A DNA stretch of 64,000 nucleotides from NCBI GenBank assembly GCA_016937345.1, contig JAFGWE010000044.1, forward strand, positions 1 through 64,000, in the 5' to 3' direction. The stretch is from Methanomicrobiaceae archaeon. Its GTDB lineage: Archaea; Halobacteriota; Methanomicrobia; Methanomicrobiales; Methanomicrobiaceae. Position numbers and translations under genes: made by a program. The notes below the pieces were generated by a model. The model was given only the letters and a program-made list of their open reading frames with translations, did no database searches and was not told the DNA's origin. Positions 1 to 64,000 of the stretch are shown here, piece by piece; the first letter of the stretch is position 1; every line of letters begins with the position of its first letter.

Positions 1-113
1 AGAGCCAGAACAGCCCCGCATGACACTTTTTTGAACAGACGCGCAAAACGATGGGGAAAAAGACCAATAAATTGCACCAGTGATTCAAACCTGAAGGCAG
101 GCAGTCTTTTCAC
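1..113 (-). CDS. Possible 5' end of an unknown gene running off the window
   Basis: An open frame starts with GTG at 113, directly after two in-frame stops, and stays open for 37 codons to the window edge. The translation has a basic start followed by a mixed hydrophobic stretch and looks protein-like, but I recognise no family. A weak GATGAG sits just upstream as a possible ribosome binding site. It would lie downstream of hisE on the same strand, about 95 bases away. Because only the N-terminus is visible, this could also be chance. No function is assigned. Confidence 0.3.
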   Translation of the reverse strand, partial: MKRLPAFRFESLVQFIGLFPHRFARLFKKVSCGAVLA

Positions 114-208
114 TTCTCATCAAATGCAAAATGAGAAAACCATACATATTACTGCCATTTGCAAATAGCCGTTTAAAAAAAAATCAGAAAAATAATTTAA
201 AATAAAAA

Positions 209-499
209 CTATCGGTGTCTTCTCTCAAGCTCGGCAATAACGTCGGAAAAATCAACTTCACAGCCGCGAAGAGCAAGCATGAGATGAAAGATTAAGTCTG
301 CTGCCTCATACACCTTCTGATCATAATCATCATTCTTGGCAGCAAGAATAAACTCAGTCGCCTCTTCACCAACCTTCTCAAGCGCCTTGTCAATTCCCTT
401 ACGGTGCGTCAGTATATCAACAACATAGCTCTTTTCAGGAGGATTTTCCATCCGGGAACATATTGTCTCCCACAATTTCTCAAAAACAAATGTATCCAT
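209..499 (-). CDS. hisE: Phosphoribosyl-ATP diphosphatase HisE
   Basis: Hydrolyses phosphoribosyl-ATP to phosphoribosyl-AMP, the second step of histidine biosynthesis, in the cytoplasm. The 96-residue length matches stand-alone HisE. It carries the all-alpha MazG-like signature: EEATE at residues 45-49 and EAAD at 65-68 supply the acidic metal-binding residues. Its ATG overlaps the stop of the upstream nusA gene by one base, so the two are translationally coupled. No other dedicated histidine gene is adjacent; the HisH and HisF homologues near 63 kb belong to the glycan island and are not partners of this enzyme. Confidence 0.93.
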   Translation of the reverse strand: MDTFVFEKLWETICSRMENPPEKSYVVDILTHRKGIDKALEKVGEEATEFILAAKNDDYDQKVYEAADLIFHLMLALRGCEVDFSDVIAELERRHR

Positions 500-945
500 C
501 AGTTGTCACATCCTTCAGGAAGAATTATCTCCCCAATCTCTTTTCTAAAATATCGCTGAACTAAAATACGGCATTTTTCAACATTACATCCGCCTTTTCC
601 AATTGCTATTCCAAGATCTGATCTGCTCATAACATAAATATTGAGTTTTTGGGATTCCTCATCTGCAACGATATCACGAACGCCGGCAGGCTTCAAAATA
701 TTCTCAATAAAACCCTTAAGATCACTGCATTCCTCAACCATCTCAACTCTTTTACCAAGAACCCTCTGAAGTTTTTTAATATTCCCCCCGTCCTTTCCTA
801 TTGCAAATCCCATATCGCCTTTTTTTATAACGTATACAACACGATCATAAGTATCATCAATAATACAGTCAAGAGCTGTTGATTTGGTAACAATCCTTAA
901 TTCTTCGATATATCTTCTCTCTTTAAATCCTATTGTCGAATGCAT
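499..945 (-). CDS. nusA: Archaeal NusA-like transcription factor (two KH domains)
   Basis: The 148-residue protein has only two KH RNA-binding domains, as in archaeal NusA, and lacks the RNA-polymerase-binding N-terminal and S1 domains of bacterial NusA. The KH GXXG loops are visible at residues 49-54 (IGKDGG) and 115-120 (IGKGGC). It presumably binds nascent RNA during elongation or termination; that role is inferred from the family. In many archaea nusA sits next to the RNA polymerase large-subunit genes and rps12, but here it is followed directly by hisE with a one-base overlap, an atypical setting. The ATG at 945 is the only plausible start. Confidence 0.9.
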   Translation of the reverse strand: MHSTIGFKERRYIEELRIVTKSTALDCIIDDTYDRVVYVIKKGDMGFAIGKDGGNIKKLQRVLGKRVEMVEECSDLKGFIENILKPAGVRDIVADEESQKLNIYVMSRSDLGIAIGKGGCNVEKCRILVQRYFRKEIGEIILPEGCDN

Positions 946-1006
946 TTAAATATCCATTACTATGGTGATGCTTTTTTGATTAAATCTGTTGGCATATCTG
1001 CATGCA

Positions 1007-1672
1007 TCAAAAAAACCTGTGCGAAAAGCCGGCACCTGCCTCAACGAAACTCCCGGGATATGACGATTTAATATCAGAAAGTCTCTTCGTGCAGTGTGAA
1101 GGTGCAAGATAAGAGATCCCAAAAAGAGAACTGAGATCTGAATCAGATATATCATGGAGACCTCCGATAAGTCCAAAAACCCGGCCTCTCTCCCTTACAG
1201 ACTGAAGAACATTGCAGATATGAGGATGAGAGCACCCGGAAATTACAACAAAGCCTTCGCCAGTCTTTACAGCAACAGACTGCTCTATTATATCATCACC
1301 AAGAGGCCCTGTTGAGAAGATACCTGGCAAAATTTCCTCCCAGCCGGAGACAATGTGATAATCTGTATTCTCCAAAAGCATATTCCGTGTCTTTTCTGAA
1401 AAAGAATCCAGAGCAAAAGAAACAGGAGGATAATTTAATTCTTCAATTAAAGAGAGCCCCCCATTATGATCCCAGTGATCATGCGAAAGAAATACGGCCC
1501 TGATATCATCTTTTGAGATATTAAGAGAAGAGAGATTCTCAAGCAGAATTTCTTTTTTAGCCCCCGTATCGAATAAAAGCCCGGCCTCTTCAATAAAGCA
1601 CGAGAACCCAAAATCTGTTTTCAGTGAGGAATCATATCCGCAGTTATTATAAATTTCTGTAATTGTAAGCAT
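1007..1672 (-). CDS. Metallo-beta-lactamase-fold hydrolase, RFA-P-synthase-like family
   Basis: A 221-residue MBL-fold protein with the metal-binding motif HDHWDH at residues 64-69, a downstream SGCSHPH segment and a late APSHCT histidine. The N-terminal FGFSCFIE and LLFDTG segments place it in the subgroup annotated as 7,8-dihydropterin-6-methyl-4-(beta-D-ribofuranosyl)aminobenzene-5'-phosphate synthase, a name derived from one methanogen protein. True substrates in this subgroup are mostly unknown, so I assign only a metal-dependent hydrolase fold. It precedes nusA on the same strand with a 61-base gap and could be co-transcribed with nusA-hisE. Confidence 0.8.
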   Translation of the reverse strand: MLTITEIYNNCGYDSSLKTDFGFSCFIEEAGLLFDTGAKKEILLENLSSLNISKDDIRAVFLSHDHWDHNGGLSLIEELNYPPVSFALDSFSEKTRNMLLENTDYHIVSGWEEILPGIFSTGPLGDDIIEQSVAVKTGEGFVVISGCSHPHICNVLQSVRERGRVFGLIGGLHDISDSDLSSLFGISYLAPSHCTKRLSDIKSSYPGSFVEAGAGFSHRFF

Positions 1673-1776
1673 CTGAGAAATTTTTAATTTAATCAGGCTT
1701 TATTTAATTGTTAGTAGCAAAAAGTGTATGAAAAAGAGATTTCATGCACCTTTTTCAAAAAAAACCGATATTATCC

Positions 1777-2190
1777 CTAAACAGGCTGAATCAGTTTGTC
1801 ACAAACGATATCAAGAACACCGTTTGTGATCTTCAGACTGCTCTGACCTGCATAAACCATACAGGGAAGTTTTATTGTTTTTTCATTGTCATCAACGCAG
1901 ATGCGTACCATTTCCGGCTGGACATCGACATTGGGCATCGTTTTTACATCTGATGGCATTTCTGCTGTTATGTAAACCTTATCAGGCCCTTCAATAACCT
2001 CAAATTCCAGCTCTTTTCTCTCCGGTATTGCCGATTCATCCAGCTGGAATATCCTGGGCTCTTCACCATGGCCTGATATTATAGTGCACCCTACAAAACG
2101 TGCATTTTCATCAAGCGGGAGACTGCTTATTATCTCTTCCATCACTTTTGCAAGGTTTCTGAATACGTCATCGTTGGGTTCATTTGCCAT
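1777..2190 (-). CDS. Hsp20/CS-domain-like protein paired with an ArsR regulator
   Basis: About 137 residues. The central and C-terminal part reads as a beta-sandwich of the alpha-crystallin/CS type (alternating strands with a KVYITAEMP segment near the middle), preceded by a short helical N-terminus. I chose ATG 2190 over an in-frame GTG at 2199 because a GGGGTG ribosome binding site lies nine bases before it, inside the end of the upstream regulator gene. The two genes overlap by 11 bases and are translationally coupled. A chaperone or interaction role is inferred from the fold only; the acidic composition and the missing C-terminal IXI motif make it atypical for a small heat-shock protein. 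Confidence 0.65.
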   Translation of the reverse strand: MANEPNDDVFRNLAKVMEEIISSLPLDENARFVGCTIISGHGEEPRIFQLDESAIPERKELEFEVIEGPDKVYITAEMPSDVKTMPNVDVQPEMVRICVDDNEKTIKLPCMVYAGQSSLKITNGVLDIVCDKLIQPV

Positions 2191-2809
2191 ATATATCACA
2201 CACCCCGTACAGGTTGCCTGTTCTCTTCACGATACCCTTAACCGCAAGTCCTTCTAAAACATCGGTAAGTTCTGCCCGGGGAACTTCTGTAAGCTCCTCA
2301 AGATCATCAATATTCATTTCATAACTTGCAAGTGCAAGTACTAAGTTTATCTCTGTCTCACTGTCTAATATTCCTTTGCAGGAGGTTTTTAATTCCCGTA
2401 TTTTTTTGTTGATATCCCTTTCAAGATATTCAAGATCAGAAAGAAGATTCTCCCTGGAATCCATAAGAGTGCGTATTATTCTTATTCTTTCCTGTGTGCG
2501 CCCGAAAATATCAGTCTGCTGCAAGGCTTCTGAAGAGATAGAAGTTTTTACATTTTCAAGATCTATCATGACCCGAAAATCCCTTGAAAGATAGTAATAC
2601 TTCCTTCTGTTGATATCACTTCTATATTCCAGAATATTCTCCCTCTCCATCATCTGGAGATGCTCGATTACAGCCTTTGGACTTATCATGAGCCTGTCGG
2701 ACATTTCTGTTACAAAACAGGGTTTTTGCCTCAAAAGCTGTATTATTCTCCGGCGGTTTTTGTTGCCAAGAATGTCGAGGAGGCGGGATACATCATCACC
2801 CTCCATCAT
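2180..2809 (-). CDS. ArsR-type winged-helix transcriptional regulator
   Basis: A 209-residue DNA-binding regulator. Residues about 8-75 form a winged helix: LGNKNRRRIIQLL, then the recognition helix region ISPKAVIEHLQMM and a wing with NRRKYYYL. A coiled-coil-prone middle (about 100-140) probably mediates dimerisation, and residues 145-205 look like a second small helical or winged-helix domain (EELTEVPRAELTDVLEGL). No metal-binding cysteine box is visible, so it need not sense metals. It overlaps and precedes the Hsp20-like gene, suggesting a regulator-effector pair. Two consecutive ATGs (2809 and 2806) are possible starts; a GGTG lies upstream of both. Confidence 0.8.
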   Translation of the reverse strand: MMEGDDVSRLLDILGNKNRRRIIQLLRQKPCFVTEMSDRLMISPKAVIEHLQMMERENILEYRSDINRRKYYYLSRDFRVMIDLENVKTSISSEALQQTDIFGRTQERIRIIRTLMDSRENLLSDLEYLERDINKKIRELKTSCKGILDSETEINLVLALASYEMNIDDLEELTEVPRAELTDVLEGLAVKGIVKRTGNLYGVCDIYGK

Positions 2810-2849
2810 ATATGCACCAAAGGTAAGTATAGATAATATAAAAATTTAT

Positions 2850-4313
2850 TTATGTTGATAACCTGTAATTAGGCGCTTCATCAGTTATAAGAATATCATG
2901 CGGATGACTTTCCACCTGACCTGCAGACGTAATCCGGATAAAACGGCTCTTCTCCTTCATTTCCTGAATAGTTGCAGAACCGGTGTATCCCATAGCAGAT
3001 TTAAGACCGCCGATTAACTGATATATCATATCGGATACAGAACCGACATATGGTGTTGCACCCTCAATACCCTCGGGAACATACTTATTCTGGCCGATAT
3101 TCTTCTGGAAGTAGCGGTCACTGGACTGCCCGCCTGTCATGACACCCAGAGATCCCATACCACGGTACTGTTTGTAACGGCGCCCTTTTATTGCAATAAC
3201 CCTGCCGGGAGCCTCGTCTGTTCCTGCGAAAAGACTGCCCATCATAACAGAATCAGCACCTGCAGCTATTGCCTTTGCAATATCTCCGCTGTATCTTATA
3301 CCCCCGTCTGCAATAACAGGGACATTATACTTGCCCGCAACAGATGCAACCGATGTGATTGCAGTAAGCTGCGGAACGCCAACTCCGGCAACGACTCTTG
3401 TTGTACATATCGATCCGGGACCGATTCCAACCTTAAGACCATCCACAAAATCTGCAAGCTCTTCTGCAGCCTCGCCTGTTGCAATATTTCCGGCGATTAC
3501 ATCACAGGATACACTTTCTTTTATCTTTCTGACTGATTTTACAACATTAAGATTATGCCCGTGTGCACAGTCTGCAATAAGTGCATCGCAACCCGCCTCA
3601 TCCAGCATCTTTGCACGCTGAAGATCAAACGGACCCACGGCTGCTGCAACACGCAGATTTCCGTCTTTATCAAGATTGGCACTGGGATACTGCTGCCTCT
3701 CCAGGAGGTCCTGCATCGTGATAATTCCGATCAGATTATTTTTTTCACTTACAACAGGAAGGCGCTCTACTTTATTTGCATACATAACCTCAAGGGCATC
3801 CTCAATAGTTATGGACTCCTTGACAGTTATCGGACTTTTTGTCATCACTGTCTTTATATTCTCAACTGAGCGTGAAGGCAGAATTCCACGAAGATCACGG
3901 CGGGAAACTATTCCGATTATATTTTCACCCTCCATCACAGGAAGTCCGCCGATATTTCTCTCTTTCATCACATAGTCAACATCAGAGACGGTTGCGCCCG
4001 AATCCACAGTAAGAACATCCCTCTCAATGAAATCTCCGGCCTGCTTGACTAAAAGAATCTCTTCCACCTCACGTTCCGCAGTCATATTCCTGTGAAGAAC
4101 ACCGATACTTCCGGCGCGTGCAAGAGCAATTGCCATCGTTGATTCAGTGACAGTATCCATAGCTGCGGACACAAGCGGAATTGTAAGCTCGATATTCTTT
4201 GAAAAACGTGAATGGACATTCGCCTCACTGGGTTCAACAAAGGATGCGGCCGGTATTAGCAAAACATCATCAAAAGTGTAGCCCGTCTGCATGTCCAGTT
4301 TTTCAGTATACAT
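2850..4313 (-). CDS. guaB: Inosine-5'-monophosphate dehydrogenase
   Basis: Oxidises IMP to XMP with NAD+, the committed step of GMP synthesis. The 487 residues are the usual full length. The TIM barrel is interrupted at about residues 95-205 by two CBS domains, the site of nucleotide regulation in this family. The catalytic cysteine is C303 in GSICTTRVV, followed by the DGGIRYSGD phosphate-binding strand and the mobile-flap RGMGSLGVM. It lies nine bases downstream of mfnB on the same strand, so the two are probably one transcript. Confidence 0.97.
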   Translation of the reverse strand: MYTEKLDMQTGYTFDDVLLIPAASFVEPSEANVHSRFSKNIELTIPLVSAAMDTVTESTMAIALARAGSIGVLHRNMTAEREVEEILLVKQAGDFIERDVLTVDSGATVSDVDYVMKERNIGGLPVMEGENIIGIVSRRDLRGILPSRSVENIKTVMTKSPITVKESITIEDALEVMYANKVERLPVVSEKNNLIGIITMQDLLERQQYPSANLDKDGNLRVAAAVGPFDLQRAKMLDEAGCDALIADCAHGHNLNVVKSVRKIKESVSCDVIAGNIATGEAAEELADFVDGLKVGIGPGSICTTRVVAGVGVPQLTAITSVASVAGKYNVPVIADGGIRYSGDIAKAIAAGADSVMMGSLFAGTDEAPGRVIAIKGRRYKQYRGMGSLGVMTGGQSSDRYFQKNIGQNKYVPEGIEGATPYVGSVSDMIYQLIGGLKSAMGYTGSATIQEMKEKSRFIRITSAGQVESHPHDILITDEAPNYRLST

Positions 4314-4322
4314 ATAGCTAAT

Positions 4323-5009
4323 TCACCTGACCATAGTCATAGCTTTTTGCACCAGCTCTTCTCTTATTACCGCACTTCTATCGCCGCCGCAGACCATCCC
4401 GCGGACACCGATAATCTCAGGATCAATCCTTTTTAAGATATCAAGGTCTTCAAACTTCAGCGATCCTGCAAGCGCGGTTTTAAGGCCGAGTTCACGGTTG
4501 GTATTTGTGAATTTTAAGAGCTCTTCCTCATTTAAAAAATCAAAAAGACCTTTGCCGTCTTTTACCGCAGTGTCAATCATCGCAATATCAGCGCCTGCCT
4601 TTGCAGCCAGAGGCGCCATATCAAAAGGAGAGATTGCATCTACACGATCATAATCAGCATATGATGCGATTACAACAGTTTTTTCCGGAAACTTCCACTT
4701 GACAGCCTTTGTTACAGACTTTATAAATTCAAGTGCATTTTCATCGCCCTCAAACATAAGGCCGACTTTTACATAATCAGCACCCGCGCAGGCCGCACCG
4801 AACGCCCCCTGCGATGCACCGCCCGGACGAAAATCGTAATCACCAATTGCAGCACTGACCGGTTTTTCAGTCATGCTTTTTATTTCTGAGATAACCCACG
4901 GGAAATTTGCTCCAAGTGAACCTTCCGAAGGCTTTTTTACATCTATGATGTCAGCGGAAAGCGCATATTTAGCTTCTTGTACGCCTGCCGGACTAACCAA
5001 CAAATCCAT
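4323..5009 (-). CDS. mfnB: (5-formylfuran-3-yl)methyl phosphate synthase MfnB
   Basis: Condenses two glyceraldehyde-3-phosphate molecules into the furan precursor of methanofuran, the first C1 carrier of CO2-reducing methanogenesis. The 228-residue length and the start MDLLVSPAGVQEA, the conserved DVKKPSEGSLGANFP lysine segment and the later AMIDTAVKDGKGLFDF segment identify the DUF556/MfnB family. The lysine in DVKKPSEG is the expected Schiff-base residue. Its presence supports a methanogen (or methanofuran-using) host. It is the first gene of an mfnB-guaB pair and is divergent from the HisA-related gene at 5,285. Confidence 0.93.
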   Translation of the reverse strand: MDLLVSPAGVQEAKYALSADIIDVKKPSEGSLGANFPWVISEIKSMTEKPVSAAIGDYDFRPGGASQGAFGAACAGADYVKVGLMFEGDENALEFIKSVTKAVKWKFPEKTVVIASYADYDRVDAISPFDMAPLAAKAGADIAMIDTAVKDGKGLFDFLNEEELLKFTNTNRELGLKTALAGSLKFEDLDILKRIDPEIIGVRGMVCGGDRSAVIREELVQKAMTMVR

Positions 5010-5219
5010 AGTTTATTTTTGTCATTTCACATAATTAGTGATTTTTATCTCAACATATCAGAAGGCAAACATTATTTGAAAGATTTTGGAGCACAAATGC
5101 GCACAAAATCTATATTAAACCAGCATATGCCTGTTTTTGACAACCCAAACAAGGATTATAAAAATTATATGAAAAGATCTGATTAATTATTTTAAATTAA
5201 AACAAAACAGACAGAACAC

Positions 5220-5227
5220 TTATAAAA
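5220..5227 (+). promoter_or_regulatory. Possible TATA box for the HisA-related/tmk operon
   Basis: TTATAAAA lies about 58-65 bases before the likely ATG at 5,285, inside the 263-base divergent spacer between mfnB and this operon. Archaeal TATA boxes act about 25 bases before transcription start, giving a short leader here. The spacer is strongly AT-rich, so chance matches are likely. I see no other feature in this spacer. Confidence 0.3.
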
Positions 5228-5284
5228 TTATTAGTATTCTTTTAATGATACTATATCTGAAGAAGAGAAACGGTGTTTGACTTT

Positions 5285-5959
5285 ATGAAAATTTTTCTGG
5301 CCGTTGATATTTTGCATGGAAATGTAGTTCATGGTTATAAGGGACAGCGACAGGATTACAAACCTCTAAACTGGGGCATTGCAAAATCCACCATCCCATG
5401 CAGATACATACAGGAGATGGGTGCAAAAAACATCTATCTTGCCGATCTTGACAGAATTGAAGGGATCGGGGATAATGATTCGGAGATTCTGGCATGCAGG
5501 GGGTATGCAGAAACTGCAATTCTCAACAGAGGTGCAACAAAGCCACAGGATGCAATGGCTGAAGACTGGATAAAAAATGTCATAAGCACTGAGACATGCA
5601 CAAAAAACCAGAAAGATTACCCGTTTGAATATTTCAGTATTGTAATAAAAGACAACAAAACCTATCCCTCAGGCGGAGATCCAAAAGAGGCTTTTTCTGC
5701 ATGTGCAGAGTGGGATTTTGAGGGCGGAATTGTTATGAATCTCTCAAGTGTCGGTGCAGAGGACAGTATGGGCGGACTTGACATAGAAGGAATAAGATCT
5801 GTATTTCCGGGAAAACTGCTCTATGGAGGAGGCGTTAATGATATGTCTGATCTAAAAAGACTCTGTGATGCCGGATATGACGGGGCAATTATTGCAACAG
5901 CGGTTCATAAGGGCAGAATTCCCTTAAAAGTGCTTCAGGACGGAGAAGTATGCTGGTAA
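5285..5959 (+). CDS. HisA/HisF-related TIM-barrel protein
   Basis: About 224 residues of a (beta/alpha)8 barrel related to phosphoribosylformimino-AICAR-ribotide isomerase. Visible signatures are the N-terminal FLAVDILHGNVVHG (catalytic-Asp strand of HisA), NIYLADLDRIEG, and the C-terminal phosphate-binding LLYGGGVNDMSDL and GAIIATAVHKG. It belongs to an archaeal HisA/HisF-related family found in methanogens and separate from true HisA; the reaction is not known to me. An in-frame GTG at 5,273 would add four residues, but ATG 5,285 gives the N-terminus expected of HisA-like barrels. The 3' end overlaps tmk by ten bases. Proximity to mfnB hints at cofactor biosynthesis, which is only inference. 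Confidence 0.75.
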   Translation: MKIFLAVDILHGNVVHGYKGQRQDYKPLNWGIAKSTIPCRYIQEMGAKNIYLADLDRIEGIGDNDSEILACRGYAETAILNRGATKPQDAMAEDWIKNVISTETCTKNQKDYPFEYFSIVIKDNKTYPSGGDPKEAFSACAEWDFEGGIVMNLSSVGAEDSMGGLDIEGIRSVFPGKLLYGGGVNDMSDLKRLCDAGYDGAIIATAVHKGRIPLKVLQDGEVCW

Positions 5960-6546
5960 CAATAGAGGGAATAGACGGAAGCGGCAAGTCTACACTTTTA
6001 AACGGACTTTTAGAGGAGTTAAAGGACTTAAACCCTGTATTTACAAGGGAACCGGGAGCAACCTGGATAGGTGAGCAGGTAAGACGCGGAATAAAGGAGA
6101 GAATAAACCCGGTTGCTGAGGCTTTGCTGTTTGTCGCAGACCATGCCGCACATCTTGATACCGTGGTAAGACCCGCACTAAATGCTGACAAACTGGTAAT
6201 TTCAGACAGGTACACCGATTCAAGATATGCCTACCAGTCAGAGACGCTGAAAGGCCATATTCAGGATCCAAAAAAATGGCTTCTTGATATTCACAACGGA
6301 TGGACAATTGTTCCCGACATTACCTTTCTTCTGGTGGTGCCTGTTGAAGATTCACTTGGCCGGATTAAGAGAGAAAGAACAGAGAGCGAGCATTTTGAAT
6401 GTAAAAATGTTCTTGAAAATGTTCAGCAGAATTATCTTGAACTTGCAGAAAAAGACCCGCGGCGCTTTGTAATAATAGACGCAAAAAAAGATAGGGATGA
6501 AATTCTGCATTTTGTAGCTGGCATTATTCGTAAAAATAACTTATAA
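5950..6546 (+). CDS. tmk: Thymidylate kinase
   Basis: Phosphorylates dTMP to dTDP with ATP. The 198-residue protein has the P-loop GIDGSGKS at residues 7-14, the TREPG motif near residue 37, the ISDRYTDSRYAYQ motif (DR/Y substrate-binding) near residue 87 and a LID-like RIKRERTES segment. The start ATG lies inside the end of the HisA-related gene, so translation is coupled. Length and motif order are normal for the family. Confidence 0.95.
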   Translation: MLVTIEGIDGSGKSTLLNGLLEELKDLNPVFTREPGATWIGEQVRRGIKERINPVAEALLFVADHAAHLDTVVRPALNADKLVISDRYTDSRYAYQSETLKGHIQDPKKWLLDIHNGWTIVPDITFLLVVPVEDSLGRIKRERTESEHFECKNVLENVQQNYLELAEKDPRRFVIIDAKKDRDEILHFVAGIIRKNNL

Positions 6547-6572
6547 CCGGATTAAATGTATGGGGCATTCTG

Positions 6573-7973
6573 ATGACTGAAAAGAAAATACTCATTGTAA
6601 ATGATGATGTTTCGGAAGCAATCGGACTTAAAAAAGCACTTAGAGAGAACAACTTTGAGATATCCGGAATTGTTGTGGATGTACTTGATGCCATACAGCA
6701 TTCAGGTTCACAAAGACCTGATCTTGTATTATTAAAAATAGGAATCTCCGGAAGTGTCAATGCTATAAAGGTCGCCTCAAAAATAATCGAAAACTACAGG
6801 ATACCGGTTCTGTTTATTATCGGAGATGATGACACAGAACTTTTAAGTCAGATTAAAAAACTGAATAATCCGGTATTTCTTATAAAGCCGTTCGGTGAGA
6901 ACGAACTGATAAAATCAATTACACTTGCCTTAAACAGACACATTGCAGAGGAAAAATCCCGCAGGAACAGAAATTCTGCAAATGTCGACCCTATTGAAAC
7001 AGGTCTTGCAGATGTCCCTGCACCCGCCATTACAGTCAATAAAAGGGGAGCTATAACAAGAGCAAATAAGGAGATGGAGTTTCTAACCGGATTTGGCAGG
7101 AATGAACTTATAGGAAAAAAGCTTCTCAGCTTTATCGATACAAACGCCGATGAAAAAAAGGGAGAGGAAGAGGTTGAAATCTGGCCTGAAAATGTCCTGA
7201 TCAAAATCTCGGACGGAACTACCCAGAGGGCATCCATATTTACCGGTTTTTTAAAGACATACGGGGATAATTTTGATGAGCAGATACTCATATTCAAAAA
7301 AGAATCCGGAGAGGTTGAATTCGCTTCAAAAAACATTGATGTGATATTTGCAAAGGTTCTAAACTCTCTGGACGAGATCGTTTTTGTCTTAAACACCAAG
7401 ATGGAAATCACTCATTACAATCAGAAATTTGCCTCTTTTGCAAAACGTATATCGATAACCGGTTTTCAGTTATCAAGACCGGTTTATGAGATCCCCCAGT
7501 TCTCAAAGATTGCAGACGTAAATTTATATGAAGAGCTTTTTAAAAACGCAAAGGAGATGAAGCAGATAAAAAGATACGGCACAGACAAGGAGCGTCTTTT
7601 TATGCTGTTTCGCTTCATTCCCCTTGAAACCGAAGGCAAAGTTACCCATATGATAACAGTGATGAGCGATATTACAGAAATCGAGGATTCGCGCCAGAAG
7701 GCCAGTGTTATCTATGAAGAGTTCATGAAAAACAGCTCTCATATCAAAAATATTCACACGGCAATGGGAGATATAAGAACTGCCCTCTATCAGATTGTAA
7801 AATTTGTTGAGAGAAATCCTGACAAGTTAAGAGACCCTGCATTTCAGCAGGTTGCAAACCTGACAAGGAACGCAGAAAAAAAACTTATAGTATTCGACAG
7901 TGTCTGGTCAAAATATCAGATTCAGCTTAATATGATGAAGATGGATGCAAAAAACAGGTTCAGCAAAAAATAA
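6573..7973 (+). CDS. Receiver-PAS-PAS signalling protein with degenerate receiver
   Basis: A 466-residue cytoplasmic protein with no transmembrane segment. Residues 1-120 form a response-regulator receiver fold: the acidic pair D11-D12 and the conserved lysine K105 (in IKPF) are present, but the phosphorylatable Asp at the end of beta-3 is replaced by lysine (PDLVLLKIGISG, K55). Residues about 145-245 and 255-375 look like two PAS domains (GRNELIGKKLLSF; EIVFVLNTKMEITHYNQKF). The remaining roughly 90 residues are helical with no histidine-kinase, GGDEF or HTH motif. It probably senses a ligand through PAS and signals by protein contact. It follows tmk by 26 bases. Confidence 0.75.
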   Translation: MTEKKILIVNDDVSEAIGLKKALRENNFEISGIVVDVLDAIQHSGSQRPDLVLLKIGISGSVNAIKVASKIIENYRIPVLFIIGDDDTELLSQIKKLNNPVFLIKPFGENELIKSITLALNRHIAEEKSRRNRNSANVDPIETGLADVPAPAITVNKRGAITRANKEMEFLTGFGRNELIGKKLLSFIDTNADEKKGEEEVEIWPENVLIKISDGTTQRASIFTGFLKTYGDNFDEQILIFKKESGEVEFASKNIDVIFAKVLNSLDEIVFVLNTKMEITHYNQKFASFAKRISITGFQLSRPVYEIPQFSKIADVNLYEELFKNAKEMKQIKRYGTDKERLFMLFRFIPLETEGKVTHMITVMSDITEIEDSRQKASVIYEEFMKNSSHIKNIHTAMGDIRTALYQIVKFVERNPDKLRDPAFQQVANLTRNAEKKLIVFDSVWSKYQIQLNMMKMDAKNRFSKK

Positions 7974-8070
7974 TCCAAAAATATCCTGCATTCGCTTTTT
8001 TAAGGTAACAGCTTAACAGAATTTTTGTCATGCACAGGTATTTATTCCTGTAGATTTTATAAACAAAATT

Positions 8071-8343
8071 ATGTCGTGTGATTTAAAACAGCAGGAAGAG
8101 GTTAAGAAAAAGACAGAAGAACTCTTTGAATTATGCTCAACTTACAGATTTCCCGAAATAGAGAAGGAACTCTTAAAACTTGGTTATATACAGAACGGAT
8201 CTGATCCTGCATCAGCAGAATTCGAAAACTTTGATGCGGAATTAAAGCTTGATGTTGAGTTTGACGACAAGGGCGGTTTTCATTCATATGAACTTCTGAC
8301 TTATGATGATATTGCAAAAAAACAGAGAGAATACAGGTGGTAA
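8071..8343 (+). CDS. Small acidic protein of unknown function
   Basis: 90 residues, acidic, with helical N-terminal half (KKKTEELFELC, FPEIEKELLKLGYI) and a short beta-rich C-terminal part. No cysteine motif, signal peptide or membrane segment. I do not recognise the family. The ATG at 8,071 follows a TATA-like tttataaac stretch by only about ten bases and lacks a clear ribosome binding site, so the transcript may be leaderless. It is convergent with the zinc-ribbon gene, from which it is separated by about 40 bases of A/T-rich sequence. Confidence 0.6.
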   Translation: MSCDLKQQEEVKKKTEELFELCSTYRFPEIEKELLKLGYIQNGSDPASAEFENFDAELKLDVEFDDKGGFHSYELLTYDDIAKKQREYRW

Positions 8344-8384
8344 TCCAGGTTTAAATTTTAAAAAAAAGAAAAAATCTTTGGAGA

Positions 8385-8906
8385 TTATTTTTGCCATCTT
8401 GGAAGAGTCGAAATATAATGCGCCACCATCTCCTTTGCCTTATCCAGCGGCATATTCAGATGTGATGCCATCATTGGCGCATATTTTTCGACAGCCGCAT
8501 CTTTTGTAAGATTTGGTTCGGTAAACTTTCCGTTCATGTAACAGTGGATGCAGTACTTTGTGCTTTTTGAGCCGTCATTTTCTGTTCCGCAGTCCTCATC
8601 TCTCATAAGAGGCATCCCGCAGCTTTCACAGAATAATATTTCCCGTCCGGCCCACCTTTTAAGGCAGCCTAGCTGTTCCCTTGCAAAATTTTTGGCATTT
8701 TCATGGGGAATTCCGTACATCTGAGACATAATGGCGCCTCCTTTCTCTGCCATCTCATCAATTGTTATGACTGGTTCTGTAAATGCACCGTTTTGGTAGC
8801 AGTATGTGCAGTAATCATCTGATTTTGACCCGTTTTTTTCAGTACCAAAGTCGCTTTCCTTTGCCATCGGCATACCGCAGCTCTGGCATGTTTTTGTTTT
8901 GCCCAT
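8385..8906 (-). CDS. Tandem double zinc-ribbon protein
   Basis: 173 residues made of two clearly homologous halves, each a putative zinc ribbon of the kind in which CxxCGMP is followed about 27 residues later by CxxC. First half: CQSCGMPM and CTYCY; second half: CESCGMPL and CIHCY. Both halves share GTE-(K/N)-(N/D)-GSKS between the cysteine pairs and NG-x-FTEP after them, then a helical tail. The arrangement is an internal duplication and fusion. The role is unknown; single-ribbon relatives are often annotated only as zinc ribbon proteins. All eight zinc-ligand cysteines are present. Confidence 0.75.
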   Translation of the reverse strand: MGKTKTCQSCGMPMAKESDFGTEKNGSKSDDYCTYCYQNGAFTEPVITIDEMAEKGGAIMSQMYGIPHENAKNFAREQLGCLKRWAGREILFCESCGMPLMRDEDCGTENDGSKSTKYCIHCYMNGKFTEPNLTKDAAVEKYAPMMASHLNMPLDKAKEMVAHYISTLPRWQK

Positions 8907-9012
8907 ATCATTTCACCTTATTTATCTGCAGAAATCTTCTCTGCTGTATTTTCACTATTTTCATTTAGGGTATTATTAGTTCTCTTCGCAGGGTGTGAAA
9001 GTGATTTTTCTC

Positions 9013-9900
9013 TCACACAGATTCCCAGATCTCCGGAGTCCATGCAGGGTCTGTGAAGCTCAGGATTTTAGCAACAGACTCACCGCGGTTTCTGTATCCT
9101 TTTTCCTGATTTGCCGGCATATAGGCCGCATTCCCGGATGACACCAGAACAGGGTCTCCTCCGGGTGCATAAACCTCAATCTTCCCTTCAATAACTACTA
9201 TAAGCTCTGATAATCCTTTCAGGCAGTTGTCCTCCGCAACTCCTCCGGGGAGAATTTCTGCATAGGCGATGCTGTATTCAAAGGGTATATTCACATCAGG
9301 CATTAAAACCGGATTTGCAATCGAATATATCATCATATCAGAGCCGATGTCCCACTCAATACCTTTTGTCGGACTTGAAATTATTACCGGATTACTTTTG
9401 GTGGTTATATTAAGACAGGATAATTCCTCTCCCAGAACTTCTGATTCAGCAGAATAACCGGGGCTGACCACATTTATATAACAAAGATCTTCCTCTCCGG
9501 TTGATTTTACTGACTGCAGCACATCTTTCGGAAGTATGATGCCTTCGCCTGTTTTCGCATTTACCAGTGAATCATCACAAAGTATCTCAGCCTCTCCTTT
9601 GATGATAAAGATAAACTCCGATCTGTTGAGAAGCATGTGAAGGGGAGTTGCATTTCCCGTTTTAATTGTGATATAGCCGGTGCTGTAGTTTGAAAAAAAT
9701 TCAGGGACATCTGCGCCTATAAGTCCGTTATAGACCACCTGTCCGTTATATATTGATAAGTCCCCGCCCGGCGTTATAAGTGATATCTGCTGTGTTGATT
9801 TTGAATCATTTACCTGCCCTGTGTTTATTTCCGAATTATCTGTTATACATCCGGCAGACAGACAGATGAATATCAGAAAGATTGAAAGAATCCTGTACAT
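9013..9900 (-). CDS. Cupin-domain lipoprotein
   Basis: 295 residues, starting with a lipoprotein signal (hydrophobic residues 4-14, lipobox LSAGC, lipidation C18), then a Ser/Thr/Asn-rich linker and two cupin-like beta-barrels: about residues 45-150 (ILPKDVLQSVK, FIIKGEAEIL) and about 190-290 (YAEILPGGVAEDNC, VVIEGKIEVYAPGG, NAAYMPANQEKGYRNRG). Expected location is the outer face of the membrane. The metal-binding histidines of classic cupins are mostly absent, so a binding rather than catalytic role is possible. Ligand unknown. It is monocistronic in appearance. Confidence 0.75.
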   Translation of the reverse strand: MYRILSIFLIFICLSAGCITDNSEINTGQVNDSKSTQQISLITPGGDLSIYNGQVVYNGLIGADVPEFFSNYSTGYITIKTGNATPLHMLLNRSEFIFIIKGEAEILCDDSLVNAKTGEGIILPKDVLQSVKSTGEEDLCYINVVSPGYSAESEVLGEELSCLNITTKSNPVIISSPTKGIEWDIGSDMMIYSIANPVLMPDVNIPFEYSIAYAEILPGGVAEDNCLKGLSELIVVIEGKIEVYAPGGDPVLVSSGNAAYMPANQEKGYRNRGESVAKILSFTDPAWTPEIWESV

Positions 9901-9961
9901 CAGGTATTATTTTCTTCATTAAGAGGAATAAATCATATTGTCTTAGAATATCCAGGAATAA

Positions 9962-9991
9962 ATATCAGGATTTTCCAAAATTTCCTGATAT
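9962..9991 (-). terminator. Hairpin downstream of the 54-residue gene
   Basis: Perfect 9-base inverted repeat (ATATCAGGA ... TCCTGATAT) separated by 12 bases, located about 35 bases beyond the stop of the 54-residue gene on the minus strand. In that direction it is followed by TTTATT. It could end or stabilise that transcript. Archaeal termination usually relies on T-runs rather than hairpins, so the functional claim is weak. Confidence 0.35.
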
Positions 9992-10025
9992 CAATGCAAA
10001 AATATTTTTCAAAAAATTTAAAGGC

Positions 10026-10190
10026 CTAATACAGATCAAGGGCAGTCATATCATCATCAATATCATCAGGGTATTTCAGGCTGATAACTTCAGAACCATC
10101 AGAAAGAACATCTCCAATCTCAAGCCACATATCATCACGAAACTCTGCCTTTTCTATTCTCCCGCCGGGACGCTTTAATGTTACAAGCAT
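10026..10190 (-). CDS. Small acidic protein (54 aa), unknown
   Basis: A 54-residue open frame that starts at ATG 10,190, five bases after a good AAGGGG ribosome binding site, and ends at TAG 10,026. The translation begins MLVTLKRPGGRIEKAEF, contains DMWLEIGDVL and GSEVISLKYP, and ends in an Asp-rich stretch (PDDIDDDM). The pattern of short beta strands resembles a small SH3-like or OB-like barrel, but that is only an impression. It is divergent from hicB, with a dyad in the shared spacer. The ribosome binding site and coherent codon use support a real gene. Confidence 0.6.
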   Translation of the reverse strand: MLVTLKRPGGRIEKAEFRDDMWLEIGDVLSDGSEVISLKYPDDIDDDMTALDLY

Positions 10191-10200
10191 TTTTTCCCCT

Positions 10201-10222
10201 TATGATAATCTTTCATATCATA
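10201..10222. promoter_or_regulatory. Dyad symmetry in the hicB / 54-aa gene divergent spacer
   Basis: TATGATA and TATCATA form a perfect 7-base inverted repeat with an 8-base gap, directly upstream of the ribosome binding site of the 54-residue gene and about 85 bases before hicB. HicB antitoxins commonly repress their own promoters through such dyads, so this is a candidate operator. The AT-rich context makes chance occurrence possible. Confidence 0.3.
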
Positions 10223-10305
10223 ATATGCAGGGATAATTTTTTTGGTGATTTTATGTGACAAATAATTTAATATCTCCATGTTGATAATAAATCAGAGCGC
10301 CGGTT

Positions 10306-10542
10306 ATGGAAAAGAACTATAATTTCAGAATTATGCTCAGAAAAGAGCCTGAAGGAGGATATACAGCATATGTCCCCTCACTTCCCGGATGTGTGACATA
10401 CGGCGAAACAATTGATGAGGCTGCAGAGATGATAAAAGAGGCAGTTGAGCTGTACATCGAGAGCCTTATTGAGCATAAAGAACCTGTACCGTCGGATGAC
10501 AATGTTTTGGAATACAATCTTCAGGTTAAAGCCCAGGCATGA
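10306..10542 (+). CDS. hicB: HicB-family antitoxin
   Basis: 78 residues. The partial RNase-H-like fold typical of HicB is clear: FRIMLRKEPEGGYTAYVPSLPGCVTYGETIDEA followed by an amphipathic helix (AAEMIKEAVELYIESL). No C-terminal HTH or ribbon-helix-helix domain is present, so this is the short form. The protein should bind and block HicA, an mRNA interferase. The gene order hicB-hicA, with a 4-base ATGA overlap, is standard. Since hicA is frameshifted, the antitoxin may now be an orphan. Confidence 0.88.
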   Translation: MEKNYNFRIMLRKEPEGGYTAYVPSLPGCVTYGETIDEAAEMIKEAVELYIESLIEHKEPVPSDDNVLEYNLQVKAQA

Positions 10543-10756
10543 AGCTTCCGAATTTAAACCCTGAAAAGGTAATAAAGATTATCGAAAGCAGGGGTTTTAT
10601 TCTTGACAGGGTCAAAGGAAGTCACCATATATACATAAATCCAGAAACAAGACAAAGGGTTGTAATCCCTGTTCATAAAAAGATCTTTCAAAAGGCACAT
10701 TAATTGAAATACTGAAACAGGCAGGCATAAACAGGGATGATTTGGAAGAAAAATAG
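10539..10756 (+). pseudogene. hicA: hicA mRNA-interferase toxin, frameshifted
   Basis: HicA is a small double-stranded-RNA-binding-like mRNA interferase. Frame 1 runs from ATG 10,539 (overlapping the hicB stop) through MKLPNLNPEKVIKIIESRGF, GSHHIYIN with the catalytic-histidine region, and VVIPVHKK, then ends prematurely at TAA 10,701-10,703 after 54 codons. The expected C-terminus (DLSKGTLIEILKQAGINRDD) is present in the next frame up to TAG 10,754-10,756. Adding one A to the A5 run at 10,677-10,681 restores a full 72-residue HicA. So the reading frame is broken by one base in a homopolymer: a real inactivating mutation, phase variation or an assembly error. Confidence 0.85.
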
Positions 10757-10971
10757 CATCATCTGTAATATTCCCCATTTTTTATTTGCAAAGATTATTT
10801 TGCCCTCTTCAGGCTTGCATCAGACTGTCAAATCAATAATGGCATATAACTCCCGAAATCCACACACAAAATTACGACATAATCCATCAGCACATTTTTG
10901 ACTCGTACTCCGGCGAAAGTGCCGTTGTATATGAATAAAAAAGAAATAAAAGAATTAAAAATTTAGTAAAT

Positions 10972-11112
10972 TTATTTGATCTTTTTCTCAAGCTTCTTGA
11001 GCTTCTTCTTTGCAGCCTGGCTGCCCCCGGCTGCCAGCTTCGAGAGCTCTTCTGCCTTTTCCTTCTTCACTTTGTTTAGCTTTCCCAGTTGTTTCTTACT
11101 TGCTGCTGACAT
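10972..11112 (-). CDS. Small lysine-rich basic protein (46 aa)
   Basis: A 46-residue protein starting at ATG 11,112, nine bases after a GTGAG ribosome binding site, and ending at TAA 10,972. It is Lys/Ala-rich with no aromatic residues: MSAASKKQLGKLNKVKKEKA at the start and a KKKLKKLEKK tail. The whole chain can form one or two amphipathic helices, suggesting a nucleic-acid or ribosome-associated protein. A TATA-like ATTATATATGG lies about 50 bases upstream. Base composition is richer in GC than the spacer around it, as expected for coding DNA. Family unknown to me. Confidence 0.65.
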   Translation of the reverse strand: MSAASKKQLGKLNKVKKEKAEELSKLAAGGSQAAKKKLKKLEKKIK

Positions 11113-11330
11113 ATAGTTTATCTCACTTGCGCCTTTGGCAGGTTCTATTTCTCTTTTTCAATCCATATATAATATCCCGGTATCGCCGTAAAGTTCTCAA
11201 AAATATGGAAAATTCAGGCAAAAAAACGTAGATTTTCTGATTTCAGGATTATTAAAAATACAGTTGTCAACTGGCAGATTCTGCCGGCATTCTGCCTGCT
11301 TAAATTGAAGAAAAAATTGAGGAAAATAGT

Positions 11331-13925
11331 TTATTCTTTCTTCTGAACTGTCACGATGACATCATCAGAAAGCGTCAGGACATCGACCTTCTCGCCTGCA
11401 ACGCTGTATGAATATACCGGCTCAAACGAATTCTCCAAAACTTCTGCCTCAGAGCCTTCAACCATAACAGTCCTCGGCGGGTTTGTCTTCTCATCATCTG
11501 TAAGAGCCCTTATTGCATTCATATACGCATTGGCCTGCTTTCTGAACTTGGGCCCGATAAGTCCAAAGTTGAATTTAACATCCGAAACCGATTTTATAAG
11601 CTGCGGCTTCTCACACTTCCACTCAACATTTGCATTAAGAGTCGATGAAGCATCGCCGCCGTCCTCAATCTCATAAGGAGTATATACAACAATATGGCCC
11701 AGCGGTGCATTCAGTGCAAAACCTTCGTCATGTTTATAGCGGCGGACTTCTGATACAACCTTAACCAGAAGATCTCCCTGAACTTCCGCATCGGAATCCT
11801 CATACTCAAAATCAACCCACGCCTGTTCGTGAACACTCTTCCCTGTCAGGATATTGTAGCACTCCTCTGCAAAGAAAGGTGTAATAGGTGCAAGCATACG
11901 GCATAGCGCATCAATCGAGGTACGAAGGGCATAAAGTGCACTTCCGCGTCCTGTACCGTCTCCATAAAGACGCCCCTTGACAAGCTCAATGTAATTATCC
12001 GCAAACACCTCTCGTGCAAACTCACGTATCGCACGGATTGCAGCATCAAAGTTGTAGGCGTTCATCGCGGCAGTCACCTCTTTTTCAGTCTTAGACAGCC
12101 TGTTCATAAGCCAGCGGTCTGCAAGAACTGCTGCAGAGGAATCTTCTGATCCGCCTTTTTCAAGCTGCATCACAACAAAGCGGCAGATATTCCACATCTT
12201 CGTCTGGAAGCGTGCTGCTGCTATAACATCATTCCAGTTAAATACGATGTCCTGCCCTGTTGCAGCACCGCCGGCACTCCACTGGCGGAATGAGTCCGCA
12301 CCGTGCTGTGCAACTACCTCTTCAGGCGAGATTATGTTTCCGCGGCTCTTTGACATCTTAAAGCCGTCATCACCAAGAACCATTCCATTGACCAAAATCT
12401 CTTCCCACGGCTTCTCGCCTGTCAGTGCACCTGCACGAAGGATTGTGTAAAATGCCCAGGTCCTGATGATATCATGACCCTGCGGACGAATCTGTGCGGG
12501 GAACAGGTCAGGTGTTTTAGAACCGTCCCAGCCCGTGATATTGAGAACTGATATTGAAGAGTCCATCCAGGTGTCTAAAACATCAGTCTCTCCTGTAAAC
12601 TCAGTCGAGCCGCACTTCGGGCACGGCTTTTTGGGTACGTCAGATGTAGGATCAACCGGAAGATCTGCCTCATCCGGCAGTACTACCTCTCCGCACCCCC
12701 TGCAGAACCAGACCGGAATAGGCGTTGCAAAAATCCTCTGCCTTGATATGCACCAGTCCCATTCCATCTGTGATGCCCAGTTCTCAAGTCTTGATTTCAT
12801 GTGCTCCGGAGTCCAGCTGATCTGGTTTGCGGCCTCAAGGATCTTTTCATTGTGAACCTTCACAAACCACTGGCGCTCGGATAGAATCTCAATCGGCGTC
12901 TTGCATCTCCAGCAGGTACCCACACGCTGTTCAAGGGGCACCTGACGGATTAAAATTCCCTCTGCCTCCATATCTGCAAGAATCGCATTTCGGCATTCCG
13001 TTGAACTCATATCGGCATACTTTCCCGCAACCGGCGTCATCTTACCCGAAAGATCAATTGCCTTTCTCAAATCAAGTTTGTGCTGTACCCACCAGTGAAC
13101 ATCCTGCTTGTCACCAAAAGTACAGATCATAACAGCACCGCTTCCAAACGACGGATCAACAGCCTCGTCTGTGATAACCCTGACGGAATGCCCGAATAAC
13201 GGTACTTTCAGCGTCTTTTTGCTGATCTCTTTGTATCTTTCATCATCCGGGTGGACTGCAACCGCAACACAGGCCGCAAGAAGCTCGGGACGTGATGTTG
13301 CAATCTCAACACCGTCGAAATTAAAATAATTCAGTTTTGTTGTCCTGTCATCATATGAAACCTCGGCAAATGCAATCGCGGTTTCACAGCGCGTGCAGAA
13401 GTTAACCGGATGCTCGCTCTGGTAGATATCACCCTTCTCATGCATCCTCAAAAATGACAGCTGCGTCTTTTTGTAGTACTCAGGCATCATTGTTATGTAC
13501 TCATTTGACCAGTCATTTGAGAATCCGCAGCGCCACATTGTCTTTCGCATCTTTTCGATATTCGCAAGTGTAAGCTCCCTGCACATCCTCCTAAACTCGT
13601 CTCTTGGAAGATCGTTTTTGGTAATTCCGTGTGTCTCCTCAACCTTTACCTCGGTTGGAAGGCCATGGCAGTCCCAGCCCTGCGGAAACATGACATTATA
13701 ACCGCACATTCTCTTATAACGGGCAATAAAGTCGATATAACACCAGTTAAATGCATTTCCGATATGGAAATTTCCGGTCGGGTAAGGCGGCGGGGTATCT
13801 ATTATAAACTGTGGCTTCTTTGAGTCCCGGTCAAAATAATAAGACTCTTTCTTCCACGTATTCATCCACCGCTCTTCAACCTCAATAGGATCATAATTTT
13901 TTGGGATTTCCTTTGGCTGAGACAT
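11331..13925 (-). CDS. valS: Valyl-tRNA synthetase
   Basis: Class I aminoacyl-tRNA synthetase charging tRNA-Val. 864 residues. The ATP-binding HIGH motif appears as HIGN at residues 54-57 and KMSKS at about 522-526. The editing (CP1) domain follows residue about 190 ([14 protein letters not shown]), and zinc-binding cysteine pairs are seen in CWRCKTP and in CRGCG...[18 protein letters not shown] and [10 protein letters not shown] are typical of archaeal ValS. It stands alone, divergent from the DUF92 gene. A short inverted repeat (GGCAGA-T-TCTGCC at about 11,274) lies downstream of the stop. Confidence 0.97.
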
Positions 13926-14105
13926 ATTCCCTTAATTTTTGTCTCTTTTAAGACATATAATTGATTGAAAACGAGAGCTGCGTTGATCAAAAGTGAAGGA
14001 AAAATATTGTTATCAGGGGGTTTTTGATTGAAATTCCATATTTTATGGAAAATTGAGCCGTTTAGATTAATTATTAAGACGACCCATAAACTAATCTGGA
14101 TTAAC

Positions 14106-15299
14106 ATGGTCAGCCGCAGGGATATGTGGATAGTTCTGATGCTTTCAATAGCAGGAGTGATAATTGCTCCTTATGTAAATCCGCCGTGGCTTTTAACAAT
14201 ATTAACAATCCTTATCAGTGCTCTTTTTTACCTGATAAGGGACGCAAAATATCCTGCAATAGGAATCAGTATTGTTGCCTTATTATACGGTGCAGAGATG
14301 GTTTCCCTGATGGTGTTTTTAGGGACAATAACAATTGTAATCATGGGAGAGGCTGCATCGCGAATATGCTCGGAAAAAAATTACAAACTTTATGCACATA
14401 TCCTGGTAATATCCGTATCATCCGCTCTTTTGATGCTCTATCTCAACTATACAAATATCCTGATACCTTTAACAGGAATAATTGTTGCATTGATGCTCAA
14501 GTCGGTGCTTAAGAAGAGAGAGGATGCAGTAATGCTTGAATGCATAGGCGTTGCAATGACGATGTATCTCTTTGAGGACATCAGCTACATTGCAAATACA
14601 GACATGCTGATTATTGCAATTGTTATCTCTTTTGCTTTCGGAATCGTGTCATACAAGATGAGAGCTGCAGACCTCTCAGGTCTTTTCAGCGCCGCTTTAA
14701 TGGGCATATTAATAATTGTCTTTGCAGACATCACCTGGTTTTTTGTGATGCTCACTTTTTTCATACTCGGTTCCGGATTTACAAAATTCAAATATGAAAA
14801 GAAAAAAAGGGAGGGGGTTGCAGAATCCCGCGGCGGTGTCAGGGGGTTTCTGAATGTCTTTGCAAACGGACTTGTATCCCTTTGCGCTGCCGTTTTATTC
14901 GGTATATATCAGGACCCTGCATTTGCAGCGCTATTTCTGGGGAGTGTCTCTGCTGCAATGGCAGATACAACCGCAAGCGAACTTGGGATGCTTGGAAAAA
15001 CCCCTTATCTTATCACTACCTTTAAAAAGGTTCCAAAGGGAACAGATGGCGGAATTACTCTTATTGGTGAGATTGCCGCAACAATTGCAGCATTTATCCT
15101 GTGCATGACCGCATATGCCTTAAATGTGGTTTCTTTTGATATGGCCCTTATCGGTGTTCTGGCAGGATTTGTCGGAACAAACGTAGACAGTCTTGTTGGT
15201 GCAACACTTGAAAGAAAAGGAATTGTTCAGAATACCGGAACAAACTTCATCTGCACGCTCTCAGGTGGAATTTTTGCAATGGTTTTTTTTATATTCTAA
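14106..15299 (+). CDS. DUF92 integral membrane protein
   Basis: About 397 residues with 10 or more transmembrane segments. The C-terminal half contains the DUF92 core: ADTTASELGMLGK, FKKVPKGTDGGITLIGE and GVLAGFVGTNVDSLVGA. This family includes the plant phytyl-phosphate kinase VTE6 and is distantly like dolichol kinases and CDP-diacylglycerol-type enzymes, so a prenyl or polyprenyl phosphate kinase role is plausible but unproven. An in-frame TTG at 14,028 would add 26 residues; I prefer ATG 14,106, whose product starts MVSRRDMWIVL directly before the first membrane segment. It is divergent from valS. Confidence 0.8.
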   Translation: MVSRRDMWIVLMLSIAGVIIAPYVNPPWLLTILTILISALFYLIRDAKYPAIGISIVALLYGAEMVSLMVFLGTITIVIMGEAASRICSEKNYKLYAHILVISVSSALLMLYLNYTNILIPLTGIIVALMLKSVLKKREDAVMLECIGVAMTMYLFEDISYIANTDMLIIAIVISFAFGIVSYKMRAADLSGLFSAALMGILIIVFADITWFFVMLTFFILGSGFTKFKYEKKKREGVAESRGGVRGFLNVFANGLVSLCAAVLFGIYQDPAFAALFLGSVSAAMADTTASELGMLGKTPYLITTFKKVPKGTDGGITLIGEIAATIAAFILCMTAYALNVVSFDMALIGVLAGFVGTNVDSLVGATLERKGIVQNTGTNFICTLSGGIFAMVFFIF

Positions 15300-15423
15300 A
15301 AAAGCATCCATACTAATTTTTAAGAAACATAACTTTCAGGAAGTTAGTTGAAATTCAATAGTATAAAGTTTAAAAATTGAGTTTTAGAGTCTTTTATTGT
15401 GTTTGAAAGAATTCAAAGTTCTT

Positions 15424-16296
15424 TTAGGAGTACTTATACCATCTTCCCTTCTCATCATACTCTCCTTCAGATACAGGGCTCCCCAAATCAGGTGCTGCAT
15501 AATCAATTTTAGTTCCCATCAGGTAATCCCTGTAAAAGACAGCTTTGTATGGGAGAAGTACAACGAAAAAAAGCAGTGTACCGAAGAATGTAATGACTGC
15601 TGTTATGAATATCCCGTAGTCACCGAGCATTTCCATAACAGCTTTTGGATCCTGTGCAAAACTGTTGAGCTCCTCCTCAGACATTGCTATAAGCGGCTCA
15701 AACTGTTCTGTCAGCATTCCCGACCATACAATTGACAGTCCTGTAAAAAGTACAAAGAAAAAGAGCAGAAGCACAATGAAAAAACCAAGAATCTGAAGCG
15801 GCCTTGCAAAAGAGACTTCGAAACTTCTTCTTATACATTCAAATACCTTTTTTTCCTCAAATATCGCTGCCGTATCATAGAAAAAAACCAGAAGTAAAAA
15901 AGGAAGGAAAATGAGAAAGAAAGCTCCTCCAAACAATACCGGATCTGAAATGCCTGCAATTGCTGTCGGCATAGTAATCAGAAAGAGCAGAAGAACCGCT
16001 CCTGCCATTATGAGAAATGTAGGGAGAAGTATCCTGAAATATCCACCAAATCCTTCTTTTATGTAATTTTTAACAGAGAAATCATCTGTACGGACTGTCC
16101 CGTATGTTGCCGCAATAAAAAACGGCAGAACAATCAGCGAGAATACAAACAGCCGCTCTGCATAAAATACTCCCTGCATACCGGAGAAGACAAGATATAA
16201 CCCTGCGGAGATAAATAAACCTGCAAAAACCCCGGCAATCCACAAAACGGGATGCCTGAGAAGCATTATGCTCCTGTGAAGTGCCTGATAACTCAT
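15424..16296 (-). CDS. Polytopic membrane protein of unknown function
   Basis: 290 residues with about six hydrophobic segments (about residues 15-37, 48-66, 90-115, 122-150, 170-195, 225-250) joined by short loops. The N-terminus MSYQALHRSIMLLRHPVLWIAG and the paired membrane segments resemble the DUF4013/DUF7847-like archaeal membrane proteins sometimes aligned with glycerophosphodiester phosphodiesterase membrane domains, but I cannot place it firmly. It follows the pyruvate-kinase-like gene with only two bases between, so the pair is an operon. Confidence 0.65.
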   Translation of the reverse strand: MSYQALHRSIMLLRHPVLWIAGVFAGLFISAGLYLVFSGMQGVFYAERLFVFSLIVLPFFIAATYGTVRTDDFSVKNYIKEGFGGYFRILLPTFLIMAGAVLLLFLITMPTAIAGISDPVLFGGAFFLIFLPFLLLVFFYDTAAIFEEKKVFECIRRSFEVSFARPLQILGFFIVLLLFFFVLFTGLSIVWSGMLTEQFEPLIAMSEEELNSFAQDPKAVMEMLGDYGIFITAVITFFGTLLFFVVLLPYKAVFYRDYLMGTKIDYAAPDLGSPVSEGEYDEKGRWYKYS

Positions 16297-16298
16297 AT

Positions 16299-16889
16299 TC
16301 AGCGGTTCCTGGGCATTGCTACAATCTCTCTCACCTGAAGATCAAAGAATGATTGTGTGTGAGACGGCTTTATGACACAGACCGTATCACAGCCTTCAAT
16401 TGTACCGCCGGCAGCTATAATCTCCTCATCCGGAGATACAATTCCCTGATCCGCGGCAATTAGCGCGCATTCAACCGCAACCTTGACGCCGATTGCGACA
16501 GTTCTCCGGAGAGTCTCTGCAACAACCTCGGTTCTGGAAGAACCTCCAAGCTTTTGACTTCTTGAAATTGCCCTTTCAAGTCCGGAAAGTGCATGCGTAC
16601 CCTTAACGATTTTTACACCCTCAGACTCGAGCTTTAAGGCAAGATCCTTTGGAAACTCCCATACACCCGGCTCTGAAAATCCGACTACGTGGGTCACAAC
16701 AATCAGCTCTGCGTCCAGACCAGAAAGAGCCTTTTGAAATTCAAGTGCAGTCTTTCCTTTTGTGCTTGCAACAACCACCTTTTTTATACCCATAGACTTT
16801 GCTCTCTCTGCAGCAAATTTAGCGGCATCAGAGGTGTTCTGAGAACCGGGCCTGTCAAAATAATAAGTGGTCTTTGCCTCATAACTCAT
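16299..16889 (-). CDS. Pyruvate-kinase C-terminal-domain-like protein
   Basis: 196 residues forming one alpha/beta domain of the pyruvate kinase C-terminal type. Visible are the strand-turn-helix VVVASTKGKTALEF, a second strand with VVTHVVGFSEPGVWEF, the central VAIGVKVAVECALIAADQGI and the glycine-rich EEIIAAGGTIEGCDTVCVIKPS. Stand-alone proteins of this type are widespread in methanogens; function is not established. It lacks the pyruvate kinase barrel and so cannot be pyruvate kinase. The membrane protein gene follows two bases later. Confidence 0.75.
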   Translation of the reverse strand: MSYEAKTTYYFDRPGSQNTSDAAKFAAERAKSMGIKKVVVASTKGKTALEFQKALSGLDAELIVVTHVVGFSEPGVWEFPKDLALKLESEGVKIVKGTHALSGLERAISRSQKLGGSSRTEVVAETLRRTVAIGVKVAVECALIAADQGIVSPDEEIIAAGGTIEGCDTVCVIKPSHTQSFFDLQVREIVAMPRNR

Positions 16890-17127
16890 GTGTATCTCAT
16901 TTATCTTCAGGTCTGATTTATTTTTCTTTTAAAGACGCATGTAAAAGTGTCTTCACAGACATTTTAACAAGAATAAAGATTTGTGAATAATAAAAAATCA
17001 CATTCTGGTAAAGGGCATATATTTTTTTTGGATTTCACAGATTACTTTTAATGAAGCAAACCATTTATCAGTCTTGTGCCAGATAAAATCATGATACGGA
17101 TCAATAAAAAATCAGAGGAATACTGCC

Positions 17128-18300
17128 ATGATAAATTTAGCAATAGCCGGAAAGCCAAACTGCGGCAAGTCAACATTTTTTGCAGCCGCAACAATGGCTC
17201 CCGCCGAGATAGCAAACTACCCGTTTACAACAATTGATGCCAACAACGGTGTTGCATACGTGCGTATAAACTGTGCATGCAAAGAGCTTGGAATTCAGAA
17301 CTGCCCTGCATGCACCAACGGAGTCAGATTCGTCCAGATAGGTCTCATTGACGTTGCAGGGCTTGTACCTGACGCACACAAAGGCCGCGGTCTTGGAAAC
17401 AAATTTCTGGACAATTTAAGAGAAGCAGACGCAATAATTCACATAATTGACGGAAGCGGCTCAACGGACGCGGAAGGAAATCCTGTAGATAAGGGATCAC
17501 ACGATCCCGCAGGCGACATAGGTTTTGTTGAATCAGAGATGAAGATGTGGGTCTATGGCCTTTTAGAGAAGAACTGGCAGAAGATTCAGCGCTCCGCACA
17601 ACAAAAAAATTACTCTGTAGAAGACACTGTGGCAGAACAGCTCGGAGGACTGTCAATAACACCTGAGCATGTCGCCGATGCTGTACGAATTACAGATATA
17701 AGCCTTAAAAGCTGCACAGATGAAGAATTAATTGAGTTTTGCGGCGCCCTTGTCGAACTCTCAAAGCCTTTCAGGGTTGTTGCAAACAAGGCTGACTGTG
17801 CACCCCCTGAACTTCTTGAAGCATTAAAACAGCAGGACATCTCATTCTCAAGCGCGGCAGGCGAACTTGCATTAAGAAAAGCAGAGGATGCCGGCCTTAT
17901 AACTTACATCCCCGGGGATCCGGACTTTACAATAAAAGAGCCTGAGAAGCTTAACAAAGCACAGAATGCCGGCCTTGAAGCCATCAGAAATGTCATGAAG
18001 ACCTTTGGCGGCACAGGAGTTCAGCAGACAATAAACGGCGTTGTCTTTGATCTTTTAGATATGATTGTCGTATTCCCTGTCGAGGATGAGAACAAATTCT
18101 GCGACGGAAAAGACAGAATCCTTCCGGATGCATTTCTGATGAAACGTGGTTCAACCCCCCATGATCTCGCATATCAGGTCCACTCGGACATTGGGGACGG
18201 ATTTTTGTATGCAGTTGATGCAAAGACAAAAATGAGAATTAAAGAGAGCCACGAACTTAAAAACGGAGATGTCATAAAGATAGTCTCAACAAAAAAATAA
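17128..18300 (+). CDS. Obg/YchF-type GTPase with TGS domain
   Basis: 390 residues. G1 is GKPNCGKS at residues 7-14, G3 is DVAGLVPDAHKGRGLGN (DxAG), G4 is NKAD near residue 218, and the last roughly 80 residues form a TGS domain (PDAFLMKRGSTPHDLAYQVHSDIG). The cysteine-containing insertion ACKELGIQNCPACTNG is shared with archaeal members. These Obg-family GTPases act on ribosomes or translation. A GAGG ribosome binding site precedes ATG 17,128. It appears monocistronic. Confidence 0.92.
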   Translation: MINLAIAGKPNCGKSTFFAAATMAPAEIANYPFTTIDANNGVAYVRINCACKELGIQNCPACTNGVRFVQIGLIDVAGLVPDAHKGRGLGNKFLDNLREADAIIHIIDGSGSTDAEGNPVDKGSHDPAGDIGFVESEMKMWVYGLLEKNWQKIQRSAQQKNYSVEDTVAEQLGGLSITPEHVADAVRITDISLKSCTDEELIEFCGALVELSKPFRVVANKADCAPPELLEALKQQDISFSSAAGELALRKAEDAGLITYIPGDPDFTIKEPEKLNKAQNAGLEAIRNVMKTFGGTGVQQTINGVVFDLLDMIVVFPVEDENKFCDGKDRILPDAFLMKRGSTPHDLAYQVHSDIGDGFLYAVDAKTKMRIKESHELKNGDVIKIVSTKK

Positions 18301-18392
18301 CCCACATATACTCTTATTTTGGAAGTCTGCTCTGCGTCAGACGATATTTTGGCAAAAAACTTTATACAATTTAAGTCTAATAGTCTTCTGTT

Positions 18393-18713
18393 ATGGGTGC
18401 AGAGATCTATCAGGCACAGGTTATCAAAAATTTCTTTGATACAATAACCGGTACCGACAGGAATCTCACCAGAATATACATGTGTATAATAAGTCTTGCA
18501 AAACTCCGTATGGAATCTCCTGAAAAGATTGTGTTTCTTGTCGATCAGATGAAAAAAAGCAAGCAGAAAAGGGAACTTTCCATAGACATAATAGATTATG
18601 TATGCACATGTGCAACAGAGATTGACATGCACACTGTCCAGACTGCATTCGGTGTAACAGAGATTGCCGATATGGCAGACAGTTTTAACTCAGTGAGTCT
18701 TGATTCACTCTGA
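18393..18713 (+). CDS. Conserved-looking small helical protein, unknown
   Basis: 106 residues, predicted mostly helical, soluble, with scattered cysteines (including CTCATEI) but no clear metal motif. The sequence MGAEIYQAQVIKNFFDTITG and VFLVDQMKKSKQKRELSIDI is coherent and coding-like. I do not recognise the family. ATG 18,393 lies about 30 bases after a TTTATACAATTTAA stretch that could serve as TATA element, giving a short leader. Its stop is about 140 bases before the end of the convergent coiled-coil gene. Confidence 0.6.
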   Translation: MGAEIYQAQVIKNFFDTITGTDRNLTRIYMCIISLAKLRMESPEKIVFLVDQMKKSKQKRELSIDIIDYVCTCATEIDMHTVQTAFGVTEIADMADSFNSVSLDSL

Positions 18714-18853
18714 AAGGATTCACTAATTAGTTTTTTTTGAAAATCTGCTTATTGATTAATGTCGGTTCTCTAAAAAATAGCAGAATAATAAAATTTTTGC
18801 CTTTAAAACTGCAGGTAATTTCAAGGCCCGTTTTTCGCTTAAAATTTTATCAC

Positions 18854-20143
18854 TCAGCAGACAGGCATATTTTCAATCAGAGTCTTTTTTTCACTGAGAT
18901 CTGACATAGCAGATTCAAGTTTATCACAGTATTCAGAAAATATTTCAGAGATCTCCTCCTGTCTTTTTAAAAGAGAAAAAATTCTGGAAGAATTAAAATT
19001 ATTCTCCTTTTTAATCTCCTCAAATCTCCCCTCAAGAACTGAAAGTTTTTCTGCCTGTTCAAAAGAGGATACAAGCTCTTTCAGATGCCGGATCTCATCT
19101 GAAACACTCCCGTATTTGCTGCATATATCAGATATCTGAACCGGCAGTGCATCAGGAGCACAAAGGAGACGCTCTTCGGATTTGTTCTTCAAAGTTCCGG
19201 GGTTGGCATCCATGTACCTCTTAATTTCAGGATAAAGTCCGGAGTATTGAGTCAGAAGAGATTCTGTGTCTTTTTTACCCCCGGAGATAAGAAGAGAGTC
19301 AAAAGAATACAGATCTTTTGCAAATTTTGAATTTCCATCTTTCTCCGCCGCATAGATAATTTTTCTAAAGACGTTTGAGACATTTGCTGCCGATAAGTGA
19401 TAGCTGTCTTTTAGCTCCTCTTTCTCTTCCAAAAGTGAGGATATACGCAAAAGGTATCTCTCATACTCCTGAAATTCCGGTGATTTTCTGCATTCAGATA
19501 TCATCTCTGCAATTTTTTCAAGTTCACTCTCATTGGATGAGAGCTTTAACTCAAGTCCCTTTGTTTCATCTGATGCTCCGAAATATTCCGGATACAGGGA
19601 GTCAATATCCTGATATGCTTTCCTTACTTCTGAAATTTTCCCTCTTTTTTCTATTGCAGGCTTAATCACCCCATTCATCGAGTTTATCTCGCGCCCTATC
19701 ACTGCAACAGATGATTTAATATCCTTAATCTCTGCGGGAAACGCCGCATGGATATATTTTCCCTGACTGGAAAGGCATTTCCCGACACCTGAAACAAGGT
19801 TTACGAGGGATGTATAATACTCCTCCGGGTCGTCAGAAAGACTCTCGGGCAGTGCTTTTTTAAGCGAGCCGGAAAACCCGGGTATTGATTTTTCAACAAC
19901 AGTTCTCACACGCGGGGGTATCTCGGCATTATCACCGATTTTCACTGACAGGATGGCTTCTGCCTTTTTATTAAGAGCATCAATAGCCCCGTATACCTCT
20001 TTTTTTGAGCTTTCTGTTGATTCATGAAGTTTTTTGGAGAGCTCATTCTCCGTTGTATCCAGATACCCGGGTATTTCATTATAATCAATTAGAAACGGTT
20101 TGTCATCCTCTTTTGAGAAGAGTTTTTTAAAAAATCCTGCCAT
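18854..20143 (-). CDS. Coiled-coil protein of unknown function
   Basis: 429 residues, Glu/Lys/Ser-rich, with long coiled-coil-forming stretches (about 60-110, 195-265 and 335-420; for example EKLSVLEGRFEEIKKENN). No signal peptide, membrane span or ATPase motif. The N-terminus MAGFFKKLFSKEDDKPFLID resembles proteins with a short membrane-associating amphipathic helix followed by a helical body. Structural or scaffolding role is possible; family unknown. It lies 17 bases downstream of nadM on the same strand and may be the third gene of the larB-nadM operon. Confidence 0.6.
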   Translation of the reverse strand: MAGFFKKLFSKEDDKPFLIDYNEIPGYLDTTENELSKKLHESTESSKKEVYGAIDALNKKAEAILSVKIGDNAEIPPRVRTVVEKSIPGFSGSLKKALPESLSDDPEEYYTSLVNLVSGVGKCLSSQGKYIHAAFPAEIKDIKSSVAVIGREINSMNGVIKPAIEKRGKISEVRKAYQDIDSLYPEYFGASDETKGLELKLSSNESELEKIAEMISECRKSPEFQEYERYLLRISSLLEEKEELKDSYHLSAANVSNVFRKIIYAAEKDGNSKFAKDLYSFDSLLISGGKKDTESLLTQYSGLYPEIKRYMDANPGTLKNKSEERLLCAPDALPVQISDICSKYGSVSDEIRHLKELVSSFEQAEKLSVLEGRFEEIKKENNFNSSRIFSLLKRQEEISEIFSEYCDKLESAMSDLSEKKTLIENMPVC

Positions 20144-20160
20144 ATCCCGAATATTCCTCC

Positions 20161-20673
20161 TTAATCAGTACCGGATATCCGGCAGAGGCGTTCCACGCCT
20201 CCAATCTCTTCTATAACATCAGCAACAGCATGAGGGACAAGTTTCTGCCAGTCGCCGCCGGAGAGCATTCTTTTTCTGATTTCTGTCCCGCTATGGGAGT
20301 CACGCTCGTACATATCAGGAGACTCAACTTTAATTCCACACTCTGAGAATAGCTGCATTACAAGTGGATTGCTTGAAAAAACCCTCTGAAAAGGCGGCGC
20401 CATAGATGTCACATGTGCAACCCACAGGGCATTTCTCTGCAAATCCTCTATAGGAATTACATAATAACGGCACGAAAGCCCCTCCAGGGATCTTGTGATC
20501 ATCATAACCCTCTCACCTGCTGTAAAAGGATTGTTTACATCATGACTCAGCTGCGCACTTCCAATCCCGATTATTATCTCATCCACCTGCCTGGAGATCC
20601 TCTCCAGAACAGACTGGTGCCCGTTGTGATAGGGCTGAAAACGGCCGATATAAAGACCTCTTTTATTCTTCAT
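20161..20673 (-). CDS. nadM: Nicotinamide-nucleotide adenylyltransferase (archaeal NadM)
   Basis: Joins ATP and nicotinamide mononucleotide to NAD+. About 170 residues. The nucleotidyltransferase motif [10 protein letters not shown] is at the N-terminus and the C-terminal SGTEIRKRM corresponds to the ISSTxIR motif. Length fits archaeal NadM. I prefer ATG 20,673; an in-frame GTG at 20,682 would add three residues and lies within a GGTGG that works better as the ribosome binding site. The start overlaps the 3' end of larB, so the two are coupled. Confidence 0.92.
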
Positions 20674-21448
20674 TCTTACCACCCGCCATATTTGCTATAA
20701 GTGCTGCATAAGCACCTGCAGTAAAGCCTGCATCTATGTTTACAACTGTTAAGACTGCGCAGGACTGAAGCATGCTTGCAAGCGCGGCCTCACCACCGCC
20801 CATAAAACCATAGCCGACACTTACAGGAACACCAATCACAGGTCTGTCAACAAGACCGGCAATAATTGTCGGAAGTGTACCCTCGCGTCCGGCACAGACC
20901 ACAAAGGAATGTGCATCTAAAAGATCCCTTACTGCCGGAAACAGCCTGTGAATTCCTGCCGCACCTGCATCGTACGCTGTTTTAACAACACATCCCATCT
21001 CTTCTGCAATAACCTTTGCCTCTTCTGCAACACGGATATCAGATGTGCCTGCGGTTATTATCCCCACAATTCCTCCGGTCTTTTTTGGCGGAGAAATTCT
21101 TGATACAACAAACATTCTCCCCTCCGCATTATATTCATATGAAAAGCCGGCACCCTCACAGAATTCCTTTAAGGATTCTGCCTGTTCTAAAAGCACCCTT
21201 GATGCAATACACCTTCCGGACGCTTTTGTTATCTTTTCAACAATTGAGAGAAGGTGATTTAGATCTTTATTCTCAGCTAAAACCACCTCGGGAATTCCGC
21301 ACCGGATATTTCTTCCTGTATCAATTTTGGCACATTCCCCTATCATATCCAGACGGATTCCGCTTATCTGATCTTCAGCCTCTTCAGATGATATCTCACC
21401 ATCTTTGAAGCGGATAAGGACTTCTTTTAAGGTCTTATTTCTAATCAT
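20663..21448 (-). CDS. larB: LarB, nickel-pincer cofactor biosynthesis carboxylase/hydrolase
   Basis: LarB carboxylates and hydrolyses nicotinic acid adenine dinucleotide to start synthesis of the nickel-pincer nucleotide of lactate racemase and relatives. 261 residues: a unique N-terminal helical part ([20 protein letters not shown]) and a C-terminal PurE-like AIR-carboxylase domain ([57 protein letters not shown]). LarA, LarC and LarE are not in the window. Coupling with nadM is sensible because its substrate class is the same nicotinate dinucleotide. Confidence 0.9.
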
Positions 21449-21494
21449 ACCGGATAACTAACATATGGTCAGGGGTTGAATAATAACTATTGTC

Positions 21495-21818
21495 ATGGCA
21501 TACAGCTACCTTATTTATATTGGCCTGTTCGGCTGCGCCGCAGTAACTTATCTGTGGTTACGGGATGCAAGAATCTTTTTCAGAACAGGTTTTACCGGAT
21601 ACCGAAAAGCCGCATATTACGGCGTTTTTTATACTGCACTCTCTCTGACAGGACTATTATTTGTCTTCCGGGAATATGATCTGGTAGGACTGGGTTTAAT
21701 TCTTCTTGCCCTTTACCTCCAGGGAAGAATCAAAAAGGAAAAAGATCGGATCTGGTCTGAAAAATCAACAACAATGGACAGACTTTTGGGAAATGCAAAG
21801 GTGCAGAAGAAAAATTAA
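21495..21818 (+). CDS. Small membrane protein, unknown
   Basis: 107 residues with three hydrophobic segments (about 4-22, 42-62 and 66-80), then a charged, Lys/Glu-rich tail that is probably cytoplasmic (GRIKKEKDRIWSEKS). ATG 21,495 follows the larB start region by about 45 bases in the opposite direction, so the two are divergent. No family recognised. An ORF in another frame (from 21,476) overlaps it but lacks protein-like composition. Confidence 0.6.
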   Translation: MAYSYLIYIGLFGCAAVTYLWLRDARIFFRTGFTGYRKAAYYGVFYTALSLTGLLFVFREYDLVGLGLILLALYLQGRIKKEKDRIWSEKSTTMDRLLGNAKVQKKN

Positions 21819-21947
21819 AAGCTTTTAATATCATTTCAGATTAACGGACATATATTACTAAAAACTGCTGAAACGAAAATTACCGGAAAATAAGAAATTA
21901 GTCAGATGCCTGCAAAAAATAATACAACAAAATACCGGAGATAACCA

Positions 21948-23165
21948 ATGCTTCAAAAACCAAGGGGAACAAGGGACTTTCTGCCCGAAGAGATGGAACA
22001 GCGAAGGGACATTGAGATGCGGATGCGCAGTGTTTCACGAAAGTGGGGATACAGGGAGATATGCACTCCCACATTTGAGACACAGGAACTTTATACAATT
22101 CGCTCCGGTGAAGGCATCATAAACGAGATGTACACCTTTGAGGACAAAGGAGGCAGAAAGCTTGCACTAAGGCCCGAGGGAACAGCGGCAGTCCTCAGAA
22201 TGTATGTAAACGAAGCCAAGGTTCTTTCAAAACCCATCAGGTGGTGCTACCTCTCAGACTGCTACCGCTATGAGCGTCCGCAAAAGGGCCGTTACAGGCA
22301 GTTCTGGCAGTTTGGAGCAGAACAGATTGGTGCCGACACTCCTGCAGGTGAGGCTGAGATAATCCTTCTTGCAGATTCTCTTCTTAAAAGTTCCGGGGTG
22401 AGATTTGAGCTCCACGTCGGACACCTTGCACCGATGAAGCATCTCTTATCAGATCTCTCAGATACAGACAGAAAAGCAGTTATGGCAATTCTGGATAAGA
22501 AGAATTTTGAAGACCTCAGGACATATCTGGAGAATATAAAGGCTGAGAGCCTGTATGAGTCCCTAAAATCACTTCTTAACTGCAGAACAATTGACGAAGC
22601 ACTTGAAATCTGCGGTGACATGCCAGAAAAAGAAAGGATGAAAGGTCTTATCGGAATCCTTGACAGCCAGGATCTTGAATACAGGTTAAACCTCGGAATT
22701 GTCAGAGGTCTTGATTACTACACGGGAATGGTCTTTGAGGGGTTTGCAGATAATCTCGGCGCAGAAAACCAGATAATAGGCGGTGGTTCATACCGCCTTG
22801 CACACCTCTTCGGCGGAGAGGATGTTGCATCGTGCGGTTTTGGAATAGGTTTTGACCGTGTTATGGTGTCTCTGGGAGATTTCACACCGAAAAGCACCCC
22901 GTCTGTTTCTATTGTCTATACTCCTGATGTTGCAGGACATGCATTCTCTGTTTCAAAACATTTCAGGGAAGCTGGAATAAACACTGAGTTGAACCTTCTT
23001 GAAAGGGGAATCGGTGCGCAGATGAAACATGCCGCAAAGACAGCAGACTACGCCCTGGTAATAGGAAAACGCGAGGCAGAATCAGGAACAGTTACCTTAA
23101 AAGACATGAAATCCGGAGAGCAGAAAGAGCTGGCTGTTGATGCAGCCATATCAGAGGTGAATTAG
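21948..23165 (+). CDS. hisS: Histidyl-tRNA synthetase
   Basis: Class II aminoacyl-tRNA synthetase charging tRNA-His. 405 residues. Motif 1 region is near residues 45-60, motif 2 is FRYER-like YRYERPQKGRYRQFWQFG, the HisA histidine-binding segment is RGLDYYTGMVFE, and motif 3 is ASCGFGIGFDRVM. The anticodon-binding domain follows from about residue 320. An ACCGGAGATAACC ribosome binding region precedes ATG 21,948. The top6B gene starts three bases after its stop, so hisS-top6B-top6A form one operon. Confidence 0.96.
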   Translation: MLQKPRGTRDFLPEEMEQRRDIEMRMRSVSRKWGYREICTPTFETQELYTIRSGEGIINEMYTFEDKGGRKLALRPEGTAAVLRMYVNEAKVLSKPIRWCYLSDCYRYERPQKGRYRQFWQFGAEQIGADTPAGEAEIILLADSLLKSSGVRFELHVGHLAPMKHLLSDLSDTDRKAVMAILDKKNFEDLRTYLENIKAESLYESLKSLLNCRTIDEALEICGDMPEKERMKGLIGILDSQDLEYRLNLGIVRGLDYYTGMVFEGFADNLGAENQIIGGGSYRLAHLFGGEDVASCGFGIGFDRVMVSLGDFTPKSTPSVSIVYTPDVAGHAFSVSKHFREAGINTELNLLERGIGAQMKHAAKTADYALVIGKREAESGTVTLKDMKSGEQKELAVDAAISEVN

Positions 23166-23168
23166 AGT

Positions 23169-24968
23169 TTGGATTTGGCAGAAGAACTTGCAACAAAACA
23201 AAGAAGCATAAGTGTTGCAGAGTTTTTTGAGAAAAACAAGCATCTTCTGGGGTTTGACTCCCCCACACGCGGCATTATTACCACAATAAAAGAGGCTGTT
23301 GATAACTCTCTTGACGCCTGCGAGGAGGCCGAAGTTTTACCGGACATCTATGTAGGGATTAAAAGAACTGACAAAGATGTCTACAGAATAACTGTTGAGG
23401 ACAACGGTCCGGGGATTGTTCCAAAGCAGGTTCCTTTTGTCTTTGGAAAACTCCTTTATGGATCGAGATTTCATCAGATTAAACAGAGCCGCGGACAGCA
23501 GGGAATAGGCATCAGTGCCGCTGTTTTGTATGCACAGCTTACAACAGGCATTCCGACAACAGTAATCTCAAGAACAGGCCATACATCAAAGGCAAACCGT
23601 TTTCTTCTGATGATAAAAACAGAGGAGAATGAGCCTCAGATTTTAAAGCAGGAAGAGATTGACTGGGACAGAATGCACGGGACACGTGTTGAGATTGAAT
23701 TTAAAAGCTCTCTTGCCGCAAAGAAAAGGCTTCTGGACTATCTCAGGTACACCGCAGTTGTCAATCCGCATGCAAGGATCAGAGCCGATATCGACGGCGA
23801 ACAATACAACTTTGAGAGAGCATCTGAGGAAACGATCTTTGCTCCCAAAGCAATTGCACCGCACCCGCACGGAATAGAATTCGGGACATTAAAACGCATG
23901 GCAGAGGCAAGTCCCCTTAAGCTCAAGGAGTTTTTAATTGAAGGCTTCTCACGCGTAGGTGATAAGAACGCTGATGAAATCCTTGGAATCTCAGGATTAA
24001 AGCCTGACAGAAAGGCAGCCGGCCTCTCTTCCGAGGATATGAAAAAGCTCCTTGATGCAATGCAGACAGTTCCTGTCCCTCCCCCCCCTTCATCGCAGTG
24101 TCTCTCACCAATAACCGAAGAAAAGATTATAAAAGGCATTGACAAGGAGTTTGAGCTTGACTTTGTACGTTCAAGGACAAGAAAAAGCCAGGTATTCTCA
24201 GGGCATCCGTTCATTGTCGAGGCCGCAATTGGTTACGGAGGCAAACTTGAAACAGAAGGTTCTGCGCAGATCCTACGATTTGCCAACCGTGTTCCGCTTT
24301 TATACCAGCAGGGCGCATGCCTGATTACAAACGCCGTCTCCTCAGTAAACTGGAAGGCATACAATCTCTCTCAGCAGGGGATACCAATAGGGCCGGTTTT
24401 AATTCTGGTTCATGTCGCATCAACAAATGTTCCGTTTACAAGCGAAAGCAAGGATGCAATCGCTGCTATTCCGGAGATTGAAAAAGAGATTGTTCTTGTA
24501 CTGCAGGAGCTTGGACGAGAGCTTAAAAATTATCTTTCAAGACGTGACAAGAACAAGCAGCAGGAGGAAAGAGCACGTGCTGTATGCTCAATTCTTCCTG
24601 ATATTGCAGCAAAGGTTGGTGAGATTGTCGGAAAGCCGGCACCGGACACAACCCCCCTTGAAGCACAGATTATGCGCAAGGTCGTTGTTAAAAAGAGGGT
24701 TTTAAACGGTAAAGTAGAGATCTCAGTCAACAACTACACAAGAAATCCGGCAACTCTCACAATTTACAACATGTCAGAAGACCCGGCTGCGGATGCAAAA
24801 CCCAAACCTGATTTTGTTGATAAAATCGGTGATGAATACAATAAGCTCTGGAAGGTCGAGATTGATCCTGAAAGTTTCTGGAAAACAGAATATTCCGGGT
24901 CTTCGCACGGTTCAATAAGTGTCAGAGGCGTTGATGAGAAATTTTTAGTGGTGGTTGATCTATTTTGA
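23169..24968 (+). CDS. top6B: DNA topoisomerase VI subunit B
   Basis: ATPase subunit of the archaeal type IIB topoisomerase (A2B2), which relaxes and decatenates DNA. 599 residues. GHKL ATP-binding motifs are visible: [13 protein letters not shown] (N box), DNGPGI (G1) and [11 protein letters not shown] (G2), followed by the helix-two-turn-helix and transducer domains with the switch lysine in the [11 protein letters not shown] region or nearby. Start is TTG at 23,169, three bases after hisS. Its stop overlaps the TTG start of top6A (TTGA), a strict coupling for equal subunit synthesis. Confidence 0.96.
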
Positions 24969-26053
24969 GTAAAGAGGATAAGGACAGGATAGCAGATGCA
25001 AAACTCTATGATATTGCTGATAAGTGGTATCAGCAGATGCAAAATGCTGCAATTCCATATATATCACTCCCCACACGTACAAAACACAACATAGAGTACG
25101 ATGAGGGAACAGAGGTGTGGAAGTATGGCGACAAGGAGACTACGCGCATTGCAAACTCATCCAAAAGCGCACTCCATCTTTTAAAGATGGCATATGTCGT
25201 CGGATTTTTAAAACAGCAGTTAAGAGAGAATCGCTCATCAACATTAAGGGAGATGTATTATATCTCTGAAAGCTGGAAAAAGGCAAAATTTAGTGCACAG
25301 GATGAGAGTAACCATCTTGTTGAGGATTTGGAGATTATTACCGAACTCTCCAGGGAGTCTTTTCACTTAAGGCCTGAAGATGACGGCGCAACAGTATACG
25401 GCCCTCTTAAAATCCGTGAGAAAACCCGCCGGGGCGACCGCGAGATGCACTGCCAGCAGGATGTTGGAGAGGGCGGATATCCCATTCCAAACAATGTTGA
25501 TAACCTGGAATTTGTAGAGCACGATGCAAAATTTGTAATTGCAATGGAGACCGGCGGTATGTATGCCCGTCTCATGGAGAACGGGTTCGACGAGGAGTAT
25601 GACGCCATTCTGGTGCATCTTAAAGGTCAGCCGGCACGTTCAACAAGAAGGGTCTTAAGACGCCTGAATCAGGAGCTTAACCTTCCGGTTGTTGTGTTCA
25701 CAGACGGTGATCCATGGTCATACAGAATTTTTGCAAGTGTTGCATACGGCTCAATTAAGGCAGCGCACATGTCAGAGACTCTGGCAACGCCGGGTGCCCA
25801 GTTTATAGGCGTTCAGCCCTCCGATATCAGCAACTATGATCTTCCTTCTGATAAATTAACAGAAGGTGACATTGCGGCATTAAAGTCTGAATTGTCTGAT
25901 CCAAGATTTGATACAGATTACTGGAAAACACAGATTAATCTTCAGTTAAAATTGGGTCTGAAATCAGAACAGCAGGCTTTTGCGGCAAGGGGTCTTGATT
26001 TTGTTACAAAGGAGTATCTGCCGGCAAGACTTTCAGAGATGGGGATAATCTGA
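24965..26053 (+). CDS. top6A: DNA topoisomerase VI subunit A
   Basis: DNA-cleaving subunit, homologous to meiotic Spo11. 362 residues. The catalytic tyrosine lies in [10 protein letters not shown] (Tyr 98 or 99) of the winged-helix (CAP-like) domain. The Toprim domain carries the acidic metal-binding residues in [13 protein letters not shown] (near 205) and [12 protein letters not shown] (near 247). Translation starts at TTG 24,965 inside the end of top6B. The gene ends 12 bases before the convergent first glycan-island gene, a sharp boundary between core and accessory DNA. Confidence 0.96.
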
Positions 26054-26065
26054 GAAAAAAATAGA

Positions 26066-27016
26066 TTAATATTTGCCCTTATTTTCACAATATTTCAGCA
26101 TATCAGAAAGACTCTTTTTTAATGTGTACTCCGGCTTCCAGCCAAAATTATCTATAATCTTTTTATTGTCGCTTACCTGACAGGGGATTATTTCAGGTTT
26201 AATTATATCAGGAAGATTTATTTTTATCTCCCTGTTTGTTATCTTCTCAAGAAGAGAAATGACTAAACAAATACTTGTGCTTCTCCCCGACCCGGCATTA
26301 TATATCCTGCCTTTGCACCTCTTTTCAAATTCCGGGTCTGAAATAATGCTCCAGTAGGCAGACACTGCATCACGGACATCAACAAAGTCCCTGCATGAAT
26401 ATGTAGAATGAAGAGAAAGAGAATCCCTCTCCCCTTTTAAAATATCAGAAACCTGTGAGATTATTCTGCCTGTTACAAAACTCTCATCCTGCCCGGGACC
26501 AAGAAGATTAAAAGGCCGTACCACTGATACATTCATCCCATATTTTATAGAATATGAGATCGCCGCCATCTCGCCTGCTGCTTTTGTTATCCCGTATTCA
26601 CCTGCAGGACGAAGGGGAGTTTCCTCGAAAATAGGATCATCTCCGGCATATCCATAAACCGCAGATGAACTTACATAAAGAAATCTGGAGGATTTATCGC
26701 AATGTTCTCTTACTGCCTCTAAAAGATTCACAGTCCCCAAAACATTAGTTTGAAAAAGAGATTTCAGGCTGCCGGTTCGTCCGCCTGCAAGATGGATTGT
26801 ATAATCCGGTTTAAATTCAGATATAGCATCTGAAATCTCAGAATAATCACAGATATCTCCCTTAAACTGATTTACAAGATCATCTGATGTTTGTCTGTCA
26901 GATCTGCAAAGTCCGGCGATCTCAATTTTGGATTGAGATTTCTCAGCCTCATTTTTTATATGCCCAGTCAGATATCTTCCGCTAAATCCGGATGAACCTG
27001 TGATTAAAACTTTCAT
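26066..27016 (-). CDS. RmlD/RMD-like NAD(P)-dependent sugar reductase (SDR)
   Basis: 316-residue extended SDR. The Rossmann motif is GSSGFSGRYL (residues 7-16), SSSAVYG and YGITK supply the catalytic Ser, Tyr and Lys, and RPFNLLGPGQ is the substrate-side motif. Best match by eye is the GDP-4-dehydro-6-deoxy-D-mannose reductase (RMD) group, but related epimerases are hard to separate. Its ATG overlaps the stop of the nucleotidyltransferase gene by four bases. It is the last gene of the block 29,818-26,066 and probably finishes a deoxy- or amino-sugar nucleotide made by its two neighbours. Confidence 0.8.
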   Translation of the reverse strand: MKVLITGSSGFSGRYLTGHIKNEAEKSQSKIEIAGLCRSDRQTSDDLVNQFKGDICDYSEISDAISEFKPDYTIHLAGGRTGSLKSLFQTNVLGTVNLLEAVREHCDKSSRFLYVSSSAVYGYAGDDPIFEETPLRPAGEYGITKAAGEMAAISYSIKYGMNVSVVRPFNLLGPGQDESFVTGRIISQVSDILKGERDSLSLHSTYSCRDFVDVRDAVSAYWSIISDPEFEKRCKGRIYNAGSGRSTSICLVISLLEKITNREIKINLPDIIKPEIIPCQVSDNKKIIDNFGWKPEYTLKKSLSDMLKYCENKGKY

Positions 27017-27717
27017 CTGAGAAACTTTTCCTTATTTTTTTCAAATTCCTCAATGGAACGCTCATAGTCATCCGGCCTTCCGATATCAAGCCAGTAGCCG
27101 TTATAAGGATAACTATAGACATCCGCCTTATCCGCAATTAATGAATACATGAGATTGTCAAACCCAAACGGTTCATCTTTCGGCACATGCTCTAAAATAT
27201 CCTTCTGGAAAGCATATATTCCCATACTCACATCAAAATGGTAGGTCGGTTTTTCAATGAATTCAGTTATTCGGGAATCTTCATCGCGTTTTAGCACACC
27301 AAAATCAATATTGACATCTCTCTGGTAGGTTGCAACTGTTGCAATTCCACCTCTCTTTTTATGATAATCAATAAACTGTGAATAATCAAGGTCTGTTAGG
27401 ATATCCCCGTTCATTACAAGAAAAGTATCCTCAAGGTCATCTATCAGGTGCAGTGGTGCAATTGTACCAAGAGGCTTTGTTTCATGACTATACCTTATTT
27501 TAAGACCGATATCAGTAGCTGATTTCAGATAGGCACAGATTATCTCATGCAGATAACCTGTGGAGATTATCACCTCATCAAAACCTGACCTCTCAAGCTG
27601 CCTTAATATCACCTCAAGTATGGGATAATCACCTATCGGCATCAGAGGTTTGGGGAGAACTGTTGTATAGGGACGAAGTCTTCTCCCCTTTCCCCCTGCC
27701 AGAATAACTGCCTGCAT
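27013..27717 (-). CDS. Sugar-1-phosphate nucleotidyltransferase
   Basis: About 234 residues. The N-terminal signature AVILAGGKGRRLRPYT, the metal-binding NGDILTDLD and the FIEKP and YWLDIGRPDDY segments mark the family that makes NDP-sugars; similarity looks closest to mannose-1-phosphate guanylyltransferase-like enzymes. I use ATG 27,717 because it starts exactly at the pyrophosphorylase motif; an upstream in-frame start at 27,783 would extend back into the legB-like coding region. Next to a LegB-like dehydratase it may supply a GDP- or UDP-HexNAc, as PtmE does in the Campylobacter legionaminic-acid pathway (inference). Confidence 0.82.
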   Translation of the reverse strand: MQAVILAGGKGRRLRPYTTVLPKPLMPIGDYPILEVILRQLERSGFDEVIISTGYLHEIICAYLKSATDIGLKIRYSHETKPLGTIAPLHLIDDLEDTFLVMNGDILTDLDYSQFIDYHKKRGGIATVATYQRDVNIDFGVLKRDEDSRITEFIEKPTYHFDVSMGIYAFQKDILEHVPKDEPFGFDNLMYSLIADKADVYSYPYNGYWLDIGRPDDYERSIEEFEKNKEKFLR

Positions 27718-27727
27718 AATATAAAAC

Positions 27728-28717
27728 CTATATAGTATATCTGGAAGTCTTGTAGCTTTGAATGTTCTTACGAATCCACTCAATAGTTACGTCAAGACCC
27801 TCTTCAAGAGTGTACTCAGGCTTCCATCCAAGCACTTCTCCTGCAAGCGAATTATCACAGATAAGCTGCATAACCTCACTATTCTCCGGGCGGACTCTCT
27901 CATCTTTGCAGATAATTTCAGCTTCAGGATTGACCTTTTTAAGAATTATCTCGGCAATCTCACCTATTGTAACTCCCCTGCCAGTCCCTACATTTATTGT
28001 CATCCCAACAGATTTTTCGGATTCTGCCATTTTTATAAAGCCGTTTACAGTATCATAAACAAAATTCATATCACGGACAGGTGAAAGAGAGCCGAGGGAT
28101 ATTTTATCAGAGTTTAATGCCTGACTGATGATTGTCGGAATCACAGCACGTGCAGACTGGCGCGGCCCGAATGTGTTAAAAGGTCTCAGAGTTGAGACAG
28201 GGAGGTCAAAGGAGCAAAAGTAACTTTCCGCAATCTTATCTGCACCTATTTTGGTTGCAGAATACGGCGACTGTCCCTGGAGGGGATGCTTCTCATCAAT
28301 AGGTGTGTATATTGCCGTTCCGTATGCCTCGCTTGTTGAGGTGTGGATGACACGCTCAACATGATGATGCCTGCATGCCTGCATCACGTTGAGAGTGCCT
28401 TTGATATTTGTATTAACATAGGATTCGGGTGCAACATAGGAGTATGGAATTCCTATAAGAGCTGCAAGGTGAAACACGCAATCATTTCCGGATACTGCAT
28501 CATCAACCGCAAAGCCGTCAGCGATATCACCCATTGTTACTGATATCTTGCAGTCTTTATCCGAATAATTTTCTTCAAGCATACCCCAGTCATTTTTGGA
28601 GTTATAATGAACAAATGCAGTCACATCTGCCCCCATTGTGACCAGTTTATCCACAAGGTGGCTTCCGATAAAGCCCCCTGCACCTGTTACAAGCACCTTT
28701 TTTCCTTTCCAGTTCAT
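27728..28717 (-). CDS. legB: LegB-like NDP-N-acetylhexosamine 4,6-dehydratase
   Basis: 329-residue extended SDR with Rossmann motif GAGGFIGSHL (residues 13-22), THTSEAYG-type TSTSEAYG, the catalytic SPYSATK and RPFNTFGPRQSARAVIP. The opening MNWKGKKVLVTGAGG, the AALIGIPYSY segment, DEKHPLQGQSPYSATKIGADK and the ending with LGWKPEYTLEEGL are the hallmarks of the LegB group that performs the first step (4,6-dehydration of a GlcNAc nucleotide) of legionaminic acid synthesis. It is upstream of the nucleotidyltransferase and reductase with an 10-base spacer. The island also contains aminotransferase, NeuC- and NeuB-like enzymes that could complete the route. Confidence 0.82.
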   Translation of the reverse strand: MNWKGKKVLVTGAGGFIGSHLVDKLVTMGADVTAFVHYNSKNDWGMLEENYSDKDCKISVTMGDIADGFAVDDAVSGNDCVFHLAALIGIPYSYVAPESYVNTNIKGTLNVMQACRHHHVERVIHTSTSEAYGTAIYTPIDEKHPLQGQSPYSATKIGADKIAESYFCSFDLPVSTLRPFNTFGPRQSARAVIPTIISQALNSDKISLGSLSPVRDMNFVYDTVNGFIKMAESEKSVGMTINVGTGRGVTIGEIAEIILKKVNPEAEIICKDERVRPENSEVMQLICDNSLAGEVLGWKPEYTLEEGLDVTIEWIRKNIQSYKTSRYTI

Positions 28718-28732
28718 TTATTTCACCTGATT

Positions 28733-29818
28733 TTACTGATTATACTTCTCAATTAAAGTTCTATAATCCTTTTCCGCCTCAGCCATAAGTTTCCACCAGT
28801 CTCCCCTTTCAAGGACTGTTTTGCGTGCATTTTTCCCAAGTTTAATTCTCAGATTTTCATCTTCTGCAAGCAGAAGAATTTTCTCAGAAAGAGAAGAAGG
28901 ATCTCCCGGCGGGATTAATAATCCGTTTTCACCTTCAGTTATCCATTCAGGAACTCCGCCTAGATTTGTTGCAATAAGAGGTGTCTGCGTTGCCATGGTT
29001 TCAAGAAGTGATACCGGTGTTCCGTCAGATACTGCGGTTGTAACAAAGATATCTGCTTTGTTTAAATCAACAGGAACCTGTGAATATTCTGTGCGGTCTA
29101 AAAATGTTACAACAGCAGATAAACCCTTTTTTGCAACCAGTTCTTTTATGCTGCTTAATTCCGGTCCGTCACCTTTTAAGAACAACCTCAGATTGTCATT
29201 AACAGAGTATGCCAGAGAGAACCCTTCCACAAGTGTTGCCATGTCATATACAGGATAAAATCCCCTGTTAGAGAAGATTACAATATTGTCTCGGTCAAAT
29301 TTGAGATGCTCTTCTGACGGGGAGAACATCTCTGTATCAATTCCAAAGGGCAGATATTTTATTTTTTTCTCCGATATTCCAAAGTCACTTTGGATATGAT
29401 TGTTGATGTCATGAGAAACACCATATATAAGATCTACACGTTTAAGTATTATTTTTGTGAAATAATGAATTAGTCTGCTTTTTGGAGGCAGAATCAGAAT
29501 ATCATCTCCCCAGGCTGACACAATTTCAGGATATTTCTTCCCCAACGGGAGATGAAAACCATATTTTGTGATGAAATGTGCATGAATCAGATCCGGACTG
29601 ATTTTTTTGATCAATTTTTGAATTATTATCTGACGCGGCCAGAAATCCAGATAAAGGTTATTGAATCTGCCGGGGATTACGTGCTCGGTTACTCCCGCAA
29701 TCGGATTTGGCATAGGATCATAGGTGATAAGATTAACATCATTCTCTTTTGAGAAATATTCAATCCATCTCTGAGTGTGAATTGTTCTCCCGTCAGCAAT
29801 AAAACAGATTTTCATCAT
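28733..29818 (-). CDS. Family 4-type glycosyltransferase
   Basis: 361 residues, GT-B fold. The C-terminal half carries the GT4 donor-site pattern: PVSLLETMATQTPLIATNLGGVPEWI, in which the E-x7-E type motif and the following GG are conserved, plus ENGLLIPPGDPSSL. The N-terminal half has DLIHAHFITKYG. It transfers an NDP-activated sugar to a growing glycan, probably on a lipid carrier at the cytoplasmic face; acceptor and sugar unknown. It is the only conventional glycosyltransferase in the island. Fourteen bases separate it from the legB-like gene. Confidence 0.88.
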   Translation of the reverse strand: MMKICFIADGRTIHTQRWIEYFSKENDVNLITYDPMPNPIAGVTEHVIPGRFNNLYLDFWPRQIIIQKLIKKISPDLIHAHFITKYGFHLPLGKKYPEIVSAWGDDILILPPKSRLIHYFTKIILKRVDLIYGVSHDINNHIQSDFGISEKKIKYLPFGIDTEMFSPSEEHLKFDRDNIVIFSNRGFYPVYDMATLVEGFSLAYSVNDNLRLFLKGDGPELSSIKELVAKKGLSAVVTFLDRTEYSQVPVDLNKADIFVTTAVSDGTPVSLLETMATQTPLIATNLGGVPEWITEGENGLLIPPGDPSSLSEKILLLAEDENLRIKLGKNARKTVLERGDWWKLMAEAEKDYRTLIEKYNQ

Positions 29819-29959
29819 TTATTTATCCTAAAAATGAATTTTATAAGTTATTTGATTTCTTAGATATTATTGTTTGTTGATGTTTCCAGATAAAAGAATT
29901 AATCAGGCGGAGGCAGGAATCTGGATTTTCAGGTTATTACCAGATAAGCCTCATGGAAT

Positions 29960-30625
29960 TCATTTTTCTGCAAATACAAAAACAGGTGTTCCATCAATTT
30001 CATCATAAAAGCAGGGGTAAATACTTAGTTTAATTTTTTCAGTTCCACCTTTAATATTGCAGAGATTGATATCCTCAAGAATAATAACAGGTCTGCTGCT
30101 GCATAAAAAATTTCGATGATATTCAAGCCCTTCAAATCTGTGTTCAGGTGTTGATATCGATATTGTATCTAATCCGAATAAAAGCAATTCCGGAAATTCA
30201 TCCCGGATGCAGTCAGGAACATCAGGATGCACCCAGGGGTTTTTGGTGGTGTAAATTTCCGGCTCATTGTCTCTGAAACTGCCAAAACCGGTCTTTATAA
30301 TGAGAGCTTTTGCATCCCTGATTTCATCAGGCAGCCCATTTATATCATTAACATCAATGCATTCTCCCTGACCTTTCTCAACTCCGATGCAGTATGCAGG
30401 TTCCAGAGACCACCCGTATGGAATAATCCCGGATACTGATTTACCATCTTTACAAAAATGAAAAGGCGAGTCAATGTGTGTCCCACTGTGGCTTGAAAAG
30501 GAAATGATGCTTGTATTTGAACTGTCCCCGTTTTCAATCGATTTATGTGATTTTATGCTTATTTCAGGAGTGCCTGTATAAAGTGGCGATGACCTTTTCA
30601 TCGGGTGTGTAAGATTTATTATCAT
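29960..30625 (-). CDS. Cyclase-family (kynurenine-formamidase-like) metal-dependent hydrolase
   Basis: 221 residues. The defining motif HSGTHIDSPFHF (HxGTHxDxPxHF) binds the divalent metal, and a second histidine/glutamate pair lies in LEYHRNFL. The family includes kynurenine formamidase, isatin hydrolase and polyketide cyclases. In a sugar cluster with N-formyl chemistry, an amide hydrolase acting on N-acyl groups is conceivable, but I cannot assign the substrate. It is separated from the GT4 gene by a 140-base gap and from the HAD gene by about 60 bases. Confidence 0.8.
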   Translation of the reverse strand: MIINLTHPMKRSSPLYTGTPEISIKSHKSIENGDSSNTSIISFSSHSGTHIDSPFHFCKDGKSVSGIIPYGWSLEPAYCIGVEKGQGECIDVNDINGLPDEIRDAKALIIKTGFGSFRDNEPEIYTTKNPWVHPDVPDCIRDEFPELLLFGLDTISISTPEHRFEGLEYHRNFLCSSRPVIILEDINLCNIKGGTEKIKLSIYPCFYDEIDGTPVFVFAEK

Positions 30626-30684
30626 ATATTATCATTTTCCGCTTCAATATATTGAGAAAGCTCATTTAAGTCATTAACAGTCCT

Positions 30685-31282
30685 TTAAATTCCTGTGATG
30701 TTTTTAAAGATATCAGGATCTCCGGGCTTTACCCGTCCGATGAATCTCACACCGGTTTTCTCTGCCGCTTTCCAGTCGTTTATTGCATCGCCTATGAATA
30801 ATATATTTTTTGAAGGATTATCTGTAAAAGCTTTTCTCCCCTCAATACAATCAGCCTTCTTTTTAGGGGCACCATAGAATCTTTTAATGTATCCGGATAT
30901 TCCCCTCTCTTTTACTATCTGTATGAGTTCTGTTTCAGGTGTTGCAGAAACTATGTATAAAGGAATTTTTTTATGATATTTCTCCAGAAAATCCACGGCA
31001 CCGTCTACAAATGGCGAATTTATAACTCCTTTATAGACCAGTTCTGCAAAGTTTTTGCAGAGAGTTTCAAACTGTTCATCACTTAATGATTCATTAAGAA
31101 TATTTGCATATATATATCGAAATTTGTCATATCTTGACATCCCCCCGTTTTTTATATTAAAATTTACGATATCATCAACGTAATCAGGTCTGAATGGAAA
31201 AAAGTTTTCTGAATGCCTCTGTTTTGACTGATACTGATTCGAGAATTACACCGTCGAAGTCGAGGATTATTGTATTAATCAT
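30685..31282 (-). pseudogene. HAD-superfamily phosphatase, split by a +1 frameshift
   Basis: The 3' part (31,140-30,685) encodes 151 residues with HAD motif II (VSATPE) and the motif III/IV region GDAINDWKAAEK, but no motif I. Motif I is found upstream in another frame: ATG 31,282 opens MINTIILDFDGVILES...TEAFRKLF, then hits TGA near 31,185. Removing one A from the A6 run at 31,198-31,203 joins the frames through PFRPDYVDDIVNF and yields one complete HAD protein of about 198 residues. So this is one gene with a single-base insertion, real or from assembly. A phosphatase of sugar phosphates, or of a phosphorylated NulO intermediate, would fit the island. Confidence 0.82.
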
Positions 31283-31639
31283 ATTTTAAGCTATTTTGTT
31301 TTTTAGAGATTATTTATTTTTTTGAACATTTCCTTCCGAAGTATAAGTTTACCAACAAACTCTAAAAAATTGAATAAAATTTTTTATATTCAATTCAATA
31401 TTAGAGGTAACATTTCCTATGACTATGCATTAAAGATTGCCATATTATCCAGACCATTAGATCTATCATCCTTATAATGAAAAAATTAAATTCTAACACT
31501 AAAATATCCAAAGTGCGTCAAATGTCCAGAGTAATTTTGATACCCTATTATTAATTTTAAATACCGGACTCAATACAGATTACTATAATTACACGAAAAA
31601 AGAAACATGAACTAATATATTCTTTTGCGGAGATCTTTC
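31283..31639. other. AT-rich 357-base divergent intergenic region
   Basis: No open frame with protein-like composition on either strand. It separates the minus-strand sugar-nucleotide block from the long plus-strand operon and must contain the promoters of both. Apart from one TATA-like box for the plus operon I see only A/T runs and several weak dyads. Its length is unusual for this island and could hold a leader RNA or binding sites. Confidence 0.6.
31555..31563 (+). promoter_or_regulatory. Candidate TATA box of the main glycan operon
   Basis: TTTTAAATA lies about 77-85 bases before ATG 31,640. Initiation about 25 bases downstream would leave a leader of about 50 bases. It is the best TATA match in this spacer, but the region is AT-rich, so the call is tentative. 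Confidence 0.3.
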
Positions 31640-32899
31640 ATGATTTCAAATTCGATCAAAGATAAAACAATATGCGTCGTTGGCCTCGGATATGTTGGCT
31701 ACCCACTTGCAAAGGCATTTTCAGGCCATGTAAAAACAATTGGTTTTGATATTGACACAAAAAAAATAAGTTACATAAATGGTGCTTTGGACAATCAGAT
31801 CATTGCGACAACAGATCCCTCCAAAATAGGGGAAGCAGATTTTATATTAATTGCTGTTCCAACACCTGTTACAAAAGCAAAAGATCCTGATCTCTCATAT
31901 GTCAAATCTGCAGCAGAAATTGTTGGAAAAAACATCAAGAAAGGTGCGGTTATTGTACTTGAATCAACTGTATATCCTGGAACTACAGAAGAAGTACTCA
32001 AACCAATTCTTGAGAATGAATCAGGATATACCTGCGGTGTTGATTTTTCTTTAGGTTATTCACCTGAAAGGGTTAATCCGGGAGATAACATAAATACACT
32101 TGATAAAATAACTAAAATTATCTCAGGAGCAGATGAGGTAACAACAAAAAAACTCGCGGAATTATATGACATTGTCACAAATATTTATGTTGCGAAAGAT
32201 ATCAGAACCGCAGAGGCAGCCAAACTAATAGAAAATATTCAGCGTGACCTTAATATTGCATTAATGAATGAGCTTTCAATCATTTTTAGCAGAATGGGCA
32301 TTAATACCAAGGCTGTACTTGAAGCAGCCGGAACCAAGTGGAACTTTCATCATTATCGCCCCGGACTTGTTGGCGGTCACTGCATTCCTGTAGATCCCTA
32401 CTATCTGGTTATGAAAGCAGAAGAATTTGGATATCACCCGCAGGTCCTCCTGGCAGGGCGAGCTATCAACGACTCAATGCCCCTGCATGTGGCCCAGATG
32501 GCCATAAAAGGACTAAATGAGAATAGAAAAGTTATAAACGGTTCAAAAGTTTTGATACTAGGCCTGACATACAAGGAAAATGTTCCGGATATACGTGAAA
32601 GCCCTGTAGTTGAGATGGTTAAGGAGCTAAAAGAATTTCATATAGATGTATACGGTTATGATCCCCTGTTAAGTCAAAAAGATATCTATGGATTTAATGC
32701 AAAACCAATTGAAAAACTTGATGGAAATATCATAAAAGCAGATTGTATTATTATCAATAGCCCCCACAATGCCTTTACTTCTATTACTCTGGAGGATATC
32801 ATTGCGCTCTCTAATGGCACACCAATTATTGTGGATGTAACAGGCATGCTATCAGGGAATAACGCAATCATTGATTCATGCAAATATATTACTCTTTAA
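31640..32899 (+). CDS. UDP-sugar 6-dehydrogenase (UDP-GlcNAc/GalNAc type, WbpO/TviB-like)
   Basis: Oxidises C6 of a UDP-HexNAc to a uronic acid with two NAD+. About 419 residues. Rossmann motif VVGLGYVGYPLA near the N-terminus, the central helix with ENIQRDLNIALMNEL, and the catalytic-cysteine motif GGHCIPVDPYYL identify the family; YRPGLVGGHC and LGLTYKENVPDIRESP favour the N-acetylhexosamine subgroup over UDP-glucose dehydrogenase. I use ATG 31,640, preceded by GCGGAG; an in-frame TTG at 31,625 would include that ribosome binding site. It opens the plus-strand operon and, with the oxidoreductase, aminotransferase and GNAT downstream, suggests a diamino-uronic acid as well as a nonulosonic acid. 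Confidence 0.9.
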   Translation: MISNSIKDKTICVVGLGYVGYPLAKAFSGHVKTIGFDIDTKKISYINGALDNQIIATTDPSKIGEADFILIAVPTPVTKAKDPDLSYVKSAAEIVGKNIKKGAVIVLESTVYPGTTEEVLKPILENESGYTCGVDFSLGYSPERVNPGDNINTLDKITKIISGADEVTTKKLAELYDIVTNIYVAKDIRTAEAAKLIENIQRDLNIALMNELSIIFSRMGINTKAVLEAAGTKWNFHHYRPGLVGGHCIPVDPYYLVMKAEEFGYHPQVLLAGRAINDSMPLHVAQMAIKGLNENRKVINGSKVLILGLTYKENVPDIRESPVVEMVKELKEFHIDVYGYDPLLSQKDIYGFNAKPIEKLDGNIIKADCIIINSPHNAFTSITLEDIIALSNGTPIIVDVTGMLSGNNAIIDSCKYITL

Positions 32900-32996
32900 T
32901 TGAAATATGGATGTTATTAATAAATAAAAATTTATTTCTAAAAAATATCTTTTTAATTAAAAAATAATTAATCTAAAATGGAGATATGGATTTATA

Positions 32997-33683
32997 ATGC
33001 CAAAAATTGGTGCAATTATTCAGGCAAGAATGAGTTCTAATAGATTGCCTGGGAAAGTAATGAAGGAAGTAAATAGCAAACCTTTGTTGCAGTATCTTTT
33101 GGAAAAACTGGAACATTGTGATTCCATAAAAGAATTTGTAGTTGCAACTTCTGTTGAGACCAGTGATGATATAATTGAAACTTATTGTATAGAGCATGAG
33201 GTGCCTGTTTATCGTGGGTCTTTAAATGATGTTTCCAGCCGCTTTGTATCCATATCCAATAACAACCAATGGGATGCATTTGTCAGGGTTAACGGGGACA
33301 GCCCTTTAATCGATCCATGCCTAATCGATAAAGGGGTTAATTTATACTATGACGGGGACTTTGATATTGTGACTAATGTCTTCCCAAAGACATATCCATC
33401 CGGTCAGTCAGTTGAAGTTGTTAACACTGCGAAATACATACAAATTTATCCAAAGATGACATTAAAGGATGATTTTGAGCACGTCACTCATTTTTTTTAC
33501 AGAAAACCGGGGGACTTCAAAATATTTAACTTTTCTTCTGAAACAGACTATAGCCATATTCATATGTCTGTTGATACCCCACAGGACATGCTGAATTTTT
33601 CTACAATTGTTTCCGCCATGGAAAAACCGCACTGGCAGTATCGTCTGGATGAACTAATAGAACTGTATCAGAAAATCAATTAA
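32997..33683 (+). CDS. SpsF-like cytidylyltransferase
   Basis: 228 residues. The nucleotide-binding signature IIQARMSSNRLPGKVM (residues 6-21) and VRVNGDSPLIDP are typical of SpsF-type cytidylyltransferases, relatives of CMP-sialate synthetases. In the Bacillus spore-coat operon the same family accompanies a NeuB-like synthase. I infer that this enzyme activates the product of NeuB copy 1 (37,675) as its CMP derivative. GGAG lies about 13 bases before the ATG. About 100 bases of AT-rich spacer precede it, so it may have its own promoter. Confidence 0.82.
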   Translation: MPKIGAIIQARMSSNRLPGKVMKEVNSKPLLQYLLEKLEHCDSIKEFVVATSVETSDDIIETYCIEHEVPVYRGSLNDVSSRFVSISNNNQWDAFVRVNGDSPLIDPCLIDKGVNLYYDGDFDIVTNVFPKTYPSGQSVEVVNTAKYIQIYPKMTLKDDFEHVTHFFYRKPGDFKIFNFSSETDYSHIHMSVDTPQDMLNFSTIVSAMEKPHWQYRLDELIELYQKIN

Positions 33684-33710
33684 TACTTAAAATTATGGAG
33701 AGATAAACCC

Positions 33711-34718
33711 ATGAATAATCTACGAGTAGGAATTATCGGCCTTGGTGTCGGGGAACAGCACGTCAAGGCATATAGTGATCACCCAAACTGTATTGTAGCA
33801 GGGATTTGTGACTTTTCAGAAGAAAAACTCGCTAAAATCCAATGCGAATTTCCTGATGCATACCTTACAAGGAATGCTGATGAACTTCTTTTAAGTCCAG
33901 ATATTGATGTGATTTCAATAGCTTCCTTTGATAATGATCACGCTGATCAGGTAACCATAGCATTAAATTCCGGAAAACACGTTTTTTGTGAAAAACCGTT
34001 GTGCCAGACATTAGAGCAGGCATACCACATAAAAGATATCTGGGCAAATCAGCAATCAAGACTAAAATTAGGATCAAATCTTGTCCTGAGAGGAGCCCCG
34101 CTTTATAAATGGCTGAAGTGCAGAATCGAAGAAGGTTTTTTTGGAGACATCTACGCATTTGATGGAGAATATCTCTATGGAAGACTGAATAAAATTACAA
34201 GCGGATGGCGCGGTCAGATAGACGATTATTCTGTGATTATGGGAGGAGGTATACACATGATTGACCTCATGCTCTGGCTGACAAACCAGCGCCCGACATC
34301 TGTTTTTGCATCAGGCAATAAAATATGCACAAAAAATACAGAATTCCGGTACAATGACTATGTTTCATCAATTATGAGCTTTGAAAGCGGTATGACAGGA
34401 CGAATTACTGCAAATTTTGGATGTGTCCATAGGCATCATCATGTTATCCGCATATATGGCACAAAAGCCACTTTTCTGTATGATGATGCAGGCCCCAGAA
34501 TTCACACAACAAGAGATCCTTCAGTCTCATCAGAACATTTGAATCTAAATCCTCTGCCCCCATCAAAAGGTGTTTTAATACCCGATTTTATTGCATCTGT
34601 CCTTAACAATAACGGTATTAATAATGAAACACAGATAATATTTGACAGTATAAGCATTTGCTCAGCACATGATAAATCACTAAAAACTCAAAAACAAGAG
34701 ATGATAAATTACATATGA
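33711..34718 (+). CDS. Gfo/Idh/MocA-family sugar oxidoreductase
   Basis: 335 residues: N-terminal Rossmann fold (GIIGLGVGEQHVKAY) with the conserved FCEKPL (EKP) motif near residue 95, and a C-terminal alpha/beta substrate domain with GGGIHMIDLMLW. Members oxidise or reduce a ring hydroxyl of sugars or NDP-sugars; WbpB-like enzymes produce the 3-keto sugar that is next transaminated. The aminotransferase gene overlaps its 3' end by four bases, consistent with a WbpB-WbpE style pair. Confidence 0.88.
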   Translation: MNNLRVGIIGLGVGEQHVKAYSDHPNCIVAGICDFSEEKLAKIQCEFPDAYLTRNADELLLSPDIDVISIASFDNDHADQVTIALNSGKHVFCEKPLCQTLEQAYHIKDIWANQQSRLKLGSNLVLRGAPLYKWLKCRIEEGFFGDIYAFDGEYLYGRLNKITSGWRGQIDDYSVIMGGGIHMIDLMLWLTNQRPTSVFASGNKICTKNTEFRYNDYVSSIMSFESGMTGRITANFGCVHRHHHVIRIYGTKATFLYDDAGPRIHTTRDPSVSSEHLNLNPLPPSKGVLIPDFIASVLNNNGINNETQIIFDSISICSAHDKSLKTQKQEMINYI

Positions 34719-35878
34719 CTATAAATCGTTCAATACAGTTTGCGAAGCCTTGGATTACTAACGAAGAACGTGAAGCAGTGTTGGAAGTTTTGAAAGGAGA
34801 TATTCTGACTCACGGCCCACAAAATGCTGCCTTTGAAAAAGAATTTGGAGAATTTACCGGAGGAGATAATACACACTGTGCAGCCATGAGTTCATGTATG
34901 GCTGCACTGCACATATCATACTGGCAGATGGGAATTGGAGCAGGAGATGAAGTTATAGTTGCCGCACAGACTCATGTTGCAACCGGTCATGCCGCTGAGG
35001 TGGTCGGAGCAAAGTGTTTATTTGCAGATTGCGATCCACTTACTGGAAATATTGATCCTGACAAATTAGAGTCACTTATTACACCTAAAACCAAAGCAAT
35101 AGGTCTTGTTCATTTTTTGGGCATTCCATGTGAGATGGATGCTATTATGGATATTGCCAATACACACGATCTCAAAGTTATCGAGGACTGCGCTCTGGCC
35201 GTTGGTTCGACTTTCAAGGGCAAACATGTAGGCTTATTTGGAGACACCGGTTGTTTTTCATTTTACCCTGTCAAACATCTCACTACAGGAGATGGGGGAA
35301 TGTTTATCACAAGACACAAGGAGCTTGCGGAAAAAGTAATAAAAGCCCGTGCATTCGGTGTTGACAGGAACTATGGGGACAGACAGATTCCCGGCATGTA
35401 CGATGTACCCACACTTGGAATAAATTATCGCATGAGCGATATTAATGCCTCCATTGGCCGTGTGCAGTTAAAACGTATTGATGAGATATTAAAACGAAGA
35501 AAAGAGAATTTCAAATATCTTAAAAAAACTCTTAGTGAAATACCGGATCTGGCTATTCTTGATTCCCAACACAAAGAAGCAGAAAACAGTCATTATTGTT
35601 TAAGCGTGGTTCTGGATGGAGTTTTGTCCAAACGCCGTAATGATGTAATTAACAGTCTGAAAGAGAAAGGTATAGGAACAAGCGTATATTATCCTCAGCC
35701 TGTACCTCGCATGACTTATTATAAAAATAAATACGGGTATGATTCATCTGCATATCCAAACGCAGAGCGTATAAGTGATCAATCCATCGCTCTTCCGGTA
35801 GGACCACATTTGAATACTGATGATATGGGTTACATGGCAGGTATATTTGCCGAGACATTAAAGGAGATGAGAATATGA
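34715..35878 (+). CDS. DegT/DnrJ/EryC1/StrS-type sugar aminotransferase
   Basis: PLP-dependent transfer of an amino group to a keto-sugar. 387 residues. The internal aldimine lysine lies in FYPVKHLTTGDGG (near residue 190), preceded by the aspartate-containing VIEDCALAVGS. SSCMAALHISYWQMG forms the cofactor phosphate loop. Four-base overlaps link it to the oxidoreductase before and the epimerase after. Likely substrate is the keto-sugar made by one of those SDR or Gfo/Idh neighbours. A second, different aminotransferase is at 58,932. Confidence 0.9.
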   Translation: MTINRSIQFAKPWITNEEREAVLEVLKGDILTHGPQNAAFEKEFGEFTGGDNTHCAAMSSCMAALHISYWQMGIGAGDEVIVAAQTHVATGHAAEVVGAKCLFADCDPLTGNIDPDKLESLITPKTKAIGLVHFLGIPCEMDAIMDIANTHDLKVIEDCALAVGSTFKGKHVGLFGDTGCFSFYPVKHLTTGDGGMFITRHKELAEKVIKARAFGVDRNYGDRQIPGMYDVPTLGINYRMSDINASIGRVQLKRIDEILKRRKENFKYLKKTLSEIPDLAILDSQHKEAENSHYCLSVVLDGVLSKRRNDVINSLKEKGIGTSVYYPQPVPRMTYYKNKYGYDSSAYPNAERISDQSIALPVGPHLNTDDMGYMAGIFAETLKEMRI

Positions 35879-36924
35879 CAACAGATTTATTAGAAATTAA
35901 AGGCCGCAAGATAGTTTTGATTGGAGGAGCTGGTTTTATAGGCCACAATCTGGCTCTTGAACTGAAGGCACAGGGTGCCGATGTTGAAATAATTGACAGT
36001 CTTCAGGTAAACAATCTTCTTTCATTTACTTCAGCAGAACAAAATGGTCTCCAGGACAAAGACTTGTATCTTCTCATGCTCAATCAGCGTTTGGATGAGT
36101 TAAAAAAAGCAGATATTCCCCTTAATATACAGGATGCACGCGATTATCACGCACTTAGCAGAATGCTAAGCGCTATAAAACCAGATGTAATAGTACACCT
36201 TGCTGCAGTTGCTCATGCAAATAAATCAAATAAAGATCCTCACAGTACCTTTGATCATAGTTTGCGTACTCTTGAAAATGCATTAGATTATGCCAAAAAT
36301 GAGTCTTTGCATTTTATTTACATATCTTCAAGCATGGTTTATGGGAATTTCCTGACTCCCGAAGTCACTGAGGAATCACCATTAAATTCTCTTGGTATAT
36401 ATGGCGCACTGAAGGTTGCAGGAGAAAGGATGGTTGTTGCATATAATCAGGTTTTTAATCTTCCATATACCATTATCCGCCCGTCTGCCTTATACGGACC
36501 CAGGTGCGTCAGCCGGAGAGTTGGTCAGATATTTATAGAAAATGCAATGAAAGGTAAAAATTTACGAATCGACGGGGATGGTAATGAACGTCTTGATTTT
36601 ACTTATGTAGATGACCTGGTTTCAGGAATAATACAGGTTATCAGACACCCGGCTGCACGAAAGGAAATTTTTAATCTTACATATGGTGAATCAAGGTCCC
36701 TTAATGATCTTTCAGAAATTATTCTAAAAGAGTTCCCCGGTGTAGATACTCAATATGTTGAAAGAGACAACCTGATGCCATTCAGAGGCACTCTGAGTGT
36801 TGATAAGGCACGAAAACTTATAGGATATAATCCACAAAACCCTATTGAAATCGGATTTCCAAAATATATTCAGTGGTATAAGTCTCTGGATCCTTCAGGA
36901 GATATCTGGAAGAAAAAGGACTAA
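35875..36924 (+). CDS. NAD-dependent sugar epimerase/dehydratase (extended SDR)
   Basis: 349 residues. Rossmann motif GGAGFIGHNLA near residue 20, SSSMVYG, and the catalytic YGALK near 180. The DFTYVDDLV and GFPKYIQWYK segments are typical of UDP-glucose-4-epimerase-like SDRs. An insert at about residues 50-80 (QNGLQDKDLYLLMLNQRL) is longer than usual. Substrate not identifiable. The adjacent GNAT starts four bases later. Confidence 0.85.
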   Translation: MTTDLLEIKGRKIVLIGGAGFIGHNLALELKAQGADVEIIDSLQVNNLLSFTSAEQNGLQDKDLYLLMLNQRLDELKKADIPLNIQDARDYHALSRMLSAIKPDVIVHLAAVAHANKSNKDPHSTFDHSLRTLENALDYAKNESLHFIYISSSMVYGNFLTPEVTEESPLNSLGIYGALKVAGERMVVAYNQVFNLPYTIIRPSALYGPRCVSRRVGQIFIENAMKGKNLRIDGDGNERLDFTYVDDLVSGIIQVIRHPAARKEIFNLTYGESRSLNDLSEIILKEFPGVDTQYVERDNLMPFRGTLSVDKARKLIGYNPQNPIEIGFPKYIQWYKSLDPSGDIWKKKD

Positions 36925-36928
36925 AATC

Positions 36929-37675
36929 ATGCAGATAGAACCTGATGAATGGTTAAGCCGGATTCTTGAATATGGAGCGTTTCGCATAGTTAAGTTGGAT
37001 CAGTCACCCGAGTTATCAAAAGAAGACCTTATTAACAATTCAGAGAATCATTCCTCATTCTTTTTTGTCAAAGTTCCGGTAATACAGACAGGACTGGTGC
37101 ATTCATTATGCAACGCAGGATTTCAGGTTGTTGATGTGAATGTAACTTTTGAAAGGAAGTTATCTTTAGATCCAAATATCTGTGATACCTCCTCAGAATT
37201 AACAATTCGAGATTTAAGGGAATCTGATCACAAAATTTTGCTTGAAATTGCAGAAACAGGCTTTAAGTATTCACGATTTCACCTGGATCCTTTCATAACA
37301 TTACAGACTGCAAATAAAATAAAGCGTGAATGGCTGAACAGCTATTTAAAAGGCAGCAGAGGAGATGGAATAATCGTAGCTGAAAAAGATGAAAGACCAG
37401 TTGGTTTTCTTGCGAATCTTCATATTGTTGACAGCGGACAAAATATCAGAGTAATTGATCTTATATGTGTCGACAGGGATTCTCAAAAACAGGGTATAGG
37501 AAAAGAGATGATTTCACATTTAATAAAAAAATCATCCGATCAGTTTTCAGTGCTCCGGGTCGGAACGCAGATAGCCAATATTCCTTCAATGAGCCTTTAC
37601 AGCAGATGCAAATTTGAAATTGTTAAAGCAGAATATGTATTGCATGCACATTTAAAAGACGGAGTTATTTTATAA
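36929..37675 (+). CDS. GNAT N-acetyltransferase, WecD/PseH-like
   Basis: About 248 residues: an N-terminal domain (1-95) followed by a GNAT domain with VIDLICVDRDSQKQGIGKEMI, which contains the acetyl-CoA pyrophosphate motif (Q/R-x-x-G-x-G/A). The two-domain layout resembles dTDP-fucosamine acetyltransferase WecD. ATG 36,929 follows AAGGA by seven bases; the open frame extends upstream into the epimerase gene but that region is not used. Expected job: acetylation of the amino group introduced by the aminotransferase, a step required before NeuB-type condensation. Its stop overlaps the neuB start by one base. Confidence 0.8.
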   Translation: MQIEPDEWLSRILEYGAFRIVKLDQSPELSKEDLINNSENHSSFFFVKVPVIQTGLVHSLCNAGFQVVDVNVTFERKLSLDPNICDTSSELTIRDLRESDHKILLEIAETGFKYSRFHLDPFITLQTANKIKREWLNSYLKGSRGDGIIVAEKDERPVGFLANLHIVDSGQNIRVIDLICVDRDSQKQGIGKEMISHLIKKSSDQFSVLRVGTQIANIPSMSLYSRCKFEIVKAEYVLHAHLKDGVIL

Positions 37676-38682
37676 TGATTATTGGAAATAAAAATACTGA
37701 TGAAAAACCACTGATTATTGCCGAGATTGGAAATAATCATGAGGGTGACTTTGATACAGCTGTTAAACTGATTCATGAGGCCGCAGCAGCAGGTGTTGAC
37801 GGGGTCAAATTTCAGACTTTTAAGACTGAACATTATGTCAGCAGAACCGACAAAGCCCGTTTTGAGAGGCTGAAATCATTTGAACTGACACAAAATCAAT
37901 TTAAGGAATTATCTGAACTGGCACATTCACTTAACCTTCTATTTATCTCTACACCCTTTGATATTGAAAGCGCACGATTTCTTGAACCTCTTATTGATGC
38001 ATATAAAATTTCTTCCGGTGATATTAATTTCTATCCTCTGATTGATGTTATTAAAAAAACTAAAAAACCCATAATACTTTCAACAGGAGCCTGCGATATC
38101 GATCTGGTTAAGAGAACAGTAGATTATGTCAATAATGACCCTTATCCAAGAGACTCTGATAAACTTGCAATTCTTCACTGTATAAGCTGTTATCCGGTAC
38201 CACCAGAACAGGTAAACCTGCAATCAATACTATTCCTTTCAGAAGAATTTGATTGTACTGTAGGATATTCTGATCACACAACAGGCAATGATGCATCTCT
38301 AGCAGCTATTGGATTTGGAGCCAAAATAATTGAAAAACATTTTACTTTATGTCACACGTTTTCATCTTTCCGTGATCATCAACTGTCTTCAGATCCAAAA
38401 GAGATGGCCGAACTTGTTCAAAAGGCTAATTATATCAGTGTGATCTCAGGTAAAAGAAAAAAAGAAATACAGCCATGTGAAATGGACATAATTAAAGCTT
38501 TCAGGAGATCAATTGTTGCGGCTAGGGAAATAACCAAAGGAGAAACAATCTCTATATCTGATATTACATGGACACGCCCGGCGGGAGGAATTCCTCCCGG
38601 TGAAGAAAATAGAATACTAGGTAAAAAAATTTTAAATGGAAAACAAACTGGTGAAATGATACTTGAGGATGATATTGAATGA
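37675..38682 (+). CDS. neuB: NeuB-family nonulosonic acid synthase, copy 1
   Basis: Condenses phosphoenolpyruvate with a 6-carbon amino sugar to a 9-carbon nonulosonic acid. 335 residues: TIM-barrel catalytic domain (IIAEIGNNHEGD at 14-25; GVKFQTF; FISTPFD; ILSTGA; VGYSDHT) and a C-terminal SAF antifreeze-like domain from about residue 275 (RRSIVAAREITKGE, RPAGGIPP). The loop normally reading GPDH-x-x-SLDP is FRDHQLSSDP here, unlike copy 2, so the acceptor sugar is probably different. It is coupled to the GNAT before it and the formyltransferase after it. Confidence 0.9.
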   Translation: MIIGNKNTDEKPLIIAEIGNNHEGDFDTAVKLIHEAAAAGVDGVKFQTFKTEHYVSRTDKARFERLKSFELTQNQFKELSELAHSLNLLFISTPFDIESARFLEPLIDAYKISSGDINFYPLIDVIKKTKKPIILSTGACDIDLVKRTVDYVNNDPYPRDSDKLAILHCISCYPVPPEQVNLQSILFLSEEFDCTVGYSDHTTGNDASLAAIGFGAKIIEKHFTLCHTFSSFRDHQLSSDPKEMAELVQKANYISVISGKRKKEIQPCEMDIIKAFRRSIVAAREITKGETISISDITWTRPAGGIPPGEENRILGKKILNGKQTGEMILEDDIE

Positions 38683-39398
38683 AACTCCTGAAAACGGTCT
38701 TATTAACAACAGATACCTCTCACCATCTATATTACGCATCTGTTATTAATGAGACATTTCCATGGGCGGCAATACTTGCAGAAACAAAAAAAATTAAGCC
38801 TCCCTTTGAGACTGATCATCCTTTTGAAAAAATTAGAGATGATTATGAAAAGGATGTGTTACTTAAAGGAAAAGAACAACGTTTTGCCGAAATATCACAT
38901 ACAGAAATATATAATGATTTAAATAGTGATGAAGCAATGTCCAGTCTTAAAGCAATATCTCCGGATCTCATAATAGTTTTTGGTACCGGAAAAATTGATC
39001 CACGTATAATCAGCACTGCAAAACTGGGCTGCTTAAATCTACATGGCGGAAATCCCGAACACTACCGTGGCCTTGACACTCACATGTGGGCAATATATCA
39101 CAGTGATTTTAATAATCTGGTAACAACTCTTCATCATTTAGACAGTACATTAGATACAGGAGATTTAATTTTTCAGGCCCAGTTACCTTTAACAAAAGAT
39201 ACTAAAATTTACCAGATAAGATCCATTAACACAGAAATATGTGTTGAAATCTCAATAATTGCACTACATGTTATTAATAGTGGCAAAAAACTGCCCTGCA
39301 GAAAACAGGTTTCAACGGGTAGATATTATTCATTCATGCCTGGAATTCTTAAAGATGAGTGTGTAAGAAAATTTGAGGGTTATGTGGCAGATTTATGA
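38679..39398 (+). CDS. Sugar N-formyltransferase
   Basis: 239 residues of the methionyl-tRNA/GART formyltransferase fold. The catalytic triad is in place: Asn120 and His122 in LNLHGGNPEHYRG and Asp159 in HLDSTLDTGD. It transfers a formyl group from 10-formyl-tetrahydrofolate or, in a methanogen, perhaps a formyl-tetrahydromethanopterin-like donor to an amino sugar. Immediate neighbours are neuB copy 1 and a deacetylase, so an N-formylated nonulosonic acid or amino sugar is the likely product (inference). The donor question is interesting because methanogens use tetrahydromethanopterin rather than folate for most C1 transfer. Confidence 0.85.
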   Translation: MKLLKTVLLTTDTSHHLYYASVINETFPWAAILAETKKIKPPFETDHPFEKIRDDYEKDVLLKGKEQRFAEISHTEIYNDLNSDEAMSSLKAISPDLIIVFGTGKIDPRIISTAKLGCLNLHGGNPEHYRGLDTHMWAIYHSDFNNLVTTLHHLDSTLDTGDLIFQAQLPLTKDTKIYQIRSINTEICVEISIIALHVINSGKKLPCRKQVSTGRYYSFMPGILKDECVRKFEGYVADL

Positions 39399-40300
39399 TT
39401 AATTATACAAAATATCTTAATGACAATGGATTTGTGATTTATCTCTTCCATGGTGTTATTCAAAATAACCCTTATAAAGTCAGAAATTATAATCTCAAAC
39501 ATATAAATGCGGATTATTTCACAAAATTCATTCAAAAGGCATCTCAAGAGGGCAATCCGGTTTCAATGCCTGAAATAGTGGCAGCATCCACAGGTAAATT
39601 TGAAATGCCAGAAAAGGCATTTGCAGTTACTTTTGATGACGGATTTGCAAATAACTACTCCATTGCGGCTCCGATCTTACGCTCTTTTAATGTACCTGCT
39701 ACTTTTTACATCACCACAGATTTTATTGTCTCAAATGCAATGTCCTGGATTGATATGATAGAATATGCCGTTGAGAATACAGATAAAAGACACTTTAATC
39801 TGGCAGGAACAAATAATTTGATAGAAATTGGTTCCAAAAAGCAGAAAATCGACCTCCTGGAGGAGATTCGTCAGATTGTTAAGAATGATCACAAAATTGA
39901 TCCAATTGAATTTGCATCTAATTTTTGCAGCTCACTGGGCATCAGTGACTTCAATCCTGACCCGTCGCTGGATTTAAAAATGACCTGGGAACAGGTTTTT
40001 GAGTTACACAACGATCCATTGTTTACAATAGGTGGCCATACCCATACTCATAGAAATATGGCTTTTCTTGATTTAAAAGAGCTCCGAGAAGAAATCTCTG
40101 TCAGTCTTGAATTACTTAAAGAAAATCTGAAATGCAAAATTGAGCATTACTCATATCCTGAAGGTTTATCGAACTGTTATTCGGACAATGTTATTGATGA
40201 ATTAAAAAAACAGGGCATTATTTGTTGCCCCACCGCTGAATTAGGTACAAATTCGAAAAATGATGATTTATTCAGACTTAAACGTATTCCGGTTGTATAA
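39395..40300 (+). CDS. Polysaccharide deacetylase family protein (NodB fold)
   Basis: 301 residues of a carbohydrate esterase 4-like fold. The first metal motif is FAVTFDDGFANN (residues about 76-87) and the H-x3-H motif is GGHTHTHRNM near residue 212. No signal peptide is present, so it acts in the cytoplasm, probably on an N-acetyl group of a precursor before formylation or amidination. The start overlaps the formyltransferase stop by four bases. It is a second deacetylase in the island, besides the PIG-L type at 52,070. Confidence 0.85.
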   Translation: MINYTKYLNDNGFVIYLFHGVIQNNPYKVRNYNLKHINADYFTKFIQKASQEGNPVSMPEIVAASTGKFEMPEKAFAVTFDDGFANNYSIAAPILRSFNVPATFYITTDFIVSNAMSWIDMIEYAVENTDKRHFNLAGTNNLIEIGSKKQKIDLLEEIRQIVKNDHKIDPIEFASNFCSSLGISDFNPDPSLDLKMTWEQVFELHNDPLFTIGGHTHTHRNMAFLDLKELREEISVSLELLKENLKCKIEHYSYPEGLSNCYSDNVIDELKKQGIICCPTAELGTNSKNDDLFRLKRIPVV

Positions 40301-40318
40301 TATTGGAGATTTATTAAT

Positions 40319-42151
40319 ATGTGTGGAATTGCAGGATATTTTGGCCTTGAAAAAATACCCCCAGAACGAATAGAGAATTGTTTAAATCTTATGAACCGGC
40401 GTGGTCCGGATAACGCTGCCCATAAAAAATGGATTAATTCAAGTGGAAGAAATGTATATCTGCTTCATACAAGACTAAGCATTATAGATCTTGATCCCAG
40501 AGCAAATCAGCCATACAATATTGGTGATAAATGGATAATCCTCAATGGAGAATTATATAATTATCTGGAGAGACGAGAGGAATTAACAGATAAAGGAATA
40601 AATTTTTTCACTAATTCTGACACAGAAGTATTACTAAGTTCTATTGAACACTTTGGCTGGGATGTACTTAACCGGTGTGAAGGGATGTGGGCCTTTGCTG
40701 TTTACAATGAAACTGAGGGTTCACTTACACTCTGCCGGGACAGATTCGGAGAAAAACCATTATATATCTATCAGGATAAAACCGGCTTTTATTTTGGCTC
40801 AGAAGTAAAATTCATAATGGCCCTATTAAACAAAAAATTAAAGCCAAATCAGAATCACCTTTTACGCTATCTTGTAAACGGATATAAAGCAATCTACAAA
40901 TACGAAGATACTTTTTTTGAAGGATTAACAGAGTTAAAACCAGCAAACCTGCTACATATTTCCTCAGATGGAGAGGAAAATAAAAGCAGGTACTGGGAAT
41001 TAAAGTACTGCCCTGAAGAGGAGATGAGCTATCAGCAAGCAGTTGAAGGTGTACAGGAAAGGCTCATAAAAGCTGTGGAAATACGACTCAGGGCTGATGT
41101 TCCACTTGCTTTCTGTATGAGCGGAGGAGTAGACTCAAATTCTCTTATTAGTATTGCAAAAAACAATTTTGACTATGATGTCCACGGTTTTACGATTGTA
41201 AATACCGATGAAAGGTACGAAGAGCAGGATATGGTGGAATATGCTGTTGAAAATTTAAATATTCGCCATACCTCTGTTCAGGTCAACACAAGTGATTTTT
41301 TAGAGAAACTCAGAATCCTTGTCAGACAGCATGATGCTCCTGTCTATACCATAACATATTATGCCCACTGGCTACTTATGGAATCCATTGCTGAACATGG
41401 TTACCGCATTTCAGTCAGCGGAACTGGGGCAGATGAATTATTCACCGGTTATTATGACCATCACCTCATGTATCTGAATGAGGTGAAAAACGATCCTGAG
41501 TTATATTCAATTGCAAAAGAAGCATGGACAGAACATATAAAACCAATAGTTCGCAATCCGTATTTAAGCAATCCGGAATTATTTATCCAAAACCCGGATT
41601 TCCGAGACCATATATTTCTGGATGCAGATGAATTCAGGAAATCACTGCTGGTTGACTGGTCTGAAAACTTTACAGAAACAAAATATTGCGACAGTGTATT
41701 AAGAAACCGTATGATGAATGAGTTATTTAATGAGAGTGTCCCCGTCATACTCCATGAAGACGATCTTAATGCAATGTTCTTCTCAATTGAAAACAGATCG
41801 CCGTTTATGGATCGGCACCTCGCAGAATTCTGTTATAAAATACCAAGCAGGTACCTTATTCGTGAGGGTGCAGCAAAAGCTATCCTAAGAGATGCAATGA
41901 GCGGTATTGTACCGGATAAAATTATTGAAAACAGAAGAAAAGTTGGTTTTAATGCTCCTGTGTTCTCATTTCTGGATGTTCACGACCCAAATGTAAGAAA
42001 ACAGTTGCTTGAAGAAAGCCCGGTTTATGATTATATTCGCCGCGAAAAGATAGAAGAACTCATCAACAAACCGTTTCTGGGTAACAGTGAAAGCAAATTT
42101 TTATTTTACTTTATCAATTGTAAAATATTCATGGAGGAGTTCGCAGAATGA
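40319..42151 (+). CDS. asnB: Glutamine-dependent asparagine synthase-like protein (AsnB)
   Basis: 610 residues. The N-terminal glutaminase domain begins with the catalytic MCGIAGYFG (Cys2 as nucleophile after Met removal) and has RGPDNA and LNGELYN; the C-terminal synthetase has the PP-loop MSGGVDSNSL near residue 268. In surface-glycan clusters AsnB homologues often amidate a uronic-acid carboxylate rather than aspartate. With the UDP-sugar dehydrogenase in the same operon, a uronamide product is plausible. It ends four bases inside the WbpG-like gene. Confidence 0.88.
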   Translation: MCGIAGYFGLEKIPPERIENCLNLMNRRGPDNAAHKKWINSSGRNVYLLHTRLSIIDLDPRANQPYNIGDKWIILNGELYNYLERREELTDKGINFFTNSDTEVLLSSIEHFGWDVLNRCEGMWAFAVYNETEGSLTLCRDRFGEKPLYIYQDKTGFYFGSEVKFIMALLNKKLKPNQNHLLRYLVNGYKAIYKYEDTFFEGLTELKPANLLHISSDGEENKSRYWELKYCPEEEMSYQQAVEGVQERLIKAVEIRLRADVPLAFCMSGGVDSNSLISIAKNNFDYDVHGFTIVNTDERYEEQDMVEYAVENLNIRHTSVQVNTSDFLEKLRILVRQHDAPVYTITYYAHWLLMESIAEHGYRISVSGTGADELFTGYYDHHLMYLNEVKNDPELYSIAKEAWTEHIKPIVRNPYLSNPELFIQNPDFRDHIFLDADEFRKSLLVDWSENFTETKYCDSVLRNRMMNELFNESVPVILHEDDLNAMFFSIENRSPFMDRHLAEFCYKIPSRYLIREGAAKAILRDAMSGIVPDKIIENRRKVGFNAPVFSFLDVHDPNVRKQLLEESPVYDYIRREKIEELINKPFLGNSESKFLFYFINCKIFMEEFAE

Positions 42152-43266
42152 AATATTGCAGCAGGTGCATCCTTCCGGACACAAGGCCCAACCTTTCACT
42201 TGATTCCAAAGGAATATGCAATGCATGCCGGGCACATGAATCCCGCCCAGTAATTGACTGGGTCAAAAGAGAAAAGGCCTTTTTAAATGTTGTTGAAAAT
42301 GCAAAAAAAAGAAGCGAAGGATATGACTGTCTTATACCAGTGAGCGGCGGAAAGGATAGCACCTGGCAGGTAGTAAAATGTCTCGAATACGGACTCACTC
42401 CTCTTGCCGTCACATGGAAAACACCTGCCCGGACAGAGATAGGGGCAAAGAATCTTGCCAATCTGATTTCATTAGGTGTAGATCATATAGATTATCAGAT
42501 CAATCCAAAAGTGGAGAGAAAGTTTACTTATAAGTCATTAATGCAATATGGATCATCAGCAATCCCGATGCACATGGCATTATTTAATATCCCTTTGAAA
42601 ATCGCGGTTAAATTTAATATACCGCTTGTTATCTGGGGTGAGAACTCTGCTTTTGAGTATGGAGGAACAGAGGAAGAACGTACCGGATTTCGCCTGGACA
42701 GCAAATGGTTAAAAAAATACGGAATTACTCACGGAACAACGGCAAAAGACTGGATATCACCAGAGCTTTCAAGAAAAGAATTAACTCCGTATTTTGGACC
42801 GTCTGACGATGAAATGGAAAAGAGCGGAGTTTTGGCAGTATTTCTGGGTTATTATTTTCCCTGGGATCCAGAGATCACATTTGATGCTGCAAGATCACAT
42901 GGTTTTCAGGTACGAAAAGAAGGTCCTAAAACAGGATATTATGACTACGCAGACATAGATGACGATTTTATATCTATTCATCACTGGTTAAAATGGTACA
43001 AATTTGGTTTCACCAGATTATTTGATAATCTGTCTTTAGAGATTCGTAATGGCAGAATAACCCGTGAAAAAGCCATTCAGATTGTAAAAGAATACGGCGA
43101 ACAGACACCATATGAAGATATAAATAAATTCTGTAAATTTATCGGAATTACCACTGAACAATTCTTTTCGGAAATAGAGAAATTTCGAAATCCTGATATC
43201 TGGGTTAAAAAAGACGGTAAATGGATGATCAAAGATTTTATTATACCTGAATGGAGATGGCAATGA
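42148..43266 (+). CDS. WbpG/PseA-type N-acetyl sugar amidotransferase, copy 1
   Basis: 372 residues. A zinc knuckle (C4, C7, C24, C27 in CSRC and CNAC) precedes the PP-loop ATPase motif SGGKDS (residues 66-71). Members of this family turn an acetamido group into an acetamidino group using ammonia from a HisH-HisF-like complex. This copy has no adjacent hisH/hisF; it would need the pair at 62,132-63,695 or free ammonia from AsnB directly upstream. Overlaps of four bases tie it to both neighbours. Confidence 0.88.
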   Translation: MKYCSRCILPDTRPNLSLDSKGICNACRAHESRPVIDWVKREKAFLNVVENAKKRSEGYDCLIPVSGGKDSTWQVVKCLEYGLTPLAVTWKTPARTEIGAKNLANLISLGVDHIDYQINPKVERKFTYKSLMQYGSSAIPMHMALFNIPLKIAVKFNIPLVIWGENSAFEYGGTEEERTGFRLDSKWLKKYGITHGTTAKDWISPELSRKELTPYFGPSDDEMEKSGVLAVFLGYYFPWDPEITFDAARSHGFQVRKEGPKTGYYDYADIDDDFISIHHWLKWYKFGFTRLFDNLSLEIRNGRITREKAIQIVKEYGEQTPYEDINKFCKFIGITTEQFFSEIEKFRNPDIWVKKDGKWMIKDFIIPEWRWQ

Positions 43267-43640
43267 AAATAATTCCCATCACACCCCCAAGAGAATTTGA
43301 AGTGGGTTTTCCCGAGCACAGACAAACATTAAAAGATTGTGCCCATATTGAACTTGATCCTGATGAACAGGTTACCCTGAAAACAGATGAAGGAAATGAG
43401 TTTGACATTGTAAAAAAAGACTGGGGATTTTATGCAACTCCCTCACTGAACAGCCGTCTTTTGAAGTATAATCTTCATGCAGCTTTATGCAAAAACCGCA
43501 TTGATAACTATTTTATTTTATTAGTTGAAGATGGAAAACAGGAAACCTTCCTTGAGTATCTTAACCTCGAAAAAATGGAAATTATAATGTGGCTTGACAG
43601 CCGCGATAATCTAAAAAATCTGGAGAGTAAAAATCTATGA
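43263..43640 (+). CDS. Small protein of unknown function in the glycan operon
   Basis: About 125 residues. I choose ATG 43,263, which overlaps the amidotransferase stop (ATGA). The sequence has a basic, Pro-rich start MKIIPITPPREFEVGF and a beta-rich middle with EQVTLKTDEGNEFDIVKKDWGFYATPSL, then a short helical end. The pattern KDWGFYATPSLN-x-RL recalls small accessory proteins next to methyltransferases in polysaccharide clusters, but I know no assigned function. Tight overlaps with the amidotransferase and the methyltransferase indicate co-translation and perhaps a complex. Confidence 0.7.
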   Translation: MKIIPITPPREFEVGFPEHRQTLKDCAHIELDPDEQVTLKTDEGNEFDIVKKDWGFYATPSLNSRLLKYNLHAALCKNRIDNYFILLVEDGKQETFLEYLNLEKMEIIMWLDSRDNLKNLESKNL

Positions 43641-44488
43641 ATAAAAACAATCTTGGCACTGGTAAATGTCCTATCTGCATGCATGAATCATTCAGCCAGA
43701 TCTTTGAATATACATCACCACCCAAAGGGGAGATCAGGTTTAGTTTCAGTTCCAAAACGAACTACAATCGCAGAGTTATTCAGTGCAATTTGTGCGGTCA
43801 CTACCTTTCAATCCACAAAATGGATGACTCATCCCTTTACTCAGAGGATTACGTCAATGCAAATTATAACGATAATCACGGGATTCAAAAAACATATGAG
43901 AAAATAATGGCATTACCACCTCATAAATCAGATAATTCCGGCAGAGTTCAGAATATTTTAGAGTTTACTGACAAATATTTTATGGATACTGTTCCCCCTT
44001 CTGAAAAACGTCATGTTTTAGATATTGGAAGTGGATTATCAGTTTTTCCGAGTAAAATGAAAACTGAAGGATGGGATTGTACTGCTGTTGATCCTGATCC
44101 ACGTGCAATAGAACATGCCTTGAAAAATGTTGGCATCAAAGGAATATGTGGAGATTTTTTTACAACTGATATTCCCGGTACTTATGATCTTATTACCTTT
44201 AACAAAGTACTTGAACACGTAAAAGATCCGGAAAAGCTTTTAGCAAAAGCTAAAAATAATGTTTCAGCTAATGGCCTTGTTTATATTGAAGTTCCTGATG
44301 GTGAACTGGCAGCCATCGAAGGAAAAGAGCGTGAAGAATTTTTCATAGATCATCCTCACATATTTAGCTTTGCATCCCTGTCTTTACTGGTAAAGAAGTC
44401 AGGATTTTTTCCCATTAAAATAGAAAGGCTCAAGGAGCCAAGCACAAAATATACTTTACGGGCTTTTGCAATACCCTGTAATGATTAA
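43637..44488 (+). CDS. Zinc-ribbon SAM-dependent methyltransferase
   Basis: 283 residues. The N-terminal zinc ribbon has CPICM (residues about 11-15) and CNLCG (about 52-56). The class I methyltransferase fold follows: motif I VLDIGSGLSVFP, acidic loop AVDPDPRAIE, and FNKVLEHVKDPEKLL. The layout is that of C- or O-methyltransferases of deoxysugars with an N-terminal zinc domain. The target may be a hydroxyl, ring carbon or amidino nitrogen of the nonulosonic sugar (inference). It starts four bases inside the previous gene. Confidence 0.85.
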   Translation: MNKNNLGTGKCPICMHESFSQIFEYTSPPKGEIRFSFSSKTNYNRRVIQCNLCGHYLSIHKMDDSSLYSEDYVNANYNDNHGIQKTYEKIMALPPHKSDNSGRVQNILEFTDKYFMDTVPPSEKRHVLDIGSGLSVFPSKMKTEGWDCTAVDPDPRAIEHALKNVGIKGICGDFFTTDIPGTYDLITFNKVLEHVKDPEKLLAKAKNNVSANGLVYIEVPDGELAAIEGKEREEFFIDHPHIFSFASLSLLVKKSGFFPIKIERLKEPSTKYTLRAFAIPCND

Positions 44489-44511
44489 AAATACAAAATA
44501 CGGTGAAATAT

Positions 44512-45603
44512 ATGAATAATATAGAGTTAAATGAAAAAGAGCAGATTACAGCCATTACATATGGAGATACATTCTCACTTTATGACGAAAAATCATTTGA
44601 TGAATTCATTGAACCGTTCTATATCAGATTAGAGAAAAATAACATTGATAAAAATATTTTTGAAGGAAAACGCTGTCTGGATGCAGGATGCGGCGGAGGA
44701 AGAGGATCAATTCTGATGGCACAATGTGGTGCCGATAAAGTTATTGGAGTTGATTTCAGTGAGACAAACCTCAACAGCTGTAGGGAACGGGCAAAGCAAA
44801 AAGGTTTTTCCAATCTCAGTTTTGAACAGCATTCTCTGACTGATCTGCCATTTGATGATGAAAGTTTTGACATTGTCTGGTGCAATGGCGTATTAATGCA
44901 TACCAGTGATCCTGATAAATGTCTTCAGGAAATCACACGGGTATTGAAAAAAAATGGGTACTTGTGGTTATATGTATATGGATCCGGCGGAGTCTACTGG
45001 AGCATGGTGGACTGGGTAAGAAAGACTCTTTGCGATGTTGATGTCAAAGACTGTATCTACCAGCTCAGAATAATGGAAATACCCATCCGACGTATTGCCG
45101 AATGGATTGATGACTGGTTTGCCGGTTATCTCAGACGTTATACGAATTCAGATGTTAAAAACAGGTTAAAAGAGCTTGGTTTTGAAAATGCAGAAAGACT
45201 TAATTACGGAACTGTATATGATACCTCCCAGCGCCGGCAGGTAGCTGATGAAGATGAAATCGCCCTGATGGGTGAAGGTGATTTAAGGTATTTCTGTCAA
45301 AAAACAGGAGAACCAGTTGGGAATCAGTTCAGATTGCCTGATAACAATGGTAAAGGATCACTTTTTACTGAACCTGAAATAGTTCTTCACCTGATAGAAC
45401 CTCTTGAGGAAATATCTAAAAATCTTGCAATACTTGAATCAAAGTGGGGACATCCAATTCCAACCTATAAAATAATTGTGTGCGGATCTATACATCGAAA
45501 AGTACGTAGTCTTCTTGAAAATGAAGAGCAGTTTGATATCCAGTCCCTTTCTGAGCATTTAAATAGAGTAAACTTACTGATAAAAGAAAATACATCAGAA
45601 TAA
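44512..45603 (+). CDS. SAM-dependent methyltransferase
   Basis: About 363 residues. Class I fold: motif I CLDAGCGGGRGS (near residue 55), GVDFSETNL, and DIVWCNGVLMHTSDPD. A large C-terminal extension from about residue 160 has no domain I recognise (TNSDVKNRLKELGFENAERL) and could bind the sugar substrate. ATG 44,512 is chosen because GGTGA (44,502-44,506) is positioned as its ribosome binding site; an in-frame GTG at 44,503 falls within that site. The substrate is probably a glycan or sugar nucleotide of this island. Confidence 0.82.
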   Translation: MNNIELNEKEQITAITYGDTFSLYDEKSFDEFIEPFYIRLEKNNIDKNIFEGKRCLDAGCGGGRGSILMAQCGADKVIGVDFSETNLNSCRERAKQKGFSNLSFEQHSLTDLPFDDESFDIVWCNGVLMHTSDPDKCLQEITRVLKKNGYLWLYVYGSGGVYWSMVDWVRKTLCDVDVKDCIYQLRIMEIPIRRIAEWIDDWFAGYLRRYTNSDVKNRLKELGFENAERLNYGTVYDTSQRRQVADEDEIALMGEGDLRYFCQKTGEPVGNQFRLPDNNGKGSLFTEPEIVLHLIEPLEEISKNLAILESKWGHPIPTYKIIVCGSIHRKVRSLLENEEQFDIQSLSEHLNRVNLLIKENTSE

Positions 45604-45655
45604 CAGTCCATATTTCTTTTTAAGGATATAATGTATATGCAGGTAGATAACTAAT

Positions 45656-47608
45656 ATGAATTTACAAAAAAATAAAAAAGTTTTGGCCATATGCGAATCA
45701 AAAAAGCAGGTTGAATTTCTGTTCGCACAATCTCATTTATACCCGAATATTGATCACTGGATAGCAGCCTCATCGTCAGCAGCATATTCTATGTCTAAGC
45801 TGGGAATATCATTTAATTTCATCGAAGATTATCAGTCAGATATAAATGCAAATTATGTAGAATCCTTGCAGTCAGAACAAATATGCTGGGCAAAAAAAGT
45901 TGATTCATTTATCCAAGAAAGGATTCCTGAATGTGCCCAGATAGAATTTCAACCAGCACGTTTTGCTCTTTATTTTATCAAAAATTCATGGGATACTCAC
46001 ATTCACCGAGCTGATCTTCTTGAACAAATTAAGAAAAATATACAATTTGATGAGATCATATATTTTCGAAATGAACATCCTCTCACATATACTTCAAATC
46101 TCTCACCGGTAGGATCTGCACTTTCAGAATGCATTCCACTCTGGGCAGAACATTATGGAATTAAAACAATTCCAATGGCTGCTCTGCCTCAGGATTTATT
46201 CTGGGAGACACAGGTTTATATGAAAAATAATCCTTTGAGAATCATTAAAAAAATACCCGAATATATTGTCTCAAGTTTAGATTCATTTAAATATATATTA
46301 GATTATAGATCATTTATTCACTTATCGAAATTCTCTTTAAAGTCTTCAAGTACTGGGAAAAAAATTATCTTAATAAGGAAAAAATACGATCTCAATCATG
46401 AGATTATTAATATCTTAAAAAGCAATGACATTAAATGCAGTCCTTTTGATGCCGCCATATCTCTAAGCTACAAATATTACAATCAGTCTCCTGAGATAAC
46501 TGATAAACTGGCAGATGAATGGAATGCCATAAAAGAATATGACTGGTTTTGGCAGCCAGAGGGATGGCAGAACTGGTCAATAAAAAAAGTTCTTGAACCT
46601 CTATTCAATAAATTCTGGTTTGGTATTATTCCGGTATTGTGGAATGGAATGAATGCTTCAATGAAGATTCTCCAGAGTATTAATCCTCAGGCGATATGTG
46701 TTTCGCTTATCTACAGTAATGATCATGCTGAACTGGGTTTCATTATGGCAGCACAAAATAACAATATCCCTGTAATTATGTATCAACACGGGGCCTGTAT
46801 GGGAGATATTGAGAATAATGTCTGGGATTTAACAGAAGGACAATATTGTAATTATTCACTGGTTTACGGAATCGGAGAAAAACAATACCTGGAATCACGC
46901 TCCTTAATCAATAAGCTAAAAAATATACCAATCGCTGTTGGTTCAACCAGATTAGACAGAATATCACACGGGATAAACAATAATAAAATTCTAAAAATAC
47001 GCAAGAAAATCGTTGGTAAAAGTAACATACCAATCGTACTGTATGTACCTGGAATGAATCTGGTCAATTTTTACCGTTATGATTGTGTTAATGAAAATAA
47101 TAATGATATTTTTAATGCAAGAGAAAATATTGCAAAATTTTTTTCCGGTCAAAATGGAATAAAATTTGTATATAAGGTTTTTTTATCATTGGGAGAAGAT
47201 CCCACACAAGATATGCTGGGTAGTATATGTCCTGGCTGCACAGTTATTGATGACATACCACTTACAGAATTGCTATGGGCAGCTGATCTGATTATTTATG
47301 AAGTTCCAAGCACAGGGATGTATGAAGGTCTTGTAAGTAACAAACCAATAATAGCCTATGTAGATCGTGATGTTTACTCTATGACTGATTCAACCAAGAA
47401 AATGTTAAGAAAACGTGCAATCGTTTCAGAAACCCACACAGAATTTATTAGCGACATCAAAAAATTTATTCATAATGGTGATTTCTCTCCTATTATTGAA
47501 CCAGATAATGAATTTTTAAGTGCTTTTTGTACACATCTTAATGATGGAAATTCAGCAAAACGAGCAGCAGGTGCAATTTTATCGATTGTCAATAGCAATG
47601 AGGGATAA
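45656..47608 (+). CDS. Large putative GT-B-type surface glycan enzyme (650 aa)
   Basis: 650 residues, cytoplasmic, no transmembrane segments. The N-terminal third has no recognised motif. The middle has IMYQHGACMGD near residue 377, and the C-terminal 200 residues show a GT-B-like pattern: IPIVLYVPGMNLVNF, FVYKVFLSLGED, CTVIDDIPLTELLWAADLIIYEVPSTGMYEGLVSNKPIIAY, reminiscent of capsule, polysialic-acid-type or CDP-glycerol glycerophosphotransferases. I infer a glycosyltransferase acting on an unusual donor such as a CMP-nonulosonate. It is 52 bases after the methyltransferase gene. Confidence 0.65.
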   Translation: MNLQKNKKVLAICESKKQVEFLFAQSHLYPNIDHWIAASSSAAYSMSKLGISFNFIEDYQSDINANYVESLQSEQICWAKKVDSFIQERIPECAQIEFQPARFALYFIKNSWDTHIHRADLLEQIKKNIQFDEIIYFRNEHPLTYTSNLSPVGSALSECIPLWAEHYGIKTIPMAALPQDLFWETQVYMKNNPLRIIKKIPEYIVSSLDSFKYILDYRSFIHLSKFSLKSSSTGKKIILIRKKYDLNHEIINILKSNDIKCSPFDAAISLSYKYYNQSPEITDKLADEWNAIKEYDWFWQPEGWQNWSIKKVLEPLFNKFWFGIIPVLWNGMNASMKILQSINPQAICVSLIYSNDHAELGFIMAAQNNNIPVIMYQHGACMGDIENNVWDLTEGQYCNYSLVYGIGEKQYLESRSLINKLKNIPIAVGSTRLDRISHGINNNKILKIRKKIVGKSNIPIVLYVPGMNLVNFYRYDCVNENNNDIFNARENIAKFFSGQNGIKFVYKVFLSLGEDPTQDMLGSICPGCTVIDDIPLTELLWAADLIIYEVPSTGMYEGLVSNKPIIAYVDRDVYSMTDSTKKMLRKRAIVSETHTEFISDIKKFIHNGDFSPIIEPDNEFLSAFCTHLNDGNSAKRAAGAILSIVNSNEG

Positions 47609-47732
47609 AAATAAATGAATACATAAGAGTTCTATTGTATCATAAAATGAGCATATAAACAGCTCAAACTTATTAAGCAAGATAGAATATAGATTTTGTC
47701 ATAAATAATTAATATGAATACCCGGATGAAAT

Positions 47733-49550
47733 ATGGACATAATATTTGTAACGTATCGTAACTATCTGTTTTCTCTGAGCAGATTGCTTCAAAAATTTGG
47801 ATGCAGAATATTCTACATCAGAATTGAAGAATCTTCAAAAGCAAAAAAAGAATTCTGGGTAGAAAAATTAAAGAATAATGATATTCTGCCTTTACCTATA
47901 GAATCCCTTCCACACATATCAGAAACTCTTGAAGGCTATTCAGATCCTCAGATGAAAATAATTGAAATATCCCGAGAATATGCACCAAAAGAATTCATAT
48001 CATGTTTTTTAAAATTATTCCCTAATAATTCAGATATTGCAAAGAAATTGGAGATTGTAATACACTGGTCTATTGCCAGAAAAATGCGTGCCGTAACAAG
48101 CCTGGTAAACATCTGGGCACGTGAGCATAAAGATAAAATCCATCTGCTCATAGATATACGTTTATCAGGAATATTGACACCAGGACTTTTACCTAATGTA
48201 AAACTGTTGGTTATACCTCTGGACATCATTGAAAATATAATAAAAAAAGTATTCAGAGTTATTCATAACATAAAAAACATTAAAAGCGTAAATAAAGTCA
48301 ATGAAAATCAGAAAAATAAAAAACCCACTGAAATAGAATCATCAAAAATTGCCTTTATTATGGATTCTGACGGCCCTCTCCCTTATTCAGATGACAAGGA
48401 ATCAGAGCTGCACCGCGAAAACATTCTTCATCTATACTACAGATTCTTTCCGGGTTCGTCTGAAAAAATCAAATGGGGATCTGTCTGGAATCCTATTCAG
48501 ATACTTGATCCTAAAACAATATATCATGCCCTGATACCAATACGTCATGGAATTCTTCATGTTCGTAGTATAAAGCAGATTATCGGGCTCTTTATTATTG
48601 CCTTTTTTTATACAAGATTCCGGTTTTTCCTACAGCAGCTGGAGAGATATCCCTGCCTTAAAGCTGCATTTATTAAAAATGATATTTATTCGCCGAAGGC
48701 ATTACTCATTGCATTAGAGGCAAAAGGGATCAAAACGGTGGCCTTACAATACCGTTTTGACTTATCAAACAATTACTTGGTTGGATCTACAATTTTAACA
48801 TATTATCTCTGTGCAAGCCAGTTTGTGGCAGACATAATGCAGGATTCTCCAATATATTGCATTGAGAAATATGTTCCTGTAGGACTATATCGTTCTGACA
48901 AACTTTTTCTCGCAAAAGGCTCTCCTCCCCCTGCTGTTTTAAAAGTCCCGGTTGAAAAAGGATACCATGTAATAACTGCATTGGGATGGACAGTCCCTTT
49001 GAACTGGTATGAATCACAATCGGATTATAAATTAAACCAGACTGCCCACAAGCATTTTCTTGAGGACATGTACAGACTCTCTGTAGATATCCCTGATGTA
49101 TTCATCATTATCAGATATGTGAGTAATGACTGGATGGCTCTCCCGCTATTTACTGAGATTATTGCTAAAATAATGGCCTCAGAGAAAATGACAATCTCAA
49201 CAGATTATGATAATAAATTCGCCAATTATGATCTCTGTGCCCACTCAGAACTTGTGATCACAAATAAACATGACAGGATTGCCAACGACTGCCTCTCAGT
49301 TGGTATTCCGGTTCTCTTCCACAATTATTCCCATAATACTAAGGGCCTCGTATGGAATGTTTACGCCTCATCCAAAGTAATGTGCAATAATTATAGTGAG
49401 CTATTGGATCGAACCCGGATAGTTCTTAGTGGGGTTTCTAACGAGATGACGCAGGATTATAATTATTTAAAAAATGTCGTCCTTGGAGGACTTGGTGACG
49501 GCAAAGTAAAAGAAAGGGTCAATAAATTTATCGGGGATTTATTATCTTAA
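47733..49550 (+). CDS. Second large putative GT-B-type surface glycan enzyme (605 aa)
   Basis: 605 residues. MDIIFVTYRNYLFSLSRLLQK opens a first Rossmann-like domain; a central segment around residues 280-300 is rather hydrophobic (IIGLFIIAFFYTRFRFFLQQ) and could attach to the membrane. The C-terminal part contains HVITALGWTVPLNWYES and DLCAHSELVITNKHDRIANDCLSVGIPVLFH, which resembles the donor-binding end of GT-B proteins where a glycine-led loop is followed by a conserved proline. No close family is recognised. It shares size and layout with the preceding gene and may act sequentially with it. The stop is followed by a hairpin and T-run. Confidence 0.6.
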   Translation: MDIIFVTYRNYLFSLSRLLQKFGCRIFYIRIEESSKAKKEFWVEKLKNNDILPLPIESLPHISETLEGYSDPQMKIIEISREYAPKEFISCFLKLFPNNSDIAKKLEIVIHWSIARKMRAVTSLVNIWAREHKDKIHLLIDIRLSGILTPGLLPNVKLLVIPLDIIENIIKKVFRVIHNIKNIKSVNKVNENQKNKKPTEIESSKIAFIMDSDGPLPYSDDKESELHRENILHLYYRFFPGSSEKIKWGSVWNPIQILDPKTIYHALIPIRHGILHVRSIKQIIGLFIIAFFYTRFRFFLQQLERYPCLKAAFIKNDIYSPKALLIALEAKGIKTVALQYRFDLSNNYLVGSTILTYYLCASQFVADIMQDSPIYCIEKYVPVGLYRSDKLFLAKGSPPPAVLKVPVEKGYHVITALGWTVPLNWYESQSDYKLNQTAHKHFLEDMYRLSVDIPDVFIIIRYVSNDWMALPLFTEIIAKIMASEKMTISTDYDNKFANYDLCAHSELVITNKHDRIANDCLSVGIPVLFHNYSHNTKGLVWNVYASSKVMCNNYSELLDRTRIVLSGVSNEMTQDYNYLKNVVLGGLGDGKVKERVNKFIGDLLS

Positions 49551-49584
49551 AAATGAATGAAAAAATTCAGAGATAATAATTTTT
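49539..49584 (+). terminator. Hairpin and T-run between convergent operons
   Basis: Perfect 9-base inverted repeat TTATTATCT ... AGATAATAA with a 23-base loop, followed by TTTTT. It spans the stop codon of the 605-residue gene and lies before the convergent ParB-fold gene (end 49,590), so it could stop transcription of the long plus operon; the A-rich opposite side may serve the other direction. Confidence 0.45.
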
Positions 49585-49589
49585 CATAA

Positions 49590-50420
49590 TTATTCCTGAT
49601 GAACATGGAGTTTATGCTCTAATTCTAAAATTACTGATGAAATAATATCAGCTCCATGTTTTTCGCAACATTTTCTTGCCCACTCAATATGTACTCCTTC
49701 AATTATAACAGGAACAGCCTCAAAATCAAGCAAATCGGCAATTAAAACCCGGTGTGTCCCCCCCATACCTAAGATAAGATCTCCCTCACGGCCAACTGAG
49801 ATCCTTATTTCATCAATACTATTATGCTGTCTTTTATCAACCTTTGTCAGATCACTGGCTTTAAGTTCTTCCTGAGTCCTGTACTGGTTGTTTTTTAAAG
49901 AATCATATAATGAATATAAAATATTGAAATATTCATCAATATCTTTGATGCTTTTACACCAATATGCAGGTTCTCCCTTTTCAATCAATTCCCTCATCTC
50001 AAGATATTGATCACATTTTTTATAATCAATTTTATCAACAAATAACTGGTTAATTGTCACAATTGTCGTCTGTCGCAGATTTTTCTTAGAAGTGTCCCTT
50101 AAAGGCGTGCAACAAATATCCCAGTCACCATCAAGAACAAACCGGTGAAGATTTGTCACCCCTTCATCCCACCACCCCTGATTCAGACTGTTTTTTATTG
50201 CTTTTGGACGAACTCTGGTCATATAAAAACTATGATAAGCAAAATCAATGCTTAGATCTGGTCTGGGGAGTAATTTTTTTTGAGCATTAAATCCACTGCC
50301 AAACATAAGAGAGAAAACATAACAACAGAATAACAAATTTCTTAATCTATTTTCCCCAAAAATCTTTTTTAAAGTAGATTTAAAAAAAGGACCCTTTTTT
50401 TTGTGCCAAGAAATATTCAT
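49590..50420 (-). CDS. ParB/sulfiredoxin-fold protein in the glycan island
   Basis: 276 residues. The C-terminal segment at about 203-240 (IDEIRISVGREGDLILGMGG, then THRVLIADLLDFEAVPVII) has the layout of the ParB/sulfiredoxin-like nuclease or kinase fold: a charged strand, G-x-G-G-THR turn, helix and VPVII strand. The first 55 residues are basic with a hydrophobic stretch (LLFCCYVFSLMF) that could touch the membrane. Proteins with this fold occur in archaeal and bacterial polysaccharide clusters and some relatives act as small-molecule kinases; function here is unknown. It is convergent with the large operon and 68 bases downstream of the sulfotransferase. Confidence 0.55.
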   Translation of the reverse strand: MNISWHKKKGPFFKSTLKKIFGENRLRNLLFCCYVFSLMFGSGFNAQKKLLPRPDLSIDFAYHSFYMTRVRPKAIKNSLNQGWWDEGVTNLHRFVLDGDWDICCTPLRDTSKKNLRQTTIVTINQLFVDKIDYKKCDQYLEMRELIEKGEPAYWCKSIKDIDEYFNILYSLYDSLKNNQYRTQEELKASDLTKVDKRQHNSIDEIRISVGREGDLILGMGGTHRVLIADLLDFEAVPVIIEGVHIEWARKCCEKHGADIISSVILELEHKLHVHQE

Positions 50421-50488
50421 ATTTTATCCCAGTTTTTCTATATTCAGTTTAATCCATAAAATTTAGCACTTAAAATGCCTGAATCCCT

Positions 50489-51490
50489 CTAATAACCAAG
50501 TTCCTCAAGTTCGGTGAAATCTCTTTCAAGGTACTCTGCCAGTTCCCGGTTAAACGGGTTGCAATACGATCTAATTTCAGAGGCAAGTTCATCGCTCAGG
50601 GTGAATTCTTCAGGTCTTGGGCTTACAAAAGGATGCTTTAAAGAATTATATGATTTTTTAACAACCTCATACAGTTTTTCATGTTTCTGAATTATGTTAA
50701 CCAATTCTGGCCAGAAAAAATCCCTTTTACTTATTGACCATTCCTGGTTACTGATACTACGGGAATTTTCACGATTTCTGACTGTCGAACTATAATCTTC
50801 AGATTCAAAAGGAAGCTCACTCCACTCTGCTATTGTTTTCCAATAGGCATCAGAATTCATTTCTTCTAAAAGCACTACATAAATATTATCCTTTCCAGCA
50901 ATACGCTCCAGATCATGAACCAGTTTTCCCCAGTTAAAGCATCCTCCTTTATTGACAGAGTCATCACTCATCAAAAGGCGTACTTTCTGTTCAAAATCTT
51001 CTTTAGAGGCACCTTTAATAGTAGTGGAATCTTTTGCATAAAGTGATCCCAACCATTCAGGCTGATTTCTGAGGGTCACAAGCACTTTGATTTTAGAAAT
51101 CCAAGGGCAGGCTTTTAGCATCATCTCTAAATGGAGTGACACAGGAAAATACCCCATGTCTTTCTGTGAAAATGCAGATAAACCTTTTTTACGGAAAAAA
51201 AACGGCCTTGAAAAGGCATTCTGACTTATAAGAAACGGTTTCCCGGAGGTTTTGCAACATGCAGCCTTTAAATTATCTACTACTTTTTTGCCCTCGGTTT
51301 CATTCCAGACAGAAAAATCACAATCCTGAAAAACATGGACCATTTCGTCCATCAATGTCTCTTTCCATTCTTCTGTTGAATATGGAGTTAGAGTATTGCT
51401 AAACTGACTGAAAAATCTTCTTTGTAATGACGTAGTGCCTGTCCTTGACAGCCCTATATGAATTATCAGGGTATCTGTTATTGCATCCAT
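50489..51490 (-). CDS. PAPS-dependent sulfotransferase
   Basis: 333 residues. The 5'-phosphosulfate-binding loop is GLSRTGTTSLQRRFF (residues 13-27), and the 3'-phosphate-binding strand and helix are around LVTLRNQPEWLGSLYAKD (near residue 140). No signal or membrane segment, so it acts in the cytoplasm on a sugar nucleotide or lipid-linked glycan. Sulfated surface glycans are known in other archaea, chiefly haloarchaea. A decayed copy of its first 75 codons and its promoter region is found at 55,743-56,105. ATG 51,490 is used. Confidence 0.85.
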   Translation of the reverse strand: MDAITDTLIIHIGLSRTGTTSLQRRFFSQFSNTLTPYSTEEWKETLMDEMVHVFQDCDFSVWNETEGKKVVDNLKAACCKTSGKPFLISQNAFSRPFFFRKKGLSAFSQKDMGYFPVSLHLEMMLKACPWISKIKVLVTLRNQPEWLGSLYAKDSTTIKGASKEDFEQKVRLLMSDDSVNKGGCFNWGKLVHDLERIAGKDNIYVVLLEEMNSDAYWKTIAEWSELPFESEDYSSTVRNRENSRSISNQEWSISKRDFFWPELVNIIQKHEKLYEVVKKSYNSLKHPFVSPRPEEFTLSDELASEIRSYCNPFNRELAEYLERDFTELEELGY

Positions 51491-51650
51491 TTTTTTGTAA
51501 CTTCCTATAGAGATGTATCAAAGTTGCTCATTTTTTTCATTATATATCTTGTCTGAAGTTATTGAATATAACGTAATAATACAGATAAGTAAAAAAACTT
51601 ATTATAGCTTCTCTCAAATAATATCCATAATGCGTTGTTATGATTGCTTT
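51365..51650 (-). repeat. Direct repeat copy A: sulfotransferase 5' end and upstream region
   Basis: This segment matches 55,743-56,105 in the same orientation, both inside the coding start and for about 120 bases upstream. Shared stretches include TCTTCTGTTGAATA, TAACTTCCTATA and ACTTATTAT. The upstream part (51,491-51,650) probably includes the sulfotransferase promoter. Here the coding copy is intact. Confidence 0.8.
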
Positions 51651-51677
51651 TTACCAAGCTAATTTTTGCTTTTTATT

Positions 51678-52073
51678 TCATGGAATGGATTTTTTTATTT
51701 TTACCGGATTGCCAAATGCAATTACATTTGGAGGAATATTTTTATTGATAAAACTGAGAGCCCCCACCACTGAATTCTCACCGATCTCAATGCCCGGCAT
51801 AACTACACTATTCGCACCAATTTTACAGTTTTTCCTGAGAACAACTTCACCTTTTTTATTATCTATTGTAGATTCCGAATAAATAGAACAATGAGATCCA
51901 ATTTGTACGAAGTCCTCAATTATTACACCATATTTTGCATTTATGTACGTAAAGGCACCGATGTCTGTCTTATACCCAAGTTTGAGCCCTTCTTTGTTTT
52001 GAACTAGCCAGTTATATATTGTGAGTTTCCCGTCCTCAATTACAGGATAATCCCAGTTTTCAAATCTCATCAA
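51678..52073 (-). CDS. Left-handed beta-helix (hexapeptide) acyltransferase, NeuD/WbbJ-like
   Basis: 131 residues with hexapeptide repeats (GAFTYINAKYGVIIEDFVQIG, then CKIGANSVVMPGIEIGENSVVGA), ending GNPVKIKKSI, typical of O- or N-acetyltransferases. Shorter than NeuD, it lacks the N-terminal nucleotide-sugar-binding Rossmann part. The gene overlaps the PIG-L deacetylase by four bases, so a deacetylation and re-acylation pair is likely. Two ATGs begin the frame (MM); the second is equally possible. Confidence 0.82.
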   Translation of the reverse strand: MMRFENWDYPVIEDGKLTIYNWLVQNKEGLKLGYKTDIGAFTYINAKYGVIIEDFVQIGSHCSIYSESTIDNKKGEVVLRKNCKIGANSVVMPGIEIGENSVVGALSFINKNIPPNVIAFGNPVKIKKSIP

Positions 52074-52729
52074 AATACCTCACGGACGAGGGAGAAAGAT
52101 TCAGCATACCTAACTCCTATCTCACTACCTCTTTTCTTTGCCAGAGCCTCTATAGCCTCAATTGAACGTGGATGAGGAAATTCTTTAAGTTCAGTTCTGT
52201 ATGCATTAATTGCCTCTGTTTTTTTCTGGAAAGTCTCAGTTATGTCTGAAAATACATTTGGAATATATGGTGTAATCGGTTGCCCCCATTCGGTTTCTGA
52301 CAAGGTTTCATATGCAAGTATTTTTTTTACATTACAATGAAACGGCCGCATTGCAACAAGTGAAGATTCAAAAATTATGCGGTGATCGCGATGAAGATCT
52401 CCTTTATATGGAATATACGCAATATCGGGCTGAACTTTCCTGATAACAGCAGAAAATTTCTCATTAATGTCCTTTTGGGGAATTGTATCAAGTTTCACGG
52501 TGTGGTAACCAAGTTCAATCACTTCATCAAAGCCAAGAATCTTAACTGCATTATCTATTTGCTCATTACGGACACGGATATATTCATCAGACCAGTCGGG
52601 TTTGTGGGCTGTTGTTACGATACAGAGTGTCAGGTGATCTCCTGAAAGACAATGTTTTGCAATTGTTCCACCGCAGCCAAGGGTCTCATCATCCGGATGA
52701 GGTGCTATGACTAAAATTTTTTTTGACAT
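52070..52729 (-). CDS. PIG-L family N-acetylhexosamine deacetylase
   Basis: 219 residues. The zinc-binding motif APHPDDETLGCGG at residues 9-21 and HRDHRII near 115 are those of the GlcNAc-PI/GlcNAc-malate deacetylase superfamily. It removes an N-acetyl group from a sugar or sugar nucleotide. Lying between neuC and the acyltransferase, it may swap the N-substituent of the sugar on the way to the NeuB copy 2 product. Only two bases separate it from neuC. Confidence 0.9.
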   Translation of the reverse strand: MSKKILVIAPHPDDETLGCGGTIAKHCLSGDHLTLCIVTTAHKPDWSDEYIRVRNEQIDNAVKILGFDEVIELGYHTVKLDTIPQKDINEKFSAVIRKVQPDIAYIPYKGDLHRDHRIIFESSLVAMRPFHCNVKKILAYETLSETEWGQPITPYIPNVFSDITETFQKKTEAINAYRTELKEFPHPRSIEAIEALAKKRGSEIGVRYAESFSLVREVF

Positions 52730-52731
52730 TT

Positions 52732-53886
52732 TTAGTAGGTTATTTCCTTTACCATTAATTTATTGTTGATCTCAATTTCAGCCAGTACAGAGGCAATTTT
52801 CTCAGATGCATACCCATCACCATATGGGTTGCTGCAGTTTCTGCATTTCTTAATATGATCTTCATCATAAAGGGACTTATTTATTTTTTCAAGAATATCA
52901 GTTTCATTATATTCTGCATGCAGGACATTCTCGGCTCTCTCTCTTCCTTTCTGTCTGCTCCCGATATCAACAACAGGTGTTCCAAAGAAAGGCGATTCTA
53001 TTAAAGCACTGCTTGAATTGCCTATGAAAAGGTCAGAGCATTTCATCAAATTCAAAAAGTCTTTATGGTTTATATTCTTAAATGTCTTAAGAAATTCAAA
53101 TTTCTCAAATTCCTTAATGACACTTATCATTTCTTTGCTGCCCATATCTGAATTAGGGTAAACAAGCAATGTCTGGATGTTTACTTCTTTTAATGCATTC
53201 AGTGTTTTTATCAGCTGCTCTCCTGCATGACTATATTCATACGTGACAGGATTTTGAACCAAGAGTATCATCTTTTTTTCAGGATTCAATCCATATTTTC
53301 TAAAAATATCTGCTTTATTGGAAAATAAAGTCTGATTTATAATATCAACAACCGGAGATCCAACATAAAATGTTCTGAAATTTTCCTCTCCGAGATTCAG
53401 AAGTCTTTCATGACTTTCTTTTGATACGGGAAAATGAATGTGGGCAATTTTTGAGACAGCATGCCTTATTGAGTCATCTGCATGCCCGCCTGCTGATTTA
53501 TCTCCACCATGAATATGTGCGATGGGAATATTCATGTAAATAGCAGCGACTGAGGCTGCAAGAACCTCACAGCGATCCCCTACAATTAAGATTATGTCAG
53601 GTTTTATCTGCTGAAATGCCTGGGACAGCCCCATAATACCAATTCCGGTGGACTTGGCCATTGTACTTCCTCCGGAACCATCAAGTGTCATTTCAACGAC
53701 AGCGCCAATTGGGAATCCATCTGAATAAATTTCATCTATGGTATGACCATGTTGTTCTGAAAGATGCATCCCAGTCACAATAAGAGAGAGCTTTAGATCG
53801 CTGTTTTTTTCAATTTCCAAAAGAACAGGACGTAAGATTCCATATTCTGAACGGGAGCCGGTAATTGCGCAAATATTTCGGGTCAT
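52732..53886 (-). CDS. neuC: Hydrolysing UDP-GlcNAc 2-epimerase, NeuC/LegG-like
   Basis: 384 residues. Converts a UDP- or GDP-HexNAc to free ManNAc-type sugar and NDP. The GT-B-like fold shows GSRSEYGILRPVL at the start (SGTRADYG-like), HIHGGDKSAGGHADDSIRH in the middle (catalytic His and Asp) and GNSSSALIESPFFGTPVVDIGSRQKGRERAENV at the C-terminus, the signature of hydrolysing epimerases rather than the non-hydrolysing WecB type. Its product is the direct substrate of a NeuB-type synthase, and neuB copy 2 is two genes upstream. Confidence 0.92.
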   Translation of the reverse strand: MTRNICAITGSRSEYGILRPVLLEIEKNSDLKLSLIVTGMHLSEQHGHTIDEIYSDGFPIGAVVEMTLDGSGGSTMAKSTGIGIMGLSQAFQQIKPDIILIVGDRCEVLAASVAAIYMNIPIAHIHGGDKSAGGHADDSIRHAVSKIAHIHFPVSKESHERLLNLGEENFRTFYVGSPVVDIINQTLFSNKADIFRKYGLNPEKKMILLVQNPVTYEYSHAGEQLIKTLNALKEVNIQTLLVYPNSDMGSKEMISVIKEFEKFEFLKTFKNINHKDFLNLMKCSDLFIGNSSSALIESPFFGTPVVDIGSRQKGRERAENVLHAEYNETDILEKINKSLYDEDHIKKCRNCSNPYGDGYASEKIASVLAEIEINNKLMVKEITY

Positions 53887-53901
53887 TTGATAATATTAAT
53901 A

Positions 53902-54681
53902 TTATTTATGTGCCAGTATTCCATAAACTTCTTTTGTCAGGGTAAATCCTCCTGAAGAATTCATATTTTCAGAGGCTTTCTCCTTAAACTTCTGTACAAG
54001 TTTTTCTCTGATATTCTCGTCAGTGTTTTCTTTAAAAGAAAGTGTTGCACAAGTATATTTTATGAATTCCTCCATAGAAGGAAAATTAATGGGGTTTTTA
54101 AAAATCTCTACTTCAACACTGTTGAATTTTTTTTTGATTTCAGGAATTATCTCAGAATCCATCCTTTTCTCTCTTTTCTGAGAGATTTTTTGCCTTGTAA
54201 CTTCCTCATATATGTCAAGCATTTCACGGGCATTGTTTACAGTGGGACCTGCAACAAAAAATTTGCCGCCGGGTTTAAGTACCCGAAAGATTTCTGAAAG
54301 GACTTCCCGGATATCCTGCACATAATAAATACCAAATGCACATGTGACTATGTCAAAAGTATTTTCTAAAAATGGCAGTTTTTGATTAATATCTCGGCAA
54401 TGGTAGCTAATTTTAATATTTTCGGATTCTGCAATTTTTACGGCCTCATTCAGGAGTTCTGCAGAAATATCCATTGCATCAACACTTCCTTTACCGGATA
54501 ATATCTTCGCATACCTCAGTGATTGTTTACCATTACCACAGCAGAGATCAAGTATTTTTTCATCTCCTCTGAAATTGATTTTCTCAACGATCCAATCGTC
54601 AATATCATACATTGCATATTTATTATGAGCATTAATACGTATCTGAAGTGAATCTTCAACATAACTCCAGTGATTATTCAT
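53902..54681 (-). CDS. SAM-dependent methyltransferase next to neuB copy 2
   Basis: About 259 residues. Motif I is ILDLCCGNGKQSL (near residue 42), with VDAMDISAEL, CAFGIYYVQDIREVL and VLKPGGKFFVAG following, all class I. I use ATG 54,681, which overlaps the neuB stop (ATGA) and has GGGAGGAT as ribosome binding site. It may N-methylate an amidino group, as proposed for PtmH in the Campylobacter legionaminic variant, or O-methylate the sugar; the amidination module is 6 kb upstream. Confidence 0.82.
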   Translation of the reverse strand: MNNHWSYVEDSLQIRINAHNKYAMYDIDDWIVEKINFRGDEKILDLCCGNGKQSLRYAKILSGKGSVDAMDISAELLNEAVKIAESENIKISYHCRDINQKLPFLENTFDIVTCAFGIYYVQDIREVLSEIFRVLKPGGKFFVAGPTVNNAREMLDIYEEVTRQKISQKREKRMDSEIIPEIKKKFNSVEVEIFKNPINFPSMEEFIKYTCATLSFKENTDENIREKLVQKFKEKASENMNSSGGFTLTKEVYGILAHK

Positions 54682-55742
54682 ATAATATCCTCCCATTTTA
54701 TCTGTTCATCATAAATTAAATTTCTCTGAGCCTTCTTACCTGCAATCTCATTTAAGTATTCAGGAGGGATCCCGTTTCCAGGTCTTTTTAATTTTAGATC
54801 TTTTTCCCTGACAACTTCTCCTTTATGAATATCTCTTCCTGCAACAATACTCTTTCTTGCTACGAGTATTATCTTCTTTTCTTCTTCAGTTCTTTTTTTA
54901 ATACCTGTTCCAATTGCTTTTTCAACATTTCTTATTGCCTGTATCATTTCTTTTAATTCAGAAGGGTCAAGTGAGGCCTTATGATCCGGTCCTAAAAGAG
55001 ATTTATCAAGCGTAAAATGTTTCTCAATTACAGCTGCCCCCATTGCTGCTGCAGCTATAGGAATTGTAACTCCTATTGTATGATCTGAGTAGCCTACGGG
55101 AAGTCTGAAAGAATATTTCATAGTATTCATTGCAGAAAGATTTACACTTTCAAATGCTGCAGGATAGGATGTTGTACAATGAAGAATTACAATATTCTCG
55201 GAACCATTTTTCTTCAATGTTACAACTGCCTTTTCAACTTCACAAAGTGTTGACATTCCGGTAGAGAGAATGACAGGTTTTCTGTTCTTTGCAATTAATT
55301 TAAGGAGAGGAAGATTCGTAATTTCCCCAGAAGATATTTTATATGCCGGAATTCCAATCTCTTCCAGAAAACTGGCACTCTCTTCATCAAAAGGGGTAGA
55401 TAAGAAAATTAGATTCTTTTCCTTTGTATAGTCTGATAACCGCCTGAAATCCTGATACGACAGTTCAAGTTTTTTCAGCATATAATACTGAGATTCATCT
55501 TCCGATGTCGATTCTATTTGGTAATCAGCTTTTTCCGCATTTTTTGACGCTAGAGATTCGGCCCTAAATGTCTGGAATTTCACGGCATCAGCACCCGATT
55601 CTGCAGCTACATCTACCAGCTGCTTTGCCAGGTTTAAATTACCATTATGATTTACACCGGCCTCGGCAATGATAAAACATTTTTCGCCTTCTCCGATTTT
55701 TTTATCTCCAATATAAAATGAACTTTGCAAAGTTAATCCCAC
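54678..55742 (-). CDS. neuB: NeuB-family nonulosonic acid synthase, copy 2
   Basis: 354 residues. TIM barrel with FIIAEAGVNHNGN (residues 23-35), AVKFQTF, FLSTPFD, ILSTGMST, VGYSDHTIG, and the canonical substrate loop GPDHKASLDP; the C-terminal SAF domain starts near 290 with ARKSIVAGRDIHKGE and KRPGNGIPP. This looks like a sialate/legionaminate-type synthase and differs from copy 1. Start is GTG 55,742; its AAAGGAG ribosome binding site lies about 55,750, inside the decayed sulfotransferase copy. No ATG is available before the IIAEAG segment, though a TTG four codons later is possible. Confidence 0.92.
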   Translation of the reverse strand: MGLTLQSSFYIGDKKIGEGEKCFIIAEAGVNHNGNLNLAKQLVDVAAESGADAVKFQTFRAESLASKNAEKADYQIESTSEDESQYYMLKKLELSYQDFRRLSDYTKEKNLIFLSTPFDEESASFLEEIGIPAYKISSGEITNLPLLKLIAKNRKPVILSTGMSTLCEVEKAVVTLKKNGSENIVILHCTTSYPAAFESVNLSAMNTMKYSFRLPVGYSDHTIGVTIPIAAAAMGAAVIEKHFTLDKSLLGPDHKASLDPSELKEMIQAIRNVEKAIGTGIKKRTEEEKKIILVARKSIVAGRDIHKGEVVREKDLKLKRPGNGIPPEYLNEIAGKKAQRNLIYDEQIKWEDII

Positions 55743-55969
55743 CTTTAGCAGCTCCTTTACCTTTTTACTCCCTGAATAGTTCCAGACAAAATGATTACAC
55801 CATCCTGAAAGAAAAGATCAGCCCATCAATCAAAATTTTTTCCAGTCTTCTGTTGAATAGGACATTAAAGTATTATCAAACCCAGGTCATAAAATCTCTT
55901 TTGTGATTACGTATTCTCGGTGCATGATAACTCTATGTGATTAATCAAGGAATTTATTGTTTTCGCCAT
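55743..55969 (-). pseudogene. Decayed 5' fragment of a sulfotransferase gene
   Basis: Reading from a former ATG at 55,969 in one frame gives MAKTINSLINHIELSCTENT, then stops are mixed with further similarity: SQKRFYD and FFQDGVIILSGTIQGVK. Against the intact sulfotransferase (MDAITDTLIIHIGLSRTGTT, SLQRRFF, VFQDCDFSVWNETEGKK) this is a clear co-linear match of the first 75 or so residues, with at least four in-frame stops. The match ends exactly at the start codon of neuB copy 2. So the gene was broken here and its tail replaced. Confidence 0.85.
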
Positions 55970-56105
55970 TTTTTATAACTTCCTATAAAGATATATTAAA
56001 AGCGCTCAAACTTTTTCGGCATATATTTTGTATAAAGTTACTGGATATAATGTTATTATACATATATTAAGTCAAATAAACTTATTATTGCTCCTCTCAG
56101 AGCAT
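55970..56105 (-). repeat. Direct repeat copy B: upstream region of the sulfotransferase relic
   Basis: Matches 51,491-51,650 in order and orientation, including TAACTTCCTATA, GATATAATG against GAATATAACG and ACTTATTAT. The conservation of this non-coding part is as good as that of the broken coding part, suggesting a fairly recent duplication or that the region still works as promoter for neuB copy 2. Confidence 0.75.
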
Positions 56106-56448
56106 ATCAACGATACACATGTAATAATTAATTTTTATTAATACGAAATATCTCCTCATAATAAGCACAATGTATGAGATTTGATCATGCATGGCTTTTT
56201 TTTCCCGGAGTCTCAAACACCGGAAACCATTTGCTTGCATCAGTTACACATAGCATAACTGATTCTATAAATATTAACTCTATATTATGTGTTATTTTTA
56301 TCTGTCTCGGCATAATTTGTCTATAGTATTCAGACATTTTTTGATGCCATACCTCTAGCCGTCTTACAAAAGGAATTGACGAAATAATCCTAATATTGCC
56401 AATCAAATTTCGGGGAAGGTCAATTTTTCAGACCTCCTATTTATTGAA
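56106..56448. other. Non-coding stretch with a doubtful 73-codon frame
   Basis: This 343-base stretch lies between the sulfotransferase relic and the radical SAM gene. The only notable open frame is 56,185-56,406 on the minus strand (73 codons, ends in WFPVFETPGKKSHA); it has no clear ribosome binding site and no recognised similarity. It may be another gene fragment left by rearrangement. Otherwise the stretch is AT-rich with no strong signals. Confidence 0.4.
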
Positions 56449-57849
56449 TTAACTTTGCCTGAAACCTCTAAAATCGCTATTCTGATTCAAATATAATTCT
56501 TTTGCCATATCAATTATTTTTGCTTTTTGATGAGTATAATAATTCTCTATTAATTTTGCGTTTGCCTCATACAATGACTCATAATACTCAGCGTCACTCA
56601 TATCTGTAAAATTCACAGTCAACAGATCAGAATTGGTGTGTTTATTCTCATAGAAATCCTCACAGTCCTTAATCATACCTTTTTCAATTGCATAGTAATA
56701 CAATGGAGAACCCGGATACGGGGTTACAGGGCGAATTGTCCTGAACTGAGCGTGGTCATCATATTTGAGTATGAAATCCACTCCTTTTCCCAGTATTTCC
56801 TTTGTCTCTCCAATATTACCAAATATAATATTGAACCCGGGACTTATTCCTGCAGCAAGAGTATTTTCTATTCCACTTACTATCTGTCTGACAGTGAGCT
56901 TTTTGTTCATATTTTTAAGTGCAACATCATCCATAGATTCTATACCATAATTAATGAATACACAACCTGCTTTTTTCATTATATCCAAAACATCCGGCTT
57001 TGCATAGTTCAGACGTCCGTTACATTCCCATGTAACATCCAAATTTGCATTAATGAAATTATTACAAAGCTCAATTGTTCTTTTATTGGAGCTCATAAAT
57101 AATTCATCGGCAAAGGATATATGAGATATATTGTAATCCTTCTTTAAGATCTCAATCTCCTCAATAATACTCTCAGAGGAACGTGGTCGAAAACCTTTAT
57201 CCATACGATAACAAAAATTACAATTAAATATACAACCCCTGCCCGACAGTACTGGCATACACCTATCTGCGTTTTTCATATTAGGCAACCTGATCAATGC
57301 ATAATGATCAATAGGAAATAAATCCCATGCAGGCAGAGGTATGCTGTCCACATCCTCAATAAGCTCTCTTTCTTCCGTAATTATACATCTATTATTGTCA
57401 TCTAAATAAGCCAGCCCTTTGACAGTACTTAAAGAAGTATTCAGTCGTATTGCATCTAAAAACTCCACAACTGTCAGTTCTCCCTCTCCTAGTACAATTG
57501 CGTCTGCTTTTGTTTTCCGCAGAAAATATTCAGGATCAGGTGATACCAAATGACCACCCAACCATAATGGTGGACGATTATCTGACTGATTTATGGCATC
57601 ACATAGTTTCAATATTTTTCTATATTGATAATATCCCCCACAGGCACCCAATCCAATCGCATCAAATTGGTTTCTGTTGAGATATTCCAACAGATGTTCT
57701 TCAGTATAATGGTAAACATCCTGATTGTATATGGTCACATCATGACCTGCATTTCTACATGCAGATGCGATATATGCTATTCCCTGTGGAAACCAAGAAA
57801 CATATGAATCGTTATCATAAACAACTAAAAGTATTTTCATAATATTCAC
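56449..57849 (-). CDS. B12-binding-type radical SAM protein
   Basis: 466 residues. N-terminal Rossmann-like B12-binding-type domain (1-140, GIAYIASACRNAGHDV, LGEGELTVVEF) but without the DxHxxG cobalt-ligating histidine motif. The radical SAM core follows with the [4Fe-4S] cysteines in GCIFNCNFCYR (CxxxCxxC, near residue 207), then a C-terminal domain. Class B radical SAM methylases and other sugar- or lipid-modifying enzymes share this layout. In this operon it could C-methylate or rearrange a sugar. A second ATG at 57,840 is an alternative start. Confidence 0.82.
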   Translation of the reverse strand: MNIMKILLVVYDNDSYVSWFPQGIAYIASACRNAGHDVTIYNQDVYHYTEEHLLEYLNRNQFDAIGLGACGGYYQYRKILKLCDAINQSDNRPPLWLGGHLVSPDPEYFLRKTKADAIVLGEGELTVVEFLDAIRLNTSLSTVKGLAYLDDNNRCIITEERELIEDVDSIPLPAWDLFPIDHYALIRLPNMKNADRCMPVLSGRGCIFNCNFCYRMDKGFRPRSSESIIEEIEILKKDYNISHISFADELFMSSNKRTIELCNNFINANLDVTWECNGRLNYAKPDVLDIMKKAGCVFINYGIESMDDVALKNMNKKLTVRQIVSGIENTLAAGISPGFNIIFGNIGETKEILGKGVDFILKYDDHAQFRTIRPVTPYPGSPLYYYAIEKGMIKDCEDFYENKHTNSDLLTVNFTDMSDAEYYESLYEANAKLIENYYTHQKAKIIDMAKELYLNQNSDFRGFRQS

Positions 57850-57857
57850 ATAAAACC

Positions 57858-58931
57858 TTAATTTTTTTCTTCCTCATCTCTTCCTTCAATCAACCCGAGT
57901 TCCTGTAAAAGAACGCCAATTTCCCCTCTGTTTAGTAAACGTGTATCCATAGAAGAAAATTTATCTCTCTCCGTGATCTGAAATCCAGGGAGTATTAGTT
58001 TACCAGGGAAATTATCTGAATAAGGTATTTTTTTGGGATATACAATATACATATCCTCATTTTCATATGCACAGTTGGTCTCATCGAGAATCATAAGTTC
58101 CTCGTCTATCTTCTCTCCAATCCTCATGCCAACAATATCAATAGGAATATCCTCGGGATTAATACCACACTGTGGAGAGAGTAAAGAACGCATCTCCTCT
58201 GCAAGATCCATGATGAGTGCCGCTGGCATCTTCAAAATAAATACCTCACCACCTCTGGACAATAATCCCGCTTTGAGAATAAGCTGGGCTGCAGATGGAA
58301 TATCCATAAAAAAACGTCTCATATCGGGATGAGTAACAGTTATCGGACCACCTTTCTTAATCTGTTTTTCAAACAGGGGGATAACAGAACCTCGTGAATT
58401 CAAAACATTTCCGAAACGTACACATGAAAATATTGTTTTTTTGGCTCCAAGATATGTACCGTGATAACTGTTTGCTGCAATAGTAAGCCGTTCTGCAAGG
58501 AGTTTTGTTGCTCCCATTACATTTGATGGGTTTACAGCTTTATCCGTACTAATGGTAATTACTTTTTCTACTCCCTGGTCATATGCGGCATCAAGTACAT
58601 TTTGCGTCCCGATAACATTTGTCTTCACCGCATCAAAAGGATTGAACTCACACAGAGGAACATGTTTAAGCGCTGCTGCATGGAAGACAATATCCACACC
58701 CTCCATTGCAACGTTAAGCCGTTCTTTATCCCTTATATCGCCAATTAAAAGGCGAATTTTACCTGACATCAACGATTGTTCTAGATCAAATAGACCTGTC
58801 TCATTATTATCAAATACACGAATGCTTTTAGGCTCAAACTTCAGAAGCTCCCTGACTAAAAAACTCCCTATTGAACCTACTCCACCTGTTACAAGAATTG
58901 TCTTTCCATAATAAAAATCAGCAATATCCAT
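57858..58931 (-). CDS. CapD/WbpM-like UDP-GlcNAc 4,6-dehydratase (soluble form)
   Basis: 357-residue extended SDR. Rossmann motif GGVGSIGSFL (residues 16-25), ISTDKAVNPSNVMGATK with the SMK type catalytic set (Met in the place of Tyr, Lys four later) characteristic of WbpM/FlaA1 dehydratases, and RFGNVLNSRGSVIPLF. It lacks the N-terminal membrane domain of WbpM and CapD, so it is the short FlaA1/PseB form. Product: a UDP-4-keto-6-deoxy-HexNAc, which the adjacent aminotransferase (0-base gap) would convert to a 4-amino sugar. It is the second 4,6-dehydratase of the island, besides the LegB-like enzyme. Confidence 0.9.
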   Translation of the reverse strand: MDIADFYYGKTILVTGGVGSIGSFLVRELLKFEPKSIRVFDNNETGLFDLEQSLMSGKIRLLIGDIRDKERLNVAMEGVDIVFHAAALKHVPLCEFNPFDAVKTNVIGTQNVLDAAYDQGVEKVITISTDKAVNPSNVMGATKLLAERLTIAANSYHGTYLGAKKTIFSCVRFGNVLNSRGSVIPLFEKQIKKGGPITVTHPDMRRFFMDIPSAAQLILKAGLLSRGGEVFILKMPAALIMDLAEEMRSLLSPQCGINPEDIPIDIVGMRIGEKIDEELMILDETNCAYENEDMYIVYPKKIPYSDNFPGKLILPGFQITERDKFSSMDTRLLNRGEIGVLLQELGLIEGRDEEEKN

Positions 58932-60059
58932 TTAATTCACCAAATAATAATCTGCTATGGCCTGAACCACCGTATACACATCTTCATGAGGCATCCCAGG
59001 GTATATAGGCAGGCTGACAATTTCTTTTGCTACTCTTTCAGTAACAGGTAATGATGTCTGATATCCAAGTTCATGGCGATAGTAATGAGTTAAATGCACA
59101 GGATCAAAGTAAATTTTACTCATGATTCCATTTTCTGTCAGAAACTGCATCAATCCGTCCCTATCTGGAACACGAACTGAAAATAACTGATGAACATGCA
59201 TATATCCATCCGGAGCTGCCAGAATCGAAATTTCAGGCACTTTTTCTGATAAGAGATTTGTATACAATCCAGCAATAATTTTTCGCATTTTTATTATCCG
59301 TTCTACCTTTCGCAACTGAGAGATTCCTAATGCGGCTGTAATATTTGACATCCGAAAATTATATCCAAGCGCTACGTAATCCATTACAGCAGTGGTCGAG
59401 AAGTAATCAGCAGTCTCCAAACGTCCATGAGATCTTATGAGTTTCATCTTCTCATATAATTCCCGTGAATCAGTAACGATAGCCCCACCTTCTCCGGTGG
59501 TTATAATTTTATTCTGGCAGAAACTCATCATTGCCGAGTCTCCAAAAGTTCCTACCTTTTTCTCTCCGACTGCTGCACCAAATGCCTCTGCTGCATCTTC
59601 AATCATGATAATATTGTTGTCATCTGCAATCTCTCTTAATTCTTCTATTCTGCATGGACAGCCACCATAGTGTACCGGCATAATTGCTCTTGTCTTAGGT
59701 GTAATTTTATTAATTACATCATCAGGATTAAGGCCTAAGGTTTTCTCTTCAATATCTGCAAAAACAGGTTTTGCTCCGACAACACGGGATGCATTAGCAG
59801 TTGAGATGAATGTAAATGAAGGAGTGATTACCTCATCACCACCCCCAATACCATGGGCAATTAAGGCAGCGTGAGTTGCGGATGTTCCTGAGTTAAACAT
59901 CAAACAGTAATCCGTACCAATATAAGATGCCACACTCTCCTCAAATTTGGAGATATTTTCACCTACAGCCCAGTTCATACCCGAGCGTATTGTATCGCTT
60001 ACCAAATTGACATCATCGTCATCCCAGTACATTTTAAAAAGCGGTATTTTCCATGTCAT
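58932..60059 (-). CDS. DegT-family UDP-4-keto-sugar aminotransferase (LegC/PseC/PglE-like)
   Basis: 375 residues. PLP-dependent. PLP phosphate loop FNSGTSATHAAL, cofactor-ring aspartate in IEDAAEAFGA, and the Schiff-base lysine in SFCQNKIITTGEGG (near residue 187). It follows the classical ArnB/WecE fold and immediately precedes the 4,6-dehydratase, a gene pair that normally makes a 4-amino-4,6-dideoxy sugar. A 142-base spacer with a hairpin separates it from the cytidylyltransferase, so it may have its own promoter. Confidence 0.92.
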   Translation of the reverse strand: MTWKIPLFKMYWDDDDVNLVSDTIRSGMNWAVGENISKFEESVASYIGTDYCLMFNSGTSATHAALIAHGIGGGDEVITPSFTFISTANASRVVGAKPVFADIEEKTLGLNPDDVINKITPKTRAIMPVHYGGCPCRIEELREIADDNNIIMIEDAAEAFGAAVGEKKVGTFGDSAMMSFCQNKIITTGEGGAIVTDSRELYEKMKLIRSHGRLETADYFSTTAVMDYVALGYNFRMSNITAALGISQLRKVERIIKMRKIIAGLYTNLLSEKVPEISILAAPDGYMHVHQLFSVRVPDRDGLMQFLTENGIMSKIYFDPVHLTHYYRHELGYQTSLPVTERVAKEIVSLPIYPGMPHEDVYTVVQAIADYYLVN

Positions 60060-60170
60060 TTAATTTCCTCCAATCATTCGTTCAAATCAAATTCCCGAAG
60101 ACACTTCAAAGCTTTAACTGAAAATCCAAAACCAATGCAATTTTTTTGGAATGTCAAGATTAACAAAAAC

Positions 60171-60196
60171 ATAATAATTATTGATTTAATTATTAT
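60171..60196 (-). terminator. Hairpin and T-run after the NeuA-like gene
   Basis: Perfect 10-base inverted repeat (ATAATAATTA / TAATTATTAT) around a 6-base loop, with a T5 run following in the minus direction (60,165-60,169). It lies just beyond the cytidylyltransferase stop and resembles an intrinsic terminator splitting the cassette into 63,695-60,202 and 60,059-56,449. Confidence 0.5.
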
Positions 60197-60201
60197 CAAC
60201 C

Positions 60202-60894
60202 TCAACGTTTCATTAATGCCTCTGCAAACATTAAGTCAAACTCACTATCTATATCAATACTTTTTTCAGCAGACATAAAGTATGGTTTTGTCTTGGGGCT
60301 GTAAAATGAACGTGTACTCTTCAATGTCATTATAGATGCAATATAAATTGCACCATTTGGCAGGTATGTTTTGGGCAAATCCTGTCTTCTCATTTCAACC
60401 AATTTTTTTTCAAAGAGAGGTTCAAGATACTCACCATCATATAACATATTCCAATATGGAGAATGATTTGATTCGGTTACACTAATGACAGAATCACAAT
60501 CATTTTGCAAGAACAATTCAAGAGCTGCATCAATATCTGACGAGGTTCTAAATGGAGATGTTGGCTGAAGCAGGACAATGACATCAGGATTTAAATCACT
60601 AATATCTTTTTCATCCATCGCATGAAATATGGCCTCAATTGTCGACGAATCATCACCCGATATTTTTGCCGGACGGATTATAACCTTGGCACCCTCAGAT
60701 AATGCCACATCCCTGATTTCGCTATCATCTGTTGAAACAATAACATGATCAATATATTCAGACTTTTGAGCAGCACTAATAGTATAATGAATAAGAGTCT
60801 TTCCTCCAAGCATACGGATATTCTTCTTTTTTACCCCTTTACTTCCGCCACGTGCAGGTATTATAGCAATAATTGTTTTGTTGATCTTTGTCAT
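60202..60894 (-). CDS. CMP-nonulosonic acid cytidylyltransferase (NeuA/LegF/PseF-like)
   Basis: 230 residues. Activates a nonulosonic acid with CTP. The N-terminal signature IIPARGGSKGVKKKNIRMLGG (residues about 11-31), LLQPTSPFRTSSDID and the late IDSEFDLMFAEALM are those of acylneuraminate cytidylyltransferases. Length fits the LegF/PseF forms that lack the extra esterase domain of some NeuA. It is preceded by the amidotransferase with 38 bases between, which suggests the amidinated nonulosonate is the substrate. Confidence 0.92.
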   Translation of the reverse strand: MTKINKTIIAIIPARGGSKGVKKKNIRMLGGKTLIHYTISAAQKSEYIDHVIVSTDDSEIRDVALSEGAKVIIRPAKISGDDSSTIEAIFHAMDEKDISDLNPDVIVLLQPTSPFRTSSDIDAALELFLQNDCDSVISVTESNHSPYWNMLYDGEYLEPLFEKKLVEMRRQDLPKTYLPNGAIYIASIMTLKSTRSFYSPKTKPYFMSAEKSIDIDSEFDLMFAEALMKR

Positions 60895-60932
60895 TTGACT
60901 CCAATAAATATAAAAAACAAAAATAAGTTTTA

Positions 60933-62132
60933 TTAGGCTACTTTATGCTTAAGTCGCCATTCTCCATCTATTTTCTCCCATAGGTGAGGTGACGCCACTC
61001 TGTATTTCTCAATAATGTCCCAGAATTTTTCTTCATCAATATCAAGATACTCAAGACTTTCTTTAAAATGTTTTGCAGGAAATTCTCCATCATATCTTTT
61101 AACAAGAGCAATGGCTTCCTCGCGTGTGATATGTCCATCCCGTATTTCATGAGCAGCGTCTGATGTTGCACGACCTATTCCAAATTTTATGAAACCCAGC
61201 CAATAATGTAAACCATCAAGCCTGTCATCAAGACTTGCATATTTTGAATATGTACCTTCTGAACGTCCCTCTGGATTGGCCTGAAAATTAGTATGTTCTG
61301 CGCAATAGTAATAATTTTCCTGAGGTACCCATTTTTGGTAGTATGAAAACCAGTGCATCTGAATTCCTTTACCCTTGATTTCATCAATCGGAGGTGGACG
61401 ATAAAATATTAAATCACTTTCAGTGAAATCATCTGATGTCAGGATGTTATTCGCAAGGCCCCAATTAACAAGATCATCCACTGTTGCACCTTTGAAATAA
61501 AGATCAGCCCAATCTTCAATTGGCATAAACGGGCGATAATTGTTTTTCGTTGAACCACCATATTCTGCTTCTCCGTTTTCTCCAAAAAATATCAGTTTTA
61601 TATCAAATTTTGTGGCAATATGAAATGCGAATGACATCTGACCATAAATGAATGGAAGAAACGGATCCCCCACAGTCTCGAGACCAATACGGGCCAATTT
61701 CCTATGAAGATGTCCATTAGGTGTACCAAGAATATTTGAAAAACCGGATTTTATGAAATCCTGAAAGTTCTGCCAGCCAATGTCTGTATACATGAATGGG
61801 GACCATGTTACGGTCAAAGGATGCATTCCATACTCATGCTTTAATTTATGTGCGACAAATGCACTGTCTTTACCACCACTTGCAGGTACGATAATATCAT
61901 ATTCACCGTTATCCTTGCGATAAGTATCACAAAGTTCCTGCAATAATTTTTCACGCTCGTTCCAGTCAATTACATTCTTTTTTTCATAGGCAAACTGACA
62001 GGCAGAGCAGACACCGTCTTCATTAAAAGTAAGTCTTGGACGCTGATTTGATAGCACACAATTCTTACAGAAGAACACGTCTTTGGGACGATTTTCAAAT
62101 TGTTTATCGAGGATATTTTCCAACTTATCCAT
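60933..62132 (-). CDS. WbpG/PseA-type N-acetyl sugar amidotransferase, copy 2
   Basis: 399 residues. Zinc knuckle C22, C25, C42, C45 (CKNC and CSAC) and PP-loop SGGKDS at residues 85-90. Adenylates an acetamido oxygen and replaces it by ammonia, giving an acetamidino group. The ammonia should come from the HisH-HisF-like pair directly upstream; hisH ends on the first base of this gene. This complete WbpG-HisH-HisF triplet matches the bacterial modules that make acetamidino sugars and amidino-legionaminic or -pseudaminic acids. A C-terminal EKIDGEWRLKHKVA resembles the end of copy 1. Confidence 0.92.
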   Translation of the reverse strand: MDKLENILDKQFENRPKDVFFCKNCVLSNQRPRLTFNEDGVCSACQFAYEKKNVIDWNEREKLLQELCDTYRKDNGEYDIIVPASGGKDSAFVAHKLKHEYGMHPLTVTWSPFMYTDIGWQNFQDFIKSGFSNILGTPNGHLHRKLARIGLETVGDPFLPFIYGQMSFAFHIATKFDIKLIFFGENGEAEYGGSTKNNYRPFMPIEDWADLYFKGATVDDLVNWGLANNILTSDDFTESDLIFYRPPPIDEIKGKGIQMHWFSYYQKWVPQENYYYCAEHTNFQANPEGRSEGTYSKYASLDDRLDGLHYWLGFIKFGIGRATSDAAHEIRDGHITREEAIALVKRYDGEFPAKHFKESLEYLDIDEEKFWDIIEKYRVASPHLWEKIDGEWRLKHKVA

Positions 62133-62833
62133 TATATTCTATTATTGTTTTTAGTTCTATTATATTGTTCGATAATTCCAATGAAGTTTCTGTATACAGT
62201 AATTCCTGCTTTCCCACTTCTTTCAGGATGACACTGAAGACCAATTAAATTTCCCTTCTGAAATGCAGAGCAGAATTTGTAATTGCCATAACGCGTTGTA
62301 GCAATTATACCATCAGACAATTTAGGAGTAACATAATATGAATGATTAAAATACATGAACATTCCATCGGGTAAATTCTCCAGGATCGTCCCTTTCCAGG
62401 AATCAGATAACCCAGGTACTTTATCAATCCGATTCCAACCATTCTGTGGAACCTTTAGAGGAATTCCCCCATCAGAGGGATTTTGAAAACGTTCGACATG
62501 ACCTTCAATCAAGTTCAATCCAGCCCTATGCCCAAATTCTGTCCCATAAGTCATAAGTATCTGCATTCCGAGACATATGCCCAATATTGGTTTTTTTGAA
62601 TTTGCACTTTTTTTTAAAACATCAACCAGTGATAAGGATTCAAGAGTATCCATAGCATCCCCAAAAGCACCCATCCCAGGCAGAATAATAGCATCAGCAT
62701 TGTTTATCTCCTCCTGCGAGGAAGTCAGAAATCCATCCAAACCAACGTAGCTGCAGGCCTGTTTAATGCTGAAAAGATTTCCCATACCCATATCCACAAT
62801 TGCTACCGAAAATTTTTGGGGTTCAGATATCAT
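62132..62833 (-). CDS. hisH: HisH-like glutamine amidotransferase of the amidination module
   Basis: About 233 residues, class I glutaminase. The catalytic triad is complete: Cys in GICLGMQ, and His and Glu in LQCHPERSG. It releases ammonia from glutamine and passes it through HisF. Context (next to the amidotransferase, far from other his genes) shows that it is a glycan paralogue, as WbpX/HisH2 is in Pseudomonas. I choose ATG 62,833 because GAGG lies eight bases before it; other in-frame starts at 62,842 and 62,851 would lie further inside hisF. Confidence 0.9.
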   Translation of the reverse strand: MISEPQKFSVAIVDMGMGNLFSIKQACSYVGLDGFLTSSQEEINNADAIILPGMGAFGDAMDTLESLSLVDVLKKSANSKKPILGICLGMQILMTYGTEFGHRAGLNLIEGHVERFQNPSDGGIPLKVPQNGWNRIDKVPGLSDSWKGTILENLPDGMFMYFNHSYYVTPKLSDGIIATTRYGNYKFCSAFQKGNLIGLQCHPERSGKAGITVYRNFIGIIEQYNRTKNNNRI

Positions 62834-63695
62834 AATGGCCATCCTCTTCAATTCTACAGGAGATATTATTCTCTAAAAGAGAATTTTTTATCTCAGGTAT
62901 TGTTGCGCCTTCTACTTTTGTGATTTTTTTTATTCCTTTTAAAAATTCAATATTCCCTTCAGATGAATAATCTGCATCAAAGTAATTATTCTCAATATAA
63001 TTATAGTGAAGAATTGATGCCATACTAATTGCATCAGCATTACCATTTTTAATTACATCAGAAAAATGTCCCAGTTTTCCTGCTCCACCAGCAGCAATAA
63101 CCGGAATTGAAACAGCTTTTGAAACAGATTTAATAAGTTCTATATCATATCCAAGTCCAGTACCATCACGATCAATAGACATGAGATATATCTCACCTGC
63201 ACCTTTTTCCTCGGCTTTTTTTGCCCAATCCACAACATTGACTCCAGTTTTCTCCCTACCGTTATCAGTATAAGCTTCATATTCTCCGCTATTTTTCTTT
63301 TTTGCAGCAATTGATACAACAATTGTTGAGGATCCAAATTTATTGGCTGCATCTTTTATTAATGAGGGATTGTTTATTGCAGAAGTATTCAATGCAACTT
63401 TGTCTGCACCAGCCCTAAGAACTTTTTGAATATCCTCAACTGTTCTGAGCCCACCCCCCACTGTTAAGGGGATGAAAATCTCCTGAGAGGTTTTTTTTAT
63501 CATGTCTAAAAGACTGTTCCTCCCATAAAGACTTGCAACAACATCAATGTAGATGAGTTCATCAGCTCCGTTTTCATAATAATGACGGGCAAAAGTCTCG
63601 GGTTTTCCCAACACACGAAGACCTTCAAGGTGAACTCCTTTAACGAGATTAGGACCTTTTATATCAAGTCTGGGAATCACGCGAATATTGAACAT
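62823..63695 (-). CDS. hisF: HisF-like protein of the amidination module, catalytic Asp130 replaced
   Basis: 290 residues, (beta/alpha)8 barrel. VIPRLDIKGPNLVKG carries the Asp11 equivalent, and GADKV, GAGEIYLMSIDRDGTG and AAGGAGKLGHF match HisF. The second catalytic residue of true HisF, Asp130 in Thermotoga numbering, is Ala (VSIAAK, codon GCT), while the ammonia-gate residues Arg5, Glu46, Lys99 and Glu168 (Glu167 equivalent) are kept. It is about 35 residues longer than canonical HisF at the C-terminus (EGATIPEIKNSLLENN and EEDGHYDI). I infer that it channels ammonia to the amidotransferase and no longer makes imidazole glycerol phosphate. Confidence 0.9.
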   Translation of the reverse strand: MFNIRVIPRLDIKGPNLVKGVHLEGLRVLGKPETFARHYYENGADELIYIDVVASLYGRNSLLDMIKKTSQEIFIPLTVGGGLRTVEDIQKVLRAGADKVALNTSAINNPSLIKDAANKFGSSTIVVSIAAKKKNSGEYEAYTDNGREKTGVNVVDWAKKAEEKGAGEIYLMSIDRDGTGLGYDIELIKSVSKAVSIPVIAAGGAGKLGHFSDVIKNGNADAISMASILHYNYIENNYFDADYSSEGNIEFLKGIKKITKVEGATIPEIKNSLLENNISCRIEEDGHYDI

Positions 63696-64000
63696 ATTGT
63701 TTTCTCCATATTAATCATTAGTATGCGAAATCCACTTAAGGCGGAATATATTTTTATCTAATGATATTGGGTTATTCTCTCTATTAATAACATGTACAAC
63801 TACAAAGCTATTATCCATTCACGAGCTAGGTATTCTTTATTTTTCTAAAAAAATCATCTATAAAATATTTAATTATATGAATCAATTTCTTCAACAGGAT
63901 TGCTTGTTTCCCCCTCCATCCTCTATAATTGACATCAAAAAAATCTCAAGAGATAAAGACAAAAAGAGTTTTCATGACATTATTTGCATTTTTCTGCTAA
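63696..64000. other. Non-coding end of the window
   Basis: Upstream region of the hisF-like gene: AT-rich, with several TATA-like elements that could serve the minus-strand operon (a GGAG at about 63,702-63,705 is the hisF ribosome binding site in the minus direction). On the plus strand an open frame begins at ATG 63,877 and remains open at the window end (41 codons, Lys/Ser-rich), too short to judge. I see nothing else. Confidence 0.4.

Follow-up and report, generated by a model that had tools for sequence, protein, structure and literature searches.

How did five sugar genes come to be bracketed by direct repeats of sulfotransferase DNA? The locus lies in the 64,000-nucleotide stretch of DNA analyzed here (the window), from a methane-producing archaeon of the family Methanomicrobiaceae, to which Methanogenium also belongs, and its genes form a cluster whose content points to nonulosonate (sialic-acid-type) sugars. 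The original prediction explained the bracketing as the birth site of a neuB-neuC cassette, through cassette insertion or an unequal exchange inside a surface-glycan locus. We compared the two repeat copies with each other, and the gene order between and around them with that of other genomes.

The sulfotransferase repeat

The intact sulfotransferase (ST) gene and the two copies of the repeat are located as follows.

50489-51490, minus strand: intact ST gene, 333 aa (PF00685, E 5.3e-5)
51491-51653, minus strand: ST upstream region, which pairs with the non-coding part of the relic (162 aligned bases, 77% identity)
55758-56137, minus strand: ST relic and proposed duplication joint; about 55971-56137 copies the ST upstream region, and about 55758-55970 the first 63-70 codons

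Local alignment matched the relic to the ST 5' region (51281-51653) with 73% identity (270 of 370 aligned bases). When scored more strictly, the pair reached 190, well above the background, for which the highest of 300 dinucleotide shuffles gave 34. A genome-wide search with the relic recovered only these two copies. The ST 5' region was its sole real match (E 5.9e-37), and the next match reached E 0.016. The recurrence of the ST 5' end and its upstream DNA, as first noticed by inspection, is thus real, and its boundaries have moved. The ST segment had been placed at 51365-51650 and the relic at 55743-56105. Both an upstream and a coding part are present, with the former measuring about 163 bp instead of 120 and the latter about 63-70 codons (68% identity) instead of 75. 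Both copies have the same orientation, as had been stated. They lie on the minus strand, with the ST ATG at 51490 and a spacing of 4477-4483 bp that holds five genes.

The relic is disrupted, in agreement with the description of a segment full of stop codons. Its reading frame is broken by a stop where ST has codon 21 and by several frame-shifting indels, and single forward frames contain 3-7 stops. Where ST has the P-loop-like stretch HIGLSRTGTTSL, the relic reads HIELSCTENT*SQ, which identifies it as the decayed copy of the pair. The relic had been described as stopping at the GTG of neuB. It does lie close to neuB, but the match ends 16-38 bp short of that GTG (55742), which has its own ribosome-binding site (AAAGGAG). 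Identity by codon position was 73, 68, and 65%, respectively, and the difference between the upstream (77%) and coding (68%) parts was not significant (Fisher p 0.069); neither comparison was decisive as a test of constraint. No identical run in the alignment exceeds 14 bases. At this length and at 73% identity, recent or present-day excision between the repeats is unlikely. The identity of 73% also makes a misassembly unlikely.

ST itself passes the curated cut-off of PF00685 marginally, with 23.2 bits against 22. Like the hexapeptide acyltransferase gene (acylT), it occurs once in the genome. An ST relative that could serve as an outgroup to polarize the copies was found neither in 60 relatives or 394 genomes of the phylum nor in a scan of genome contigs, plasmids, viral contigs, and PDB sequences, all searches that remote sulfotransferases would escape. 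Three other genomes gave weak DNA matches to the region upstream of ST; these were short, AT-rich, and set in unrelated surroundings, and were treated as chance. The gene that follows ST (49590-50420) encodes a 276-aa protein that matched no Pfam or NCBIfam family and, like ST, has no relative in the related genomes searched.

Gene order in the window and in other genomes

The genes between the repeats, and those on the far side of the relic, are listed below.

51678-52073, minus strand: hexapeptide acyltransferase (acylT; PF00132), last gene of the displaced block
52070-52729, minus strand: PIG-L type deacetylase (PF02585)
52732-53886, minus strand: neuC, UDP-GlcNAc 2-epimerase (TIGR03568, 425 bits, cut-off 235.9)
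53902-54696, minus strand: SAM methyltransferase (MT; PF13649/PF01209), between neuB and neuC
54678-55742, minus strand: neuB, N-acetylneuraminate/legionaminate-type synthase (TIGR03569, 495.1 bits, cut-off 399.65), first gene of the displaced block
56449-57849, minus strand: B12-binding radical SAM protein (rSAM; PF02310 and PF04055)
57858-58931, minus strand: legB/PseB-like 4,6-dehydratase (PF02719)
58932-60059, minus strand: DegT aminotransferase, PseC/LegC-like by tree position (TIGR03588/TIGR04181 below their cut-offs), start of the other block
60060-60201, minus strand: neuA-DegT spacer with a likely acylT 3'-end remnant (strongest at 60136-60168, which reads F-V-N-L-D-I-P)

NeuB and NeuC both score above their curated cut-offs. 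Read along the strand, the order is hisF-hisH-amidoT-neuA-[DegT-legB-rSAM]-relic-[neuB-MT-neuC-PIG-L-acylT]-ST, so that neuB, the methyltransferase, neuC, PIG-L, and acylT are indeed bracketed by direct repeats of ST DNA. These five genes are tightly packed, with gaps of -19 to 15 nt. Among the 13 gaps of the run, the three longest are neuA-DegT (142 nt), rSAM-neuB (706 nt), and acylT-ST (187 nt), and the other ten are at most 68 nt. Between the relic and rSAM, 311 bp (56138-56448) contain a 73-aa ORF (56185-56406) for which no family and no similarity was found; this is possibly another decayed gene.

The usual order differs. In the twelve relatives that were fetched, it is neuA-neuB-neuC-(PIG-L)-acylT-DegT-legB. 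Among 199 genomes searched, 15 others carry this acylT, and in every one of them DegT follows it within 27-57 bp. In wider loci from archaea and bacteria, acylT was followed by DegT within 200 bp in 57 of 80, usually with legB next, and the remaining 23 differed. A woesearchaeal locus shows the blocks unswapped, reading hisH-amidoT-hisF-neuA-neuB-neuC-acylT-DegT-legB with rSAM next on the opposite strand; relative to the window, its hisF, hisH, and amidoT are ordered differently, and it carries neither MT nor PIG-L. Judged by these orders, the window holds the same genes with two blocks exchanged, and it is the exception among the order-level relatives carrying this acylT. By the same comparison, neuB-neuC-acylT is the leading half of a nonulosonate cluster that is old and widespread and that as a rule continues directly into DegT-legB. 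The claim of a cassette born at this site is not supported by the comparison. What is new at this locus is the swapped block order, not the neuB-to-acylT block itself. The proposal that the repeats arose by duplication or unequal exchange within a surface-glycan locus can be kept.

Several observations concern the wider history of these genes. In archaea and many bacterial phyla, members of the acylT family share 64-76% identity (230 confirmed stretches), which suggests wide horizontal exchange of this sugar module. A 100-genome search of relatives at E<=1e-40 gave no match to the window's MT outside its own genome. In a Nealsonbacteria MAG (positions 4507-7545 of the fetched locus), a methyltransferase (39%), PIG-L (50%), acylT (74%), and DegT are consecutive, and no other fetched locus apart from this one has a methyltransferase of the window's type next to PIG-L and acylT. 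In another locus (genome G312, 6084-8843), amidoT and hisF are 86% and 82% identical, respectively, to those at 60933-63695 of the window, and the rest of the two clusters is 40-63% identical, pointing to a separate, more recent transfer of a WbuX/Y/Z-like module. Elsewhere in the window (34715-43266, plus strand), DegT, SDR, N-acetyltransferase-like, formyltransferase-like, and WbuX-like genes accompany a second neuB (37675-38682). These genes suggest that the island also encodes a second pathway for a nonulosonate-type sugar.

Routes to the exchanged order

We consider it probable that neuB through the ST 5' end was duplicated in tandem, that the two copies then lost different halves, and that the relic is the duplication joint. 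The ancestor would have read neuA-[neuB-MT-neuC-PIG-L-acylT]-[DegT-legB-rSAM]-P-ST on one strand, where P is the ST upstream region. The tandem duplication would have cut ST off around codon 63-70 and fused it to the DNA that immediately precedes neuB. From copy 1, neuB to acylT would then have disappeared except for a fragment of the acylT 3' end in front of DegT, and copy 2 would have lost DegT-legB-rSAM. The outcome would be neuA-[DegT-legB-rSAM]-relic-[neuB...acylT]-P-ST, with one working copy of each gene, a swapped order, and a truncated, decaying ST 5' end as the mark of the joint. The relic, the swapped order relative to the relatives, and the unswapped order elsewhere are observed; the duplicated intermediate and the order of losses we infer.

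One tandem duplication with loss is sufficient to reach the window's order (A-B-P to B-p-A-P, where A is neuB to acylT and B is DegT-legB-rSAM). A remnant of the end of the duplicated segment is present at the new joint, where ST upstream DNA and truncated ST are directly joined to neuB, as expected of a duplication joint. The gaps of 142, 706, and 187 nt are the three places where the proposed losses and the joint would fall. The interval from acylT to ST yielded no trace of DegT, legB, or rSAM; only 24 nt separate the acylT stop from the repeat, and the relic's partner was all that was found there. The duplication-loss model allows complete loss, so this absence does not exclude it. Neither a duplicated intermediate nor a pre-duplication state with ST was seen among the genomes searched, which hold no ST relative.

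The spacer between neuA and DegT likely holds a second scar. Its motif F-V-N-L-D-I-P was first spotted by eye and tested afterward. It resembles the acylT consensus F-V-N-x-D-I-P and lies about as far from DegT as in relatives. When the gap was aligned, anchored, to 14 relatives, the summed score was -41 against -148 +/- 31 for shuffles. This sum was reached by 3 of 3000 shuffles, by 0 of 1500 GC-matched window stretches, and by 0 of 300 random stretches of relatives. Without gaps, seven relatives matched at 17 of 23 bases, with offsets of -6 to +1. When the whole window was searched blind with a profile for an acylT remnant, the hits were weak (E 0.7-12). Together, these alignments give moderate support to an acylT 3' remnant, not proof of one. 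Such a remnant before DegT suggests that the neuB-to-acylT genes once stood there.

Entry of foreign DNA is a less likely origin, although single-crossover integration of a circle would yield the same bracketing. Here, a donor with neuB to acylT beside a homologue of the ST 5' region would have recombined with the resident P-ST, duplicating P-ST, and the resident neuB-to-acylT genes would have been lost separately. The mixed nearest relatives within the locus are in keeping with this route. PIG-L is 80% identical to its counterpart in Methanogenium sp. MK-MG, where it stands directly before acylT-DegT-legB, and the window's DegT groups in its tree with the loci L062 and L064 (99/98). The donor, however, must already have had ST 5' DNA beside neuB, and the 394 genomes of the phylum yielded no ST relative; the loss of the resident block is also an additional event. 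AcylT is too short to place in a tree (p-AU 0.385-0.447 for the alternatives tried), and its data are compatible with a common history with DegT (p-AU 0.385). With DegT resolved and acylT not, the trees do not discriminate between duplication and insertion of foreign DNA, nor do they demonstrate a common source for the two blocks. Improbable in our judgment is an initial tandem duplication of ST, followed by transfer of neuB to acylT into the upstream one of the two ST copies, through a cut-and-paste or other illegitimate event that removed most of this copy. Such a history accounts for the truncated ST and the swapped block, but it would require that ST be duplicated in an event of its own, that the block be moved exactly at its gene boundaries, and that the vacated site be repaired, and no insertion sequence or transposase is found among the bracket genes. 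A cut-and-paste move alone would not duplicate ST DNA. Target-site duplications are far shorter than the diverged repeats of about 370 bp that flank neuB to acylT, and a cassette carried by a transposon or insertion sequence was rejected on this count and on the lack of a transposase among the bracket genes.

Why the relic persists is a separate matter. Its retention as the promoter of the neuB operon, derived from the ST upstream region, is a possibility that we rate as less likely than not. The greater similarity of the non-coding part (77%, against 68% for the coding part) is in its favor, and so is the 706-bp rSAM-neuB gap, the longest of the run, across which neuB may need a promoter of its own. 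Against it, that difference in identity falls short of significance, and a promoter scan found no excess over shuffles; the scan's consensus was that of bacterial sigma-70. More speculative still is the further step that capture of the ST upstream region as a putative promoter of the displaced neuB operon made the swap create a new transcription unit and change the regulation of the sugar pathway.

Comparable rearrangements and what the relic records

Tandem duplication with reciprocal loss would bring the window close to the tandem duplication-random loss described for mitochondrial gene orders (PMC5569537, PMC5975268). For mitochondrial genomes, it has been pointed out that reconstructing such events means looking for duplication remnants in the sequence (PMC5569537). 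Under the proposed history, the window would share with those genomes the tandem copying of one continuous block, the loss of surplus copies, a change of order without inversion, and remnants left at the breakpoints. The window differs in being an archaeal chromosomal sugar cluster in which, of the expected remnants, one is clear, one is moderate, and one is absent, and for which no intermediate was found. Salmonella O-antigen clusters also contain gene remnants, such as the wzy remnants of groups B1 and D1 (PMC3715488). Like the relic, these are decayed gene pieces in a surface-glycan cluster that record earlier states and recombination; they reflect loss of gene function in place or recombination between known serogroups, whereas the relic reflects a block swap. 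The archaeal legionaminic acid cluster of Halorubrum sp. PV6 groups LegB, LegC, LegG (NeuC homologue), LegI (NeuB homologue), LegF (NeuA homologue), and a NeuD homologue (PMC6137143). This type of pathway is therefore known in archaea. The gene order of the PV6 cluster is different from that of the window, and no sulfotransferase relic was reported for it.

Herein, the ST relic is most likely a clear, well-preserved fossil of an already known rearrangement process, not the birth of a new cassette. Surface-glycan loci reshuffle fast, and the steps are seldom visible. At this locus, a large remnant and a probable small one mark the breakpoints where two blocks changed places, in a cluster that archaea and bacteria normally keep in a conserved order. 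These remnants would make the path of duplicating and then losing different halves readable in a single genome. The case also calls for caution, as a repeat-bracketed block of sugar genes need not be an imported cassette.
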